Assembly: GCF_002775205.1 (NCBI RefSeq)
Contig: NC_036453.1
Location: 15,003,594-15,067,593 of the forward strand
DNA: 64,000 bases
Direction: 5' to 3'
Origin: Xiphophorus maculatus
Lineage: Eukaryota > Chordata > Actinopteri > Cyprinodontiformes > Poeciliidae
Numbering within the stretch: the stretch's first letter is position 1; each line of letters opens with the position of its first letter. Shown one piece after another: positions 1 to 64,000 of this stretch. The notes beneath the pieces were generated by a model. It saw only the letters and a program-made list of their open reading frames with translations. It searched no databases and was not told the origin of the DNA. Made by a program: the position numbers and the translations under genes.

Positions 1-497
1 GGGGGTCGGCCTTGGTTCTGGTGGGGATTCTGCTGGGCCTGACGGTCCGGCTGAGCCGCTGCAGGACTCTGATCACCAACCCATTTTGTGACAACGTCTC
101 ACTGTTCAAGCTGTCCTGCGAAAGCGTGGTGATCAATAACATCTACGGCCTGACCTTCACCGTGGTTCTGTTCACCTCCTCCATCGGCAGCATCGTCTTC
201 ACCTACACCCGGATCACCATGGTCTGTCTGACCAGCAGGAACAAGTCTGTGAACACTAAAGCCCTGAAGACCTGCAGCACACACCTGGTTGTGTATCTCA
301 TCATGCTTTTCTGTGGTATTTTTATTATAGCTATGCATCGTTTCCCTCAGTACTCGGACCAGAGGAAATTGTCGGCCATTTTGATCCATATCATTCCCAG
401 CAGCCTGAATCCCATCATTTACGGAGTTCAGACCAAAGAAATTCAGAAATTCCTGTCCAAGTTTTTTCAGTCTAGAAAGATTTTTTCTTGGTCTTAA
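1..497 (+). CDS. Odorant receptor, C-terminal half (cut by window start)
   Basis: This is the 3' part of a single-exon odorant receptor, a seven-transmembrane GPCR of olfactory neurons. The frame is open from base 3 and ends at TAA 495-497. It covers the end of TM4, the second extracellular loop with NPFCDN and the SCES cysteine, TM5 with INNIYGL, the TM6 start KALKTCSTHL and the TM7 motif LNPIIYG, followed by a short basic tail. All of these are standard teleost OR landmarks in the right order and spacing. The real start codon lies before the window; about half of the roughly 315-residue protein is missing for that reason only. It resembles the receptors at 37960-38940 and 45369-46322 (shared RLSRCRTLITNPFCDN-type loop), so it belongs to the same intronless subfamily. 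Confidence 0.93.
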   Translation, partial: GSALVLVGILLGLTVRLSRCRTLITNPFCDNVSLFKLSCESVVINNIYGLTFTVVLFTSSIGSIVFTYTRITMVCLTSRNKSVNTKALKTCSTHLVVYLIMLFCGIFIIAMHRFPQYSDQRKLSAILIHIIPSSLNPIIYGVQTKEIQKFLSKFFQSRKIFSWS

Positions 498-3400
498 AGA
501 CTAATGTGTTCAGGAAGTTAATCCAGGATAACTGTCTACTTTAGAAGTGTACCGATTTATTGGACCTGATTTCCTTAATTTTAGGAGATTGGCGATCGGC
601 CGATACTTACATGAGAAATTGATCTTATCCTCCGATCTCATTTACCTCAGCAAAGGTCTGCAGAGCCACTGTCCCTTATTGCTGCCTCATGAGAGACGTT
701 TGACTGGCAGACCGGCCCACCAGGTCAGGTCTGCATGTTTACAATAGTCACCCCATTGTTGCCAACTCAGCACAATCTTCCTACATTTAGCAACATTTCA
801 ACAACAAAAAGGGTATCAGAATCTGCAGGTCAGGCATATTAAAGATCAGCCAGCAAATGGCAACAGGAGCAGCTTTAGTTTACAGTGATGCCAGCTGGAC
901 TAGAATCCTGTTAATCTGAGCAGAAATCCTGATTCATTCCTCAGCACTTTACATTCTCCACTGTGTGATTCAGACAGTCGCTGGTTTGGATCAGCAGAAT
1001 GAAAAAACCTTTCTGAGGTCAGTAACAGGTTTTCACCGGATTGATCCGTTTCACTCCAGACTCTGTTCCGTCCAGCTGAACTGAACTCTGCTTCTCAGAA
1101 CCGCTTCTCTGTGTCCACCCATAACAGGCAACCTAGCTGAGAAACTCTTCAGGCTTTTTTTAAATTTATTTATTGTTTTATTTTTTACCAGCAACATATC
1201 AGTTTCAATTTCTTCGGTCAAATTTGTGAAAAATTCTCACACTAACATTTTTTAAGAAACCACATCAGCTCCAACACAATGATTTCTTAAGAAGCTTTCA
1301 CATCTCCCTGCATGGTTAGAAGAAGGTTACACAACAACATGGTGGAGACTCTGGAGTGTCCTAGTCAAAGCCCAGACCTCTTCACAGCAGATCCCCAGCA
1401 ACCTAGCAGAAGTGGCTCAGTTTAGTGGGAAGAATGAGGAAAACTAAGCAGCCTGACCGACTCTCTGCAGCCAGAGGTGCCAAAACTACATATTGACTGG
1501 AAAGGAGGGAACAATTATGCAATGATTTTTTTTATTGATGTGAAATATTTTTATTTCAAGTTCATTATTTCAGCAGTTTTCACTTTGACCATTAATGCTG
1601 CTGCATGTAAGTTTTATATACAGTATATATATATATGTATACAGTATATATATATATATATATATTTAAATATTTATTTAAACAGACTGAGCAGGAATGG
1701 TGTATTTTTGTGACTAATGTAGGAGCTCAGGTGGAAGAGTTAAATGTTTTCACAGATTGTCTGTGTTATGTTAATGAGTCACAACAAGGTGACTTTTCAA
1801 AAAATTGTTACAGAACAGATTTTTCATAAAAGTTTCATGCTGTGGCTTTAAGGCCGTAATATTGTTAGGTTTTCTTATAAAAACAACACATTTTGTTGAT
1901 CATGACTGATTTACAAAACAATAATAAAACATCCAAGGCAGTGAATGTTTTCACAGTCACTGCTTACCGAAAACATCTGAAACGTTTCTGAAGCTTCATC
2001 CCAGTTCACCAGTTCTGACTGGAAAACCTCAGTCTGGCTTCAGGTTTTCCTCATAGAGGAACGGCCTGCTACGCAATCAAACCCAAAGATAAAGATGATG
2101 GTTCTGGTTCTGGTTCTGTTGGTTCTGGTTCTGATGGTGTTAGGTGTGGTTCTGATGGTTCTTGCCTCCTGGGACAGTCCAGCTGAACGGGTTATAGTGA
2201 AGGCCTCCCATGGTTCCTCTGAGATCTCCCTGACTGACTCAGGCCTCAGGCGGATCTTTGGGTCTCACTTTGGTCTTCACGCCTTCCACCAGTCAGGAGG
2301 TCCAGAATGAGCCTCAGGTTTAAACTGGGCCAACCTGCTGACTGGTCCAGGTGCTCGGCTGCTCAGTGTTCCTCTTGCTGTTTCCTCATCTCCTCATGAG
2401 CTCAGACAATAGTTTTATCAATCCCAGTTTGTCTATGAGGAAACTCTTCCGGTATTCTGACCATTAATCTCCTTCTTGCTAATTATACTGCAGTTCCACC
2501 ATTTTCAAAGTTTTCTTTCTTTTGCTATGCTGCCCCCTTCTGGTGACCTTAAGCATGTGTTCATGCCTGTGACATACGATCATTTCTTTTCAAAACTAGT
2601 GGACTGCTTATTTTGTTTAAAAATGTTTATTGCTATGTCAACAAAGCGCTGAACAGCAGTTTGCATAGAAACGACTGAACCTTTAATTATTGGGATAAAG
2701 TTGAATCACTTTACAACCTGCAGCCTGGTGGAGACTTTAAAGCCGAAGTGATGGATGTTTCCAGTTACTGGTGCAGTTAGACTCATTGACATGCTGAATG
2801 ACATCACTCAGTAAAATAATTATTCTTCCTGTAGTAGTGATGGCGTTATAATGAATATAATATTTTATAATCTCTACCTAGTCAAAAATAAATAAAAAAA
2901 TCTTGAGAAATGCACAGAGATCTAGTTCTTTTTTTATTTGTGATGCAAATAAAGAGAAAATATGTATCTTTTGAGATGAAACCCACGACGCTGATTGGTT
3001 TATGTAATTTAACACATCTTAGGTTTATTCCTAAATATTTCCCTAAAACATTTTGACATCGTTCATCTTCATAAAGTCAATTTTCCATCAGCTGATTATG
3101 AGACAGGATGTGTCTCTGCTGCAGCAGATACAGGCATGTAATGCTGCTTTTATTTTGAAACATCTCTGTGTCTGGATCTGGAAACAACTTGTCGCTGTTT
3201 ACGTTCAGTGATGACGCTTCACCCGAGTTTGACGATGTTGCTATAAATCTGCAGGCTGAGCTGAGGAGTCAGTGGAGGAGAAGGTTTCTGTCAACAGGTG
3301 AGTGTCGGACTGAATGTCTCCTGTTAGTTTTACGATTCAGACTTTTACTGTGTTTGGCATCAAGTTTGGCCCTGTTGCTGGCAGCGCTCTGTTTACACAT

Positions 3401-4301
3401 GATATATTTCTGTACTGATAATATCGTAGTGATAATAGGCAGTGATGTCTACCCAGTCATGTTCATCCTCATCAACATTTTAAAAGGAACCAAGAGCAAA
3501 GAAACCGACATCGGGAGTTTTGAGCAGAAATGGCTCCGTTTCTAACATCATTGTCAGATTTTAGGCATTTCATTTTCCAGGCCGCTCAGTGAAAACTGCT
3601 TGGAGGAAAACCCAGTTGAGATCTGATGAATCTGCTGTCAGGTTGCTGTAACACCAGATCATCACCTGATTCACCTTCAACCGTTTTTACTCTCCAGTGA
3701 TGAGGAGGATGTTTTGAAGTGTTTTTGTTTTGCATTAAGCTTCACATTTATCATCACATCTGGTCTCTTTACTGTACTCACTTTCTAATGACTAACTCTA
3801 CACAAAGCAGAGATGAATGTTCATGTCCTGATTGTTTTTGGTTATATTAGCTGAACTTTGACAGCACCTCCTGTGAAATACTGAAGCTGCCACTGCTTCG
3901 CCTCATCTCATGCTTTATTTGTAGTGTTTATTGAAGCAGGTATTCCTCATTGAGATTTGATGATTTTAAGAGACGCGTGGTTTGATAACAGTGCATGTTG
4001 TGCAGCGTGTGAAAAGGTGAGGGGGCGTCGTGGTTCCAGTTTGTCTGATTTGATGCGTTACTGGTTCTGAACAGAGCTTGTGTTTGGGATCAAGCTGGGC
4101 TCTGCAGCTTCATGGCGGGGGTACGTTACCTTTCTGTAATTAACCGAGGATCTGAAAATAAGATCTAAAATTTTTGAGTTCTCTCAGGTTTTCAGGTACT
4201 AATCACCCAAAGTGATTTCAGATCGGGACAAGCTGTGGATTTCATCTTCAGGTTTCAAGCAACCGGAGTGCTGAGTTGAGCGTGTTGTTGCCAGTGCCAT
4301 T
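498..4301. other. Gene-free stretch, simple repeats only
   Basis: No coding region is supported here. A TA-rich microsatellite lies at about 1618-1672 and a GGTTCT-type simple repeat at about 2097-2160. The rest is AT-rich intergenic DNA. One open stretch near 3168-3545 contains a good splice-donor-like AG/GTGAGT at 3296-3303, but it has no ATG and no recognisable product. Confidence 0.6.
1618..1672. repeat. (TA)n microsatellite
   Basis: Nearly pure TA dinucleotides, interrupted by two ACAG/GTATAC units. Confidence 0.9.
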
Positions 4302-4691
4302 TGTTACGTCCACCAGGCTCGTTTGGTGGGGTAACATTAAAGGAGACCACACAAGGATTTTCTGATTAAATGAAAATTGAATTTATTAAGTTATACTAAA
4401 GAAATAAAACCTGAAAAGGGAATTACCTGAAATGATAAACCAAAATAAATTAAACCCATAACCAACCAGAAATAAGCAAATGCAAAACAAACCTAACAAA
4501 ACTCAACCATAAGATACAAACCAAACCAAATGGGGTTCTGAGGAGGGAGAGGGGAAAAGCCTCCAGTCTGTTGCAGCATGGCAGCTTTTAAAGCTACAGA
4601 GCACCAATCAGGGAAAAACATAACACCTGCAGAAGGCCTGTCTCCAGAACCCTACAAGGAAAAAGGGCAGAGACCCACAGCAGCCGTAACA
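4302..4691 (-). mobile_element. Solo-LTR-like fossil, 390 bp
   Basis: The stretch starts TGTTACG and ends CGTAACA, giving the TG...CA ends of an LTR with short inverted repeats. It is flanked by a 4-bp direct repeat, CATT, at 4298-4301 and 4692-4695. On the minus strand it carries AATAAA-like and TTTAAA-like signals. No internal coding region is present, so it is a solo LTR rather than a full element. The family is not recognised. Confidence 0.6.
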
Positions 4692-5031
4692 CATTGCTTT
4701 GGAGTGAGTGTTACTATGATTGGTGTCACTGCTGGGATATGTGGGGTGCAGGTGTGGCACATTAGATTAGTTTATCACATGCACACTTATACACAGTACA
4801 GTAATTCACCGAACTGACATTTTGTTTGTAAAGTGCCTCCAGATAACATTTGTGTTTAATTGTTGATATGTAAATACACTGAATGGAACTGGATTAATGT
4901 CAGGTACTGTGAAGGCGAAGGCAGAGGTGCATCAGGTTGGAGAAAATTTGAGGATTTCTGCAGGTGAGACTGGCTGCTTTTGACATTAACCGTTGATTTT
5001 GTTCTTTAGGCTTCATTAAATTGGATCCTTT

Positions 5032-5979
5032 ATGGAAAACACAACTTTAGATCTAGACCTCTTGCTGCTGGAGGGGTTAAAGGTCACTCCTTATTCGTCT
5101 ATCCCAGCCTTCATCCTGCTGCTCCTCATCTATGTCTTTGTGATGCTGTGCAACGTCGGCCTGGTCACCATGATCGCCCTGCAGAGGAGCCTCCACCAGC
5201 CCATGTTCCTGCTGTTCTGCAACATGGGAGCCAACGATGTGCTTGGTGCCTCCACCATCATCCCCCCCGTGCTGAGCACCGTCTTCACACCGGCCGCGCA
5301 GCGGTACATCCGCTACAGCAGCTGCGTCCTACAGGCTTTCTTTGCCCACTTCCACGCCAGCATCGTCCACACCGTTCTTATGATCATGGCCTTCGACCGC
5401 TACGTGGCCGTCTGCAAGCCGCTGCACTACGCCACCATCATGACCAGCTGGATGGTGGTGAAGCTGTCCGTGTCAGCCTGGGCGGTGTGCTTGTTGCTGG
5501 TGGCGGTGATGGTGGGGCTCAGCGCCAGCCTGTCCCGCTGCCGGGCGGTTGTGCTCAACCCGTTCTGCGACAACGCCTCGCTGTTCAAGCTGTCCTGTGA
5601 GAGCACCCTGGTCAACAACGTCTACGGCCTGGCCTACACCGTGGTCCTGCTGGGCTCGTCGCTCGGCAGCATCACGCTCACCTACCTGCGCATCGCCATG
5701 GTGTGCCTCACCAACCGCAGCAAGACAAACAGCACCAGGGCGCTGCAGACATGCGGCACTCACCTCATCCTCTACATCATCACCTTCGTTTCAGGAGCCC
5801 TCATCATCATTCTCCATCGATTCCCTGACTTATCAGACCAGAGGAAGATGGCGTCCATCCTGTTCCATGTCGTTCCTCCGGCTATGAACGCCATCGTCTA
5901 CGGACTGCAGATCAAAGCCGTCCGCCAGAAGATTTTCATCCTGTTCACCAAGAATACAACGGCAGATATGAAGAGATAA
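5032..5979 (+). CDS. Odorant receptor, single coding exon, 315 aa
   Basis: Intact seven-transmembrane odorant receptor of normal length. Residues 3-5 form an N-glycosylation site (NTT). IL1 and TM2 carry SLHQPMFLLFCNMGANDVLG at about 53-72, the TM3 cysteine lies near residue 98, MAFDRYVAVCKPLHY at about 119-133, the second extracellular loop contains NPFCDNASLFKLSCES, TM5 has VNNVYGL, and TM6 starts RALQTCGTHL. TM7 reads MNAIVYG, so the usual Pro of NPxIY is replaced by Ala. The ATG was chosen because it begins the conserved MEN-type N-terminus and follows, 20-odd bases downstream, a splice-acceptor-like TTCTTTAG; a non-coding 5' exon is therefore likely. It is more GC-rich than its surroundings, as in other genes of this cluster. 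It is related to, but clearly diverged from, the receptors at 10110, 37960 and 45369. Confidence 0.96.
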   Translation: MENTTLDLDLLLLEGLKVTPYSSIPAFILLLLIYVFVMLCNVGLVTMIALQRSLHQPMFLLFCNMGANDVLGASTIIPPVLSTVFTPAAQRYIRYSSCVLQAFFAHFHASIVHTVLMIMAFDRYVAVCKPLHYATIMTSWMVVKLSVSAWAVCLLLVAVMVGLSASLSRCRAVVLNPFCDNASLFKLSCESTLVNNVYGLAYTVVLLGSSLGSITLTYLRIAMVCLTNRSKTNSTRALQTCGTHLILYIITFVSGALIIILHRFPDLSDQRKMASILFHVVPPAMNAIVYGLQIKAVRQKIFILFTKNTTADMKR

Positions 5980-8220
5980 AATGAAAAAGCACTCAAATGT
6001 AAACTGCAACATGATGATCTGTTAATATTCAGAATATATTTAACTTTTATTCCTAAATTTTTATCTAACAGGTTTTTCAGAACCTGTTCATGAACTGAAT
6101 TTGAGTTTTAACTGCACTTGGAAGCATCCACAAGAACTGCAGTTTATTCAAACATATTTATACTTTAGTGTTCATTTCTGTTTTATTAAGTATTATGAAC
6201 ATGTTCTCACATACAGTGAACAAAGAGACAAAGGTAATGTAAAGAGAAACAGAATACAGTTTTCAAATTATAATTGTTATTTATTAAGCAAACTATGAGG
6301 AGAACACACAGCTATGTAACATATATTATAAAGAACTAAAATTATAAATCAGCCTGATTAATAAAAACTTTATTTAATGAAAGTATCATCTTTAAAGTTT
6401 AGAATTTGAAATACTTCAGGAACGTGACGGTCAGTTTCCTGGTTTGTATTTTGTTATTTGCTACAAAAAAAAATTCTAGATGTTTAACTTTTTGGAAAAA
6501 AATGACAATTTTAATTTATTAGGGAACAGATTTAGTTACACTTAAGAAACTTAAAGAACATTAATCGAGCAGCTTAACCCTGATAATAAATCCCACCAGA
6601 CTGGATTAACTTAAAATCTCAACTATGTCAATAATGCAAAAAGACTCATTAATCTAAGAGACAATAGCAACATGCAACAGTTTCATTGTTTTATCTGAAG
6701 CAGAAAGAGTTTGAAAAGGTCCGTTGCAAAAATATATGAGCTTCATGAATTTGGCTTGAATTTCCTGTTATGGATCAGAATATTGTTTCACTCAGTCAAC
6801 GCCTGAATAAAAACAGAAACAAAGACGACATTTGTTAAATTTAGGGGAGTCCACTCGCACCATCACTAACCACCATGATTATGAAATTAAAAATAATAAT
6901 AAACCCAGAAAATGAGTTTAAATGCTTCAAAATGTTTTTCCTTTAGAATCTAATGCAAACCTGCAACTTTGCTTTCAGTAACTTCACACTCCTGTCAATG
7001 GAACAAAGCAAAGACGGTTAAATCATAGAAATATCTATGATATCTATAAACATTATAAACCAATAAATAATATTACTATAAATATGATTGTGCTTGTTTT
7101 TATTCACTGCTCTGTCACTGGTTACCGTCTCAGTTTGACTCTGGAAGGCTAAATATTTATCATTTCTGTTCCAGTAAAACAAATAGAAGGAAAACCGATC
7201 AGACTTTTCCTTCCTCAGCAGATGGAGGGAAAAAGGAACTTGAAGCCATGAAGAATCAAGAGAGAGCATTTTTCCTTTCAAACTCTAACATTTTCTTAAT
7301 AAACTGAAAAAATGTTTCCGATATTCCTGTCCAACCTGCCGGTGTAACTCTGTGTAACTGCTGGCTACACAATGTTGGAGAAACTGCAGGAACAAACCAT
7401 TTGTTTGCAGCTGGAATGTGCAAACAAACCTCAGCAGTAGCAGACATCCGGTCCTGGACACTCTGACACTTTAAATATATAAAATAAAAACACATTGATG
7501 CTGACTTGTAAAGCTAATGCTAATTGGCTTAGTCACTGAGCGCAAACCCCATAGCTTCTCCAGCTACCAACCAGAATTAGGTCCATATGATTATCCAGGA
7601 AGATAAAATCAAAACTATTTATACAAATTCACTCAACCTTTGTAAATTTTGCGGAAACTTGCAACTTTGGTTTAATCACCTTAGCCTTAGTATTTCCTTC
7701 TCTTCTGACCAGTCACTGAAACCTGACCAATACCTTAGCCCATTTCCTAATTTAGCTTCCTGCTTTATCTCGTCTCTTGAAAGTCAGAAAGATGAAAGCA
7801 TATGTGATGCTATATGGGGGAATTTTACTCCCATATTTTCAGTCTGAAAGCCCCTGTGCTACTTTCTCTTTCTCTCTGTCTGTTTCAGACATCAGTTTCT
7901 TATTCAGTAATCAACCTCCCCAGTATAAACTCAACTCTTTCTTAACTCCTCCTTGCTGGTTCCTCAGATTTACTGTAACAGCCACAGCTCTTTCCTTCCA
8001 ACAACCATCAACACCTACAATGATTAGCATGAATTACAATAACATTTAATCAATAGAATATTTTTGAATTTGAACTTGTTTCTTGTTTGGTTGACTTGAT
8101 GTTATTTTGAAAGTGTTCCTTGGTCTCATGATGCTGGTTGCTCTAGAAAGTTCCAAGGCCAGAAACAGAAAAGCTCCAGTTGCATCGCTGACTGGTTACT
8201 GTTCACCTACTGGTTAAACA
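5980..8220. other. Gene-free AT-rich stretch
   Basis: AT-rich intergenic DNA. Short open frames occur, but none has recognisable protein content, splice structure or codon bias. Confidence 0.6.
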
Positions 8221-8345
8221 CGGCTTATAAAAGTATTTACACCCCTCGACCTCCTTCTACCACAAACCTGAGTGGATTTCATGTTACGAACACAAAGCAG
8301 AGACAACCGAGGAGTGGAAGGAACATCATACATATTTTCCAAACG
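8221..8345 (+). mobile_element. Degraded Tc1/mariner-type non-autonomous piece
   Basis: The run AAAAGTATTTACACCCCT, followed by CCACAAACCTGAGTGGATTT and GTGGAAGGA, follows the order of a widespread fish Tc1/mariner-type short element (typically AAAAGTATTCATACCCCTT, then ACCACAAACCTCAGTGG). Recognition is from memory of that family. The ends are eroded and no target duplication is visible. Confidence 0.45.
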
Positions 8346-8811
8346 TTTTAACAATTAATTTAACCTCATTTACATTAAAATCCCTGGACATCATCCCGTC
8401 CAGCCACCTGGCTTCAGAAACACTTAGCAGTACAGCCAACAGCTGCAAGCTGCTCCTGATTTACTGTTGATCCAGTAATTACATTAATATGTGTTGGATC
8501 AAACATCTTAACCGTTGACTGTGTGGAGATAAGCAGCAATAAGTAAAGAACATGTCATTTATTGTTGTTTTTCTGCACATGGGAAAGTAAATCTACATTT
8601 CTGCTGGTTGGAGAATGAAGTCAAGTCTTTAAGATGAAAAAGGTCCGACAGAACCGATTGAAATCACTTTGTTCACAAGTAGTCATGGTCATTTTGCTAC
8701 ATGTCATCCGTCATGTAAGGCGTGCATGGACTGATTATGGACTGATTATGGACCGAGTGATTGCTGCAGTGGGCCTTCTTCAGAGATTTCATGAATCCAC
8801 ACCCTGGAACG

Positions 8812-9170
8812 TGTCATGTAACGGTGGTGTGAGGTGGTGAGGCAGACGCAGCAGACCCAGGTAAAGTGAAAAATGACGGTTTTAATGATAAATAAGTCCA
8901 AAATAGTCCAAAAACAACCAGGCAGCACGACTGAGCAGAAGCCAGGGCTCAACGCCGGTAGCAACTGGTAAATTGACTGGACAACACGAAGGACTGAACA
9001 CACCTTAGACGAGGACCCGACAAAGACGCAGACACACAGGTGGCATTAAATACACAGAGGGTAATCACAGAACCAGACACACCTGGGAACAATCAAGGGG
9101 CAGAACAGGACAACAGGAGACTCAAAGACACAGAAAACTCTAAATAAACACAGAAAAACAGATCCTGACA
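8812..9170 (-). mobile_element. Solo-LTR-like fossil, family shared with 36533-36882
   Basis: Begins TGTCATG and ends CCTGACA. It is flanked by nearly matching 5-bp repeats (GAACG, GAAAG). The interior aligns base by base for most of its length with 36533-36882, including the shared core AACCAGGCAGCACGACTGAG and the segment ACACACCTGGGAACAATCAA. On the minus strand it has TATTTAA and ATTAAAA-like signals, as expected of an LTR promoter and polyadenylation region. There is no internal region. Confidence 0.6.
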
Positions 9171-10109
9171 GAAAGTTTCTCCTGATTCGGTACTAAAAAT
9201 TTGTCACAGGGGTTTCTGTGCTGCAGGTCTGGAATAACGATGCCCATATTCTGTTTAGCTGCAGACATATCTTAATGAAAACACAAAACCGTCTTTAAAA
9301 CAGGCTTTTATGGTGAAAAAGTTATGAAATATTAAAATATTGTTTTTCTTAGCCTTAATTTCAAAAAGATGGAATAGTCTTATTTCAGCTTACATTGAAA
9401 ACAAAACTCTGCACATGCGAGTCAGCTCAACATGAATGTAAATCTGTTCATCATAATTCACAGCAGAGCAGAAAGTAAACAGCTAATCAGCATCATCACC
9501 TTCTGCCTTTAAGCAAGGGGGAGGAGGGCTCATGCTGCGGGCTTGTTTACAGCTACAGGCGTCGAGTCAGTCATGATCTCCTCCTGACCCAAAAGTAGCT
9601 TAGAGAGACTAAAACAAAGGAACAATACTTTAACTCCTCTTTGGATTTCAGAAAAGCGTTTCAGGTTTGGCCTCCAGGTCTGATTGTTCTCGTCGAGAAA
9701 ACCATCAGATAACATGGAGTTCGACTCAAACACAGTTAGAAATTAATCTAAAGTGTTTTCGGACAAAGTGCAGAATAAACTTTCCAAAGTTCGGTTAGAC
9801 CCACTCACCTTATCAATCGTATTGGTTGAAATGTGACGATAAAATAGTTCAGTCGTTTTCTTTCCATTATTTCAAAGAAAATGGCTGTTTTGTTGTGAAT
9901 CTGATGCAAAGTGTTAAAAATCACTAAAACATTCTCTGAACTCAAACTGAATCACCTAATTAATAACTCAGTTAAGGAAAGGAACAAATATACGGCTGCT
10001 ATAAGAATGACTTTTTTAAATCTCTGGTTTAACTTTGGAGCTTCCAATAATAAAATACCTTTTGTTATTTCTTTGAAAGGAAAGAGCTTTCAGACAGTGT
10101 GAGGCGTCT
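9171..10109. other. Intergenic, nothing recognised
   Basis: AT-rich DNA between a solo-LTR-like element and the 3' end of the minus-strand receptor; no gene or repeat is recognised. Confidence 0.55.
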
Positions 10110-11120
10110 TTAAGGCGACATCAAAACTTTATTGGAGTAAAACTTCCTAGAAAAATATTTCTGAATCTCTTTGGACTGCATGCCATAAATGACGGGATTC
10201 AAGGCGCCAGGAACAATGTGAAACAAAACGGCTGCAACTTTCTTTTCCTCTGCATACTGAGGGAAGCGCTGCAGGATAATGATGATCATCCCACTGAGAC
10301 ACATGATCAGGTAAACCAGCAGGTGTGTGGTGCAGGTTTTCAGCGCCTTCCTGTTCAGAGTTGCGCTCTTGCTGGTCAGACAGACGACGGTGATCTTGGT
10401 GTAAGTCACCACCATGCTGCCGATGGAAGCGGTGAACAGCACGCCGGTGAAGGCCAGGCCGTACGCGTTGTTGATGAAAACGTTCTCACACGAAAGCAGA
10501 AACAATGAGGCGTTGTTGCAGTACAGGCTTCTCATGAACGTCCTGCAGCGGCTCAGCCGGACCGTCAGACCCAGCAGAATCCCGACCAGAATCAGCGCCG
10601 CACCCCAGGCCCCCGCCGTCAGCTTCGTCACCATCCTGTTGGTCATTATGGCAGAGTAACGCAGAGGGTTGCCGATGGCCACGTACCTGTCGAAGGCCAT
10701 GGCCATCAGCACCGTGTGGCAGGTGGTGCTGAACATGTGGACGATGAAGGCCTGGAGGACGCACTCGTAGTAACCAATGAGGCGGTCGGCGGGCGGCCGC
10801 AGGACGTCCAGCAGCACGCGGGGCAACACGACAGAGTTCCCAAAAAGGTCGTTGGCCGATAAGCTACAGAGCAGGAGGTACATGGGCTGGTGCAGGCTCC
10901 TGTCCAGAAAAACCAGGACGGCAACACCAACGTTTGCAACAACGATGAACACATAGGAGAGAAGGATGGAGACAAACGCAGCATATCTGGATCCACCGGA
11001 GACATTTAGACTCTCCAGCTGCAGCGTGAAGCTGTTGTAGACGTAGTCTTCCTCCGACCTGAAAGAAAAGTTTCTGGATGATTCCAGCTGTTCAGCACCG
11101 CCAACCTTTGCTCCAAACAT
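10110..11120 (-). CDS. Odorant receptor, 336 aa, atypical N-terminus
   Basis: Open seven-transmembrane odorant receptor. From the N-terminus it has YNSFTLQLESLNVSGG, SLHQPMYLLLCSLSANDLFG, PPADRLIGYYECVLQAF, MAMAFDRYVAIGNPLRY, RLSRCRTFMRSLYCNNASLF, INNAYGL, KALKTCTTHL and LNPVIYG. The Cys after DRYVAI, normal in this family, is Gly. Sister genes start with ATG-GAA-AA just after a splice acceptor. Here the matching position reads GAG and the acceptor-like TTTCTTTCAG is still present at 11062-11071 (minus strand). The first in-frame ATG is at 11118-11120, inside what would be the intron of the sister genes. Either the message is now unspliced and starts there, adding about 30 residues, or the true start is in an upstream exon, or the gene is losing function. 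The rest of the frame is undamaged. Confidence 0.88.
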   Translation of the reverse strand: MFGAKVGGAEQLESSRNFSFRSEEDYVYNSFTLQLESLNVSGGSRYAAFVSILLSYVFIVVANVGVAVLVFLDRSLHQPMYLLLCSLSANDLFGNSVVLPRVLLDVLRPPADRLIGYYECVLQAFIVHMFSTTCHTVLMAMAFDRYVAIGNPLRYSAIMTNRMVTKLTAGAWGAALILVGILLGLTVRLSRCRTFMRSLYCNNASLFLLSCENVFINNAYGLAFTGVLFTASIGSMVVTYTKITVVCLTSKSATLNRKALKTCTTHLLVYLIMCLSGMIIIILQRFPQYAEEKKVAAVLFHIVPGALNPVIYGMQSKEIQKYFSRKFYSNKVLMSP

Positions 11121-13052
11121 CACACAGTGAACGCTCAACCTGACAACATGAACTTTTACATAATTAAAAATGATTACTTGTTATTCATGCTGGTCCTCCA
11201 GTCGTTATGACCGTGTGTGTCTGTGTTGAAGCTGAAGGTTTCCATCATGAAACTTCTTCAAACTGATTTTACTGTCACTGCCTCAAATCACACAAAAAAA
11301 TAACATGTGAATAAAAACTGCACTAAGAAAAACACATTTAATAATCGGCTCACGAACAACAACATGAATTTGTCCGTGCTCTTCCTGACATGTCTTCCTT
11401 CTCTCCCTGTAAGGAATCAGACGTTTAAGCTTTAGAAAGGCTGCTGAGCTCAGAGGGAGCTGCTCTTTACGTCACCACAGAGTATTATGGGATGGATCGC
11501 GAGGAACCAACCCTGACAACCAGTCGCTCCATGTTGACCTTGTTCACTGAAAAGCTCTCAGGCTGTTGAAATGTCTGGGTTTTTTTACCAGTAGTAACAG
11601 GATCTGTACAAGCTGCTGATAAACGCTGATATCTCACACCTTTGACCTTTAGGTGGCCTTTAGCGAAATAAACATAACTATTGGAGTTAAAATTTACAAA
11701 CTCTATCAGAGGTTAATATGATACCATGGAAACACATAATGCCATCGCTGCAACCGAAACGTTTTTAGTGGTTCCTTCTTCTTCTTCTTCTTCTTCTTCC
11801 TTCTCCGACTGTCATGTTCCTCTTTTACAACTCAGTGATCACAGCTGACATGGTTCTTGTCAGCTGCTTAACAGCAACAATAATAATTTTTACTAAAGTT
11901 TGTCAAAGAATTCATAGGGTTATAAGAAAACAATATAAAAATCACCTTAAGAAAAGTACTAAACGCAGGAACTGATTTACTGACTTTATTTGTGTTTTCC
12001 TTGAGCTGGAAGAAAAAAGAAAACAAACAGAAGAGTCTGTATATTCAGATATGATCTTTTCACTTTGGAAACAGATTCAGTAAATAGATGGGCCTTTTCA
12101 TCAGCCAGTCTGGATTGATTTTAATTGATCAGGCAGAATGATTATTTGTGAACGATACCCTGATCACATTCAGAAACACAAACACACGTCGGCGATGGGC
12201 TGATGGAGCCATGCAGGCAGTGCTGGAGTCCCTCTGCTTGATCCCGACCGTCACTGACCTTTGACCCCTCCACTATGGAACATATCTGCTAATTTGGTGC
12301 ATTTGGCCGCATCCTGCATTGACTGGTTTTGATCACAGGTTTTTCAAATTCAGGTCTTCTTTTCTCCTTTGATGAACTGATGAATTTATTCTACTCCTCA
12401 AATTGGGAAGGTCTGCTCACAGAACATTAGACCGACCCAGACTGGCGTTTCACTGCCTATAAAGCACCAAACTGGCCATGAAGGCAGCACTAATGTCATT
12501 CAATATAAGGGTGAAATAAGAACAGATTCCAAACCAGAGTCCATTTCAGTCCGGCCCTTTGGGAAACCCCCCGATACTCCCGGTGGCCGACCCAATCTGA
12601 CTCCTGCTGAACGGTTCTCCTTCAGTAACAGTCAGCTCTTTACTTTAGGTCTACTTCCACATGTCTGAGCTTTAAACATGTCAGACAAACACACAGGTAA
12701 ATGAGTGGAGGTTGAATGTAGAAGCCAAACGATGCAGTGAACTGATGTCTGTCATGAAGAGGCAGCTGGTTGGACTGTAATCCTGCTGTTGGTGCTTTGG
12801 AGACTTTGAAAGGTTCATCATCAAGGTCACTGTCAGATATTGTATTTTCAATTTATTCTAATATGTTTTGCCATTTTTAACAAACTGGTTCAAATAACAA
12901 CTGGAAGCAAAAAAAAAAAATTATATAGCATCTTTGAAGTTTCTCTGATTTTATTGATGACAAATAAAAAAAAACACTCGGGTTTTACAGCATTACATTA
13001 TTGTGAGCTACTGGTCATATTTATTTATAAATAATGCTTTTGAAACAAATAT
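11121..13052. other. Intergenic with (CTT)n tract
   Basis: No gene is seen. A CTT microsatellite lies at about 11775-11803. The stretch separates the intronless receptors from the three-exon receptor array. Confidence 0.6.
11775..11803. repeat. (CTT)n microsatellite
   Basis: About nine consecutive CTT units. Confidence 0.9.
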
Positions 13053-14621
13053 TCACTGTGGGACAAAGAGTCTGTTCTTGCGAGCGGTTCTGGTAGAAAA
13101 GCGCTTGATGATGCTGGAGCGCAGGTCCTTACTGACCAGCCCGTAGATGATGGGGTTGATGGCCGGAGGGACGATGATGAACAGGATGCTGAGAAACTTC
13201 TTCATGTTTTTAGTGGCAGATGGAAATCTGTAGCTAACGATGATAATCAGCGAAGCTATTTCATAAAACACATAAACCACAAGGTGTGACGCGCATGTCT
13301 GGAAGGCCTTGGTGCGGATGCTGCTGTCGGTCCTGCCCTGCTTCAAAGCAGCTGCCAGGATCCTGATGTAGGAAAAGGCGATGATGATGAACATCCCTGT
13401 ACTCACAAACCAGGTCATGGCTAAACCTACAAAACACAGAACGGCACAGAATTACAGACGGTAAATAAATGCTACCGACAGAGCAGAGACCGTTCTGCGT
13501 TATGAGGCGGTGTTAAGTCTTGAGGTTTTCCAGAACTGAAGTCTGGGTTTCATCAATTAAAATACTTTATTTACACTCACCATAGATGTCGTTCATGGGA
13601 GTGGGTGTGCAGGCCAGATTCATTATGATCCGGTTGGTGCAGTAGACGTGTTGAAGGATGTGGCCGCACAGCGGGACGTTCATGTGGAAGGAGAAGAGCA
13701 CAGCGATGAGCAGCAGAGCAACGATCCAGGCCACAGCGCAGCAGCTGTGCAGCCGAGCCGAAGTCATGATGGAGTGATACCTGAGAGGCTCACACACTGC
13801 CACATACCTGCAGAGAGACAGAGCTGTCAGAGAACAGCCCTCACACACAGATTTATTCTAAAGGACCAGGCAAAATATAAGGGGATGTAACTTTATATGC
13901 ACACCAACTATCAATGAATTTAGAAACAGAATAGTTACATGCAATTATATTTCTTTGAAAATGTAAATAAAACACATCAGTTACATAACACCCTTGAATT
14001 GAACATAGAAATCAGTCATTTAGGAGCCGCTACATCCTTCAGACAGAGGCTGCTGCCCTGGTTGCTAAAACATGAAGGCCTGTGACATTAAAGAAAGGAA
14101 TATTTCTCTCTCAGAAGGAAAACAGGAAGAGCACGTTGAATGACAGAGCAGTGAAATGTTCAGGAATTTGCAATAAATATATTATACATTACAAAACACT
14201 GCAGGAACAACATAAACAGTAAGATAAGGACTGGTTCACCCCCCCACCTGTCAACAGCCATCACTCCCAGAATGGTCTGCATTGCAACGCCGTACGTGTG
14301 AACACAGAAACCCTGAGCAATAGCTGGGAGGTAGCTGATCTTCTTCTGCCCCATCAAGAAGTGCATCATGAGGCGAGGAAGCACCGCCGTGGCGCCCAGC
14401 AGGTCACAGACCACCAGGTGGCAGATCATCACAAACATGGGTCTGTGCAGGCTCCGGTCCGTCATGATGACACAGATCACCACACCGTTCCCCAGCAGCA
14501 CCACCATGTAGGCAAACAGGGCCAAGAAGAAGAAGAGCGGACCATGTCCTGGTGGAACGTCGAAGCCCTCCAGTTCAAACACAATCGGCTGAGTGAGAGG
14601 AGTGAATGTTAGGTTCTCCAT
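13053..14621 (-). CDS. Three-exon odorant receptor A, 324 aa
   Basis: Odorant receptor whose coding sequence is split in three. The exons on the minus strand are 14621-14248 (374 bp), 13807-13581 (227 bp) and 13426-13053 (374 bp), in total 975 bp with the stop. Intron 1 (donor GTGGGG, acceptor CTCTCTGCAG) falls after the second base of the Arg codon of VDRYVAVC (residue 125, phase 2). Intron 2 (donor GTGAGT, acceptor TTTTGTAG) falls after the first base of the Gly codon of DIYGLAMTW (phase 1). The joined protein has an N-glycosylation site NLT at 3, SLHRPMFVMICHLVVCDLLG, DRYVAVCEPLRY, a long second extracellular loop with the usual cysteines, KAFQTCASHL and INPIIYGLVSK. The ATG lies just downstream of an acceptor-like TTTCACAG, so a 5' non-coding exon is likely. 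It is head-to-head with gene B. Exon 1 shows no difference from that of gene C. Confidence 0.93.
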
Positions 14622-15945
14622 CCACAGCTGGACGGCTCTGTGAAACACAAGCAGGTTAAACTGTGATAGATTTACCAACAAACATGTTATATTGATGCTC
14701 AGTACAAGCTATAAAACTTAAAAGATACAGCTCTTTATGTTACAGAATGCAAACCAAAAGGTAATAAAATGAAATGTAAAGAATTAGTGTATGTCAGCGA
14801 TCACCTCAGCAGCAGAGAACCAAAGTTTCAGTCTGAGATGAAGGAGCGCCCTCCTCTCCTCTCCTCTCTCATCGCGTTGGTGCTGGTCTCATTTTTGAAC
14901 AAACTGACATGTCCGTTAAATGATGTCACTCTATATGATTCATTACCACTGTCGACTAAACCATGGAAACGGATTCCCCGCCTCCCACGTCCTACTGAGA
15001 TCTGTGTTTCTGGGTCTGGTACCAGAAATAAACCATGGATGGTTTGGGAGAAAGGCCTTCAGCAACTGGAGCGTTTACAGTTTGTCTGGGGAACTGGACC
15101 AGGGAGGCGAAGCGGTTTCGCCCAAATTACGCAGCTAAGCGCCTCAAACTGCCTCCAGGTCTGCGCTGTGTTCCTGTCTAGACATTTCTGTCGCACCATC
15201 ACCTCATAAGCCAAGTTTTACTAACGTCTGTGTGCCAATTTTATCCTTATCAGATGCTAACTCAAGATGGATACTAAACCCTAAACTGAAGCATAGAATT
15301 ATTTATTCAACCACACAAATTTATCAGAGAAACTAAAAGTTATCAAAGGATTTTAGGCTTTACTGGAAAAAGAGTCTTTGTCTTTGGATCCATGTAGAGA
15401 CATTCATACGTTTTTGTCTTTGAGAGAACAGACTCACAACTCGTGTGAATTTTTGCTTATAATTATTTAATTATCACACAGGCTTGTGTTCATGTATTTT
15501 CTGACAGGGGGGTTAAATACAAGAGAGACAATCAGGGTAAATTTGAACTTTGTCCTCTAAAAATGGAATAACATTAAAGGGTATTGTTGTTGGCTGACAG
15601 GCGGGGAGAGGTGGTGCTATGGGAAACCAGTAGATATGAAATGATTTAAATGGAAAACCTCCAGAAGGACGGAGAGACACTGATGCTCTAACAAGATCAG
15701 ATGTGAACATCCTCTCTTCATTGTTTAACATCACCTTTTGTTGTTTTCTGTTGATGTTTTCCATGAAGATTTTAGCCTCTCTAAGATTTTCCATTAAGTG
15801 GTGTTTAGTTTTCAGGTATTATTTAACAATCTGTGACCTACTTTTTGATGCAGATAAACTTGCTCTGTTCTTTTTATAGCAGCTTTATGTCTAATATACA
15901 GGAGCTTTTAACCTGCTTGTGTTTCACAGAGCCGTCCAGCTGTGG
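14622..15945. other. Intergenic region of divergent pair A/B
   Basis: This is the 1.3-kb gap between two head-to-head three-exon receptors. About 40 bases next to each ATG are mirror copies (TTTCACAG acceptor, then GCCGTCCAGCTGTGG), so both genes probably splice a 5' non-coding exon that lies in this gap. The promoters of both genes are expected here. No TATA box or other element can be named with confidence. The open frames around 14769-15209 and 15513-15794 resemble no protein I know. Confidence 0.55.
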
Positions 15946-17202
15946 ATGGAGAACCTAACATTCACTCCTCTCACTCAGCCGATTGTGTTTGAACTGGAGG
16001 GCTTCGACGTTCCACCAGGACATGGTCCGCTCTTCTTCTTCTTGGCCCTGTTTGCCTACATGGTGGTGCTGCTGGGGAACGGTGTGGTGATCTGTGTCAT
16101 CATGACGGACCGGAGCCTGCACAGACCCATGTTTGTGATGATCTGCCACCTGGTGGTCTGTGACCTGCTGGGCGCCACGGCGGTGCTTCCCAGCCTCATG
16201 ATGCACTTCTTGATGGGGCAGAAGAAGATCAGCTACCTCGCTGCCATTATTCAGGGCTTCTGTGTTCACACATACGGAGTTGCAATGCACACTATCCTGG
16301 GGGCGATGGCTGTTGACAGGTGATAAATCATGAAATTGTTGCTGGTATCTATGTTTGTATTGACTTTTTCTACATGCTAACATATTGACATTTTCTTCTA
16401 TTGTCCAAGAGTTAAACTACTATCCTACATTAATATGCATAGTACAGATAGAAGTGTGTTTTTCGCTGTCTCTCTGCAGGTATGTGGCAGTGTGTGAGCC
16501 TCTCAGGTATCACTCCATCATGACTTCGGCTCGGCTGCACAGCTGCTGCGCTGTGGCCTGGATCGTTGCTCTGCTGCTCGTCGCTGTGCTCTTCTCCTTC
16601 CACGTAAATCTCCCTTACTGCAGGCGAACCATTCAGCACGTCTACTGCAGCAATAAGTCCATGATGAATCTGGCCTGCGCTCCGCCTCTTATCAGCAACA
16701 TCTACGGTCAGTGCAAATGAGCAACTAAAAACAGACGACCATCAGAGTGAAACGGGGAACAACAAAAAGCTCATCTTACTGAAACATTTCCCACTTCTGA
16801 CAGTTGCAGGAAACTGACTGGTCCTGTAACTCTCTGTGTCTTACAGGTTTATTCATCACCTGGTTTGTGAGTACAGGGATGTTCGTCGTCATCGCTTATT
16901 TCTACATCAGGATCCTGAGAGCTGCTGTGAAGCAGGGCAGGAGCGACAGCAGCATCCGCACCAAGGCCTTCCAGACATGCGCATCACACTTTGTTGTGTA
17001 TGTCTTCTATGAGTTAGCCACACTGATTATAGTCGTTAACTACAGATTTCCATCCACCTCCCAAAACATCAATAAGTTTCTCGGCATCCTGTTCATCATC
17101 GTCCCTCCGGCCATCAACCCCATCATCTACGGGCTGGTCAGTAAGGACCTGCGCTCCAGCATCATCAAGCGCTTTTCTACCAGAACCGCTCGCAAGAACT
17201 GA
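15946..17202 (+). CDS. Three-exon odorant receptor B, 318 aa
   Basis: Exons are 15946-16319, 16480-16706 and 16847-17202 (957 bp with stop). Introns are short (160 and 140 bp) with donors GTGATA and GTCAGT and acceptors CTCTCTGCAG and CTTACAG. Positions and phases are those of gene A: phase 2 in the DRY Arg and phase 1 in the IYG Gly. The protein has NLT at 3, SLHRPMFVMICHLVVC, VDRYVAVCEPLRY, KAFQTCASHFVVYV and INPIIYGLVSKDLRSS. It ends ...RTARKN and then TGA. Exon 1 is nearly identical to exon 1 of A and C, differing at only a few residues near the TM3 end (for example AAIIQ for PAIAQ). Exon 3 is closest to that of A. Exon 2 from its variable half on (NLPYCRRTIQHVYC) is the most divergent of the five. 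The start follows a TTTCACAG acceptor. Confidence 0.93.
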
Positions 17203-18469
17203 TTTATTTTGTCCTGTTGTTATATTCATAAGGTGTTGGAGGAACGGTAGCTAGTAATAATGCAATGTTGTACAAGCAGGTCTGTTTGGGATCTGTTGTC
17301 TGCAGAATGTGAAAACCAGGCTGTAATGAGCTGCTGACCTCATAGTTTTAGAGGCAGAATCTCTACATGAAAGACAAAATAAAAGGTCAATAATCTGTAA
17401 CTGGTTTCATGTACAGCAGGATCTTCCCCAGTATCCCACATTTAGCGAAAATAAATCATGACACATGAAAGTAAGGCATTTTTTTGTTGACTGTCTTGAT
17501 GGTGAGCAGATTCATATTCACTATATGTAAAAATGAAGTTATAAATGCAGATCCAGACTAAGGGTCACAGGATCACTGTTGATGATTCTTTCATTCTCAA
17601 ATTTAAGCAAGCATCGTGTCAGTTTCTCACACTTGAAGAAAAACTTTAAATTGAATTGATTGATTGTCCTCACTTTTATGAAACTATCAGATATTTTAAA
17701 TCACTGAGTTTTTCTCGGTACTTTGAAGTTTCAGTATGAGCAAAGTCCAGCAGTTTAATGTTCGGGTTATTATTTAAAGGCTGTTATAACCTTTTTGTTA
17801 ACAGATGCCTTGGTTGGACAGTGCTGATGAAAAGCGGAATCTAGAAACCTGCATTAATTACATTGTTGATGGTTTTTGTAAACATGGAGATCTTAAACAA
17901 GTTTGCAAAAATAAAAAGTGTAATCTTTTTACAGCCACTTCGAGTTGCAGATGCCAACCTTGCTTTGAAGGAAGAACATGGTGTAGACCCGAGACTGAAA
18001 CCATTTATTCACTGATGTTTTAAAAATGGATGTTTTATTGCAATCTGAAGATACCGGCATCATTCTAAACAATGACTGTGTTGTCAAAGGTTTCATGTTC
18101 AAAGCTGTGACATCCTCCACTCACTTAGCCTGCATGTAACCCTGTGTTATAACACAACTTGCTTCAACAACAAGGGAACGTTCTCTGAGGAAAATGTTCA
18201 CAGTTGTTCATCTACGAAAATAAACAAAATTTCTGCACCACTGTCCTACGATGGTCCTGAGATGGTTTTTACCAGAGTTTATGTGGTTGTCCAGATTATA
18301 TAAGATTAGATAAGACAATCATCTGGATTGATTGTCGCTTTACATTATAAAAGTTTAACACTATCAATTAACAAGAAAGGAATTTCAGCGGTTCTGAAGA
18401 AGAAGGACGGTTGGTTCTGGTTGAGGAATACTAGAGCAGCTCTAGGTATGTGGCAGTGTCCCTGTAGGA
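17203..18469. other. Intergenic, nothing recognised
   Basis: AT-rich spacer between gene B and a LINE fragment. A 72-codon open frame at 17805-18023 has no recognisable content. Confidence 0.5.
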
Positions 18470-19075
18470 CCGGTACCAGAGCTCGGTACGGCAGTAAGTC
18501 GGGCTCGTTTCCAGTGAGGGTTGGACTCCGCCAGGGCTGCCCTTTGTCACCGATTCGCTTCATTACTTTCATGGACAGAATTTCCAGACCAGCCAAGGTG
18601 TTGAGGAGATCCGCTTTGGTGGCCTTAGGATCCAGTCTCTGGTTTTTGCGGATGATGTGGTCCTACTGGCTTTATCGGGTCATGATCTACAGCTTTCATT
18701 GGAGCGGTTCGCAGCCCAGTGTGAGGCGGTCAGGATGAGGATCAGTGCCTCCAAACCCAAGGCCGTGGTCTTGAGTTGGACTTGAGCTGCTCTATCCTAC
18801 CGAAGAGAGAGTTGAGCCCAAAAGAGAAGCTCTCAATTTACCCTTCGATCTATATTCCTACCCTCATCTATGGTCATGAGCTGTGGGTCACAGATAAAAG
18901 CAGATGAAATGGGTTTTCTCTGCAGGGTCTGGGCTCTTTCTTAGAGAGAGAAGCTCAGTCACCCAGGAGGGGCTCAGAGTAGAGCCTCTGCTCCTTCACA
19001 CTGAGAGGAGCCAGTTGAGGCTATAAATCCAGAGAATGCTCTGGGATGCCTTAGAACGAGCTACAGCGGTGGACA
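18470..19075 (+). mobile_element. Rex3 (RTE-clade LINE) fragment, degraded
   Basis: The plus strand encodes VRVGLRQGCPLSP followed by FITFMDRISR, the conserved reverse-transcriptase block of the teleost LINE Rex3. The bases around 18534-18557 match the complement of the published Rex3 RT primer region (CAGGGCTGCCCTTTGTCACCG), as I recall it. Downstream at about 18835-18895 lies the block SIYIPTLIYGHELWVT, and at about 18930-19010 remnants of the segment around SVTQEGLRVEPLLLHTERSQ. Frames shift between the blocks and pieces of the RT domain are missing, so it is a dead, 5'-truncated copy. The exact ends are uncertain. Confidence 0.8.
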
Positions 19076-20065
19076 TAGTTTGTCTGAAGTAAGACAATGC
19101 ATAAAGGAATGTACTTTTCATGGGAGTTTCAGCCACTACTGGAGCAAATCTTGCACAGTGGCCTCTGCGGTTTTAGCTGCAGGCTGATATTATCCGGCAT
19201 GCTTTGGGCCTGGACATTAAAATGTGAATTCTTCATTTTCTCTCTTTCTACAGAAAGCTTAACTCATGTAAGGCACAGAACAGACCGAAGAAATAAAGCC
19301 ACAAAAAGCCGTGGTAAATAGTCTTTGTCAAGTCCAAAGTGCTTCATGCTACTTTCAGACATGAACCCTCTGAAGGTGCCACCTGTTGGGTTCCTCTGAA
19401 CACCAGCAACCGATTACAGGACGAACTCCAACCACAAACCTAAAATCTATTAAACAGACCATTCATATCAATCAGTTGACTGGGTGAAAGCGGAACCACT
19501 TTCAACACTTTCACAAGATAATAAAAATATGTCAAGTGAATTAAAAATGAAGGCTTTTGAATTTCAACCAGGGATTTTAGCAAAACAAGATTCATGTCAT
19601 GGTCAGAAAGGTTCATAAACCGGAACATTGTCAGTGATTGTGTAATCATGAAGTTTACTGTTGGTGCCTGACTCAGTGATGCATGTTCAGGCTGCAGGTA
19701 GGGAGAGGCCGCGGTGTTTCCATGGTGCAACTGACAACAGGTGGCATTAAAAAGTGAAATCATTAAATGGACAACACAGTCCTCAATAATCAGAGCTCTG
19801 CCAACCAACAGGAGACTCTGATGTTACTGTTGGCTTTCTGTTGATGTGCTTCACTGGATATTAAAGGTTGTTGGTTTTGCTGACGTTTAATCAACTTCTT
19901 ATGAAAATAACAGTAAAGTCACTTGTATATATCCTTATAATCTTTTAGTTTATTACAGGTTGTTTTGTTATCACTTCAATATTGTTGTTTCCTTTGATTC
20001 TGCAGGAATAACCTGATCCGGATGGTGTCATCTTTCTGATTTTTGACAGGCTAGTACTTGTGTGG
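19076..20065. other. Upstream region of gene C
   Basis: No gene is seen. An acceptor-like TTGATTCTGCAG lies about 65 bases before the start codon of gene C and may end a non-coding 5' exon intron. Confidence 0.5.
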
Positions 20066-21456
20066 ATGGAGAACCTAACATTCACTCCTCTCACTCAGCC
20101 GATTGTGTTTGAACTGGAGGGCTTCGACGTTCCACCAGGACATGGTCCGCTCTTCTTCTTCTTGGCCCTGTTTGCCTACATGGTGGTGCTGCTGGGGAAC
20201 GGTGTGGTGATCTGTGTCATCATGACGGACCGGAGCCTGCACAGACCCATGTTTGTGATGATCTGCCACCTGGTGGTCTGTGACCTGCTGGGCGCCACGG
20301 CGGTGCTTCCTCGCCTCATGATGCACTTCTTGATGGGGCAGAAGAAGATCAGCTACCTCCCAGCTATTGCTCAGGGTTTCTGTGTTCACACGTACGGCGT
20401 TGCAATGCAGACCATTCTGGGAGTGATGGCTGTTGACAGGTGAAAAAACGGGTCAGGTGTGAGAACATTATGAACTGCAGGGATGCAAGTGTTTTGTAGT
20501 TTTTAATGTTCAAAATTTGCATTACAGGAGCATTTGGTGGATTCACTAATTTATATTTAACTTTAATAAATGTTCTTAAAAATGAAATAGTTGGATCATA
20601 TATTATCTTTCACCTCAAAGAGGAACATCCCTTTCTTTAACTGTTTATTTTAACAGAAATAAATTCAAAACAGATAAATGTCAAATACAAAGAGCATCTT
20701 AATGGGATCCCTGAGAAAGCAGCTTAAATAACAATTTAGTTAAAAACCTGTTCTCTGACAGCTCTGTCTCTCTGCAGGTATGTGGCAGTGTGTGAGCCTC
20801 TCAGGTATCACTCCATCATGACTTCGGCTCGGCTGCACAGCTGCTGCGCTGTGGCCTGGATCGTTGCTCTGCTGCTCATCGCTGTGCTCTTCTCCTTCCA
20901 CATGAACGTCCCGCTGTGCGGCCAACTGGTCCAACATGTCTACTGCAGCAACCGGGGCATCCTGAACCTGGCCTGCATTCCCACGGCTGCCAACAACATC
21001 TATGGTCAGGACATTTACTAAGAGGGAAGCTCCGTGTTTGATCAGAGACTGTATATGGAAATGTTTGAGTTGTCTTGCCTGTGTTTTTCAGGTCTGGCCA
21101 TGACCTGGTCTGTGAGCACCGGGGTGTTTGTCATCATTGCTTTTTCCTACATCAGAATCCTGAGTGCCTCCTTTAAACGGCAGAGGAGCAACAGCAGCGT
21201 TCACAGGAAGGCCTTGCAGACCTGTGTGCCTCATCTCGTTGTGTATGTGCTCTATCAGATAGCCTCAGTTATCATCATTGTCAGTCTCAGGTTCCCCTCT
21301 GTCTCCCAGAACATCAGGAAGTTCTTTAGCATCCTCTTCATCATAGTTCCACCAGCTCTCAACCCCATCATCTACGGTCTGGTCAGCAAAGACTTACGAT
21401 CCGGCGTTACGAAGCTTTTCTCCTTGCAAGTCATGAGAGTGTGTCACAAGGAGTGA
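20066..21456 (+). CDS. Three-exon odorant receptor C, 321 aa
   Basis: Exons are 20066-20439, 20778-21004 and 21092-21456 (966 bp with stop). Introns are 338 and 87 bp, with donors GTGAAA and GTCAGG and acceptors CTCTCTGCAG and TTTTTCAG, and the phases are the same as in gene A (2, then 1). I see no difference from exon 1 of gene A over all 374 bases, yet identity stops a few bases outside the exon on both sides. Exon 2 resembles D and E at its variable end (HMNVPLCGQLVQHVYC, ANNIYG). Exon 3 encodes LAMTWSVSTGVFVIIAF, KALQTCVPHLVVYV and LNPIIYGLVSKDLRSG, with a slightly longer tail. The ATG follows only nine bases of sequence shared with A/B; upstream DNA is unrelated to theirs. Confidence 0.93.
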
Positions 21457-23074
21457 CACACACAGATGTCTCCCAACAGAAACACCAAACTGATCAAACC
21501 CTGCAGAACACGCCGGGTGTTGCCTTCTCTTTGGGAACACAAAGAGAAGACTCTACAAAGAGTTTGGGAACTCTTAAGAAAGTCAAGACTGGCATGTTGA
21601 ATCAAACCAAAGTATCACACAGTGTTTTGTCCCTCTGTCAACAAAGAGGGACAAAGACATTGAAATCTCCCACAATTATTAAACAGTCGTAATCAATGAA
21701 TACAATGTCCACATATTTTGGGGTTTTGTGCAGAGTTCGTGTCGGAGCTTATTTCCCAAATATTCAAGAGTCAAATTTTCCCAGAAAAACCTTTTCACAG
21801 TTAATGAAGCATAAAAATTGCAGCAACCCCTTTATATTTTCTATTCTTACTTTAAAAGGTGTAAGTGCTGCCACAATTAGTACAGATTTATTATTGTCAT
21901 CCAACAATGTTTCTGTTGGAAACATGCAACGCCAAACACAACATTCATAATATTCTCAGTGATGAAGTCATGAAGCAGAACCTGATGATGATCTTATATT
22001 TGACAGAGACGGTTTAAGTGACTTTCTGCTGGATAATTGCTCCAGTTGAGGTTTGACTTTAGATGCTGCATTTAGTTTTTTCTGCTATCTATTAATGTTC
22101 TCTCTGTGATCTGGATGCATACTGTCCTGTTTCGTGCTGCTGGAGGCCAGATGCTTTCTGGAAGAATATACTGTAAATGCTAAGCTAATGTCTAATGGTC
22201 TATGGTATAAACTTAAATAAGACAAACTAATAGAAAAGAATAAATAAACTAAATAATTATCCCAGTTGATAAAATAATTGTATTGATGACAATCCACCAG
22301 GAGTAGACACAGGTTGCCTCATCGTTTGAACCAGCCAATCATTGACCTTCATCATTGTTAACGCGATAAAATATGTTCTCACTGTGCGATCATTGGCTTT
22401 TCTCTGCGTGAAGAAGGACGGCAGGCGGCAGGACGGCTGTGTGACCAAGAAATCCACTTCTGAATGTTTGGATAAACCAGCGAAGAAGAGACACTGTTCT
22501 GTTTTCCTTTAACTTGCAATAAACAGACGTGGAACGTTAAATAAAATGTGCTTTATTATTTCAATGAGTGTCAGGTTTAAATACAAAGCAGCTTGTTGTG
22601 TTCTTTGCACATGGATTGTTGGTTTTATGTGTCATGCTGGGTAAAAAGGCTTTCACATTTTCTGCCACCTGGAATAGTAAACTGAAGGATGTAAAGTTAT
22701 CACCTCTTATTACCTTGGGGCAATTCAATCCATTATGAAGGGCAGAGGCATCAGATCCCTCACCTCCTGGTACTGAACCTTTGTTTAGTTAAACGCAGTC
22801 TCTTGGTTGTGTATATTTGGTCTTAAATTTTAGATTTGCTGCTTTTTGCTGCTGTGTTGGCCCAGTAACTCTTGGAAAAGACGGTTTTAATCTCAGTTAA
22901 GTTATTTTCCTGGTTAAATAAAAACATGCATACACACCTCTATCAGTCACAGAAACCAAATGATGTGAGACCTCTTAGATCATGAGCGATCTAAACTTTT
23001 TACAGCATCTATAAGAAGCATAAGTTCCACCAGAGGAGTTAGACAATGTGAGAACAGCAGCTGCAGTGTTAGCG
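21457..23074. other. Tail-to-tail intergenic between C and D
   Basis: No gene is supported. Short open frames at 21441-21692 and 21696-21950 are in AT-rich 3' flanking DNA and have no recognisable content. Confidence 0.55.
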
Positions 23075-25002
23075 CTAAGTTTGGTTTCTTACTCTGGTTG
23101 AGAAACGTTTGACAAAGCTGACCCTCAGGTCCTTACTGACCAGTCCATAGATGATGGGGTTGAGGATCGGGGGAACGATAAAGATGAGAACTGTAAAGAA
23201 CTTTTTCATGTTTTGGGAAAGAGAGGGGAACCTCTGAATTAAAATCACAATCAGTGAAGCGATTTGAAAGAGAATGTAAACAACAATGTGTGGAGCACAG
23301 GTCTGAAAAGCCTTGCTGCGGATGCTGCGGTTTGTTCTGCCTTGTTTTAAGGAAACAGTCAGGATCCTGATGTAGGAATAGGCGATGATGATGAAGGTCC
23401 CTGTGCTTAAAGTCCAGGTCATCGCTAGACCTGAAAAGAAATAAAGACAAGTGGTTATATATCATAAATATTACAAGAAAATTCTAAAGCATCACTTGTG
23501 GCCAGATTTTTGTTTGGGTCCCAAGAGGAAATACATTTACTCATGTAAAGAGGAAATTAAGTGAAAATAAATTGGGAGGCCACTGCTATCATAGCCAAAC
23601 ATGTGGATTGCTGTATAATCATAGCAATAAAAATAAAATAATTATATTAATGTAGCTGCTGATGTTAGGCATGAGCACAATTTTAAAAAACGATGGAAGT
23701 ATTCCCCAAACTGTTTCTTCTGTTTCATATTCGTAAGGTTTGTATTTCACCTCTGGTCTAAAAAAATGAAGCACTGACCGTAGATGTTGTTGGCAGGAGT
23801 GGGAATGCAGGCCAGGTTCAGGATGCCCCGGTTGCTGCAGTAGACATTTTGGATGAGTCGACCGCACAGCGGGACGTTCATGTGGAAGGAGAAGAGCACA
23901 GCGATGAGCAGCAGCGCAACGATCCAGGCCACAGCGCAGCAGCTGTGCAGCCGAGCCGAAGTCATGATGGAGTGATACCTGAGAGGCTCACACACTGCCA
24001 CATACCTGCAGAGAGACAGAGCTGTCAGGGAACAAAATCCCTAAAGCTGAAAAACATACAGTCCTTAAAACTGTTCAATGTCAAACCTGAATTTGAAGGC
24101 AGTTTCTTAAAGCTAAAATTACTTTTTAATATCTAAAATTTCCTCAAAAGCAGTTCAAATGTTTATGACGGGCGTGCCGTGGTGGCGCAGTGGTTAGCGC
24201 GACCCGTATTTGGAGGCCTTGAGTCCTCGACGCGGCCATCGCGGGTTCGACTCCCAGACCCGACAATATTTGCCGCATGTCTTCCCCCCTCTCCTTCACC
24301 GTTTCCTGTCAGCCCACTGTCATATAAGGGACACTAAAGCCCACAAAAGACCCCATGGAGGGGTAAAAAAAAAAAGGTTTTATGACTGAACTGACCAACG
24401 ATTACAAGCGTTCAGATACAAGAGTAAATTCTCCCATGTAAGTTCAAAATCTTCTCAGATGTAATGATAATAATTCAGTCAATGTAGCACAAAAAATTAG
24501 TTTATTGCACTGATTTATAACTAGGATTGACTCTGTGATTAAACTAAAATCATTTCTTTAGTCTGCAGTCAAAACTTAGAGACCATTTGAACCATGAACT
24601 GCTCTGCTTTTACATCTTTCCTTACCTGTCATAGGCCATCGCAGCTAAAACAGTCGACATTGCTGCACCGTATGTGTGAGCGCAGAATGCCTGGACGATG
24701 GCTGGGATGTAGGCGATCTTCTTCAGCCCCATCAACAGATCCATCATGAGGCGAGGAAGCACCATTGTGGCCCCCAGCAGGTCACAGACCATGAGGTGAC
24801 AGATCATAACAAACATGGGTCTGTGCAGGTTCTTGTCTGTCATAATAACACAGATCACCACACCGTTCCCCAGTAGCGCCGCTATGTAGGCGAGCAAAGC
24901 CAACAGAAACATGAACGGTCCGTTGCCTGGTTGAACATCAAAGCCCTCCAGTTCAAACACAATCGGCTGGTTGAGAGGAATCACCGAGGTTTGGTTCTCC
25001 AT
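23075..25002 (-). CDS. Three-exon odorant receptor D, 319 aa
   Basis: Exons on the minus strand are 25002-24626 (377 bp), 24005-23779 (227 bp) and 23430-23075 (356 bp), in total 960 bp. Donors are GTAAGG and GTCAGT and acceptors CTCTCTGCAG and CTTTTCAG. Intron phases and positions match gene A (Arg 126 of YDRYVAVC, then the Gly of NNIYG). The protein starts MENQTSVIPLNQP with an N-glycosylation site at 3, then NLHRPMFVMICHLMVC, KAFQTCAPHIVVYI and LNPIIYGLVSKDLRVS. Intron 1 holds a tRNA-derived SINE (24170-24378). It is head-to-head with gene E. Exon 1 and about 450 bp upstream form one arm of a large inverted repeat with E, while exon 3 of the two genes is strongly diverged. Confidence 0.93.
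24170..24378 (+). mobile_element. tRNA-derived SINE in intron 1 of gene D
   Basis: The head contains polymerase III promoter boxes: A box TGGCGCAGTGGTTAGCGC and B box GGTTCGACTCC at the right spacing. An unrelated body with TTTGCCGCATGTCTTCCCCC follows, then an A-rich tail at 24364-24375. The 8-bp direct repeat TTTATGAC flanks it (24162-24169 and 24379-24386), as expected for LINE-mobilised insertion. It is antisense to gene D. The corresponding intron of gene E lacks it, so it arrived after the two genes separated. Confidence 0.9.
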
Positions 25003-25459
25003 CCAAAGCAGTACAGCCCTAAAGAAGCAGAACAGATTAAACCTCAGATGATAGAAATGTTGGCAGATTTATACTCTGAGAGTGACATACTGTAATAGAT
25101 CAAAACACAAATCTGTAGCTACATTTCACATAAAATCGATGACAGCGTATTACCTCCAAATCATGCAAATGACACTTAAATGGAGACAGCATCAAAGAAC
25201 AAAATGTGTGATCAAAAGCATCAGCAGCTGATATTAAATAACACCAAGTAATTATTACTCTATGTGTGATGGAGAGAGTCAGCCTCCTCTCTGCTGAGAG
25301 CGCTAACATTGCTCTGAGGTGTTGATGAAAACCTGCGTCCCTTTAAAGGATTTCCACGTGTTTTCAACACATTTCTAAACCTGGCGTTACCATGGAAACA
25401 CCAACTACAAGTGCCATTCAGGGGTATGAGTGCTAAGGTTTGTAGACCAGGATGAAAAT
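24622..25459. repeat. Left arm of 0.84-kb inverted repeat (D/E)
   Basis: The reverse complement matches 26235-27077 with only scattered differences. The arm covers exon 1 of gene D, its upstream splice-acceptor region and about 430 bp of 5' flank. Similarity stops within a few bases of the exon 1 donor site. Confidence 0.9.
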
Positions 25460-26234
25460 ATGGTAAATAATATCTCGCTTTATAAACTTTTATCAAAATT
25501 CTTGCTACAGCAGAATTTTAAGCTGAAGTCTTAAATTAAAAGCCTGGAAGCTTTTAATTGTATTTTGTGGATGTCCTGATAGTAAAGATGTACGGAGGTA
25601 CAGCCTTGATAACAAATGCATGGACTTATTTCACTCAAGCACAAGATTTCTAATTTTGCCAATATTCCAGAGTTTAAAAAAGGAAAACGGTTAAATATAG
25701 TATTCAAATGTCATATTCTGGTTAGAAATACACCAAGATTCTTACTTTACAATCAGAGGCCAATTTAATGCCAATTTAGTCATAAAGGTTTTTATGTCTT
25801 CAGAACATGCCTGTAATCTGAATGGATTCATCAGGATAGATATAACTGAGTATCATCAGCATAGCAGTGGATAACCCAAGAACCGCTGAAACAGAGAAAC
25901 ATAGATCTACTAATCCAGAATGCATTCCCAAAGTAATAATGGGATGGCTTGAGAACGCCTTTTCAGATCAGTCAGAGGAAGTAAGCAGTTTCTTCTTCCT
26001 GTCTAAATTCTAGTGAATGTTTTCTTCAGGTTCTTACTGCTCACCAGTATCTTGCCAATAATCATTCTTCTCTGGATGAGGTACTTTCAGTTTCCTTTTT
26101 CTTGCAGGTTTCCAGTACTCTATCTGCTGATGTTGCTTTTCTCTGACTATTTTCCCATCAGTGGTTTTTCTGCTTGAACTTTTAGAGTTAATCAGAACAC
26201 GCTTCATGATACGGCCTAGTGTCAAGTGTTTTCT
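25460..26234. other. Spacer between inverted-repeat arms
   Basis: 775 bp of single-copy, AT-rich DNA between the divergent genes D and E. Their upstream control regions should be in the arms and this spacer. No motif is named with confidence. Confidence 0.5.
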
Positions 26235-27077
26235 ATTTTCATCCTGGTCTACAAACCTTAGCACTCATACCCCTGAATGGCACTTTTAGTGGCGTTGGTG
26301 TTTCCATGGTAACGCCAGGTTTAGAAATGTGTTGAAAACACGTGGAAATCCTTTAAAGGGACGCAGGTTTTCATCAACACCTCAGAGCAATGTTAGCGCT
26401 CTCAGCAGAGAGGAGGCTGACTCTCTCCATCACACATAGAGTAATAATTACTTGGTGTTATTTAATATCAGCTGCTGATGCTTTTGATCACACATTTTGT
26501 TCTTTGATGCTGTCTCCATTTAAATGCCATTTGCATGATTTGGAGGTAATACGCTGTCATCGGTTTTATGTGAAATGTAGCTACAGATTTGTGTTTTGAT
26601 CTGTTACAGTATGTCACTCTCAGAGTATAAATCTGCCAACATTTCTATCATCTGAGGTTTAATCTGTTCTGCTTCTTTAGGGCTGTACTGCTCTGGATGG
26701 AGAACCAAACCTCGGTGATTCCTCTCAACCAGCCGATTGTGTTTGAACTGCAGGGCTTTGATGTTCAACCAGGCAACGGACCGTTCATGTTTCTGTTGGC
26801 TTTGCTCGCCTACATAGCGGCGCTACTGGGGAACGGTGTGGTGATCTGTGTTATTATGACAGACAAGAACCTGCACAGACCCATGTTTGTTATGATCTGT
26901 CACCTCATGGTCTGTGACCTGCTGGGGGCCACAATGGTGCTTCCTCGCCTCATGATGGATCTGTTGATGGGGCTGAAGAAGATCGCCTACATCCCAGCCA
27001 TCGTCCAGGCATTCTGCGCTCACACATACGTTGTAGTAATGTCGACTGTTTTAACTGCGATGGCCTATGACAGGTAA
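26235..27077. repeat. Right arm of 0.84-kb inverted repeat (D/E)
   Basis: Mirror copy of 24622-25459. It covers 5' flank and exon 1 of gene E. One difference changes residues in the TM3 region (TYVVVMSTVLTAM in E, TYGAAMSTVLAAM in D). Confidence 0.9.
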
Positions 27078-28714
27078 TCAAGTATGTTAAAGAAGAATGG
27101 TCTACATTAGTCAATGATATGATGCAGTTTGCTGAGTTTCCTTTTCCATTAATCAATAAAATTTTATTTGTATTGCACCTTTCAGCAGTAAAGCGTTTCA
27201 AAGTGTTTTACATCACAGAAACACAAAGTCCATCAAAAAAAACTTTAAAATGAAACAGAAAAATGAACTGAACTTCATTCACTGTTGTGTAACTAGGATC
27301 AATAAGGATGCATCAATTATAGGATTGAGATTATTTTTGTATAATAGGCCTTGAGATGATGTGAAATGGCACTATATAATTAACTAAATTGACTTTATGA
27401 AACCATCTTTTTCAGGAGGTGTTTTTAGGTTTTCATTGTGGTCTCTTGTTTTTAATTCTTTTGTGCTACAGTGCAAATGATTATGTCTAAAAAATAGTGA
27501 ATCAAAGCCTAAATGTGCTGTGATAGCAAAATTTAATGTATATGAAACTTAATGGAAATGGTTCAAATGTTCCGAATGTTTACTGAATAGTAATTTCTAT
27601 CCTTGAAACGCTGAACACGAATCAGACAATTAATTCCTCAATCTACACACCTTTTAATTGGTCAATTAAATCCTAAGACAGTAATGATGCTACACATAAC
27701 ACATTTTTTGAGGAAGTAGAAATAATCTTTAACTTCAAAACAGATGTAGAACCGTTTCTTTTGGATACCCTACTTCTGAAAAAGACTGTCTCTCTGCAGG
27801 TATGTGGCAGTGTGTGAGCCTCTCAGGTATCACTCCATCATGACTTCGGCTCGGCTGCACAGCTGCTGCGCTGTGGCCTGGATCGTTGCGCTGCTGCTCA
27901 TCGCTGTGCTCTTCTCCTTCCACATGAACGTCCCGCTGTGCGGTCGACTCATCCAAAATGTCTACTGCAGCAACCGGGGCATCCTGAACCTGGCCTGCAT
28001 TCCCACGCCTGCCAGCATCATCTATGGTCAGTGCCTCCTTTTGTCACGCCAGAAATAAGATGAAATGTTTGGGTACTGCTCCCTGCTTCTTATGAAGAGA
28101 GTGATCTGCTTAACAGTTGAATAACTATTTCCTGCTTGTAGGTGCAAAGAACTTAAAATTCAGTGAATGGTTGTTATAGTAGTTTATTCTAAGCACTAGA
28201 ATGCCTATTTTTCATTTCATTACTTCTTGATGAAACCGTTTGTTTGCTCTTGGGAAACAAAATACAAAGCTGGCAACGTATGCTACTCAACAGATAATTA
28301 GAATTTTAAAAATGCAGGATATATGATCACTTGTCTTGTTTGTTTGTCGTTTTTTCAGGTCTAACAATCACCTGGGTCTTCGGCGCATTGACCTTCATTC
28401 TCATCGCTTTTTCCTACATCAGAATCATGTGTGTTTCCTTAAAGCAGGGCAGAACAAACTGCAGCAAACCCAACAAGATTTTTCAGACCTGTGTTCCACA
28501 CATTCTTGTGTATCTTCTCTATTACTTCGCTGCATTGATATTAACATTGAGTTACACTTTTCCCTCTCTTCCCCAAAACATAAGAAAGTTCTTAAGCATC
28601 CTTGTCCACATCATTCCCCCGATCATCAACCCTCTCATCTATGGACTGGTCAGTAAAGACCTGAGGATCAGATTTATCAAATATTTCTCCATCAGAGTGA
28701 GAAACAAAACTTAG
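26697..28714 (+). CDS. Three-exon odorant receptor E, 319 aa
   Basis: Exons are 26697-27073, 27800-28026 and 28359-28714 (960 bp with stop). Donors are GTAATC and GTCAGT; acceptors are CTCTCTGCAG and TTTTTCAG. Phases are again 2 and 1, in the DRY Arg and the IYG Gly. The N-terminus MENQTSVIPLNQP is that of gene D. The exon 2 loop has PLCGRLIQNVYCSNRGILNLAC, almost the same as in D, but with SIIYG for NNIYG. Exon 3 is the most deviant of the family: TITWVFGALTFILIAFSYIRI, CSKPNKIFQTCVPHILVYL, then INPLIYGLVSKDLRIR. A splice acceptor TGCTTCTTTAG lies 16 bases before the ATG. All frames and junctions are intact, so it should be functional. Confidence 0.92.
27151..27240. repeat. Interspersed repeat remnant in intron 1 of gene E
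   Basis: Contains TTTATTTGTATTGCACCTTT and AAAGTGTTTTACATCA, a common motif pair of dispersed fish repeats. The family is not identified. Confidence 0.4.
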
Positions 28715-29689
28715 CGCTAACACTGCAGCTGCTGTTTGTAGACAACTTGACTCTTGTGGTGGAAGTGATTCTCTTTGTAGGTGTAACTGCCTTATGTAGC
28801 TAAAGTTTAAATAAGACAAAGTTCAGTAAGTACCCTTGACCATTTGAAATCATATAAATTGTTCAGAACTGTCCAGCTGAATCTGGTCCTGTTGTAAGGC
28901 TGAGACACAAAAGCAAAAGCCGCCACTGTCTCTTTGTGATGCTTGTGTTAATGTGTGAATACTCACTGCCCTCTGACCTCCCCATACAATCTTGCTTTGC
29001 TTTTTTAAACCTCTACATGCGCTTTAAGAATCCCAACTTTTTTTAAATCATTGAAACATCATAGGCTGCACATCAGTATATCCAGAATGATACTGATATA
29101 AACTGCATTCATCATCCAAATTTTCATTAGAAACATTTGAACATTTCCAAATTCATTCAGCAAAACCACAAACCATCACCATACTCACCAATTTACAAAA
29201 AAATATATAATTCTTTATTAATTTAAACATAAAGCTCAGAAATAATAAACTGTTTTTAAACACTTTTGCTGTCTTACAAGATGAGGCTCTTTGGACCCTG
29301 AGAGTCTTAAAGTTTTTACAATGTAAAACATTTTTAACTACTGTGTTCTTGAAATGTGCTCCACAAATAAACTTGACTGAATAATTATTACATTCTGTAG
29401 TTTTGAATTTTATCTAATAATTAGGAGTCAGATAAGTTCCATTAAAAGTGTGCCTGATATGACTTTGTCCTTTTGGTCTATTTGTGGAACCTAACAGTAC
29501 TGCATGGACTCAGATGTTATGGAAAGATTTATCTCAATATTGATGGTTCCAACGTCTCTCTCTCCTTGGGAAAATGTATTCCAGGGTGATGGGAAGATGG
29601 CTCAGACAGACTGTTCAACATCAAATAAGGGGAGGCAGTGTGGCCTTTTATGTTAGTTTTATTCACCTCCAGAATAACACAATTGCAAG
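28715..29689. other. Intergenic, nothing recognised
   Basis: AT-rich DNA downstream of gene E; no gene or known repeat is seen. Confidence 0.55.
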
Positions 29690-30560
29690 TGATCATTATG
29701 CCCCTGCAAGTCTGCCATATCTTTTTTTTCATACATAGAAAATGTACGGAAAATAACAATGGGCCATTTCTCCTACAAGGTCTAGTATTGTGCTGTATGC
29801 CAAATGTCCCTAAATTGCCATTGTCCAAAGAAACAAAGGGGACGTGGACAATGAATACCCAGAAAGAGGTACTTGTTGTCTGGATGCACTCTGTCAAAGT
29901 CCCATCCTTGGATGTTTGGGAACATCCAATTGAGGGAAAATCTCCTAGTGGAGGTCCAGGAGTCAGGAACCAATACACATCCAGGTTCCTTAGTCTAGCA
30001 GTCAGGGACCAATACACATCCAGGTTCCTTAGTCCAGGAGTCAGGAACCAATTCACATCCAGGTTCCTTAGTCTAGGAGTCAGGGACCAATTCACATCCA
30101 GGTTCCTTAGTCTAGCAGTCAGGGACCAATACACATCCAGGTTCCTTAGTCCAGGAGTCAGGAACCAATTCACATCCAGGTTCCTTAGTCTAGCAGTCAG
30201 GGACCAATACACATCCAGGTTCCTTAGTCTAGCAGTCAGGGACCAATTCACATCCAGGTTCCTTAGTCTAGCAGTCAGGGACCAATACACATCCAGGTTC
30301 CTTAGTCTAGCAGTCAGGGACCAATTCACATCCAGGTTCCTTAGTCTAGCAGTCAGGGACCAATACACATCCAGGTTCCTTAGTCTAGCAGTCAGGGACC
30401 AATACACATCCAGGTTCCTTGACCCCCAAGTCCGATTACTTTTCAAGGCATGGCTCTAATATTCTGTGTTCCCAAATATCAGATAGAAAACTCAACTTGT
30501 TCAGATGGAGGCCAACGGGATCAATGGGATGGAAGGGCCCATGGAGCCCAATTAGTTACA
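29690..30560. repeat. Paralogous repeat unit 1 with minisatellite
   Basis: Both sides of the minisatellite align with 31085-31680. On the left the shared segments are AATGGGCCATTTC, then AATGTCCCTAAATT, then GTCAAAGTCCCATCCTTGGA; on the right they are CTTTTCAAGGCATG, then GATGGAAGGGCCCATGGAGC. So the region is an old duplication of a roughly 0.6-kb sequence whose unit 1 has grown by expansion of the 39-bp repeat. Confidence 0.8.
29952..30420. repeat. 39-bp minisatellite, about 12 copies
   Basis: The unit is ACATCCAGGTTCCTTAGTC plus TAGCAGTCAGGGACCAATAC, 39 bp. Twelve copies can be counted by the CATCCAGG core. Copies mostly alternate between TACACATCC and TTCACATCC, hinting at a 78-bp higher-order unit. 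As 39 is a multiple of three, long open frames run through it on both strands; they are not genes. Confidence 0.95.
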
Positions 30561-31084
30561 AATAGCTAACTGTCAACCAGTTACTTTTCACTGGAGCCAT
30601 TGTGCAGCAGAGAGGAACCACAGTGCCAAACAACTGAGGTCCAGATGGAGCTACAGGCCCAGAGTTCTGAACCAGCCGGTTTAGAGCAAAACCATCACCA
30701 GACAAAAGGGGCAGAATAATCCCCTCTGGTGGTGCATAGGTGTCAGGGCAGTCTACCCTGGACACTTGTCACATGAGCCTTTAAAGTTTTTGAAGCTTAT
30801 TGTAGCATAAGCTTTAACATTGCATTCTTATACAATATTATTCTTTACATGTTCCAAACTTGCTTCTGTGGGAGACATCTGAACTTTGCTGCTTTTGCGA
30901 AGGCACAGGGTGTTCAGGGAAAAGGTCAGCGTGTGCTGTGCACTCACTATCACTTTGCAGCTGTGGTCTGTGAGATTGGATAAACATCTCCTTATTGGGC
31001 AAAGGCAGTATGGATTTCTGTTACACAGCTGGGACCGGGAACATGTACATTAAAATGGCAGGAGTACTCACTTAGATCACTTAG

Positions 31085-31680
31085 ATCACAACTGATCATT
31101 GTTCCTCCAATGAGTCTACCATATGAATTTCGCCATATACGTTACTGGCAGAAAATGTGTGGAAAATATCAATGGGCCATTTCCTCATACACAAAATATT
31201 GTATGCAAAATGTCCCTAAATTTCCATTGTCTAGAAAACTAGAAGGGATGTGGATAATGCTTACTTAAGAAGGATACTTGGAGTCTGGGTACACCCTGTC
31301 AAAGTCCCATCCTTGGATGTCTGGGAACATCCAGTTGAGGCCAAATCTCCTCCTAGAGGAAGTCCAGGAGTCGGGAAACAATGCACATCCAGGCTCCTTA
31401 CCCTCCAAGTCAGATTGCTTTTCAAGGCATGGGACTCTAATATTTTATGTTTCCAAATACTGGATAGAAAACTCACTTTGTTCAGATGGACGCCGTGGTA
31501 GATAAACGGGATGGAAGGGCCCATGGAGCCCAGATTCCTTTCCCAGGGATGACTCACCATAGCCTGGGTAAACCTGGAACATTTGCTCCAATTATCGGAG
31601 AACTTGAACTCTGTCCTGTCCAGAACCAATTATTTGGAGGAACATTTGGCCATCTTTACCCATTACAATGAGTGGCAACT
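31085..31680. repeat. Paralogous repeat unit 2, unexpanded
   Basis: Diverged copy of the sequence flanking the minisatellite in 29690-30560. At the matching point (about 31360-31405) it holds only one 39-bp-type unit (CAATGCACATCCAGGCTCC). Confidence 0.8.
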
Positions 31681-31689
31681 GGCTAATTG

Positions 31690-32716
31690 CCAGCATATTC
31701 CCAAATGGTCCATTGACATTTGCCTTACACTTTATCAATTATAATACATGGCAAGTGATATATATTTGAATGTCACTTCTCATTCAAATTAGGAAGGTTA
31801 GGGACACCTCTCATACATTGAAATTGACATTTGCCTCAAACTTTCTTAGGGAAAGCATAGGGCAAAATTCCCATTGGGATTGTGGCAAGTCTCCAAAAAA
31901 TAGGGCATTTTGGGAAAATTGTCATATTTTAGTACCGGGACAAACATAAAGCAAATGTCAATAGGCCATTTAGGATCACCTTGTGTTTCATTCAGAAATC
32001 CTGTCTATTTCCCAGTGTAACTTGTGGAAAACAGAAATAGGTTAGAGTTAAAAAGTCATTTCTGATCAAATATCTTCCCCTGCACCTAGAAAGTTCATGT
32101 TTATGGTGAGTCAACACATGTAATCGCACAAATAAAACAAATTGAGTTGAAACAGAGTGAAGATGGTTAAGGATCAAAATGTGACTCCAAGTATGAAAGG
32201 TCAGCATACATGTGAAATGACCCACTTGTCTTTTGGGAACATTATTTATCTTATTTTGTAGCATTTTTTTCTTAATTTCATAAAACTTTCCAGATTAGCA
32301 GAATTGTAGTTTATTATTGGCTTCTCAAGTAGTCTGCCATGTCAATGGCAGCTGCAAGTTCATGTGAGAGCAATAAATAAAGCATAAACATACCACATGC
32401 AATATTTTTTCTGCTGGAGTCACTGCCCAGATTTGTTAAGATGTTGTTGCAGTGCGTGTCTCATGCTTCCCATTGTCAATACAAGCTGAGAAAAGGCCTG
32501 GCTACATCTCATACATTTGAATGAGAAATGAATGAGAAGTTATAGCCAATCGTTCTTTGGGTTGTATTTTCAGAAGCGAAAGTTTGACTGTAACAAAACT
32601 GCCTCCATGGAGCTCTTTGGATTTCACAAAACGAATGTTCAAGTTTCGCACAAAATCAAATAAGACAGTTGAGGTTGAGGCAAATAAAGATGAATTTATT
32701 TTCTTCAAAATTTAGA
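31690..32716. other. Degenerate repeats, no gene
   Basis: Motifs such as TCCATTGACATTTGCC and AATAGGCCATTTAGG echo the neighbouring paralogous units. No coding region is seen. Confidence 0.45.
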
Positions 32717-32931
32717 CATCCATCCATCTATTATCTTTACATGCTTGTCCTTAGAGGGGTTCTGGTGCGAGGCGGGTTCACCCTGGACAGGTACCAGTCC
32801 ATCGCAAGAAAATACAGACAGATGGGACCAACAATTATACCCCCACACCTAAGGGGAATTTAGAGAGATCATTCAACCTGGCAGTCATATTTTTGGACTG
32901 TGGAAGGGAGCCAGAGTACCCGGAGAGACAA
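32717..32931 (+). mobile_element. Dispersed fish repeat, probable LINE 3' end
   Basis: Begins with CATCCATCCATC and continues with GGCGGGTTCACCCTGGACAG, ACACCTAAGGGGAATTTAGA and TTTTTGGACTGTGG up to ACCCGGAGAGA. This order is typical of a very common teleost repeat with a CATC-type tail, usually the 3' end of a CR1/L2/Rex1-type LINE. The exact family is uncertain. Confidence 0.6.
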
Positions 32932-33374
32932 AAATTAGACAAAGCCAAATGAATTTCAGTACCACTTTTTATGTAACTTCTACAAGTTTAAACTTCAGTT
33001 CAAACTCAAAATTACATCATTTAAGGAGCAAAGTAAACAACATCAAACACTGCTTGATTACAACACTAACTTAAAGCAGCAGCTGAGTCTAAAGGGAACA
33101 GCTGAAGGTCATTGTTCTAATCAAGGTTGTTGAATTCTTGGTTACTGAAAAATAACCAAGAATTTGGTTATTTTTGTGCAAAATGTGCAAAATATTTATA
33201 TCTGTGTCAGGCTTAAATTGTTTATAATTTCATGCGTTCTTTGTATTTTTTGGTGAGTATTCTTGTGATGGATTTTAGTAGTTTGTGGTTCACTGCAACA
33301 TTAAACACAAATGTTGTAAGTTGTCATATCATTCTCAGTCTTGTTGCTGATTTTAAGAGGAAACATGAGCTATG

Positions 33375-33447
33375 TTTAATGTAATAAACATTCACATTCT
33401 GTCAGCTGTTTCAGAGCTGACAGAATGTGAATGTTTATTACATTAAA
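33375..33447. repeat. Perfect inverted repeat, 33-bp arms, 7-bp loop
   Basis: The arms at 33375-33407 and 33415-33447 are exact reverse complements (TTTAATGTAATAAACATTCA... on the left). The loop is GTTTCAG. DNA on both sides does not continue the symmetry. Confidence 0.97.
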
Positions 33448-33599
33448 AGATGTTGACAAGGATGAAAATGAAAAACACAGGATAACTTTGAGTGTGCAGT
33501 GAAGAGTCATAGAATAAAGTCTAAAAGGACCAAATAGGTCAAACAGAATCATCATGAAATCAGTTGAACAACAAACTTGAGAATGCAGATCAGAGGCAG

Positions 33600-34301
33600 A
33601 GCTGTTAGAGGACAGCAGTTCTTATCTTCAGGTCTCTCACTTTATTCTTTCGTTTTTCCCTCCAAATTTATCAGAGAGTTGTCGATTGTATTGATTGGCT
33701 TTTGAGAAAAATCTCATCATTGTAAGTCCTGTTAAGCTCTAGTTAACAGGATAATACTCCTTATAAATTAGGCCAATTTCAGGTAACATACAGGGCATTT
33801 GGTGGAGCTCTGAGCGTTAAAAGGTTCTGTAAAATTATAAATCAATCATTGCATCATTTTGCTGGTGGCATTTTTGGTTTGATATTTTTACTGTTTTATT
33901 TTTAGTCTTTCATTAGTTTTCATTATTATTTCTACATTTAGTTTAGAGTTACTAGCTCAAAAGGCCTGTATTTATAAAGTGCTTTATCAAGTCCAGAGGA
34001 CCTTTAAGTTCCTGACATGGTATTTATTCATAGTGTTTAGTTATGCTTAGTTTGATTAGATTAACCTGGTTTCTGTTTTACTTCAGATCAATCCATAGGT
34101 ATGTTCATGGTATTCATTCATTGTGTTTAGTTATTTATTCTATTATAACTATGTTTTCTCCATTTCTTGCTCCCCTCTCTCACCTGCACCTCATTCCTAA
34201 CCAGCCTGCTCCTTGTCAGTAATCAAGCTCCTCTGTTTTTAAAAGCTCTGGTTAATCACTTAATGCTGAATTCTCTCTTTACACCCCAGATGCCATCTCA
34301 T
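33600..34301. repeat. Segmental copy 1 of OR-flank block (part 1)
   Basis: Aligns along its length with 39290-40060, for example CAGGGCATTTGGTGGAGCTC, AATTATAAATCAATCATTGC and TTAGTTATTTATTCTATTAT. The alignment continues after the hAT insertion, at 35612 onward. It contains the 3' part of the LTR-like sequence annotated intact at 39742-40212. Confidence 0.8.
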
Positions 34302-35603
34302 CAGTGGCGGAGCTAGACTTTTTTTCAAGGGGTGGCCAAAGGGTGAGCAAGGCTTTATCAGAGGGGTCCATATACAAATGATGAACGAAAGGAAACTAAT
34401 ATTTTCTCACACACACTCAAATTAAAATGGTTTATTTAACAAAGATTTGCCATGACCAAACAAGACGTTAAACGGCACTATGGAACAGTGAGCATGTAAA
34501 TGTAAACTCAGAGCCCAGAATATGACCAAAAACAAATAAATAAAACTGGTTCCAAATAGTAAACTGCAAGACAATACCACCAGAGCTGACCAGCATCACC
34601 CTGGTGGTATTTATAAAGGTTTGAGAAACACTGCTATGGTCAAATAAGCTTTGAATGGGAACAACATACTGCAAACTCAAAGTCAGGATACACTCAAGAG
34701 AGCATAATTCTCCGATTTTGGTGGGAAGAAGCAAAATGTTTTACAAAGTCATCCATGTTGAGGGTATGTGCCCTCCTTGACTCAACACTGAGAATGCCAA
34801 GATGACTTAACCTGTCATCAGCCATAGTTGTTCTAAGGTGGTTTTTGATCAGTTTTAGAGCAGAACAACTTCGCTCACAGGACGCAGTACTGACTGGGAT
34901 AACAACTGAAATCTTACAAAGTCTAAACAGCTCATGAAAAACCTCTTTATAAGGTTCCAGGAACACAACAAAGTCAAGTAAAGTAGAGGGTCTCTCTAAC
35001 CCATTTTACTACTTAATAACTCTCTGTCAGCCTCTAACCTGCTGGTGATACACTTGGGCCTGGTGTCTCCTGGCTGGCTTCTCCAGGCTGGTCACTGCTG
35101 CAGGGTTCTGTCTGGTCCTGGTCTGGCCCTGGTTTTTGCCTCTTTAAGAAGAACTGGGAGATATTCCCTTTTCTCTTCATTTGGGCTCTACACAAAATAA
35201 GACAGCCTGGTATTTAGACTCCATGACTGTTTGGCAGAGACAACACTATTTTAACTATTATTTAAACTATAGTTTTTAGTTTTCTGTAGCTAGCTAAAAT
35301 AATACTAAATTAAAAAGAGATTAATTAAATGAATTAATATAACTAGTTAGGTTATAATTCAAATATGACATAGCCTACTTACATTTCAGTCATTATAAAA
35401 CTTAACAATGGTTTTTCACATATTCTTACCACACACATTTCAAGCAAGAGCTGGAAGATATATCCTGGCCAAATGAATAAAACATTACGATCTCATAAGT
35501 ATATTTTAAAATTACCATTTCCAGTAGGGTGGCAGTAGGGGTGGCAAGGGCTCTGTTGGGGGTGGCAAATGCCACCCCTGCCACCCCTCTGGCTCCGCCA
35601 CTG
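34302..35603 (-). mobile_element. hAT transposon remnant, 1302 bp, with TIRs and 8-bp TSD
   Basis: The ends are CAGTGGCGGAGCTAGA and, reverse-complemented, CAGTGGCGGAGCCAGA: terminal inverted repeats with one mismatch in 16. The 8-bp direct repeat CATCTCAT flanks it (34294-34301, 35604-35611), the hallmark length of hAT. On the minus strand, 34694-34966 encodes the hAT C-terminal dimerisation motif VIPVSTASCERSCSALKLIK, then LRTTMADDRLSHLGILSVES. The catalytic core is missing, so it is an internally deleted, non-autonomous copy. The paralogous block has the empty site with a single CATCTCAT (about 40054-40061). Confidence 0.95.
34694..34966 (-). pseudogene. hAT transposase C-terminal fragment
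   Basis: A 90-codon frame with the hAT dimerisation signature STASCERSCSALKLIKNHLR followed by RLSHLGILSVES. This domain sits at the C-terminus of hAT transposases and mediates dimer formation. The N-terminal zinc finger and the catalytic DDE residues are absent from the element. The style is that of the ZMYM/TTF-type hAT proteins of fish. Confidence 0.85.
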
Positions 35604-35611
35604 CATCTCAT

Positions 35612-36289
35612 CTGCACCCAGTCTCTGTTTGTTCTTGCTCCCTGTCTTTTCCTTCATGCTTTGCTAAGCTTTTGTTTAATCAATTTTACATGAATTCTTT
35701 ACCCTCAACTCACCGGCTCAACTTGTTCTGCATTTGGATACAATAGCATGACAATAACCTGAAAGTCTATTTACTTCAGGAATTTTCAGTGAAACACAAA
35801 ACAAATGTCAGCTACACACAGATGAATGTTTGTAATCCTTTATTTCTGTTAGTAATTGTTTTACATTTTCAGTTAATAAAAATGACATTTATAATTAGAA
35901 TATCACACCATAAAATTAAAATATTATTTAATACAGGTATGGCTTGATGAAAATTATCCTGCTCCAATGTTATTTTCAAATGGTACTTCTAATCTGAAAA
36001 ATGGGCATTACTGGAACGCATTCTCTAATTTATTAAATATGATTGTACATTTTGTTATTCACCCATTCATCATTGATGGTGGTAAACTACACTGCAGCCA
36101 CAGGGAAGCCTGATAGAGGCTTCCTTAGTGAGTGTCAGGGAAAATCTACCTTTAACATTTTCCTTCGAGTGAACTGTGTGTAGCCAAGGGAAATTGTTTT
36201 ATAATATGCATATCTTGCAGCGTGTTTTTGTCTAGTTAAAGTAGGACACCTGCATGCAGAGATATTGCTTTTGGTGCAATTACGTGTAT
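35612..36289. other. Flank block continuation, then unclassified DNA
   Basis: The first about 200 bases continue the alignment to 40062-40250; the rest is AT-rich with no recognised gene. Confidence 0.5.
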
Positions 36290-36451
36290 AAAAAGAAAGT
36301 ATGTAATCTTTGTTTTCCAGAACTACATACTATTTTCTGTAAGAAGCTGTGTAAGTAAACTCTCCTTGCTGCAAAGAATAAATTGACAGACAGTTCGTCT
36401 CTTCACTATTTTCTTTGGTTTTAGAAACGCATATTAAAAATTCTATAATAA
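36290..36451 (+). mobile_element. LTR-like 3' end with leader-like sequence (fossil)
   Basis: Holds AATAAA followed by GTCTCTTCACTATTTTCTTT and an end like TTCTATAAT, then TTGGCATCACAAACTGGATT, which looks like the leader after a retroviral-type LTR. A related 3' end lies at 40860-40949. No internal genes are present. The family is unclear, possibly an endogenous-retrovirus relative, and it looks old. Confidence 0.35.
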
Positions 36452-36532
36452 ATTGGCATCACAAACTGGATTCAGCGAGCTGACCAGGAGGAGTCGGGTG
36501 ACTTGCCATTCTGAAGACCAAATCTTCAATTC

Positions 36533-36882
36533 TGTCATGAAACGGTGCGGTGTTGGTGATGGTGAGGACCCAGGTAAAGATGAATAATGAATTTAATAAA
36601 GAATGTCCAGAAAATCCACACAACCAGGCAGCACGACTGAGCAGAAGCCAGGGCTCAACGCCAGTAGCAACTGGTAATTTGAATGGACCAGACGAAGGAC
36701 TGAACGCACATACGACGCTGACGAGACATGGACATGGACACACAGGTGGCATTAAATACACGGGAGGGTAATCACAGAAACGAGACACACCTGGGAACAA
36801 TCAAGGGGAGGACAGGACAACGAAGAGACTCACGGATGCAGAAAACAATAAATAAATACACAGAAAAACACGGAACATGACA
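36533..36882 (-). mobile_element. Solo-LTR-like fossil, 350 bp, 5-bp TSD
   Basis: Starts TGTCATG and ends CATGACA (TG...CA ends). It is flanked by an exact 5-bp direct repeat AATTC at 36528-36532 and 36883-36887. It is the same family as 8812-9170. It has landed inside the leader-like DNA that follows the LTR-like end at 36290-36451, so it is the younger of the two. Confidence 0.75.
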
Positions 36883-36887
36883 AATTC

Positions 36888-37364
36888 TGAAGTAGAAAAG
36901 AAGGGGAGCCTGGATCTCATCCCCTGTGTTGAAATAACACATTATGTTTATCTTGTTTGATGTAATATATCTGGTGTATAACCTGAACCTAGATGTTAAA
37001 TCAGTACCCTTTGCTACCCCTAATCCCAGCCCTAACCCAGTATTCATAAAGGGTGTATGGATCTTTACACCCTTTCAAGGAACATGGACCATATTCTCTG
37101 ATGTTCCTTATAAATGTCCAGTGAGGAATCAGACATATTTTGTCTCCTTTGTTAGAAAATATCATGCATATTTTTTAAAGTTAACATCAGTCCCCCCAAA
37201 ACCCACAGTAATGTTTTGTTGTGTGTTGTCTGACTTGCACATAGTATGCAAAACTTAGCCAAAAATAATTACTTTCAACCAAATAAACAAATATTGCAAA
37301 ATATTTTATTTTAAAGTTTGTAAGGATTTGGGTTTTTATGTGAGTTTATTAGTTAATTTAGTCC
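36888..37364. other. Intergenic, nothing recognised
   Basis: Short AT-rich stretch with no gene; the open frames have no recognisable content. Confidence 0.5.
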
Positions 37365-37661
37365 CTGCGTCTGTGTGTCTTGGCCTTAGTTGTTCCCAGC
37401 TGTGTCTTGTTCCCTGATTATCTCCTTGTGTATTTATATTCACCTGTGTCTGTTTCCCCATCTGACCTTGTCTGATGTTGTGTCCTTGCCATCACTGTCT
37501 GTTTAAATTCCAGTGCTCCCAGTTTGTCAGTTCCTTGCTTACTCAGCCACCTGTGCTGCCTAGATTTTGTGTTATGTTGTTTATCATCGTTAAAACCATC
37601 ATTTGCTCTACAACCTGGGTTCACCACTTCCATTTTCCTCACCAAACAACAACTCATGACG
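37365..37661 (+). mobile_element. Partial LTR-like fossil, relative of the 36533 family
   Basis: In the opposite orientation it carries the same ordered motifs: GTTCCCAGCTGTGTC, GTGTATTTATATTCACCTGT, then GTTAAAACCATCATTTGC, and an end near CTCATGAC. Its start is eroded. Confidence 0.5.
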
Positions 37662-37959
37662 AAGTTACTGTAGACTGGAGTTGTGTTTGTAACTTTTGTT
37701 GATAATCATTTTAAGTCAGATGCAAAGAATCCATCTGAATGTTTTAAATTGTAAACAGCAATTATTTTGTGTATAATTTTCTTGTCTCTGTTGGTAAAAT
37801 GACAGAAAAGAGAACATTAAGTGAGGTATCTAGAGAAAATAGTGATTTAATATTATATCCTTAATATGTAAGTTGTAAGAATGCTAATAAAAGAATGACT
37901 GACTTTTGGTAAAAGTGGATTCATTCCGCAAATGCTTGTTTGTTTTGATGATATTTATT

Positions 37960-38940
37960 TCAACCTTTTTGAACAGGCTTAATCAAAGATTTACTTTCAC
38001 ATGACGGAAAACATTTTCTACAAATAAAAAGTTTATATAAAAAATTTCGTATCTCCTTGGACTGTAAACCATAAATAACGGGATTGAGGGTCCCTGGGAC
38101 AATGACGAACAAGACAGCTGAGAGTTTCCTGTAGTCTGAATATTGGGGAAACCGATGGAGAACCACAATCGTGACGCCACTAAGGGACATAATAAGATAA
38201 ACGACCAGATGTGTGCTGCAAGTCTTAAATGCTTTACTGTTTAAAGATTTGTTCTTAGTGGCCAGACAGACTGCTGTGATGCTCCCATAGGTGAGAACAA
38301 TGCAGCCAATAGACGCTACAAACAGCAGCACAGTGAATGTCAGACCATAGATATTATTAATGATCACACTCTCGCAGGAAAGCTTGAAAAGTGAGGCGTT
38401 ATCACAGAAAGGGTTGGTGATGAGGGTCCTGCATCGGTTTAGCCTCACAGTCAGACCCAGCAGAATAGCAACCAGCACAAACGGCACGCCCCAGGACAGC
38501 GCTACCAGCTTTACTATCATCATGTTGGTCATTATTGTGCTGTAGAACAGGGGACGACAGATGGCCACGTATCTGTCAAAGGCCATGGCCATAAGCACTG
38601 TGTGGGAAGTGGTGCCAAACATGTGCGTAATAAAAGCTTGAACCACACATTCATAATAACTGATGAGACGCTCAGATGGAGGCAGCAAGATGTCTGAAAG
38701 CAAACGGGGTAAAATATGCGTACTTCCAATGATGTCACTGACCGTCAGGTTGACAAACAGCAGATACATGGGCTGATGAAGGTTCTTTTCAAAGACAATG
38801 ATTATTAAAATACCCAGATTCATAATCATAAATATGATGTAGGAAAACAGAAACAGGAAAAAGACAAGGCTCACTGAGTAATCTGCAAACTGCAAGCCCT
38901 CCAGCTGAAGTGTGGGACTGTTGTAGGTGTAGTTTTCCAT
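37960..38940 (-). CDS. Odorant receptor, single coding exon, 326 aa
   Basis: Intact seven-transmembrane odorant receptor. Start ATG 38940-38938 (MENYTYNSPTLQLEG), chosen because it begins the family's usual MEN N-terminus and lies four bases after a splice-acceptor-like TTTTGCAG; the frame upstream of it is intron. Landmarks in order: NYT glycosylation site, NLHQPMYLLFVNLTVSDIIG, PPSERLISYYECVVQAF, MAMAFDRYVAICRPLFY, RLNRCRTLITNPFCDNASLF, INNIYGL, KAFKTCSTHLVVYL and LNPVIYGLQSKEIRN. The tail is a little longer than in sister genes. Stop TGA is at 37960-37962, with a polyadenylation-like signal overlapping it. A damaged paralogue of this gene lies at 40951-41330 in the next tandem unit. Confidence 0.96.
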   Translation of the reverse strand: MENYTYNSPTLQLEGLQFADYSVSLVFFLFLFSYIIFMIMNLGILIIIVFEKNLHQPMYLLFVNLTVSDIIGSTHILPRLLSDILLPPSERLISYYECVVQAFITHMFGTTSHTVLMAMAFDRYVAICRPLFYSTIMTNMMIVKLVALSWGVPFVLVAILLGLTVRLNRCRTLITNPFCDNASLFKLSCESVIINNIYGLTFTVLLFVASIGCIVLTYGSITAVCLATKNKSLNSKAFKTCSTHLVVYLIMSLSGVTIVVLHRFPQYSDYRKLSAVLFVIVPGTLNPVIYGLQSKEIRNFLYKLFICRKCFPSCESKSLIKPVQKG

Positions 38941-38955
38941 CTGGCTGCAAAACAA

Positions 38956-39289
38956 AGCAATGTTTAAGACAACAGACAGTTGGTCGAGAAGCTACATTAA
39001 ATTACAATTTCTTAAACAGATTTACTACAAAGATTAAATTAATTAACAATAATTACAGACAAAGGTAGAAGAAATGGACATTTAACATATTAAAAGAGCA
39101 GTACATCCAGCAGGTTGATACACACTGCATTCATGTAGAGTACCACAGTTGTTTTCCAGATTACTTGATGTCGATTGTATTTCTTGATGCATTTTTAACT
39201 TTAAGAGGGAAGGGTCAAATTGCCAAGATAATGTGTGATGTAATCTTTTGCAATGTTTACTTGCAACTGTCACTAGACAGTTCTTATTG
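38956..39289. other. 5' flank of the 37960-38940 receptor
   Basis: Intron or promoter DNA of the receptor. No motif is named. Confidence 0.4.
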
Positions 39290-40250
39290 GTTCTGCAGGC
39301 CTAATGATCTCAAACTTTATTGTTTAGTTTTTTCCCACCAAGTCTATCAGAGTTGTGTTCTTGCATTGATTGGCTTTTGACAAAAAGAAAGTTGATTCTG
39401 GCTGCACCTTTGTAAGCTCTAGTAAATAAGTTGATACTTATTATTCATTAGGCCAATTTCAGGTAACCTACAGGGCATTTGGTGTAGCTCTGAGCGTTAA
39501 ACGGTCCTGTAAAATTATAAATCAATCATTGCATCAATTTCCTGATAGGATTTTCAGTTGGATATTTTTACTGTTTCACTTTTAGTCTTTCATTAGTTTT
39601 CAATATTATTTCAACATTTGCTTAGCAGTCTCGCTTACAGTTACTAGTTTTAATGGCCTCTACTTGTAAAGTGCTTTATCAAGTTCAAAAAACCCAAAAG
39701 TGCCTCACACTACATTCCTATTCAATGAATTAAAGTATTATTGTCAGGATCTTATGTTTTTGTTTTTCTGTGTTTGTAGTTTTGTTCATTTGCCTTTTGT
39801 GTTCTGTCTTAGTTTGATTAGATTAACCTGGTTTCTGTTTTACTTCAGATCAATCCATAGGTATGTTCATGGTATTCATTCATTGTGTTTAGTTATTTAT
39901 TCTATTATAACTATGTTTTCTCCATTTCTTGCTCCCCTCTCTCACCTGCACCTCATTCCTAACCAGCCTGCTCCTTGTCAGTAATCAAGCTCCTCTGTTT
40001 TTAAAAGCGCTGGTTAATCACTTAATGCTGAATTCTCTCTTTACCCCCCAGATGCCATCTCATCTGCACCCAGTCTCTGTTTGTTCTTGCTCCTTGTCTT
40101 CTCCTTGATGAAGAAGACATTAAACAAAATGATGATTTTGTTTAATCATTTTTTATAAATTTTTCAACTCAATGGCTCAACTTGTTCTGCATTTGGATAC
40201 AATAACATGACAATAACCTGAAAACCTATTTATTTCAAGAACTATATTAC
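39290..40250. repeat. Segmental copy 2 of OR-flank block
   Basis: Parallel to 33600-34301 plus 35604-35800, with long identical runs. It keeps the uninterrupted site of the hAT insertion. Confidence 0.8.
39742..40212 (+). mobile_element. LTR-like fossil inside the flank block
   Basis: Starts TGTCAGGATC with TTTTTCTGTGTTTGTAG and ends AACATGACA, the same end pattern as the 8812 and 36533 elements. Its flanks do not form a clear target duplication. Its duplicate in the first block is interrupted by the hAT insertion. Confidence 0.4.
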
Positions 40251-40859
40251 TAAATGAAACAATTATATATGTTAACGACACAGATGGATGTTTAAAAACA
40301 TGACAAAACACACCAAAAAAACCTTCCATCAAACTTTTTGACAGGTCACTTCATTGTGCAGTAGGCGGGACGTGCGGTGATTGGAAAGAGGAAGTCTGGT
40401 AATGAGATATGATGTCATCATATATATCCGGTAACAGGATTCCTGGGAGAGAGACATATATTTGAATTAGCCAGTAGAAACTGATCAAGACGGATGTCTG
40501 GATACAATACCAGGAAATCTCCTTTGTTTCACGATATAAACGGGATTAGGTTTATAAAAACAGAGTCATAAAATAATTGTATAATAATAATAATTGGTTA
40601 GGGGTAGGGTAAAGGGTAGAATGCAGAAAATGAATGAAAGTCAATGTCCCCACAAGATATGAAAACACGACTGTGTGTGTGTGTATGTTGGTAAAGTTGA
40701 ATTAACTGGATATTTAGCCTGAATACACACGACAGTTATGGAACATGTTCAATTGATAGGACAGTATTGATGTCCTATTGATTGGAGGGTGTTGTAAATG
40801 ATGCTATTATATTTCACAGCTTGTAGAGTCCTCGAAAATGGAAGAGGGGGAGGAATCTG

Positions 40860-40949
40860 CAAGTCAGAGTCTACAAGAATAAATTCACAAAGACGGCTTG
40901 TCTCTTCACCATTTCTTTGGTTTGGAAACTCATATTAAAATTTCTACAA
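40860..40949 (+). mobile_element. LTR-like 3' end (fossil), relative of 36290-36451
   Basis: Shares AATAAATT, GTCTCTTCACCATTTCTTTG and an ATTAAAATTTCTACAA end with the earlier copy. It stops directly at the OR pseudogene. Confidence 0.35.
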
Positions 40950-40950
40950 T

Positions 40951-41330
40951 TTGCTCCCATACTTGAGAACAATGCAGCCAATAGATTTTACAAACAGAAG
41001 CTCAGTGAACGTTAGACCATCAATATTATTAATGATCATACTCTCACTGAAGAGCTTGAAAAGTGAGGAATTATCACAGAAAGGGTTGGCGATGAGCGTC
41101 CTGCATCAATTTAGCCTCACAGTCAGAGCCAGTTGAATCCCAACCAGTTCAAACTAGGACAGTACTATCAGCTTTACTATCATCCTGTTGGTCATTATTG
41201 TGCTGTAGAACAGGGGACAACAAATGGCCACGTATCTGTCAAAGGCCATGGCCATATGCACTGTGTGGGAAATGGTGCCAAACATGTGCAATAAAAGCTT
41301 GAACCACACACTCAAAGGTAGAATAAGAAA
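40951..41330 (-). pseudogene. Odorant receptor pseudogene, central fragment
   Basis: Minus-strand paralogue of 38285-38660, covering TM3 to TM5 of the receptor. Recognisable pieces are the DRY region (AAAGGCCATGGCCAT reads as MAMAF), the NPFCDN loop, SLFKLF and INNIDG. Relative to the intact gene there are several frameshifting deletions and substitutions, for example loss in the loop after RLN and before the DRY motif. Both the N-terminal and the C-terminal parts of the gene are absent. It abuts the LTR-like end at 40949, so part of the gene was probably removed at that junction. Confidence 0.88.
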
Positions 41331-44300
41331 GGAAATCTAAATGAGAAACTCTTGAGAAATAACACAGTCAGAGTGTTAAACAGGTGTCTGCATGTTTGAC
41401 CGAGTCAAGTTTGCTCTCTGACACGCCAAGGCTGTCTTTAGTGTTAATGGATGGAATCTGAAGGTCTGCTCATGGTGGAAGAGTCTCAAGTTTCAAAACC
41501 ATGGGTTCCCCTAGTGCAGATGATTTTGGTCTGAAAGTATATTTTAACCACTGCAGTGGTTAACTGCTGAGCATGTAGCAGGAAGGCTGAGAGTCAGTTC
41601 CTCCACATCTGGAGCCAAGGCTTTGAACCTGGATTACCCTCACTTGACAGGGTTTAAATGTTTGCCTAAATCCTACCATCATGGGTATAATAAAAAGCAA
41701 GAAACTTTGGAAGTATGTTTTAATTATAACAGGAAAATCTGGCCTTCGGGCTTTTCTTTTGGGGAAGTGGGTGTCCAGGACAGATATTAGTGCAGGGTTT
41801 GAAGGGAGCTTTTGGTTTTTACAGACAATGCATACTTACCAGTTTGTCTTTCTTTGTCATTGTTGCAATCAAGTCTTACGTGGCAATGATTTTTATTTTA
41901 GAATAGATATTTTTATTAATTCTTACTTGATAACAGAATTATCAAAGGATTAAACTTGCTGCAAGACTACTTAGTAAAGACTTTTGATTGTATTTACTTT
42001 GTCAACTTTTGCTTTTCAATTAGTTTGCTCAAAACACTCCAATGATTCAATATGATGCACTAGTTTCATCACTGGTTGTTCTAGTTGTCACTGCCAAGAA
42101 CAAGCAATGTTGTTTCTCAAGCAAATGTAATCATTAATGAGGTCCACAGTGAACTGTTCTCTAACAAACATTTACAAACAGTTTCTGGTGCTAATTAGCC
42201 CTTAGAGAGAAACATGGAAACCAAGAATTAGACGTTAATAAGGGCTCAGAGAATAACACCAAAATACAGGAGGGCAATAGTGACATTCCCGAAGGTCTAA
42301 AAGGACTTACATTTCTGTTCAAGTTTGATAAACTTCTTATCACTGATTATGAACAGGATTACATAATTTATTTACTCTTTCAGGGGGTGAGACTGAACAG
42401 AGCAGGGGTTCAAACCAGGAACTTTTTTCAGACAAATTCCTCCCTCTTGAGTCACTGTCAGAAAATCAATACCAGACACATATTAGATAAATTCTCAGAA
42501 ATCTTATAGAAGTATTGTTTTAATGTTATTTCTTTATGGATCAAATTTGAATTTCCCAGCTTTGGAAATCATCTTGCCTTCAAAAACATCTATTCATAAC
42601 CCACATATATTGACTAGATGCCTTATGAACTTCACATGTAAATAGGCTAGTAAAGCTTCATTATAAAGTTATGGTTGATCATAGCATGCTAGCCTTTAGC
42701 ATCAGTGGACATAAGGACTTTCCACTCATATTTGACTAGTTCTTGAAGTTGAGGAAGTCAGTTTTAATCAATCGCAGAAATTCTTGGTGACTTGAAAATT
42801 AATTTTTAATGGCAATTAGCTATTTTTGTGGTTAAATACGGAGTAAATAAAAATAAATGTTAACCAAAGTCAAACACTATTTATTCACAGAAGAATGAGA
42901 AGTGAAGGTTAATGAAAAAAGCCACTTGGAGCCATTAACTCTCTTCATGACAGTCTCTGAACACAACACTCCAGATTTAATTGAATTGCTTGCTGGTCTT
43001 TAAGACTCAGGGGACAAGAGAGGCCTCATTTCAGCCAAGTCCCAAACAAAGCTACATACAGTCAATCAGTGAGTAAGTCTGTTCCAATGAAGCCAGTGTT
43101 GAGGAGATAAAATAGTCATTAAAACAAGAACACTTTTATCTTGAACAGTACAGATCATGACAGGCTGATGATTACTAGCAGCATTCACTTCTCCTGGATG
43201 AGCATGAATAGACAAAATACAGTCACTTGCATTGACTCATTGACTTTGAGCATGAACTCTTACTGATAACCAAGTCCAGAGTGTGTTACTCAATTGTGGG
43301 TTCTCTGTTTTACATGTTGACCAGTGCTTTTCAACTCCAGTCCTTCATTTAGTACAAGTGCTTCAATGGTTTTATCCAACTATTTCTGTTAGAAATAACA
43401 TCAATGTTATGCTCAGTGAGGAAGTTGTTAACTAAGAGTACTTTTCCTGATATACATCTGATATTTAGCAAAGCCAGACACAATGGTAGATAATTTTTAA
43501 AGTTGAGGTTGCTCTAGACAGGGATCTCATAACATCAGAATTAGGTTTATTTTAGACGACTGCATTTTTTTCAGTAGTAGTATTTCTGTTAGGAATTAGC
43601 ACAGAGATCCTGTATTGTGCTGTTGGGGGTGCAGATGAATTCTGGGAGAAGACGGGGGCCTTCCATGTCAGACTCCTATCTGACATGGAAGACACAAGGC
43701 CTTCTCCATGTCAGACTTCTATGCAGATTGCAGGTATTGATAATACAGTCTAGTTAGTCAATTGTGAATCCCAAGCGTTATGTGTTGATTGATATTTTCG
43801 GTGAAGTTAAGAAACAACAGGCCAGGAGATGTTGGGTCTGATAAAGAGAAGAAAGAAAGATGTGGGATGAGGGGACTGGCGGCACTGGGTGTCTTCAATG
43901 TGTGAAAATTGAGGTGCAGGATAGAGCCAACCACAGACTGGCACAACCCTCCATGTCCGCAAGATCCATTATCCCACAGCCCAAACCTGACTGTTGTGTA
44001 GTAGTACATGTGGTGTGATGTCACAAATGTTAATTATGAAGGTCTGGGTGCCAGACTCCCCAATTGAGAAGGCTTCCCAACTCAAAAGTTATAAAAAATG
44101 GATAGGACAATCTTGTGAGGTACAGTTATTTCTCCAGTCAATATAAAAGTATGCAGGAGTGTTTAGGTCAGCCAGAGCTACATTTAGGGTGTAGCTTTAA
44201 ATGTGTATATGATAATTAGAATGATGGATGTTATCAATACTCAACACCAATTCAAGTGAGAAATTTGGGAACTGATCTAAGATTTCAGAGTAAGTGGCAC

Positions 44301-44867
44301 TTGGAGGGTCATGAAAAGCTTGGTACCTATCCATGGGGGCCAATAGATGATTGACAGGGCACACCCCAGATCAACAGTCCTTTGGTAAAAAGTAAATTTT
44401 TTTTTATTGTTGTTGTAGTTTACTTTTGGAGGCTTCTTCACTTTGCTAGACTTCAGTCTGGCTCCATTTTGTGAAACATTTTATTCCCTTTGAGAAACCA
44501 GCAGTAGAAAATTCTCTTAAATGTAAAAATGGTTTCTTTTACAGATAGACCCAAACTCCTATAGCTAAACATTACATTAATCATAATTTTCTATTTACTG
44601 TTTACTTTTAGTAGTAGAGAATGTTTCAAAGATACTAAAATTAGTTCATGTCCAAAATTTTAGCAGTTTCAACAGATTCACAATTTCTTATAAAATCATG
44701 GAACGTCTAAAATGAGAAACAAACTTTTTGATATCATTTGTGTTAAAAATGTAGGGTTAGATGCACATGTAATGGCCAAGTGTTGTTGTTGAGCTGCAAG
44801 GATGACCACATGATTTTTTTTAGGATTACATCACTCAGTATGGAAGAATATCTACACCCTACCAAAT
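41331..44867. other. 3.5-kb gene-free stretch
   Basis: No gene, receptor fragment or known repeat is recognised on either strand. A small inverted repeat (CTTCCATGTCAGA and its complement, about 43659-43690) lies within it. Open frames are short and lack codon bias. Confidence 0.55.
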
Positions 44868-45085
44868 GCCAACTTTGCTTTCAAAATGTCATTATTTACC
44901 AAATGACACTTTATGACAACAGTCATCAATATTTATGAAGAATTATTCAAGTTCATGACAGGTGTTATGTCATGTTTATGACAGTGTCATGTCAGTCTTA
45001 TGCACGACTGACATGCATAAGACTGACATTATGTACATTACATTAGGTAATGAAGTATTACCTGATGTACAAATTAAAGTGTGAA
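44868..45085. mobile_element. MITE-like element with TGTCATG hairpin
   Basis: Rich in TGTCATG and CATGACA. It holds a perfect hairpin with 16-bp arms at 44989-45004 and 45014-45029. This type of short element is common in fish; the family is not named. Its left end coincides with the duplication border. Confidence 0.5.
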
Positions 45086-45368
45086 GAAGAAACCTTTCCA
45101 AAGATAAACCCCTCTGAGACAGTTGTAGTCACAAGATGGATTTCTTAACATTACGTCAGTTAGCATGCAACCATAAGCACACCCATCCAAAGATAAACTA
45201 TATCTACCAACAGGAGCATTGCTGCTGACAGATGGTAAAATTTTCCCACAGATACCACGCTCCTCTCCATGCGCTGCCTGTTACTGTTATTTATTTTTAT
45301 TGATTCTATGATAAGACTTTTGTTGCTGTGTTGTGACTTACTGGTTTCAGCTTTTGTTTTTCAGACTG

Positions 45369-46322
45369 ATGGAAAACGTCACCTACAACAGTTTTATGCT
45401 CCAGCTGGAGGGCATAGATTTCACAAAGGAGGTTGTGTACATCGCCTTTTTCTTGTTCCTAGCTTTCTATATTTTTACTATGACTCTTAACTTGGGTTTT
45501 TTGATTCTAGTCATTATTGAGAAGAGCCTTCACCAGCCCATGTACATTCTGTTTTGCAGCCTGACAGTCAGCGACATCATTGCAGTTACAGAAGTCTTTC
45601 CTCGCCTGCTGGTGGATATTTTGAGGCCTCCGTCTGAGCGCCTCATCAGCTACTATGAGTGTGTGGTTCAGGCGTTTCTGAATCAGTGGGTGAGCAGCAC
45701 TTCCCACACGCTGCTGATGATCATGGCCTTTGACAGATACGTTGCCATCTGCAACCCTCTGCGTTACGCTGCGATTATGACCAGCAGGATGCTGGTGAAG
45801 CTCACGGTTACCGCCTGGGGCGTTCCCTTCTTGTTTGTTTCGGTTCTGATCGGACTCTCTGTCAGGCTCAACAGATGCAGGACTTTTGTCTCAAGCCCGT
45901 TGTGTGACAACGCCTCCTTGTTTAAGCTCTCCTGTGAAAGTGTGGAGATCAATAACATCTATGGCCTCTTTTACACCGTGCTGCTGCTGGTAGCATCGGT
46001 CGGCTCCATTGTTCTAACCTACGGGAAGATTGCTGTGATATGTCTGACCAGTAAGAACAAATCAATGAAGAAAAAAGCCCTGAAAACCTGCAGCACTCAC
46101 CTGGTTGTCTACCTGGTTTTGTCGTTCAGTGGATTTAGTGTTATTGCTCTGCATCGATTTCCGCAGTACTCACATTACAGAAAAATCCTCACCATTCTGT
46201 TTTTTATCATACCTGGAAGCCTCAACACTATTGTTTATGGTGTCCAGTCAAAAGAAATACGCAACTTTTTATCTGAAAAAATTAAGTCACATCAATGTTT
46301 ACAATTAAAAAATAACAAATAG
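45369..46322 (+). CDS. Odorant receptor, single coding exon, 317 aa (copy 1)
   Basis: Intact seven-transmembrane odorant receptor. The ATG at 45369 begins MENVTYNSFMLQLEG (glycosylation site NVT) and lies four bases after the acceptor-like TTTTTCAG, so a non-coding first exon is likely. Landmarks: SLHQPMYILFCSLTVSDII, PPSERLISYYECVVQAF, IMAFDRYVAICNPLRY, RLNRCRTFVSSPLCDNASLF, INNIYGL and KALKTCSTHLVVYL. TM7 reads LNTIVYG, where the usual Pro of NPxIY is Thr. The stop TAG is followed 31 bases later by AATAAA (46353). It is closest to the receptor at 37960-38940. An identical protein is encoded at 56794-57747. Confidence 0.96.
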   Translation: MENVTYNSFMLQLEGIDFTKEVVYIAFFLFLAFYIFTMTLNLGFLILVIIEKSLHQPMYILFCSLTVSDIIAVTEVFPRLLVDILRPPSERLISYYECVVQAFLNQWVSSTSHTLLMIMAFDRYVAICNPLRYAAIMTSRMLVKLTVTAWGVPFLFVSVLIGLSVRLNRCRTFVSSPLCDNASLFKLSCESVEINNIYGLFYTVLLLVASVGSIVLTYGKIAVICLTSKNKSMKKKALKTCSTHLVVYLVLSFSGFSVIALHRFPQYSHYRKILTILFFIIPGSLNTIVYGVQSKEIRNFLSEKIKSHQCLQLKNNK

Positions 46323-47890
46323 TGACACAGACTTTATTTTTCTTGTATACCCAATAAAACGTGAGTTCCAACTTTTAGGATGTGGTTGTTTTTTACTGTG
46401 TAAATGTCTCACTAAAATTCCTTTTGTTGCAGTGAATTTATGCTTTGCATCTAGAATAATAATAATGAGACGTCATGCTAGTAGAAATGTGCTTATTAAG
46501 GATGTATATATCTTAAAGTGTTTAATCTCTTTTAATCTGACGAGTGTTTGTAGCTGACTCGTGATTAACCACAAATGAATCCGATTTTTTAAAAATATTC
46601 TTCATGTACTTTAACAGAGTGCTTTTTTATTTTTATAATATTCTTTGAAACACTGGAAAAAGAAACTTTTCTCTTTGAAATGTAACTTTATTATAGTTGC
46701 AACAATATCAGGCAATACAAACTCAGTAGCTGGAAAAAGTGTTTCACCCTTGCACTGTGCAATTTCTGGCATTTGCACAGAAATCAAACTTAAACTGTAT
46801 TAAATTTATTTGTATATACTTTATCTTTTCAGGCGGCTGCTGTTTTATTGTATAACTGCAGGTTGCGCTTGCTGCCCAGAGAAGCGGCACGTTAAGCACG
46901 TTCCGTTTTGTTGTTTTTTTTCGGTCGCACACATAAAGTGATTGTTTACAAGGAGCGATCGTCGTTATGCAAACTGCATTTGGGAGCAGATTTTACGAGT
47001 TTTAAAAGGAACAATATATTTCCCTATCGAATCTTCATAATAAAAATGACATTTTAAAAAAACTGATTTCCTGATTGCATTTATTTAATTTCATCAATGC
47101 AACGAAACACAATACATTCATATTGTAACGGAAGGTAAACTTAAAGCACCATCGTACAACAGAGTCACCTGGTGCGTCATTCCTTCCAGGACGCACAGCA
47201 GGAAAATAAACATTTAATCATGAATGTACGCACTTATTCGCTTTGATAATAGGCTAAAATAGCTAATATAAACACTTGAAGCCTGTGTTGCCTTTATTAT
47301 AAGCCTTACATAAGACTTTTAATTTTTTGCGGCTCTAAACAGATTTGTTTTTGGGTTGTTTTTGGTTTTTTTTGGTCCAATATGGCTCTTTCAACATTTT
47401 GTTATGCCGAGAATTGCATGCCCTGTCTCGGGAGCGCGCATCGCTCTAAACTCTCGCATATTGATGAGAAAACGGACTAAAATATGACCAAAGAGGAAAC
47501 TTTTAAAGATATTCGTAACATTATCACGTCTCTTAACCATGTAAGCCCTAAAACGGTGGGTTTTATTTAGCAGATTAATTGAAATAAATACGGTTTTTAC
47601 AGCTTTATTGAGACATATGAGTCGAACGTTTTTCAGTCAGTGTCTGATGAAAATGTTCTCCACAGATGGTCTGAAATTCCCCGATTTTTCTTTGAACACC
47701 ATAATAGCTTAAAGCATTACAAAGCAGAAGCCCGTTATATAGAACATTTTATATCATCCTTAACTGTCTAGTCCCCAGGCTCAGCTTCTTCAGCATATTT
47801 TCAAATATTTGTTTTTTTTAACAATTCAAATAACAGTGCATGAATTTGCTTTTCGATATTTCAATAGCCTTCATGACCTATTCTGCATAG
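46323..47890. other. 3' flank and gene-free stretch
   Basis: After the AATAAA signal of the receptor there is AT-rich DNA without a supported gene. A short frame from the ATG at 47382 is too small to call. Confidence 0.5.
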
Positions 47891-47904
47891 GTCATGAAGA
47901 ATGG

Positions 47905-47964
47905 CATGATAAAGCCCAGCAGCTGGAATGGAAACAAGCATGAGAAGATAAAGGCCAGCCACAG
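47905..47964 (-). pseudogene. GRAMD4-like fragment (membrane segment)
   Basis: The minus strand encodes GLWLAFIFSCLFPFQLLGFI, matching GLWLVLIFSCVLPCQLLGFI of the retrocopy at 49388-50278. It directly adjoins the 30-bp minisatellite. Only this membrane segment is present. Confidence 0.8.
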
Positions 47965-48327
47965 TCCCAGGGCTCCCTCGTCACCTCCAGGTGGTCCCAG
48001 GGCTCCCTCGTCGCCTCCAGGTGGTCCCAGGGCTCCCTCGTCACCTCCAGGTGGTCCCAGGGCTCCCTCGTCGCTTCCAGGTGGTCCCAGGGCTCCCTCG
48101 TCGCCTCCAGGTGGTCCCAGGGCTCCCTCGTCGCTTCCAGGTGGTCCCAGGGCTCCCTCGTCGCCTCCAGGTGGTCCCAGGGCTCCCTCGTCGCCTCCAG
48201 GTGGTCCCAGGGCTCCCTCGTCGCCTCCAGGTGGTCCCAGGGCTCCCTCGTCGCCTCCAGGTGGTCCCAGGGCTCCCTCGTCGACTCCAGGTGGTCCCAG
48301 GGCTCCCTCGACGCCTCCAGGTGGTCC
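47965..48327. repeat. 30-bp minisatellite, about 12 copies (copy 1)
   Basis: The unit is GGCTCCCTCGTCGCCTCCAG plus GTGGTCCCAG. The last unit degrades toward 48327. As 30 is a multiple of three, open frames run through on both strands, with a collagen-like GPPGGDEGAL translation on the minus strand; this is taken as a by-product. The duplicate at 59391-59783 has one unit more. Confidence 0.95.
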
Positions 48328-48467
48328 GGCCCCTGCGCCGACATTGTCCGCCGGACCGGCCTTCAGGGATTCGTCTCCTGCACCACCAACGTTGCCCCCT
48401 TGCTGGATGGATGGATAGTTTTGGCCCCACTTGGAGAACATTCAATCCCCATGAAGACAGAAGAGCC

Positions 48468-48602
48468 AAGGCTGGGTTCCCGAAGCTGCGGCAGCGGTTT
48501 GACACCCCCTATACCTTCTGGGCTAATTTACCCACCGACCTGCAGCTTAGGAAGCCCAGAAACACCATCCTGAGCAGATGGATTGCCACAGCAAGGGGCA
48601 GC
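48468..48602 (+). pseudogene. GRAMD4-like fragment, inverted relative to its partner
   Basis: The plus strand encodes FPKLRQRFDTPYTFWANLPT then DLQLRKPRNTILSRWIATAR, matching residues from about 210 of the retrocopy at 49388-50278. In the intact order this follows the membrane segment, which here lies on the other strand at 47905-47964. The piece therefore shows an inversion around the minisatellite. A 15-bp inverted repeat (GATTGCCACAGCAAG and its complement, about 48579-48618) closes its end. Confidence 0.8.
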
Positions 48603-48649
48603 CATCTTGCTGTGGCAATCCACATTTTAGAAAACAAAAGAAATGTTTT

Positions 48650-49060
48650 AATCACACCTTAGCAGAATATAGAGACCAATTAACTAAAGTCGTGACTTTA
48701 GACTGTGGCAGGAAGCCGGAGTACCCGGAGAGAAACCTGCAAACAGGAAACCACTTTTTGAATAGAGGGGGCAAAGGTCAACTAGACAAGCCAAATCAAC
48801 CAACAGTCATTTTGTTGGACTCTGGGATGAAGCCGGAGAGAACCCACTAATGCACTTGGGGAAAATGCAAACCCCATAAAGACAAAAGAACCCAGGCAGG
48901 AACTCAGACCCAGGCAAATGTCTTATTCAAAGAAAAGAAAAGAAAAGAAATCACACCTAAGCAAAATTTAGAAACCAATTAAGTAAACAGTCTCAATTTC
49001 AGACTGTGGCAGGAAGCCGGAGCACCCGGAGAGAAACCTGCAAACAGGAAACCTGTCAAA
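48650..49060 (+). repeat. Repeated fragments of the LINE-3'-end-type repeat
   Basis: Two direct copies of about 100 bp (48650-48752 and 48949-49050), each with GACTGTGGCAGGAAGCCGGA and AAACCTGCAAACAGGAAACC, separated by a third, partial version (AAGCCGGAGAGAACCCACTA). They resemble the end of the repeat at 32717-32931. An (AAAAG)n tract lies at about 48930-48950. Confidence 0.65.
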
Positions 49061-49387
49061 TCTTTTTACCTTTCAATCTAATAATTTAATTTAACTGAAC
49101 ACATCAGGATAAGTGTTCAGTCCCAGTCAGATTTCTCCAGCCTCAAATGGTCAATTATGATTTGTTCTGGGATTTTTTTTATCTTCCGAATTTGTTATTT
49201 TTAGCTCCTCTCCAAAAGATCCTTGATCATGTTGAAGAGGAGGGGCTGGAGAAACTGTAACGTCAGGTGTGATTTCATTTCTTACCTTTTCCCAAAGACA
49301 TCCGCCGGTTCTTCCTTGCCGTTGAAACGCCTTTCCAAAACTAGTTGCTGCCGTCGTCCAGACAGACCCGGGACACACTTTTGTCCG

Positions 49388-50278
49388 CTACCTTCTCCTA
49401 ACCCGACATCGCCACTTTTGGAAGGTCCCAATGAATCGAGAGGGTTTCCTCCAGCGTTGAGGGAGAAAACGCCTCTCTCTGGCACCGAGAAGAGCATTAG
49501 AAATGCTCCTTCGGGCCGTGCTCCATCGGGCCCTTGCCGTGGCAATCCATCTGCTCCACCAGGTGTTTCTGGGCTCCCTCAGCTGCAGGTCGGTGGGTAA
49601 ATTAGCCCAGAAGTTGTAGGGGGTGTTAAACCGCTGCCGCAGCTTCGGGAACCTTTCAAAGATAAAGTCAATGATGAAAATCTTGATCCCTACAGAAACA
49701 CCTAGGATAAAACCCAGCAGCTGGCATGGCAACACGCATGAGAAGATCAAAACCAGCCAGAGTCCCACGTAGATCTTTACTGTGAGCTCTGGCCGGACCC
49801 AAATGCACAGATTTTTGATCTTCTCAAGCGTGTCGGCCATGTTTCCAAAAAGCTCCTGGGTTTTCTGAGCAGAATTGAAAGCCAAGTGAACCATCTGTAA
49901 GACATTTGTGCCTTTCAGATGTTCCCCTGGCTCACACATGTCGGGTATGATGCTCCCCGGGATCCTCCAGCCTTTGGTAATTAAATAATTTATGGAAAGT
50001 TGGAGAATCCCGAGGAGCACGATGGAGGAAAATGTCCAGCTAAACCACACTGTGCACATGTACAGACAGAAAAAACAGGCTGTCATGTACACAGAGTGCC
50101 AGCTGGACAAAGCAGACAGGTTTTTAGAAAGGTGTGCCACAGGTCTGAAGTCTCGTTCAAGGCGTCTCATGTTCTTTGTGATCTTTATGGGGCTTAGTGG
50201 GTCCTCCCTCTCCACGATCGCCTTTGGGTGGAAACTAAGTTTTTCTCTAAACGCTCTAAGGCGATCGCGGATCTTCAT
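49388..50278 (-). CDS. GRAMD4-like intronless retrocopy, 296 codons (copy 1)
   Basis: Uninterrupted frame resembling the middle of GRAMD4, a mitochondrial/ER-associated GRAM-domain protein linked to cell death. Signature segments: LSAWHSVY-like LSALSSWHSVY at about 55-65, LSINYLITKGWRIPGSIIPD at about 94-113, AQKTQELFGNMADTLEKIKN at about 137-156, VGLWLVLIFSCVLPCQLLGF at about 171-190 and FIIDFIFERFPKLRQRFNTP at about 201-220. Hydrophobic stretches at about 62-100 and 167-205 are likely membrane segments. GRAMD4 genes have many introns, so the single exon points to a retrocopy. The C-terminal GRAM domain is missing; the last 60 or so Arg-rich residues do not look like the family. The ATG has a good context (GCCAAGATGA). 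Whether it is expressed is unknown. A second copy is at 60844-61734. Confidence 0.72.
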   Translation of the reverse strand: MKIRDRLRAFREKLSFHPKAIVEREDPLSPIKITKNMRRLERDFRPVAHLSKNLSALSSWHSVYMTACFFCLYMCTVWFSWTFSSIVLLGILQLSINYLITKGWRIPGSIIPDMCEPGEHLKGTNVLQMVHLAFNSAQKTQELFGNMADTLEKIKNLCIWVRPELTVKIYVGLWLVLIFSCVLPCQLLGFILGVSVGIKIFIIDFIFERFPKLRQRFNTPYNFWANLPTDLQLREPRNTWWSRWIATARARWSTARRSISNALLGARERRFLPQRWRKPSRFIGTFQKWRCRVRRR

Positions 50279-50832
50279 CTTGGCTGCCGTTGTTCCTGGT
50301 CTCTATGAAAACTCTGTGGGCTCAATGTTGGAGGCAACACATTAAATCTTTAGAACTTCTTTGATCTATTGTGATGTACATGATGTCATCTATGACCTCA
50401 TCAGTGAGCTCACTGGACTTCTGGGGCAAGGTCTTGCTTCTGATCGTTGCTATGGAAACAATCAGAACAGTTCTGAATCAGTCAAGCTGAAATAATGACT
50501 AAATACTTAAATATTAAGTAATATTTTTTATTTAACATGAAGAGATTAACAGTAGATTTCTACAAATTAGAATTTTTGCGTTTGTGGTTTTCCGTACCTG
50601 CGGTGGTATAAGTGGTTGTGTATTCCAACCCTGACTGGTTTCGATGGAGTAGGTGGGCGTGGCGGCGTGGCGAAGTGACCTGTACCACCATTGCCATATG
50701 TTTGGCTCTAGATTCCACATGTTTCGACTGAGCTGCACCAAACTTACTGGGATGGATCCTTATCCAGCCCCAGACAGGAATCCATAAGAATCTGCAGACT
50801 TAAATCAGGGATTTGTTCCTGATCACTGTTTT
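50279..50832. other. Between the retrocopy and the Helitron fragment
   Basis: No gene is recognised; a 69-codon minus-strand frame at 50532-50741 has no known content. Confidence 0.45.
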
Positions 50833-51430
50833 CTATTTGTCTTCCTTTTTGTAATACCACACACTCCAAGCGTTCCAGTTCAACCTCAGAACACCATTCA
50901 GCCCATCGTCTTCCAGCATTACATCACCAGTAACATTGTCCACAGATTCCAACTCAAACTCACTCCTACTTAAATCTACAACAGACTTTACTGAATGTTT
51001 TGTTCCATCAACAAATCCAAACAAACCAGTTCTGTAAAACTCACCAAAGGTTGCACAACTTGAAGGCTTGAGTTCACTATCAAAGCGATAAGGTAGAAAT
51101 AACTGCATTATGCTTTGGTAAAACTTTTCTGGCTCTTTTGTTTCAGAGAAACGCGCATATCGAACAGCTGCTGGTTTTGTCCAAATTCTTTTTGCAATAA
51201 ACCCAAAGTCATTATTCAACTTTATTGCATTTCTACATTTCTCATTTTTTGTCAAAACGCTATAATCTGAAGCCAACTTAACCAGGCACATATTATTAAA
51301 CACATTATCATTCGGCCTATTCTTATAGCGGTCAACTATACCAGTCATCCACATGTCTTTTGGGGTAAGACCCTGTGATGTAGCTTTTGTCTCAAAACAG
51401 AAATGGGAAAACTCATTTTCACAATATTAT
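50833..51430 (-). pseudogene. Helitron RepHel protein fragment (copy 1)
   Basis: Minus-strand frame with FSHFCFETKATSQGLTPKDM, then VDRYKNRPNDNVFNNMCLVK, KPAAVRYARFSETKEPEKFY and QLFLPYRFDSELKP. These follow the pattern of the linker between the Rep and helicase parts of fish Helitron proteins (RYxxRP, then a VRxxxFxxxxxPExxY and LFxPxR block). The Rep catalytic motifs and the helicase domain are not next to it, so it is a truncated remnant. No Helitron ends were identified. Confidence 0.6.
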
Positions 51431-52487
51431 CACCAGTTGGAATAAAAATAACGCTCTGAGAAAACTCCTTTAAATGCATGTTGGTGAGTCACATGTCACT
51501 TCATCCATCCAAACACAAGAAATGAAGTGACATGTTGATGTACAAATCACTTGAGGATTTATCCTCAGAAATCAAATCTGGATTTTATCCTCAGATGAAG
51601 AAGTTTAGAAATAAATGTGCAGAAACTTAAACTGGTTCTTGGAAATGTGTGGCTTTAAAATCAGGGCAAAAACAATAAAAATGATAATTACTCACCTGGA
51701 AAATGTGAAAGCAGACATGGTTTTTACAGGAAACCCATCTTTTGGATTCATGAGAATAAAACCTCGAGTGTAACCAATGCAGCCATTTTAATTCATCAGC
51801 ATCATCGGTCCATCTGAGTCGGCGCGGTTACGACACGTGGGTCAAGTGGCAAACAAGCCTGTGAGCATGACTTCAGCTGCGTCTGAATAGCACGAGGTTT
51901 TCCCCCTTCCTGACATTGCAACGTGGTGCAAAAGTATATACACAAGACCAGAGTGCAAAAAAGTAGATAACAAAAGACTTGGTTTACAATGAAAAGCAGA
52001 GTTGAATAAGAATTTTAAACGAAATTGGCAGGAGCTGCCAGCGCCCACTTCTGCGCCATTGACCGCTCAGCAGCGCCCTCATTTTACAGCTTTAAGCGGA
52101 TAAACTGACTCATTATGGATTTATGTCCTATTAATAAAAACTCTCTGATGAAACAAAATAAAATGCAGATCTGATCCGGTTCTGTTTTCACATGGTCTTA
52201 ACTGCCTCCTTCACAATAAAAGCCTGGAGTTCTCACCCTTAGCATGTTTGTAAGGACAAACCGAGCCTGCATTAATCATGTAATATTAATTTTAGTCGGC
52301 CATGCGGAGTTTAATGTGACGTTCAGGAACAATCCGACTCTTTTTTTAGCGGCTCTGTGCCCTGAACAGGAGGACTCAAATCTCAGTTAGTGAGAGCCTT
52401 TCTTTGTTTTGTTTTGTTTTTATGACTTTGCTTGCTTATAATGCTCTGCATATGTAGTTCGGCGGAGAATGGGATGTTTTGTTGAGC
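51431..52487. other. Gene-free stretch
   Basis: No gene is supported; short open frames only. Confidence 0.5.
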
Positions 52488-52523
52488 GTTAGACCTTATT
52501 GTTGCCCAACAATAAGGTCTAAC
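52488..52523. repeat. Perfect palindrome, 17-bp arms, 2-bp loop
   Basis: GTTAGACCTTATTGTTG, then CC, then the exact complement. Repeated in unit 2 at about 63944-63979. Confidence 0.95.
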
Positions 52524-53530
52524 TCCGTGGCATGCCCAACCACAGTGTTAGCCGTGCCCGTCCTGGCTTCGAAGCTGTTTATTTTATTTTTTTGTTTTTG
52601 TTTTTGTCTCCGAGTGGTGAACTTTCCACTATTCGTATGTTCATATGATACGGAAAAGACTCCTGCACTTCCATTATATGTGCCCTCTGTCCACCGCACT
52701 TTTACAGTCGTTAAAACGGTTTAATCCGTTGATAAAATGTAGTAATGCGTTTTTCCGAGCCGCCTTTAAATGCAACATTAGCGTTAAGCGCCAGTGGGTT
52801 CAGGACAAACATGTTGCTATGCAACAATCATGGCACAAAACCATTAAAACGCAAACATCTTTGCACTTTTTCCCCCTAAACACACCGAGTAAGTAGAGTA
52901 ATGCTGTTGGACGCAATGTTAGCTAGTTAACGACAATAAGTCTCGTTAAGCTAGTTAAGAATAGTTTTTTCCAGCTGGGTATTAGTAGTTACATTTATGT
53001 GTCCACACTGGAGAGAACCTTAATTATAACCTGTCAAAATGAAGAACGGCTTCAAATTTTTACATCGTTTGAAAAAAGAAAAAATGGTCAAATGCGGAAA
53101 ATATTCGTTAACGCGGCCTCTGCATGTAAGTATCAGCCGATCACCATCCACCGAAATTAAGGAAATCGGGTGGACCTGGTTCTGGTTCTGGTCCTGGTTC
53201 TGGTTCTGGTTCTGGTCCTAGTTCTGGTTATCTCAACTGGTTGCTCTGGTAACAGCTTGCTGGTTTCCTGTGGATAATCAGACGAGGTTTTATCCTTTAG
53301 CATCAACTGAACAGAACAGTTCTGGACCTGGGCACTACTGGACCTAGATGGTACCGGACCTGGATGGTTCCCGGATCTAGATGGTACGGACCCGGTTCAT
53401 GTGTCAGACTCAATGTCGGATCAGATGTTGAGGGAATGAACGATTCCCTGTTTGTCTTGTAAAGTGAACTGATCTAATGAACTCAAACCTTCACAATAAC
53501 AATCCCGGTTTATTTAATCTGCAGGACTCT

Positions 53531-53547
53531 GGCGCCCTCTGCTGGCC
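53531..53547 (-). promoter_or_regulatory. CTCF-like binding motif
   Basis: The minus strand reads GGCCAGCAGAGGGCGCC, matching the vertebrate CTCF core CCANNAGRNGGCRSY. Binding is inferred from the motif only. Confidence 0.4.
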
Positions 53548-55016
53548 GCCATTCGTCACTGCACGCTGGAGTTTATATGGAAAAATGTTTTTCTTTTGAT
53601 CAGATCAAGAGGATGAACGTTGTATTGTCCTGCTTATCAAACTTTAGCAGGCTAAACTGGACCACATTAAATCTTCAAGAGATGGATCCATTTCTGCTGC
53701 ATGAATATTAATATTATTAGTGAAACGAGTGAAACTCGTCTCTGGGCCCAAATACAGAGACGAGCCCTGCAGGAGGAAAACCATTTTAATGACAAATGCC
53801 AAAACGTTTGGAGTCTGGTGGTTGTCATGGAGATTCATTGTTCTGGGTCAGTGATGGAGTGGTTCTGGTCAGTCGGCCTCTCCACCGGTCCAGGTGTGGA
53901 TCATGATTCTGACTCAGGTTCTCTGGAGACCAAAGTCTCAGTTCTGTAGGCGTTTCTAGAAAACTGCAAAAAATTTGTTTCTGTTGTTCAGGCTCTTCAG
54001 ATCGGAGCAGGATGTCCTGCTGTTTCACATCTGTAAAGTTCGGGTTCTGATCGGGCCTGGATGAGAATAAATTGTTTTCAGTTTTCCAAAGTTGTGGTTA
54101 ATTGTTCAAGTCATTATGAAGACGATATTTGGCACCAAACAAAAAAAAACCTGGAAACAAGCAGAAAGTTTGTGTGGAATAAGAGAGCAGAAAGCTGAGC
54201 TGCTGTTTCTGTTGATTTATCTTCCCTTAATTATGGTTATAAATTACATTTTTACATTTAGTCAGGTTATCTTTGATATTGAAAATCTGATATATTTAAT
54301 TATGGCGTCAAACCAGAACTGCAAGCACATATAATGGGTTTCTCGCCCCACCCAGCAGGTCCCCTCCTTGCATTGCCCACCCACACACAACGGGTAGAAC
54401 AGGCGGCACAGGCCTGTTCCATGCAGTGCTGCCTGAATGCATCATAATATACCAACATGTTATTATGGTTCTTTTCAGAACATTTCTTGTGTTTTATCAA
54501 GTTTTTTTTTATGTCTTAAAATTCATTTTTGATCAACAGACAAACATTTTTCCACTATAGTGTAGTAATTCTATTTGGCCATACAATGGAGCCAAATCCA
54601 CATCTATCATGTCAACATGTCTGAACTTCAACATGCTAATCTCTTGTCTTACTTAATCTATGGGGAATCCCAAGTTTAAATGAACCGTTTAAGCCATCAG
54701 ATCTATGTAATGTTTATTCGACCGCAGTTTGATTTGCATTTTTCTGTTTTGCCTCGTTTCAGTTTCACACTTTTTCGCATTAAATCCTCTTCAAATACAA
54801 CTCTGGCCTGGTCCTTGGAGGAAGTGACGAGAGACACAGTTTGGTTCACTGTGAACATCCACAGTGCTTTAATCTTCAGGACTGTCCTGCTTTTGAAACC
54901 TCGCGGGATAGAAAACCATTCTGGAAAGTTGCCGATTGTAACTGCTTGGAGTTCTAGTTTAGCTTTGTCTTCTGTTTATTTTATGCTTTCAGGGGGGGTG
55001 ACTCATATGTCATCCA

Positions 55017-55032
55017 CCACCAGAGGGCGCTG
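55017..55032 (+). promoter_or_regulatory. CTCF-like binding motif
   Basis: CCACCAGAGGGCGCTG matches the CTCF core at every conserved position. It points away from the motif at 53531-53547. Binding is inferred only. Confidence 0.4.
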
Positions 55033-55717
55033 CAGTCCTCCCGTTCTGGATCTCGGTTCTGAAAGAGTTCATTGGCTCACAGATTAGAATCAGAAGCAGG
55101 GAATAATTATAAATATCATTTATTGTAAATCAATACAATCGCAGATTCAGCTGATTGATTATACTGACTGAACAGTGAGCGACTCATGCAGTGTTGGTTT
55201 ATAAAGAGGATCAAATGTTAAAGAATCAGAACCGACTCCGGTCCAAAATAAAGCTCCCAGGTTTTAGGACGTTAGATGATTTTATGTCCTTAATAAAGCA
55301 CTAAATGATCAGATTAACGGATAATCTGTTGGCATTTAATGTCTTAAGAATCAGAATGAAAAACCTCTGAAGCTAAACATCATCAACAAACATGAGGAAG
55401 TTCTGGAAGTTCTCAGGTCCATGAACGACTCGGCCCAGCTAGAACCAACGGAGCCGTTTGGACCTGCAGGGAACCGGAGCCAGGTTCTCCTGGTTCAAAT
55501 AGCTACACATTATTGCTTCAAATATTTTAATCTGACTGTATTCTTCACTTCCAGAAAACCCGACTTCCTCTAAAGGTTGTGGGATAAAATTCTGCTTGGT
55601 TCTGTTTGGGTTCAAAGGTCATGAAGCAAAACATGGTGAAAAACTTCAAACTTGATGAGCTGTAAAGGTGAGAAACCTCAGCAGAGTGGAGGTGACCAGA
55701 TGTTCTGGTCGGATCCG

Positions 55718-56076
55718 TCAGACGGCCTTGCCCAGGATCAGGACGCTCATGAAGAAGAACATGACGAAGAAGAGCCACATGAAGAAGCGGTCCATGACAT
55801 TGGCGACCTTCCTCCACTCGGCGACGCGGCTCTGGGCGGCGCGCTGGTCCTGGTACGACCCGGCGATGGACTCCACGCTCTGCAGCAGCCGCTGGTGCTG
55901 GCACACACACCTGGTTCTGACCCGGATCTCCCTCTGGGTCGCCCCGCCGGCCGGCTGCTCTGCCTCTCTCTCCTCGGAGTGGTCGATGGTGACCAGCAGA
56001 TCCTCCTTCCACACCGCTTCCTGCCCCCCTGCCTGCTGCTCCCCCACTTCCTGCCCCCCTGCCTGCCTAATGACAT
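55718..56076 (-). CDS. Last exon of a Cys-loop receptor channel (5-HT3/nicotinic-like), truncated
   Basis: The minus strand, after the acceptor-like TAGTTACAG, reads through a polar intracellular loop (QAGGQE repeats, DLLVTIDHSEEREAEQ) into RVAEWRKVANVMDRFFMWLF and FVMFFFMSVLILGKAV before the stop. This is the layout of the last exon of pentameric ligand-gated channels: end of the M3-M4 loop, the amphipathic MA helix (EWRKVANVMDR) and TM4, which anchors the subunit in the membrane. The nearest family (5-HT3-like or nicotinic-like) cannot be settled from this part. The preceding exons should lie at higher coordinates, but from 56293 the sequence is the second duplication unit with no such exons. 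So here only the 3' end is present, and it probably cannot make a channel. Confidence 0.6.
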
Positions 56077-56793
56077 CTGTAACTAGTCCAATGTTAAAGA
56101 GAAAATATTAATCACAATTATAATTATCTCATAACTGTCAAAGTTAAGACTAACAACAAATGACATAGTAATGTTATAATACACAAAGATACAAAACATT
56201 TTCAATTTTGATAATTAACTATTATGACAATTATTGCAGATGGTGATTCTTGGTTAATGTCAGCTTGTAATAACAAAGACATTTTGAGTAAAGCCAACTT
56301 TGCTTTCAAAATGTCATTATTTACCAAATGACACTTTATGACAACAGTCATCAATATTTATGAAGAATTATTCAAGTTCATGACAGGTGTTATGTCATGT
56401 TTATGACAGTGTCATGTCAGTCTTATGCACGACTGACATGCATAAGACTGACATTATGTACATTACATTAGGTAATGAAGTATTACCTGATGTACAAATT
56501 AAAGTGTGAAGAAGAAACCTTTCCAAAGATAAACCCCTCTGAGACAGTTGTAGTCACAAGATGGATTTCTTAACATTACGTCAGTTAGCATGCAACCATA
56601 AGCACACCCATCCAAAGATAAACTATATCTACCAACAGGAGCATTGCTGCTGACAGATGGTAAAATTTTCCCACAGATACCACGCTCCTCTCCATGCGCT
56701 GCCTGTTACTGTTATTTATTTTTATTGATTCTATGATAAGACTTTTGTTGCTGTGTTGTGACTTACTGGTTTCAGCTTTTGTTTTTCAGACTG

Positions 56794-57747
56794 ATGGAAA
56801 ACGTCACCTACAACAGTTTTATGCTCCAGCTGGAGGGCATAGATTTCACAAAGGAGGTTGTGTACATCGCCTTTTTCTTGTTCCTAGCTTTCTATATTTT
56901 TACTATGACTCTTAACTTGGGTTTTTTGATTCTAGTCATTATTGAGAAGAGCCTTCACCAGCCCATGTACATTCTGTTTTGCAGCCTGACAGTCAGCGAC
57001 ATCATTGCAGTTACAGAAGTCTTTCCTCGCCTGCTGGTGGATATTTTGAGGCCTCCGTCTGAGCGCCTCATCAGCTACTATGAGTGTGTGGTTCAGGCGT
57101 TTCTGAATCAGTGGGTGAGCAGCACTTCCCACACGCTGCTGATGATCATGGCCTTTGACAGATACGTTGCCATCTGCAACCCTCTGCGTTACGCTGCGAT
57201 TATGACCAGCAGGATGCTGGTGAAGCTCACGGTTACCGCCTGGGGCGTTCCCTTCTTGTTTGTTTCGGTTCTGATCGGACTCTCTGTCAGGCTCAACAGA
57301 TGCAGGACTTTTGTCTCAAGCCCGTTGTGTGACAACGCCTCCTTGTTTAAGCTCTCCTGTGAAAGTGTGGAGATCAATAACATCTATGGCCTCTTTTACA
57401 CCGTGCTGCTGCTGGTAGCATCGGTCGGCTCCATTGTTCTAACCTACGGGAAGATTGCTGTGATATGTCTGACCAGTAAGAACAAATCAATGAAGAAAAA
57501 AGCCCTGAAAACCTGCAGCACTCACCTGGTTGTCTACCTGGTTTTGTCGTTCAGTGGATTTAGTGTTATTGCTCTGCATCGATTTCCGCAGTACTCACAT
57601 TACAGAAAAATCCTCACCATTCTGTTTTTTATCATACCTGGAAGCCTCAACACTATTGTTTATGGTGTCCAGTCAAAAGAAATACGCAACTTTTTATCTG
57701 AAAAAATTAAGTCACATCAATGTTTACAATTAAAAAATAACAAATAG
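56794..57747 (+). CDS. Odorant receptor, single coding exon, 317 aa (copy 2)
   Basis: The protein is identical to that of 45369-46322, including the TM7 variant LNTIVYG, and so are the upstream acceptor TTTTTCAG and the downstream AATAAA. No base difference within the coding region was noticed. If the duplication is real, the fish carries two copies of one receptor, so dosage rather than specificity would change. If it is an assembly duplicate of two haplotypes, this is the same gene. Confidence 0.93.
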   Translation: MENVTYNSFMLQLEGIDFTKEVVYIAFFLFLAFYIFTMTLNLGFLILVIIEKSLHQPMYILFCSLTVSDIIAVTEVFPRLLVDILRPPSERLISYYECVVQAFLNQWVSSTSHTLLMIMAFDRYVAICNPLRYAAIMTSRMLVKLTVTAWGVPFLFVSVLIGLSVRLNRCRTFVSSPLCDNASLFKLSCESVEINNIYGLFYTVLLLVASVGSIVLTYGKIAVICLTSKNKSMKKKALKTCSTHLVVYLVLSFSGFSVIALHRFPQYSHYRKILTILFFIIPGSLNTIVYGVQSKEIRNFLSEKIKSHQCLQLKNNK

Positions 57748-59330
57748 TGACACAGACTTTATTTTTCTTGTATACCCAATAAAACGTGAGTTCCAACTTT
57801 TAGGATGTGGTTGTTTTTTACTGTGTAAATGTCTCACTAAAATTCCTTTTGTTGCAGTGAATTTATGCTTTGCATCTAGAATAATAATAATGAGACGTCA
57901 TGCTAGTAGAAATGTGCTTATTAAGGATGTATATATCTTAAAGTGTTTAATCTCTTTTAATCTGACGAGTGTTTGTAGCTGACTCGTGATTAACCACAAA
58001 TGAATCCGATTTTTTAAAAATATTCTTCATGTACTTTAACAGAGTGCTTTTTTATTTTTATAATATTCTTTGAAACACTGGAAAAAGAAACTTTTCTCTT
58101 TGAAATGTAACTTTATTATAGTTGCAACAATATCAGGCAATACAAACTCAGTAGCTGGAAAAAGTGTTTCACCCTTGCACTGTGCAATTTCTGGCATTTG
58201 CACAGAAATCAAACTTAAACTGTATTAAATTTATTTGTATATACTTTATCTTTTCAGGCGGCTGCTGTTTTATTGTATAACTGCAGGTTGCGCTTGCTGC
58301 CCAGAGAAGCGGCACGTTAAGCACGTTCCGTTTTGTTGTTTTTTTTCGATCGCACACATAAAGTGATTGTTTACAAGGAGCGATCGTCGTTATGCAAACT
58401 GCATTTGGGAGCAGATTTTACGAGTTTTAAAAGGAACAATATATTTCCCTATCGAATCTTCATAATAAAAATGACATTTTAAAAAAAACTGATTTCCTGA
58501 TTGCATTTATTTAATTTCATCAATGCAACGAAACACAATACATTCATATTGTAACGGAAGATAAACTTAAAGCACCATCGTACAACAGAGTCACCTGGTG
58601 CGTCATTCCTTCCAGGACGCACAGCAGGAAAATAAACATTTAATCATGAATGTACGCACTTATTCGCTTTGATAATAGGCTAAAATAGCTAATATAAACA
58701 CTTGAAGCCTGTGTTGCCTTTATTATAAGCCTTACATAAGACTTTTAATTTTTTGCGGCTCTAAACAGATTTGTTTTTGGGTTGTTTTTGTTTTTTTTTG
58801 GTCCAATATGGCTCTTTCAACATTTTGTTATGCCGAGAATTGCATGCCCTGTCTCGGGAGCGCGCATCGCTCTAAACTCTCGCATATTGATGAGAAAACG
58901 GACTAAAATATGACCAAAGAGGAAACTTTTAAAGATATTCGTAACATTATCACGTCTCTTAACCATGTAAGCCCTAAAACGGTGGGTTTTATTTAGCAGA
59001 TTAATTGAAATAAATACGGTTTTTACAGCTTTATTGAGACATATGAGTCGAACGTTTTTCAGTCAGTGTCTGATGAAAATGTTCTCCACAGATGGTCTGA
59101 AATTCCCCGATTTTTCTTTGAACACCATAATAGCTTAAAGCATTACAAAGCAGAAGCCCGTTATATAGAACATTTTATATCATCCTTAACTGTCTAGTCC
59201 CCAGGCTCAGCTTCTTCAGCATATTTTCAAATATTTGTTTTTTTTAACAATTCAAATAACAGTGCATGAATTTGCTTTTCGATATTTCAATAGCCTTCAT
59301 GACCTATTCTGCATAGGTCATGAAGAATGG

Positions 59331-59390
59331 CATGATAAAGCCCAGCAGCTGGAATGGAAACAAGCATGAGAAGATAAAGGCCAGCCACAG
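59331..59390 (-). pseudogene. GRAMD4-like fragment (membrane segment), copy 2
   Basis: Duplicate of 47905-47964 with the same GLWLAFIFSC segment at the edge of the minisatellite. Confidence 0.8.
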
Positions 59391-59783
59391 TCCCAGGGCT
59401 CCCTCGTCACCTCCAGGTGGTCCCAGGGCTCCCTCGTCGCCTCCAGGTGGTCCCAGGGCTCCCTCGTCGCCTCCAGGTGGTCCCAGGGCTCCCTCGTCAC
59501 CTCCAGGTGGTCCCAGGGCTCCCTCGTCGCTTCCAGGTGGTCCCAGGGCTCCCTCGTCGCCTCCAGGTGGTCCCAGGGCTCCCTCGTCGCTTCCAGGTGG
59601 TCCCAGGGCTCCCTCGTCGCCTCCAGGTGGTCCCAGGGCTCCCTCGTCGCCTCCAGGTGGTCCCAGGGCTCCCTCGTCGCCTCCAGGTGGTCCCAGGGCT
59701 CCCTCGTCGCCTCCAGGTGGTCCCAGGGCTCCCTCGTCGACTCCAGGTGGTCCCAGGGCTCCCTCGACGCCTCCAGGTGGTCC
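59391..59783. repeat. 30-bp minisatellite, about 13 copies (copy 2)
   Basis: Same unit as 47965-48327 with one additional CGTCGCCTCC-type unit near the left end. This is the main length difference between the two duplication units. Confidence 0.95.
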
Positions 59784-59923
59784 GGCCCCTGCGCCGACAT
59801 TGTCCGCCGGACCGGCCTTCAGGGATTCGTCTCCTGCACCACCAACGTTGCCCCCTTGCTGGATGGATGGATAGTTTTGGCCCCACTTGGAGAACATTCA
59901 ATCCCCATGAAGACAGAAGAGCC

Positions 59924-60058
59924 AAGGCTGGGTTCCCGAAGCTGCGGCAGCGGTTTGACACCCCCTATACCTTCTGGGCTAATTTACCCACCGACCTGCA
60001 GCTTAGGAAGCCCAGAAACACCATCCTGAGCAGATGGATTGCCACAGCAAGGGGCAGC
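59924..60058 (+). pseudogene. GRAMD4-like fragment, copy 2
   Basis: Duplicate of 48468-48602. The adjoining 15-bp inverted repeat here has one mismatch (GTAATCC for GCAATCC). Confidence 0.8.
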
Positions 60059-60110
60059 CATCTTGCTGTGGTAATCCACATTTTAGAAAACAAAAGAAAT
60101 GTTTTAATCA

Positions 60111-60516
60111 CACCTTAGCAGAATATAGAGACCAATTAACTAAAGTCGTGACTTTAGACTGTGGCAGGAAGCCGGAGTACCCGGAGAGAAACCTGCAAAC
60201 AGGAAACCACTTTTTGAATAGAGGGGGCAAAGGTCAACTAGACAAGCCAAATCAACCAACAGTCATTTTGTTGGACTCTGGGATGAAGCCGGAGAGAACC
60301 CACTAATGCACTTGGGGAAAATGCAAACCCCATAAAGACAAAAGAACCCAGGCAGGAACTCAGACCCAGGCAAATGTCTTATTCAAAGAAAAGAAAAGAA
60401 AAGAAATCACACCTAAGCAAAATTTAGAAACCAATTAAGTAAACAGTCTCAATTTCAGACTGTGGCAGGAAGCCGGAGCACCCGGAGAGAAACCTGCAAA
60501 CAGGAAACCTGTCAAA
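60111..60516 (+). repeat. Repeated LINE-3'-end-type fragments, copy 2
   Basis: Duplicate of 48650-49060. Confidence 0.65.
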
Positions 60517-60843
60517 TCTTTTTACCTTTCAATCTAATAATTTAATTTAACTGAACACATCAGGATAAGTGTTCAGTCCCAGTCAGATTTCTCCAGCCTC
60601 AAATGGTCAATTATGATTTGTTCTGGGATTTTTTTTATCTTCCGAATTTGTTATTTTTAGCTCCTCTCCAAAAGATCCTTGATCATGTTGAAGAGGAGGG
60701 GCTGGAGAAACTGTAACGTCAGGTGTGATTTCATTTCTTACCTTTTCCCAAAGACATCCGCCGGTTCTTCCTTGCCGTTGAAACGCCTTTCCAAAACTAG
60801 TTGCTGCCGTCGTCCAGACAGACCCGGGACACACTTTTGTCCG

Positions 60844-61734
60844 CTACCTTCTCCTAACCCGACATCGCCACTTTTGGAAGGTCCCAATGAATCGAGAGGG
60901 TTTCCTCCAGCGTTGAGGGAGAAAACGCCTCTCTCTGGCACCGAGAAGAGCATTAGAAATGCTCCTTCGGGCCGTGCTCCATCGGGCCCTTGCCGTGGCA
61001 ATCCATCTGCTCCACCAGGTGTTTCTGGGCTCCCTCAGCTGCAGGTCGGTGGGTAAATTAGCCCAGAAGTTGTAGGGGGTGTTAAACCGCTGCCGCAGCT
61101 TCGGGAACCTTTCAAAGATAAAGTCAATGATGAAAATCTTGATCCCTACAGAAACACCTAGGATAAAACCCAGCAGCTGGCATGGCAACACGCATGAGAA
61201 GATCAAAACCAGCCAGAGTCCCACGTAGATCTTTACTGTGAGCTCTGGCCGGACCCAAATGCACAGATTTTTGATCTTCTCAAGCGTGTCGGCCATGTTT
61301 CCAAAAAGCTCCTGGGTTTTCTGAGCAGAATTGAAAGCCAAGTGAACCATCTGTAAGACATTTGTGCCTTTCAGATGTTCCCCTGGCTCACACATGTCGG
61401 GTATGATGCTCCCCGGGATCCTCCAGCCTTTGGTAATTAAATAATTTATGGAAAGTTGGAGAATCCCGAGGAGCACGATGGAGGAAAATGTCCAGCTAAA
61501 CCACACTGTGCACATGTACAGACAGAAAAAACAGGCTGTCATGTACACAGAGTGCCAGCTGGACAAAGCAGACAGGTTTTTAGAAAGGTGTGCCACAGGT
61601 CTGAAGTCTCGTTCAAGGCGTCTCATGTTCTTTGTGATCTTTATGGGGCTTAGTGGGTCCTCCCTCTCCACGATCGCCTTTGGGTGGAAACTAAGTTTTT
61701 CTCTAAACGCTCTAAGGCGATCGCGGATCTTCAT
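60844..61734 (-). CDS. GRAMD4-like intronless retrocopy, 296 codons (copy 2)
   Basis: The translation is identical to that of 49388-50278: membrane segments, the MADTLEKIKN helix region, then the FPKLRQRFNTPYNFWANLPT block and the Arg-rich novel C-terminus. The GRAM domain is absent. The same doubts about expression apply. Its identity to copy 1 says nothing about selection, because the whole surrounding block is equally identical. Confidence 0.7.
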   Translation of the reverse strand: MKIRDRLRAFREKLSFHPKAIVEREDPLSPIKITKNMRRLERDFRPVAHLSKNLSALSSWHSVYMTACFFCLYMCTVWFSWTFSSIVLLGILQLSINYLITKGWRIPGSIIPDMCEPGEHLKGTNVLQMVHLAFNSAQKTQELFGNMADTLEKIKNLCIWVRPELTVKIYVGLWLVLIFSCVLPCQLLGFILGVSVGIKIFIIDFIFERFPKLRQRFNTPYNFWANLPTDLQLREPRNTWWSRWIATARARWSTARRSISNALLGARERRFLPQRWRKPSRFIGTFQKWRCRVRRR

Positions 61735-62288
61735 CTTGGCTGCCGTTGTTCCTGGTCTCTATGAAAACTCTGTGGGCTCAATGTTGGAGGCAACACATTA
61801 AATCTTTAGAACTTCTTTGATCTATTGTGATGTACATGATGTCATCTATGACCTCATCAGTGAGCTCACTGGACTTCTGGGGCAAGGTCTTGCTTCTGAT
61901 CGTTGCTATGGAAACAATCAGAACAGTTCTGAATCAGTCAAGCTGAAATAATGACTAAATACTTAAATATTAAGTAATATTTTTTATTTAACATGAAGAG
62001 ATTAACAGTAGATTTCTACAAATTAGAATTTTTGCGTTTGTGGTTTTCCGTACCTGCGGTGGTATAAGTGGTTGTGTATTCCAACCCTGACTGGTTTCGA
62101 TGGAGTAGGTGGGCGTGGCGGCGTGGCGAAGTGACCTGTACCACCATTGCCATATGTTTGGCTCTAGATTCCACATGTTTCGACTGAGCTGCACCAAACT
62201 TACTGGGATGGATCCTTATCCAGCCCCAGACAGGAATCCATAAGAATCTGCAGACTTAAATCAGGTATTTGTTCCTGATCACTGTTTT

Positions 62289-62886
62289 CTATTTGTCTTC
62301 CTTTTTGTAATACCACACACTCCAAGCGTTCCAGTTCAACCTCAGAACACCATTCAGCCCATCGTCTTCCAGCATTACATCACCAGTAACATTGTCCACA
62401 GATTCCAACTCAAACTCACTCCTACTTAAATCTACAACAGACTTTACTGAATGTTTTGTTCCATCAACAAATCCAAACAAACCAGTTCTGTAAAACTCAC
62501 CAAAGGTTGCACAACTTGAAGGCTTGAGTTCACTATCAAAGCGATAAGGTAGAAATAACTGCATTATGCTTTGGTAAAACTTTTCTGGCTCTTTTGTTTC
62601 AGAGAAACGCGCATATCGAACAGCTGCTGGTTTTGTCCAAATTCTTTTTGCAATAAACCCAAAGTCATTATTCAACTTTATTGCATTTCTACATTTCTCA
62701 TTTTTTGTCAAAACGCTATAATCTGAAGCCAACTTAACCAGGCACATATTATTAAACACATTATCATTCGGCCTATTCTTATAGCGGTCAACTATACCAG
62801 TCATCCACATGTCTTTTGGGGTAAGACCCTGTGATGTAGCTTTTGTCTCAAAACAGAAATGGGAAAACTCATTTTCACAATATTAT
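62289..62886 (-). pseudogene. Helitron RepHel protein fragment (copy 2)
   Basis: Duplicate of 50833-51430 with the same translation (VDRYKNRPNDNVFNNMCLVK and the rest). Confidence 0.6.
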
Positions 62887-63943
62887 CACCAGTTGGAATA
62901 AAAATAACGCTCTGAGAAAACTCCTTTAAATGCATGTTGGTGAGTCACATGTCACTTCATCCATCCAAACACAAGAAATGAAGTGACATGTTGATGTACA
63001 AATCACTTGAGGATTTATCCTCAGAAATCAAATCTGGATTTTATCCTCAGATGAAGAAGTTTAGAAATAAATGTGCAGAAACTTAAACTGGTTCTTGGAA
63101 ATGTGTGGCTTTAAAATCAGGGCAAAAACAATAAAAATGATAATTACTCACCTGGAAAATGTGAAAGCAGACATGGTTTTTACAGGAAACCCATCTTTTG
63201 GATTCATGAGAATAAAACCTCGAGTGTAACCAATGCAGCCATTTTAATTCATCAGCATCATCGGTCCATCTGAGTCGGCGCGGTTACGACACGTGGGTCA
63301 AGTGGCAAACAAGCCTGTGAGCATGACTTCAGCTGCGTCTGAATAGCACGAGGTTTTCCCCCTTCCTGACATTGCAACGTGGTGCAAAAGTATATACACA
63401 AGACCAGAGTGCAAAAAAGTAGATAACAAAAGACTTGGTTTACAATGAAAAGCAGAGTTGAATAAGAATTTTAAACGAAATTGGCAGGAGCTGCCAGCGC
63501 CCACTTCTGCGCCATTGACCGCTCAGCAGCGCCCTCATTTTACAGCTTTAAGCGGATAAACTGACTCATTATGGATTTATGTCCTATTAATAAAAACTCT
63601 CTGATGAAACAAAATAAAATGCAGATCTGATCCGGTTCTGTTTTCACATGGTCTTAACTGCCTCCTTCACAATAAAAGCCTGGAGTTCTCACCCTTAGCA
63701 TGTTTGTAAGGACAAACCGAGCCTGCATTAATCATGTAATATTAATTTTAGTCGGCCATGCGGAGTTTAATGTGACGTTCAGGAACAATCCGACTCTTTT
63801 TTTAGCGGCTCTGTGCCCTGAACAGGAGGACTCAAATCTCAGTTAGTGAGAGCCTTTCTTTGTTTTGTTTTGTTTTTATGACTTTGCTTGCTTATAATGC
63901 TCTGCATATGTAGTTCGGCGGAGAATGGGATGTTTTGTTGAGC

Positions 63944-63979
63944 GTTAGACCTTATTGTTGCCCAACAATAAGGTCTAAC
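63944..63979. repeat. Perfect palindrome, copy 2
   Basis: Duplicate of 52488-52523 with 17-bp arms and a CC loop. Confidence 0.95.
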
Positions 63980-64000
63980 TCCGTGGCATGCCCAACCACA

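Follow-up and report, generated by a model that had tools for sequence, protein, structure and literature searches.

The window analyzed here (C11:15003594-15067593, a stretch of 64,000 nucleotides from Xiphophorus maculatus) carries at positions 13053-28714 five olfactory receptor (OR) genes, A to E, each with an intact frame and three coding exons separated by GT-AG introns (Table 1). Several intronless OR genes are also found in the window. Introns within the coding region are unusual for vertebrate ORs. Genes A and B are arranged head to head, as are D and E, and C is unpaired. The intron sites are the same in all five genes: intron 1 lies after GAC AG, where it splits the R codon of the DRY motif in phase 2 (codon 125 in A, B, and C and codon 126 in D and E), and intron 2 lies after ATC TAY G in phase 1. 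Gene C matches the Pfam family 7tm_4 (PF13853) with 166.8 bits against a cut-off of 27 (E = 1.2e-48), and in a genome search all 15 exons of the five genes exceeded the curated cut-off of this family, a criterion by which A-E are predicted from sequence to be vertebrate olfactory receptors.

Table 1. Positions of the five OR genes and of the tracts that they share, in coordinates of the window.
Feature	Position	Strand	Details
OR gene A	13053..14621	-	exons 14621-14248, 13807-13581, 13426-13053; frame intact
OR gene B	15946..17202	+	exons 15946-16319, 16480-16706, 16847-17202; frame intact
OR gene C	20066..21456	+	exons 20066-20439, 20778-21004, 21092-21456; frame intact
OR gene D	23075..25002	-	exons 25002-24626, 24005-23779, 23430-23075; frame intact
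OR gene E	26697..28714	+	exons 26697-27073, 27800-28026, 28359-28714; frame intact
104-nt block in A	13718..13821	-	14 nt of intron 1 and 90 nt of exon 2
104-nt block in B	16466..16569	+	
104-nt block in C	20764..20867	+	
104-nt block in D	23916..24019	-	
104-nt block in E	27786..27889	+	
Exon 1 tract A/C, A copy	14245..14626	-	382 nt identical, starting 5 nt ahead of the ATG and ending 3 nt inside intron 1
Exon 1 tract A/C, C copy	20061..20442	+	382 nt
Inverted repeat D/E, D arm	24603..25460	-	exon 1, 23 nt of intron 1, 458 nt upstream
Inverted repeat D/E, E arm	26234..27096	+	
Exon 3 3'-end tract A/B, A arm	13074..13189	-	116 nt identical, exon 3 +238..+353
Exon 3 3'-end tract A/B, B arm	17084..17199	+	116 nt

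The last 14 nucleotides of intron 1 and the first 90 nucleotides of exon 2 make up a block of 104 nucleotides that is common to all five genes without interruption. This identity, silent positions included, had been reported in the initial annotation of the locus, and it is confirmed here. Among degenerate codons whose amino acid is invariant, only 1 of 28 varies silently in the exon 2 block, far below the 32 of 47 in exon 3, as that annotation had expected; for all sequence outside the block, taken over the three exons, the count is 64 of 152 (Fisher p = 2.6e-5). At the protein level, DRY through TM4 is the longest invariant stretch. All 14 nucleotides preceding exon 2 are invariant, compared with 4 of the 14 preceding exon 3, and the end of intron 1 is common to A and C over 30 nucleotides, 23 of which are matched by D. 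An overlapping conserved antisense protein was considered and rejected: antisense open frames span exon 2 in all five genes, but on inspection they cross its variable part and unrelated intron sequence.

Exon 2 is homogenized as had been proposed, but homogenization is not exclusive to it, since it is also seen in exon 1 of A/C and of D/E and at the end of exon 3 in A/B. In spliced sequence, the identity between A and C runs unbroken from 5 nucleotides before the ATG to position +147 of exon 2. The inverted repeat formed by D and E is 97.5% identical over 863 aligned columns, with 395 of 400 nucleotides matching upstream of the ATG; their first exons differ at five codons, all nonsynonymously, and four of these lie at alignment columns 112-120 in TM3. 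The strong divergence that had been described for the introns and exon 3 beside the block was also recovered. Similarity between the introns of A-E is near shuffle level, with intron 2 of D/E as the exception, and exon 3 has the high silent variation given above. Between the clades A/B/C and D/E, identity is 65-71% in exon 3, 79-80% in exon 1, and 84-96% in exon 2.

The contrast between exons is sharpest at silent sites. A and C have no differences at about 89 silent sites of exon 1 and a dS of 1.76 in exon 3; for D and E, silent divergence is 0 in exon 1 and 0.36 in exon 3. The A/C values show the abrupt change between segments that is a sign of conversion. Conversion tracts were sought with our own Sawyer-type permutation script, applied to the polymorphic sites of the five sequences. 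This gene-conversion test returned tracts for A/C (alignment nucleotides 1-524), B/C (1-248), A/B (842-984), and D/E (56-334), each at 0 of 10000 global permutations. With silent sites only, the A/C and B/C tracts were still found at 0 of 10000, whereas those of A/B and D/E lost significance. Adding four intronless ORs made the sites of exon 2 informative, and in this nine-sequence test all six cross-clade pairs, each combining one gene of A/B/C with one of D/E, yielded a tract that starts at exon 1 +369 and ends at exon 2 +90 (0 of 5000); the A/B tract in exon 3 was absent among the significant tracts of that test.

Branch lengths point in the same direction. For third positions of exon 1 and exon 3, edge-unlinked branch lengths were preferred over edge-proportional ones (2dlnL = 77.7, df 6, p = 1e-14), and branch lengths of the remainder of exon 2 and of exon 3 were also nonproportional (p = 1e-6), the chi-square being approximate where branches are near zero. 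Such nonproportionality excludes a difference of constraint only, which would scale all branches together. Topological conflict, sought among the three exons of the five genes by AU tests, was not found: the unrooted tree (C,(A,B),(D,E)) had AU p values of 0.26, 0.83, and 0.99 for exons 1, 2, and 3 and was rejected by none. Conflicting segment trees are a common sign of conversion but not a required one, and with no conflict among five genes the case for conversion depends on branch lengths and tracts. Nor was there a rise in GC3 as a sign of biased conversion, with values of 0.67-0.70 in the block against 0.76-0.84 for the remainder of exon 2 and 0.55-0.71 for exon 3; raised GC3 is a frequent sign of conversion, not an obligatory one. 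Taken with the permutation tracts and the A/C contrast between exons 1 and 3, the nonproportional branch lengths uphold the proposal that gene conversion has acted on islands of exon sequence.

Could the start of exon 2 have been frozen without conversion, by purifying selection at the nucleotide level through splicing enhancers, RNA structure, codon bias, or an overlapping function? The block does begin at a splice acceptor, QPIVFEL of exon 1 and AVLFSFH of exon 2 likewise show no silent change (0 of 7), and pS is as low as 0.115 in the 20-codon window that opens exon 1. In addition, the intronless ORs of the window differ silently from one another, over the same 30 codons, at only 2-8 of 12-18 degenerate codons that encode the same residue, and the GC3 of this stretch in them is 0.77-0.97. 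These few differences suggest some silent conservation or codon bias in the 30-codon stretch generally, and silent constraint may contribute to the pattern of exon 2. Against gene C, however, these intronless ORs show silent differences at 9-10 of 11-14 codons for the same residue in the block, and other exon edges are not frozen, with pS of 0.34-0.56 in the 20-codon windows from columns 100, 110, 190, and 200. Folding of the block was not above that of shuffled sequences (z = +1.35), and an Rfam search of positions 12900-29000 gave no matches. Constraint also fails to explain why exon 1 of A is identical to that of C beside a saturated exon 3, it does not reach the noncoding identity of D and E upstream of the ATG, and, on its own, it is contradicted by the branch lengths. 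We regard it as an improbable source of the pattern.

A template of reverse-transcribed, spliced mRNA would homogenize exons and leave introns untouched, and the A/C identity is indeed contiguous across the spliced junction, entering intron 1 by only 3 nucleotides on the donor side. Yet the tracts take in 14-30 nucleotides of intron 1 before exon 2, and the varied acceptors of intron 2 suggest that splicing need not require these nucleotides. The identity of D and E extends some 400 nucleotides upstream of the ATG, past what is likely to be a 5' acceptor, and exon 3 of A and C was not coconverted with exon 1. The invariant intron nucleotides and the upstream identity of D/E favor DNA templates over spliced cDNA, and a cDNA donor appears still less probable than constraint. 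An assembly in which near-identical exons were collapsed or duplicated is the least credible explanation, to which we give almost no weight. The window does contain another near-identical tandem copy (44865-52544 and 56290-64000, 99.5%), but every copy of the block is flanked on both sides by its own distinct intron sequence within about 140 nucleotides, and the genome, at 101 contigs for 704 Mb, was probably assembled from long reads.

Interlocus gene conversion at the DNA level, limited to segments that are still similar enough, is in our judgment very likely the best explanation. By the parts of a review available to us (PMC3924818), most conversion is believed to take place between sequences more than 80% identical, and mean tracts are of the order of 10 to 100 bp. 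The same review quotes roughly 200 bp as the efficient segment in yeast; at 104 nucleotides the cross-clade island is shorter, which counts against conversion. Under this explanation, A-E would be an old OR cluster, partly in head-to-head pairs, among whose members repeated interlocus conversion has moved segments of DNA. Introns and most of exon 3 would be too diverged for strand invasion, and conversion would have been confined to exon 1 inside each clade (A/B/C or D/E), to the 5' half of exon 2 among all five genes, to the 3' end of exon 3 between A and B, and to the sequence upstream of D and E. Protein invariance from DRY to TM4 may preserve the DNA similarity that conversion between clades needs, and tracts in this region, altering no amino acid, would escape removal by selection. 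A threshold of about 80% and the position of the longest invariant stretch would then suffice to give the observed map of tracts, with nothing more assumed. The mosaic of identity, the silent-site contrast, and the near-unalignable introns are direct observations; recombination as the mechanism, a threshold of similarity, and a lack of selection for uniformity are what we infer.

The initial annotation went further and proposed that the module coupling to the G protein is kept uniform and the ligand-binding module is left to diversify. Eleven pocket positions and four Gs contacts, named in the accessible text on the OR52cs structure (PMC10703812), were mapped onto A-E, a mapping that is approximate because it sets fish ORs against a human consensus OR52. 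The description of the invariant part as G-protein-facing holds in part: R34.52 and Y34.53 map into the block, and by reading the sequence a VAIC-type motif and most of DRY lie inside it, whereas the other two mapped contacts, 12.52 and ICL3, fall in exons 1 and 3. The pocket positions are divided among exon 1 (3.33, 3.36, and 3.37), the 3' half of exon 2 (three), and exon 3 (five), and 7 of the 11 show variation in one or more genes, with gene E affected at 5 of the 7. Selection that promotes conversion where the receptor faces the G protein and prevents it where odorants bind would fit the presence of several Gs contacts in the block, the contrast in pN between the central block window (0) and the windows across exon 3 (0.13-0.29), and the exclusively nonsynonymous differences, mostly in TM3, between the first exons of D and E. 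The evidence against such selection is broader. Exon 1, with its three pocket positions, is fully homogenized in A/C and nearly so in D/E, and the 11 mapped pocket positions are all the same in A and C despite their saturated exon 3. The exon 3 motif IYGLVSKDLR, which we take to be TM7 and its cytoplasmic end, is invariant in protein but was left unhomogenized, being silently variable at 6 of 10 codons. Furthermore, dN is below dS for exon 3 in all 10 pairs, which gives no demonstration of diversifying selection. The claim of a uniform coupling module and a diversifying ligand module is thus unsupported, and selection acting in this way seems unlikely. We likewise doubt an exon-by-exon concerted evolution, maintained by selection, in which the segment touching the G protein is kept identical across an OR subfamily and the other exons evolve separately. 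A modular reading of exon homogenization is possible but unproven; if it were true, the exon-intron structure itself would divide the receptor into concerted and free-evolving modules.

A-E seem, from sequence searches, to be the entire subfamily in this genome, the match counts being lower bounds. Exon 2 of C as a DNA query gave at least five matches, every one inside the cluster. As a protein query, exon 2 gave at least 78, with genes A-E at 77-100% identity and the remaining 73 at 42% or less, nearly all of the latter in open frames of more than 300 amino acids. Outside this genome, scans of a collection of viral contigs with exon 1 of C (6 pattern matches) and of a collection of genome contigs with exon 2 of C (176) yielded no relatives. 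Four genomic stretches with partial OR matches reached only 23-35% against gene C, and a fifth, adjoining the window, had matches of 35-41%.

Fish ORs of this kind were described earlier as family I, with three coding exons, of cichlids (Azzouzi et al. 2014, PMC4122780). In the portions of that paper available to us, the first intron lies after GAC.AG, at codons 120-125 and in phase 2, in five of six genes, and the second lies at codons 194-201 in five of six; A-E are alike in both. The second intron is given in its table mostly as phase 0 after ATC.TAT, and in A-E it lies one base later by the GT-AG rule. From intron sites alone, A-E and cichlid family I are probably the same family. The term "gene conversion" does not occur in the main text of that paper as available. 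Among the PMC matches listed, judged by titles and the openings of abstracts, there was none on gene conversion in intron-containing fish ORs, which is weak evidence of absence.

The closest parallel among known systems is found in the clustered protocadherins of fugu and zebrafish, for which the sections available of PMC1852091 (with Noonan et al. 2004 cited there) describe repeated regional conversion. As in A-E, tandem paralogues have a near-identical region, silent sites included, beside a divergent recognition region. In the protocadherins, homogenization affects the 3' portion of a single large variable exon, where GC3 is raised, whereas A-E have separate short exons, near-unalignable introns, and a block whose GC3 is not raised. 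Conversion among paralogues has also been noted, in the parts of these sources available, for primate ORs (Sharon et al. 1999, as cited in PMC1995454) and fish OlfC genes (PMC6588630), and it is suspected between zebrafish OR families E and F (PMC1325023). These chemoreceptor clusters resemble A-E in that paralogues convert one another, but they involve mosaic or whole coding regions or unspecified tracts rather than exon islands between unalignable introns. For 164 teleost duplicates, the accessible text of PMC10503786 puts conversion at a median of 7-8% of post-duplication codon substitutions; this too concerns the divergence of teleost paralogues, although as a genome-wide estimate and not for a cluster of five genes.

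Overall, A-E appear to be a clear instance of gene conversion, an already known process, and not of a new one. They are a clean natural case, in which introns mark the limits of conversion and rehomogenized exons lie beside introns that can barely or no longer be aligned. A tree of ORs drawn from the entire coding sequence of genes like these combines different histories, and the low divergence of exon 2 gives no date of duplication. A comparison across several fish genomes could show whether it is similarity by itself or receptor function that conversion tracks.

Exon 1 differs at five codons between D and E, two of the five three-coding-exon olfactory receptor (OR) genes, and all five differences are nonsynonymous. 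Four of them fall at alignment columns 112–120, in TM3, adjoining the odorant-pocket positions that were mapped approximately from the OR52cs structure, and three neighboring codons encode valine in E.

The surrounding DNA contains several fragments and repeats (see table). The reverse-transcriptase-like fragment lies between genes B and C and matches Pfam RVT_1 below the cut-off (E = 0.00088); a match to Pfam Dimer_Tnp_hAT over cut-off marks a hAT transposase C-terminal fragment. The OR fragment shares 87% identity with a portion of an intronless OR gene and is probably a pseudogene, because two internal stops appear in the frame as read by the genome search. The arms of the tandem copy are 99.5% identical across 7711 columns and differ by one unit of a 30-nt minisatellite, and the intronless OR in each arm encodes the same protein sequence. 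This pair may represent a recent duplication or a retained haplotype.

Positions within the window of the features considered here
Feature	Position
Exon 1, gene D	25002-24626
Exon 1, gene E	26697-27073
Reverse-transcriptase-like fragment	18498-18782
hAT transposase fragment	34694-35005
Minisatellite (39-nt period) within an open frame	29954-30420
Dispersed repeat pair (81% identity)	8812-9170; 36533-36882
Intronless OR related to fragment	37960-38991
OR fragment	40952-41317
Tandem arms	44865-52544; 56290-64000
Intronless OR in each arm	45315-46322; 56740-57747
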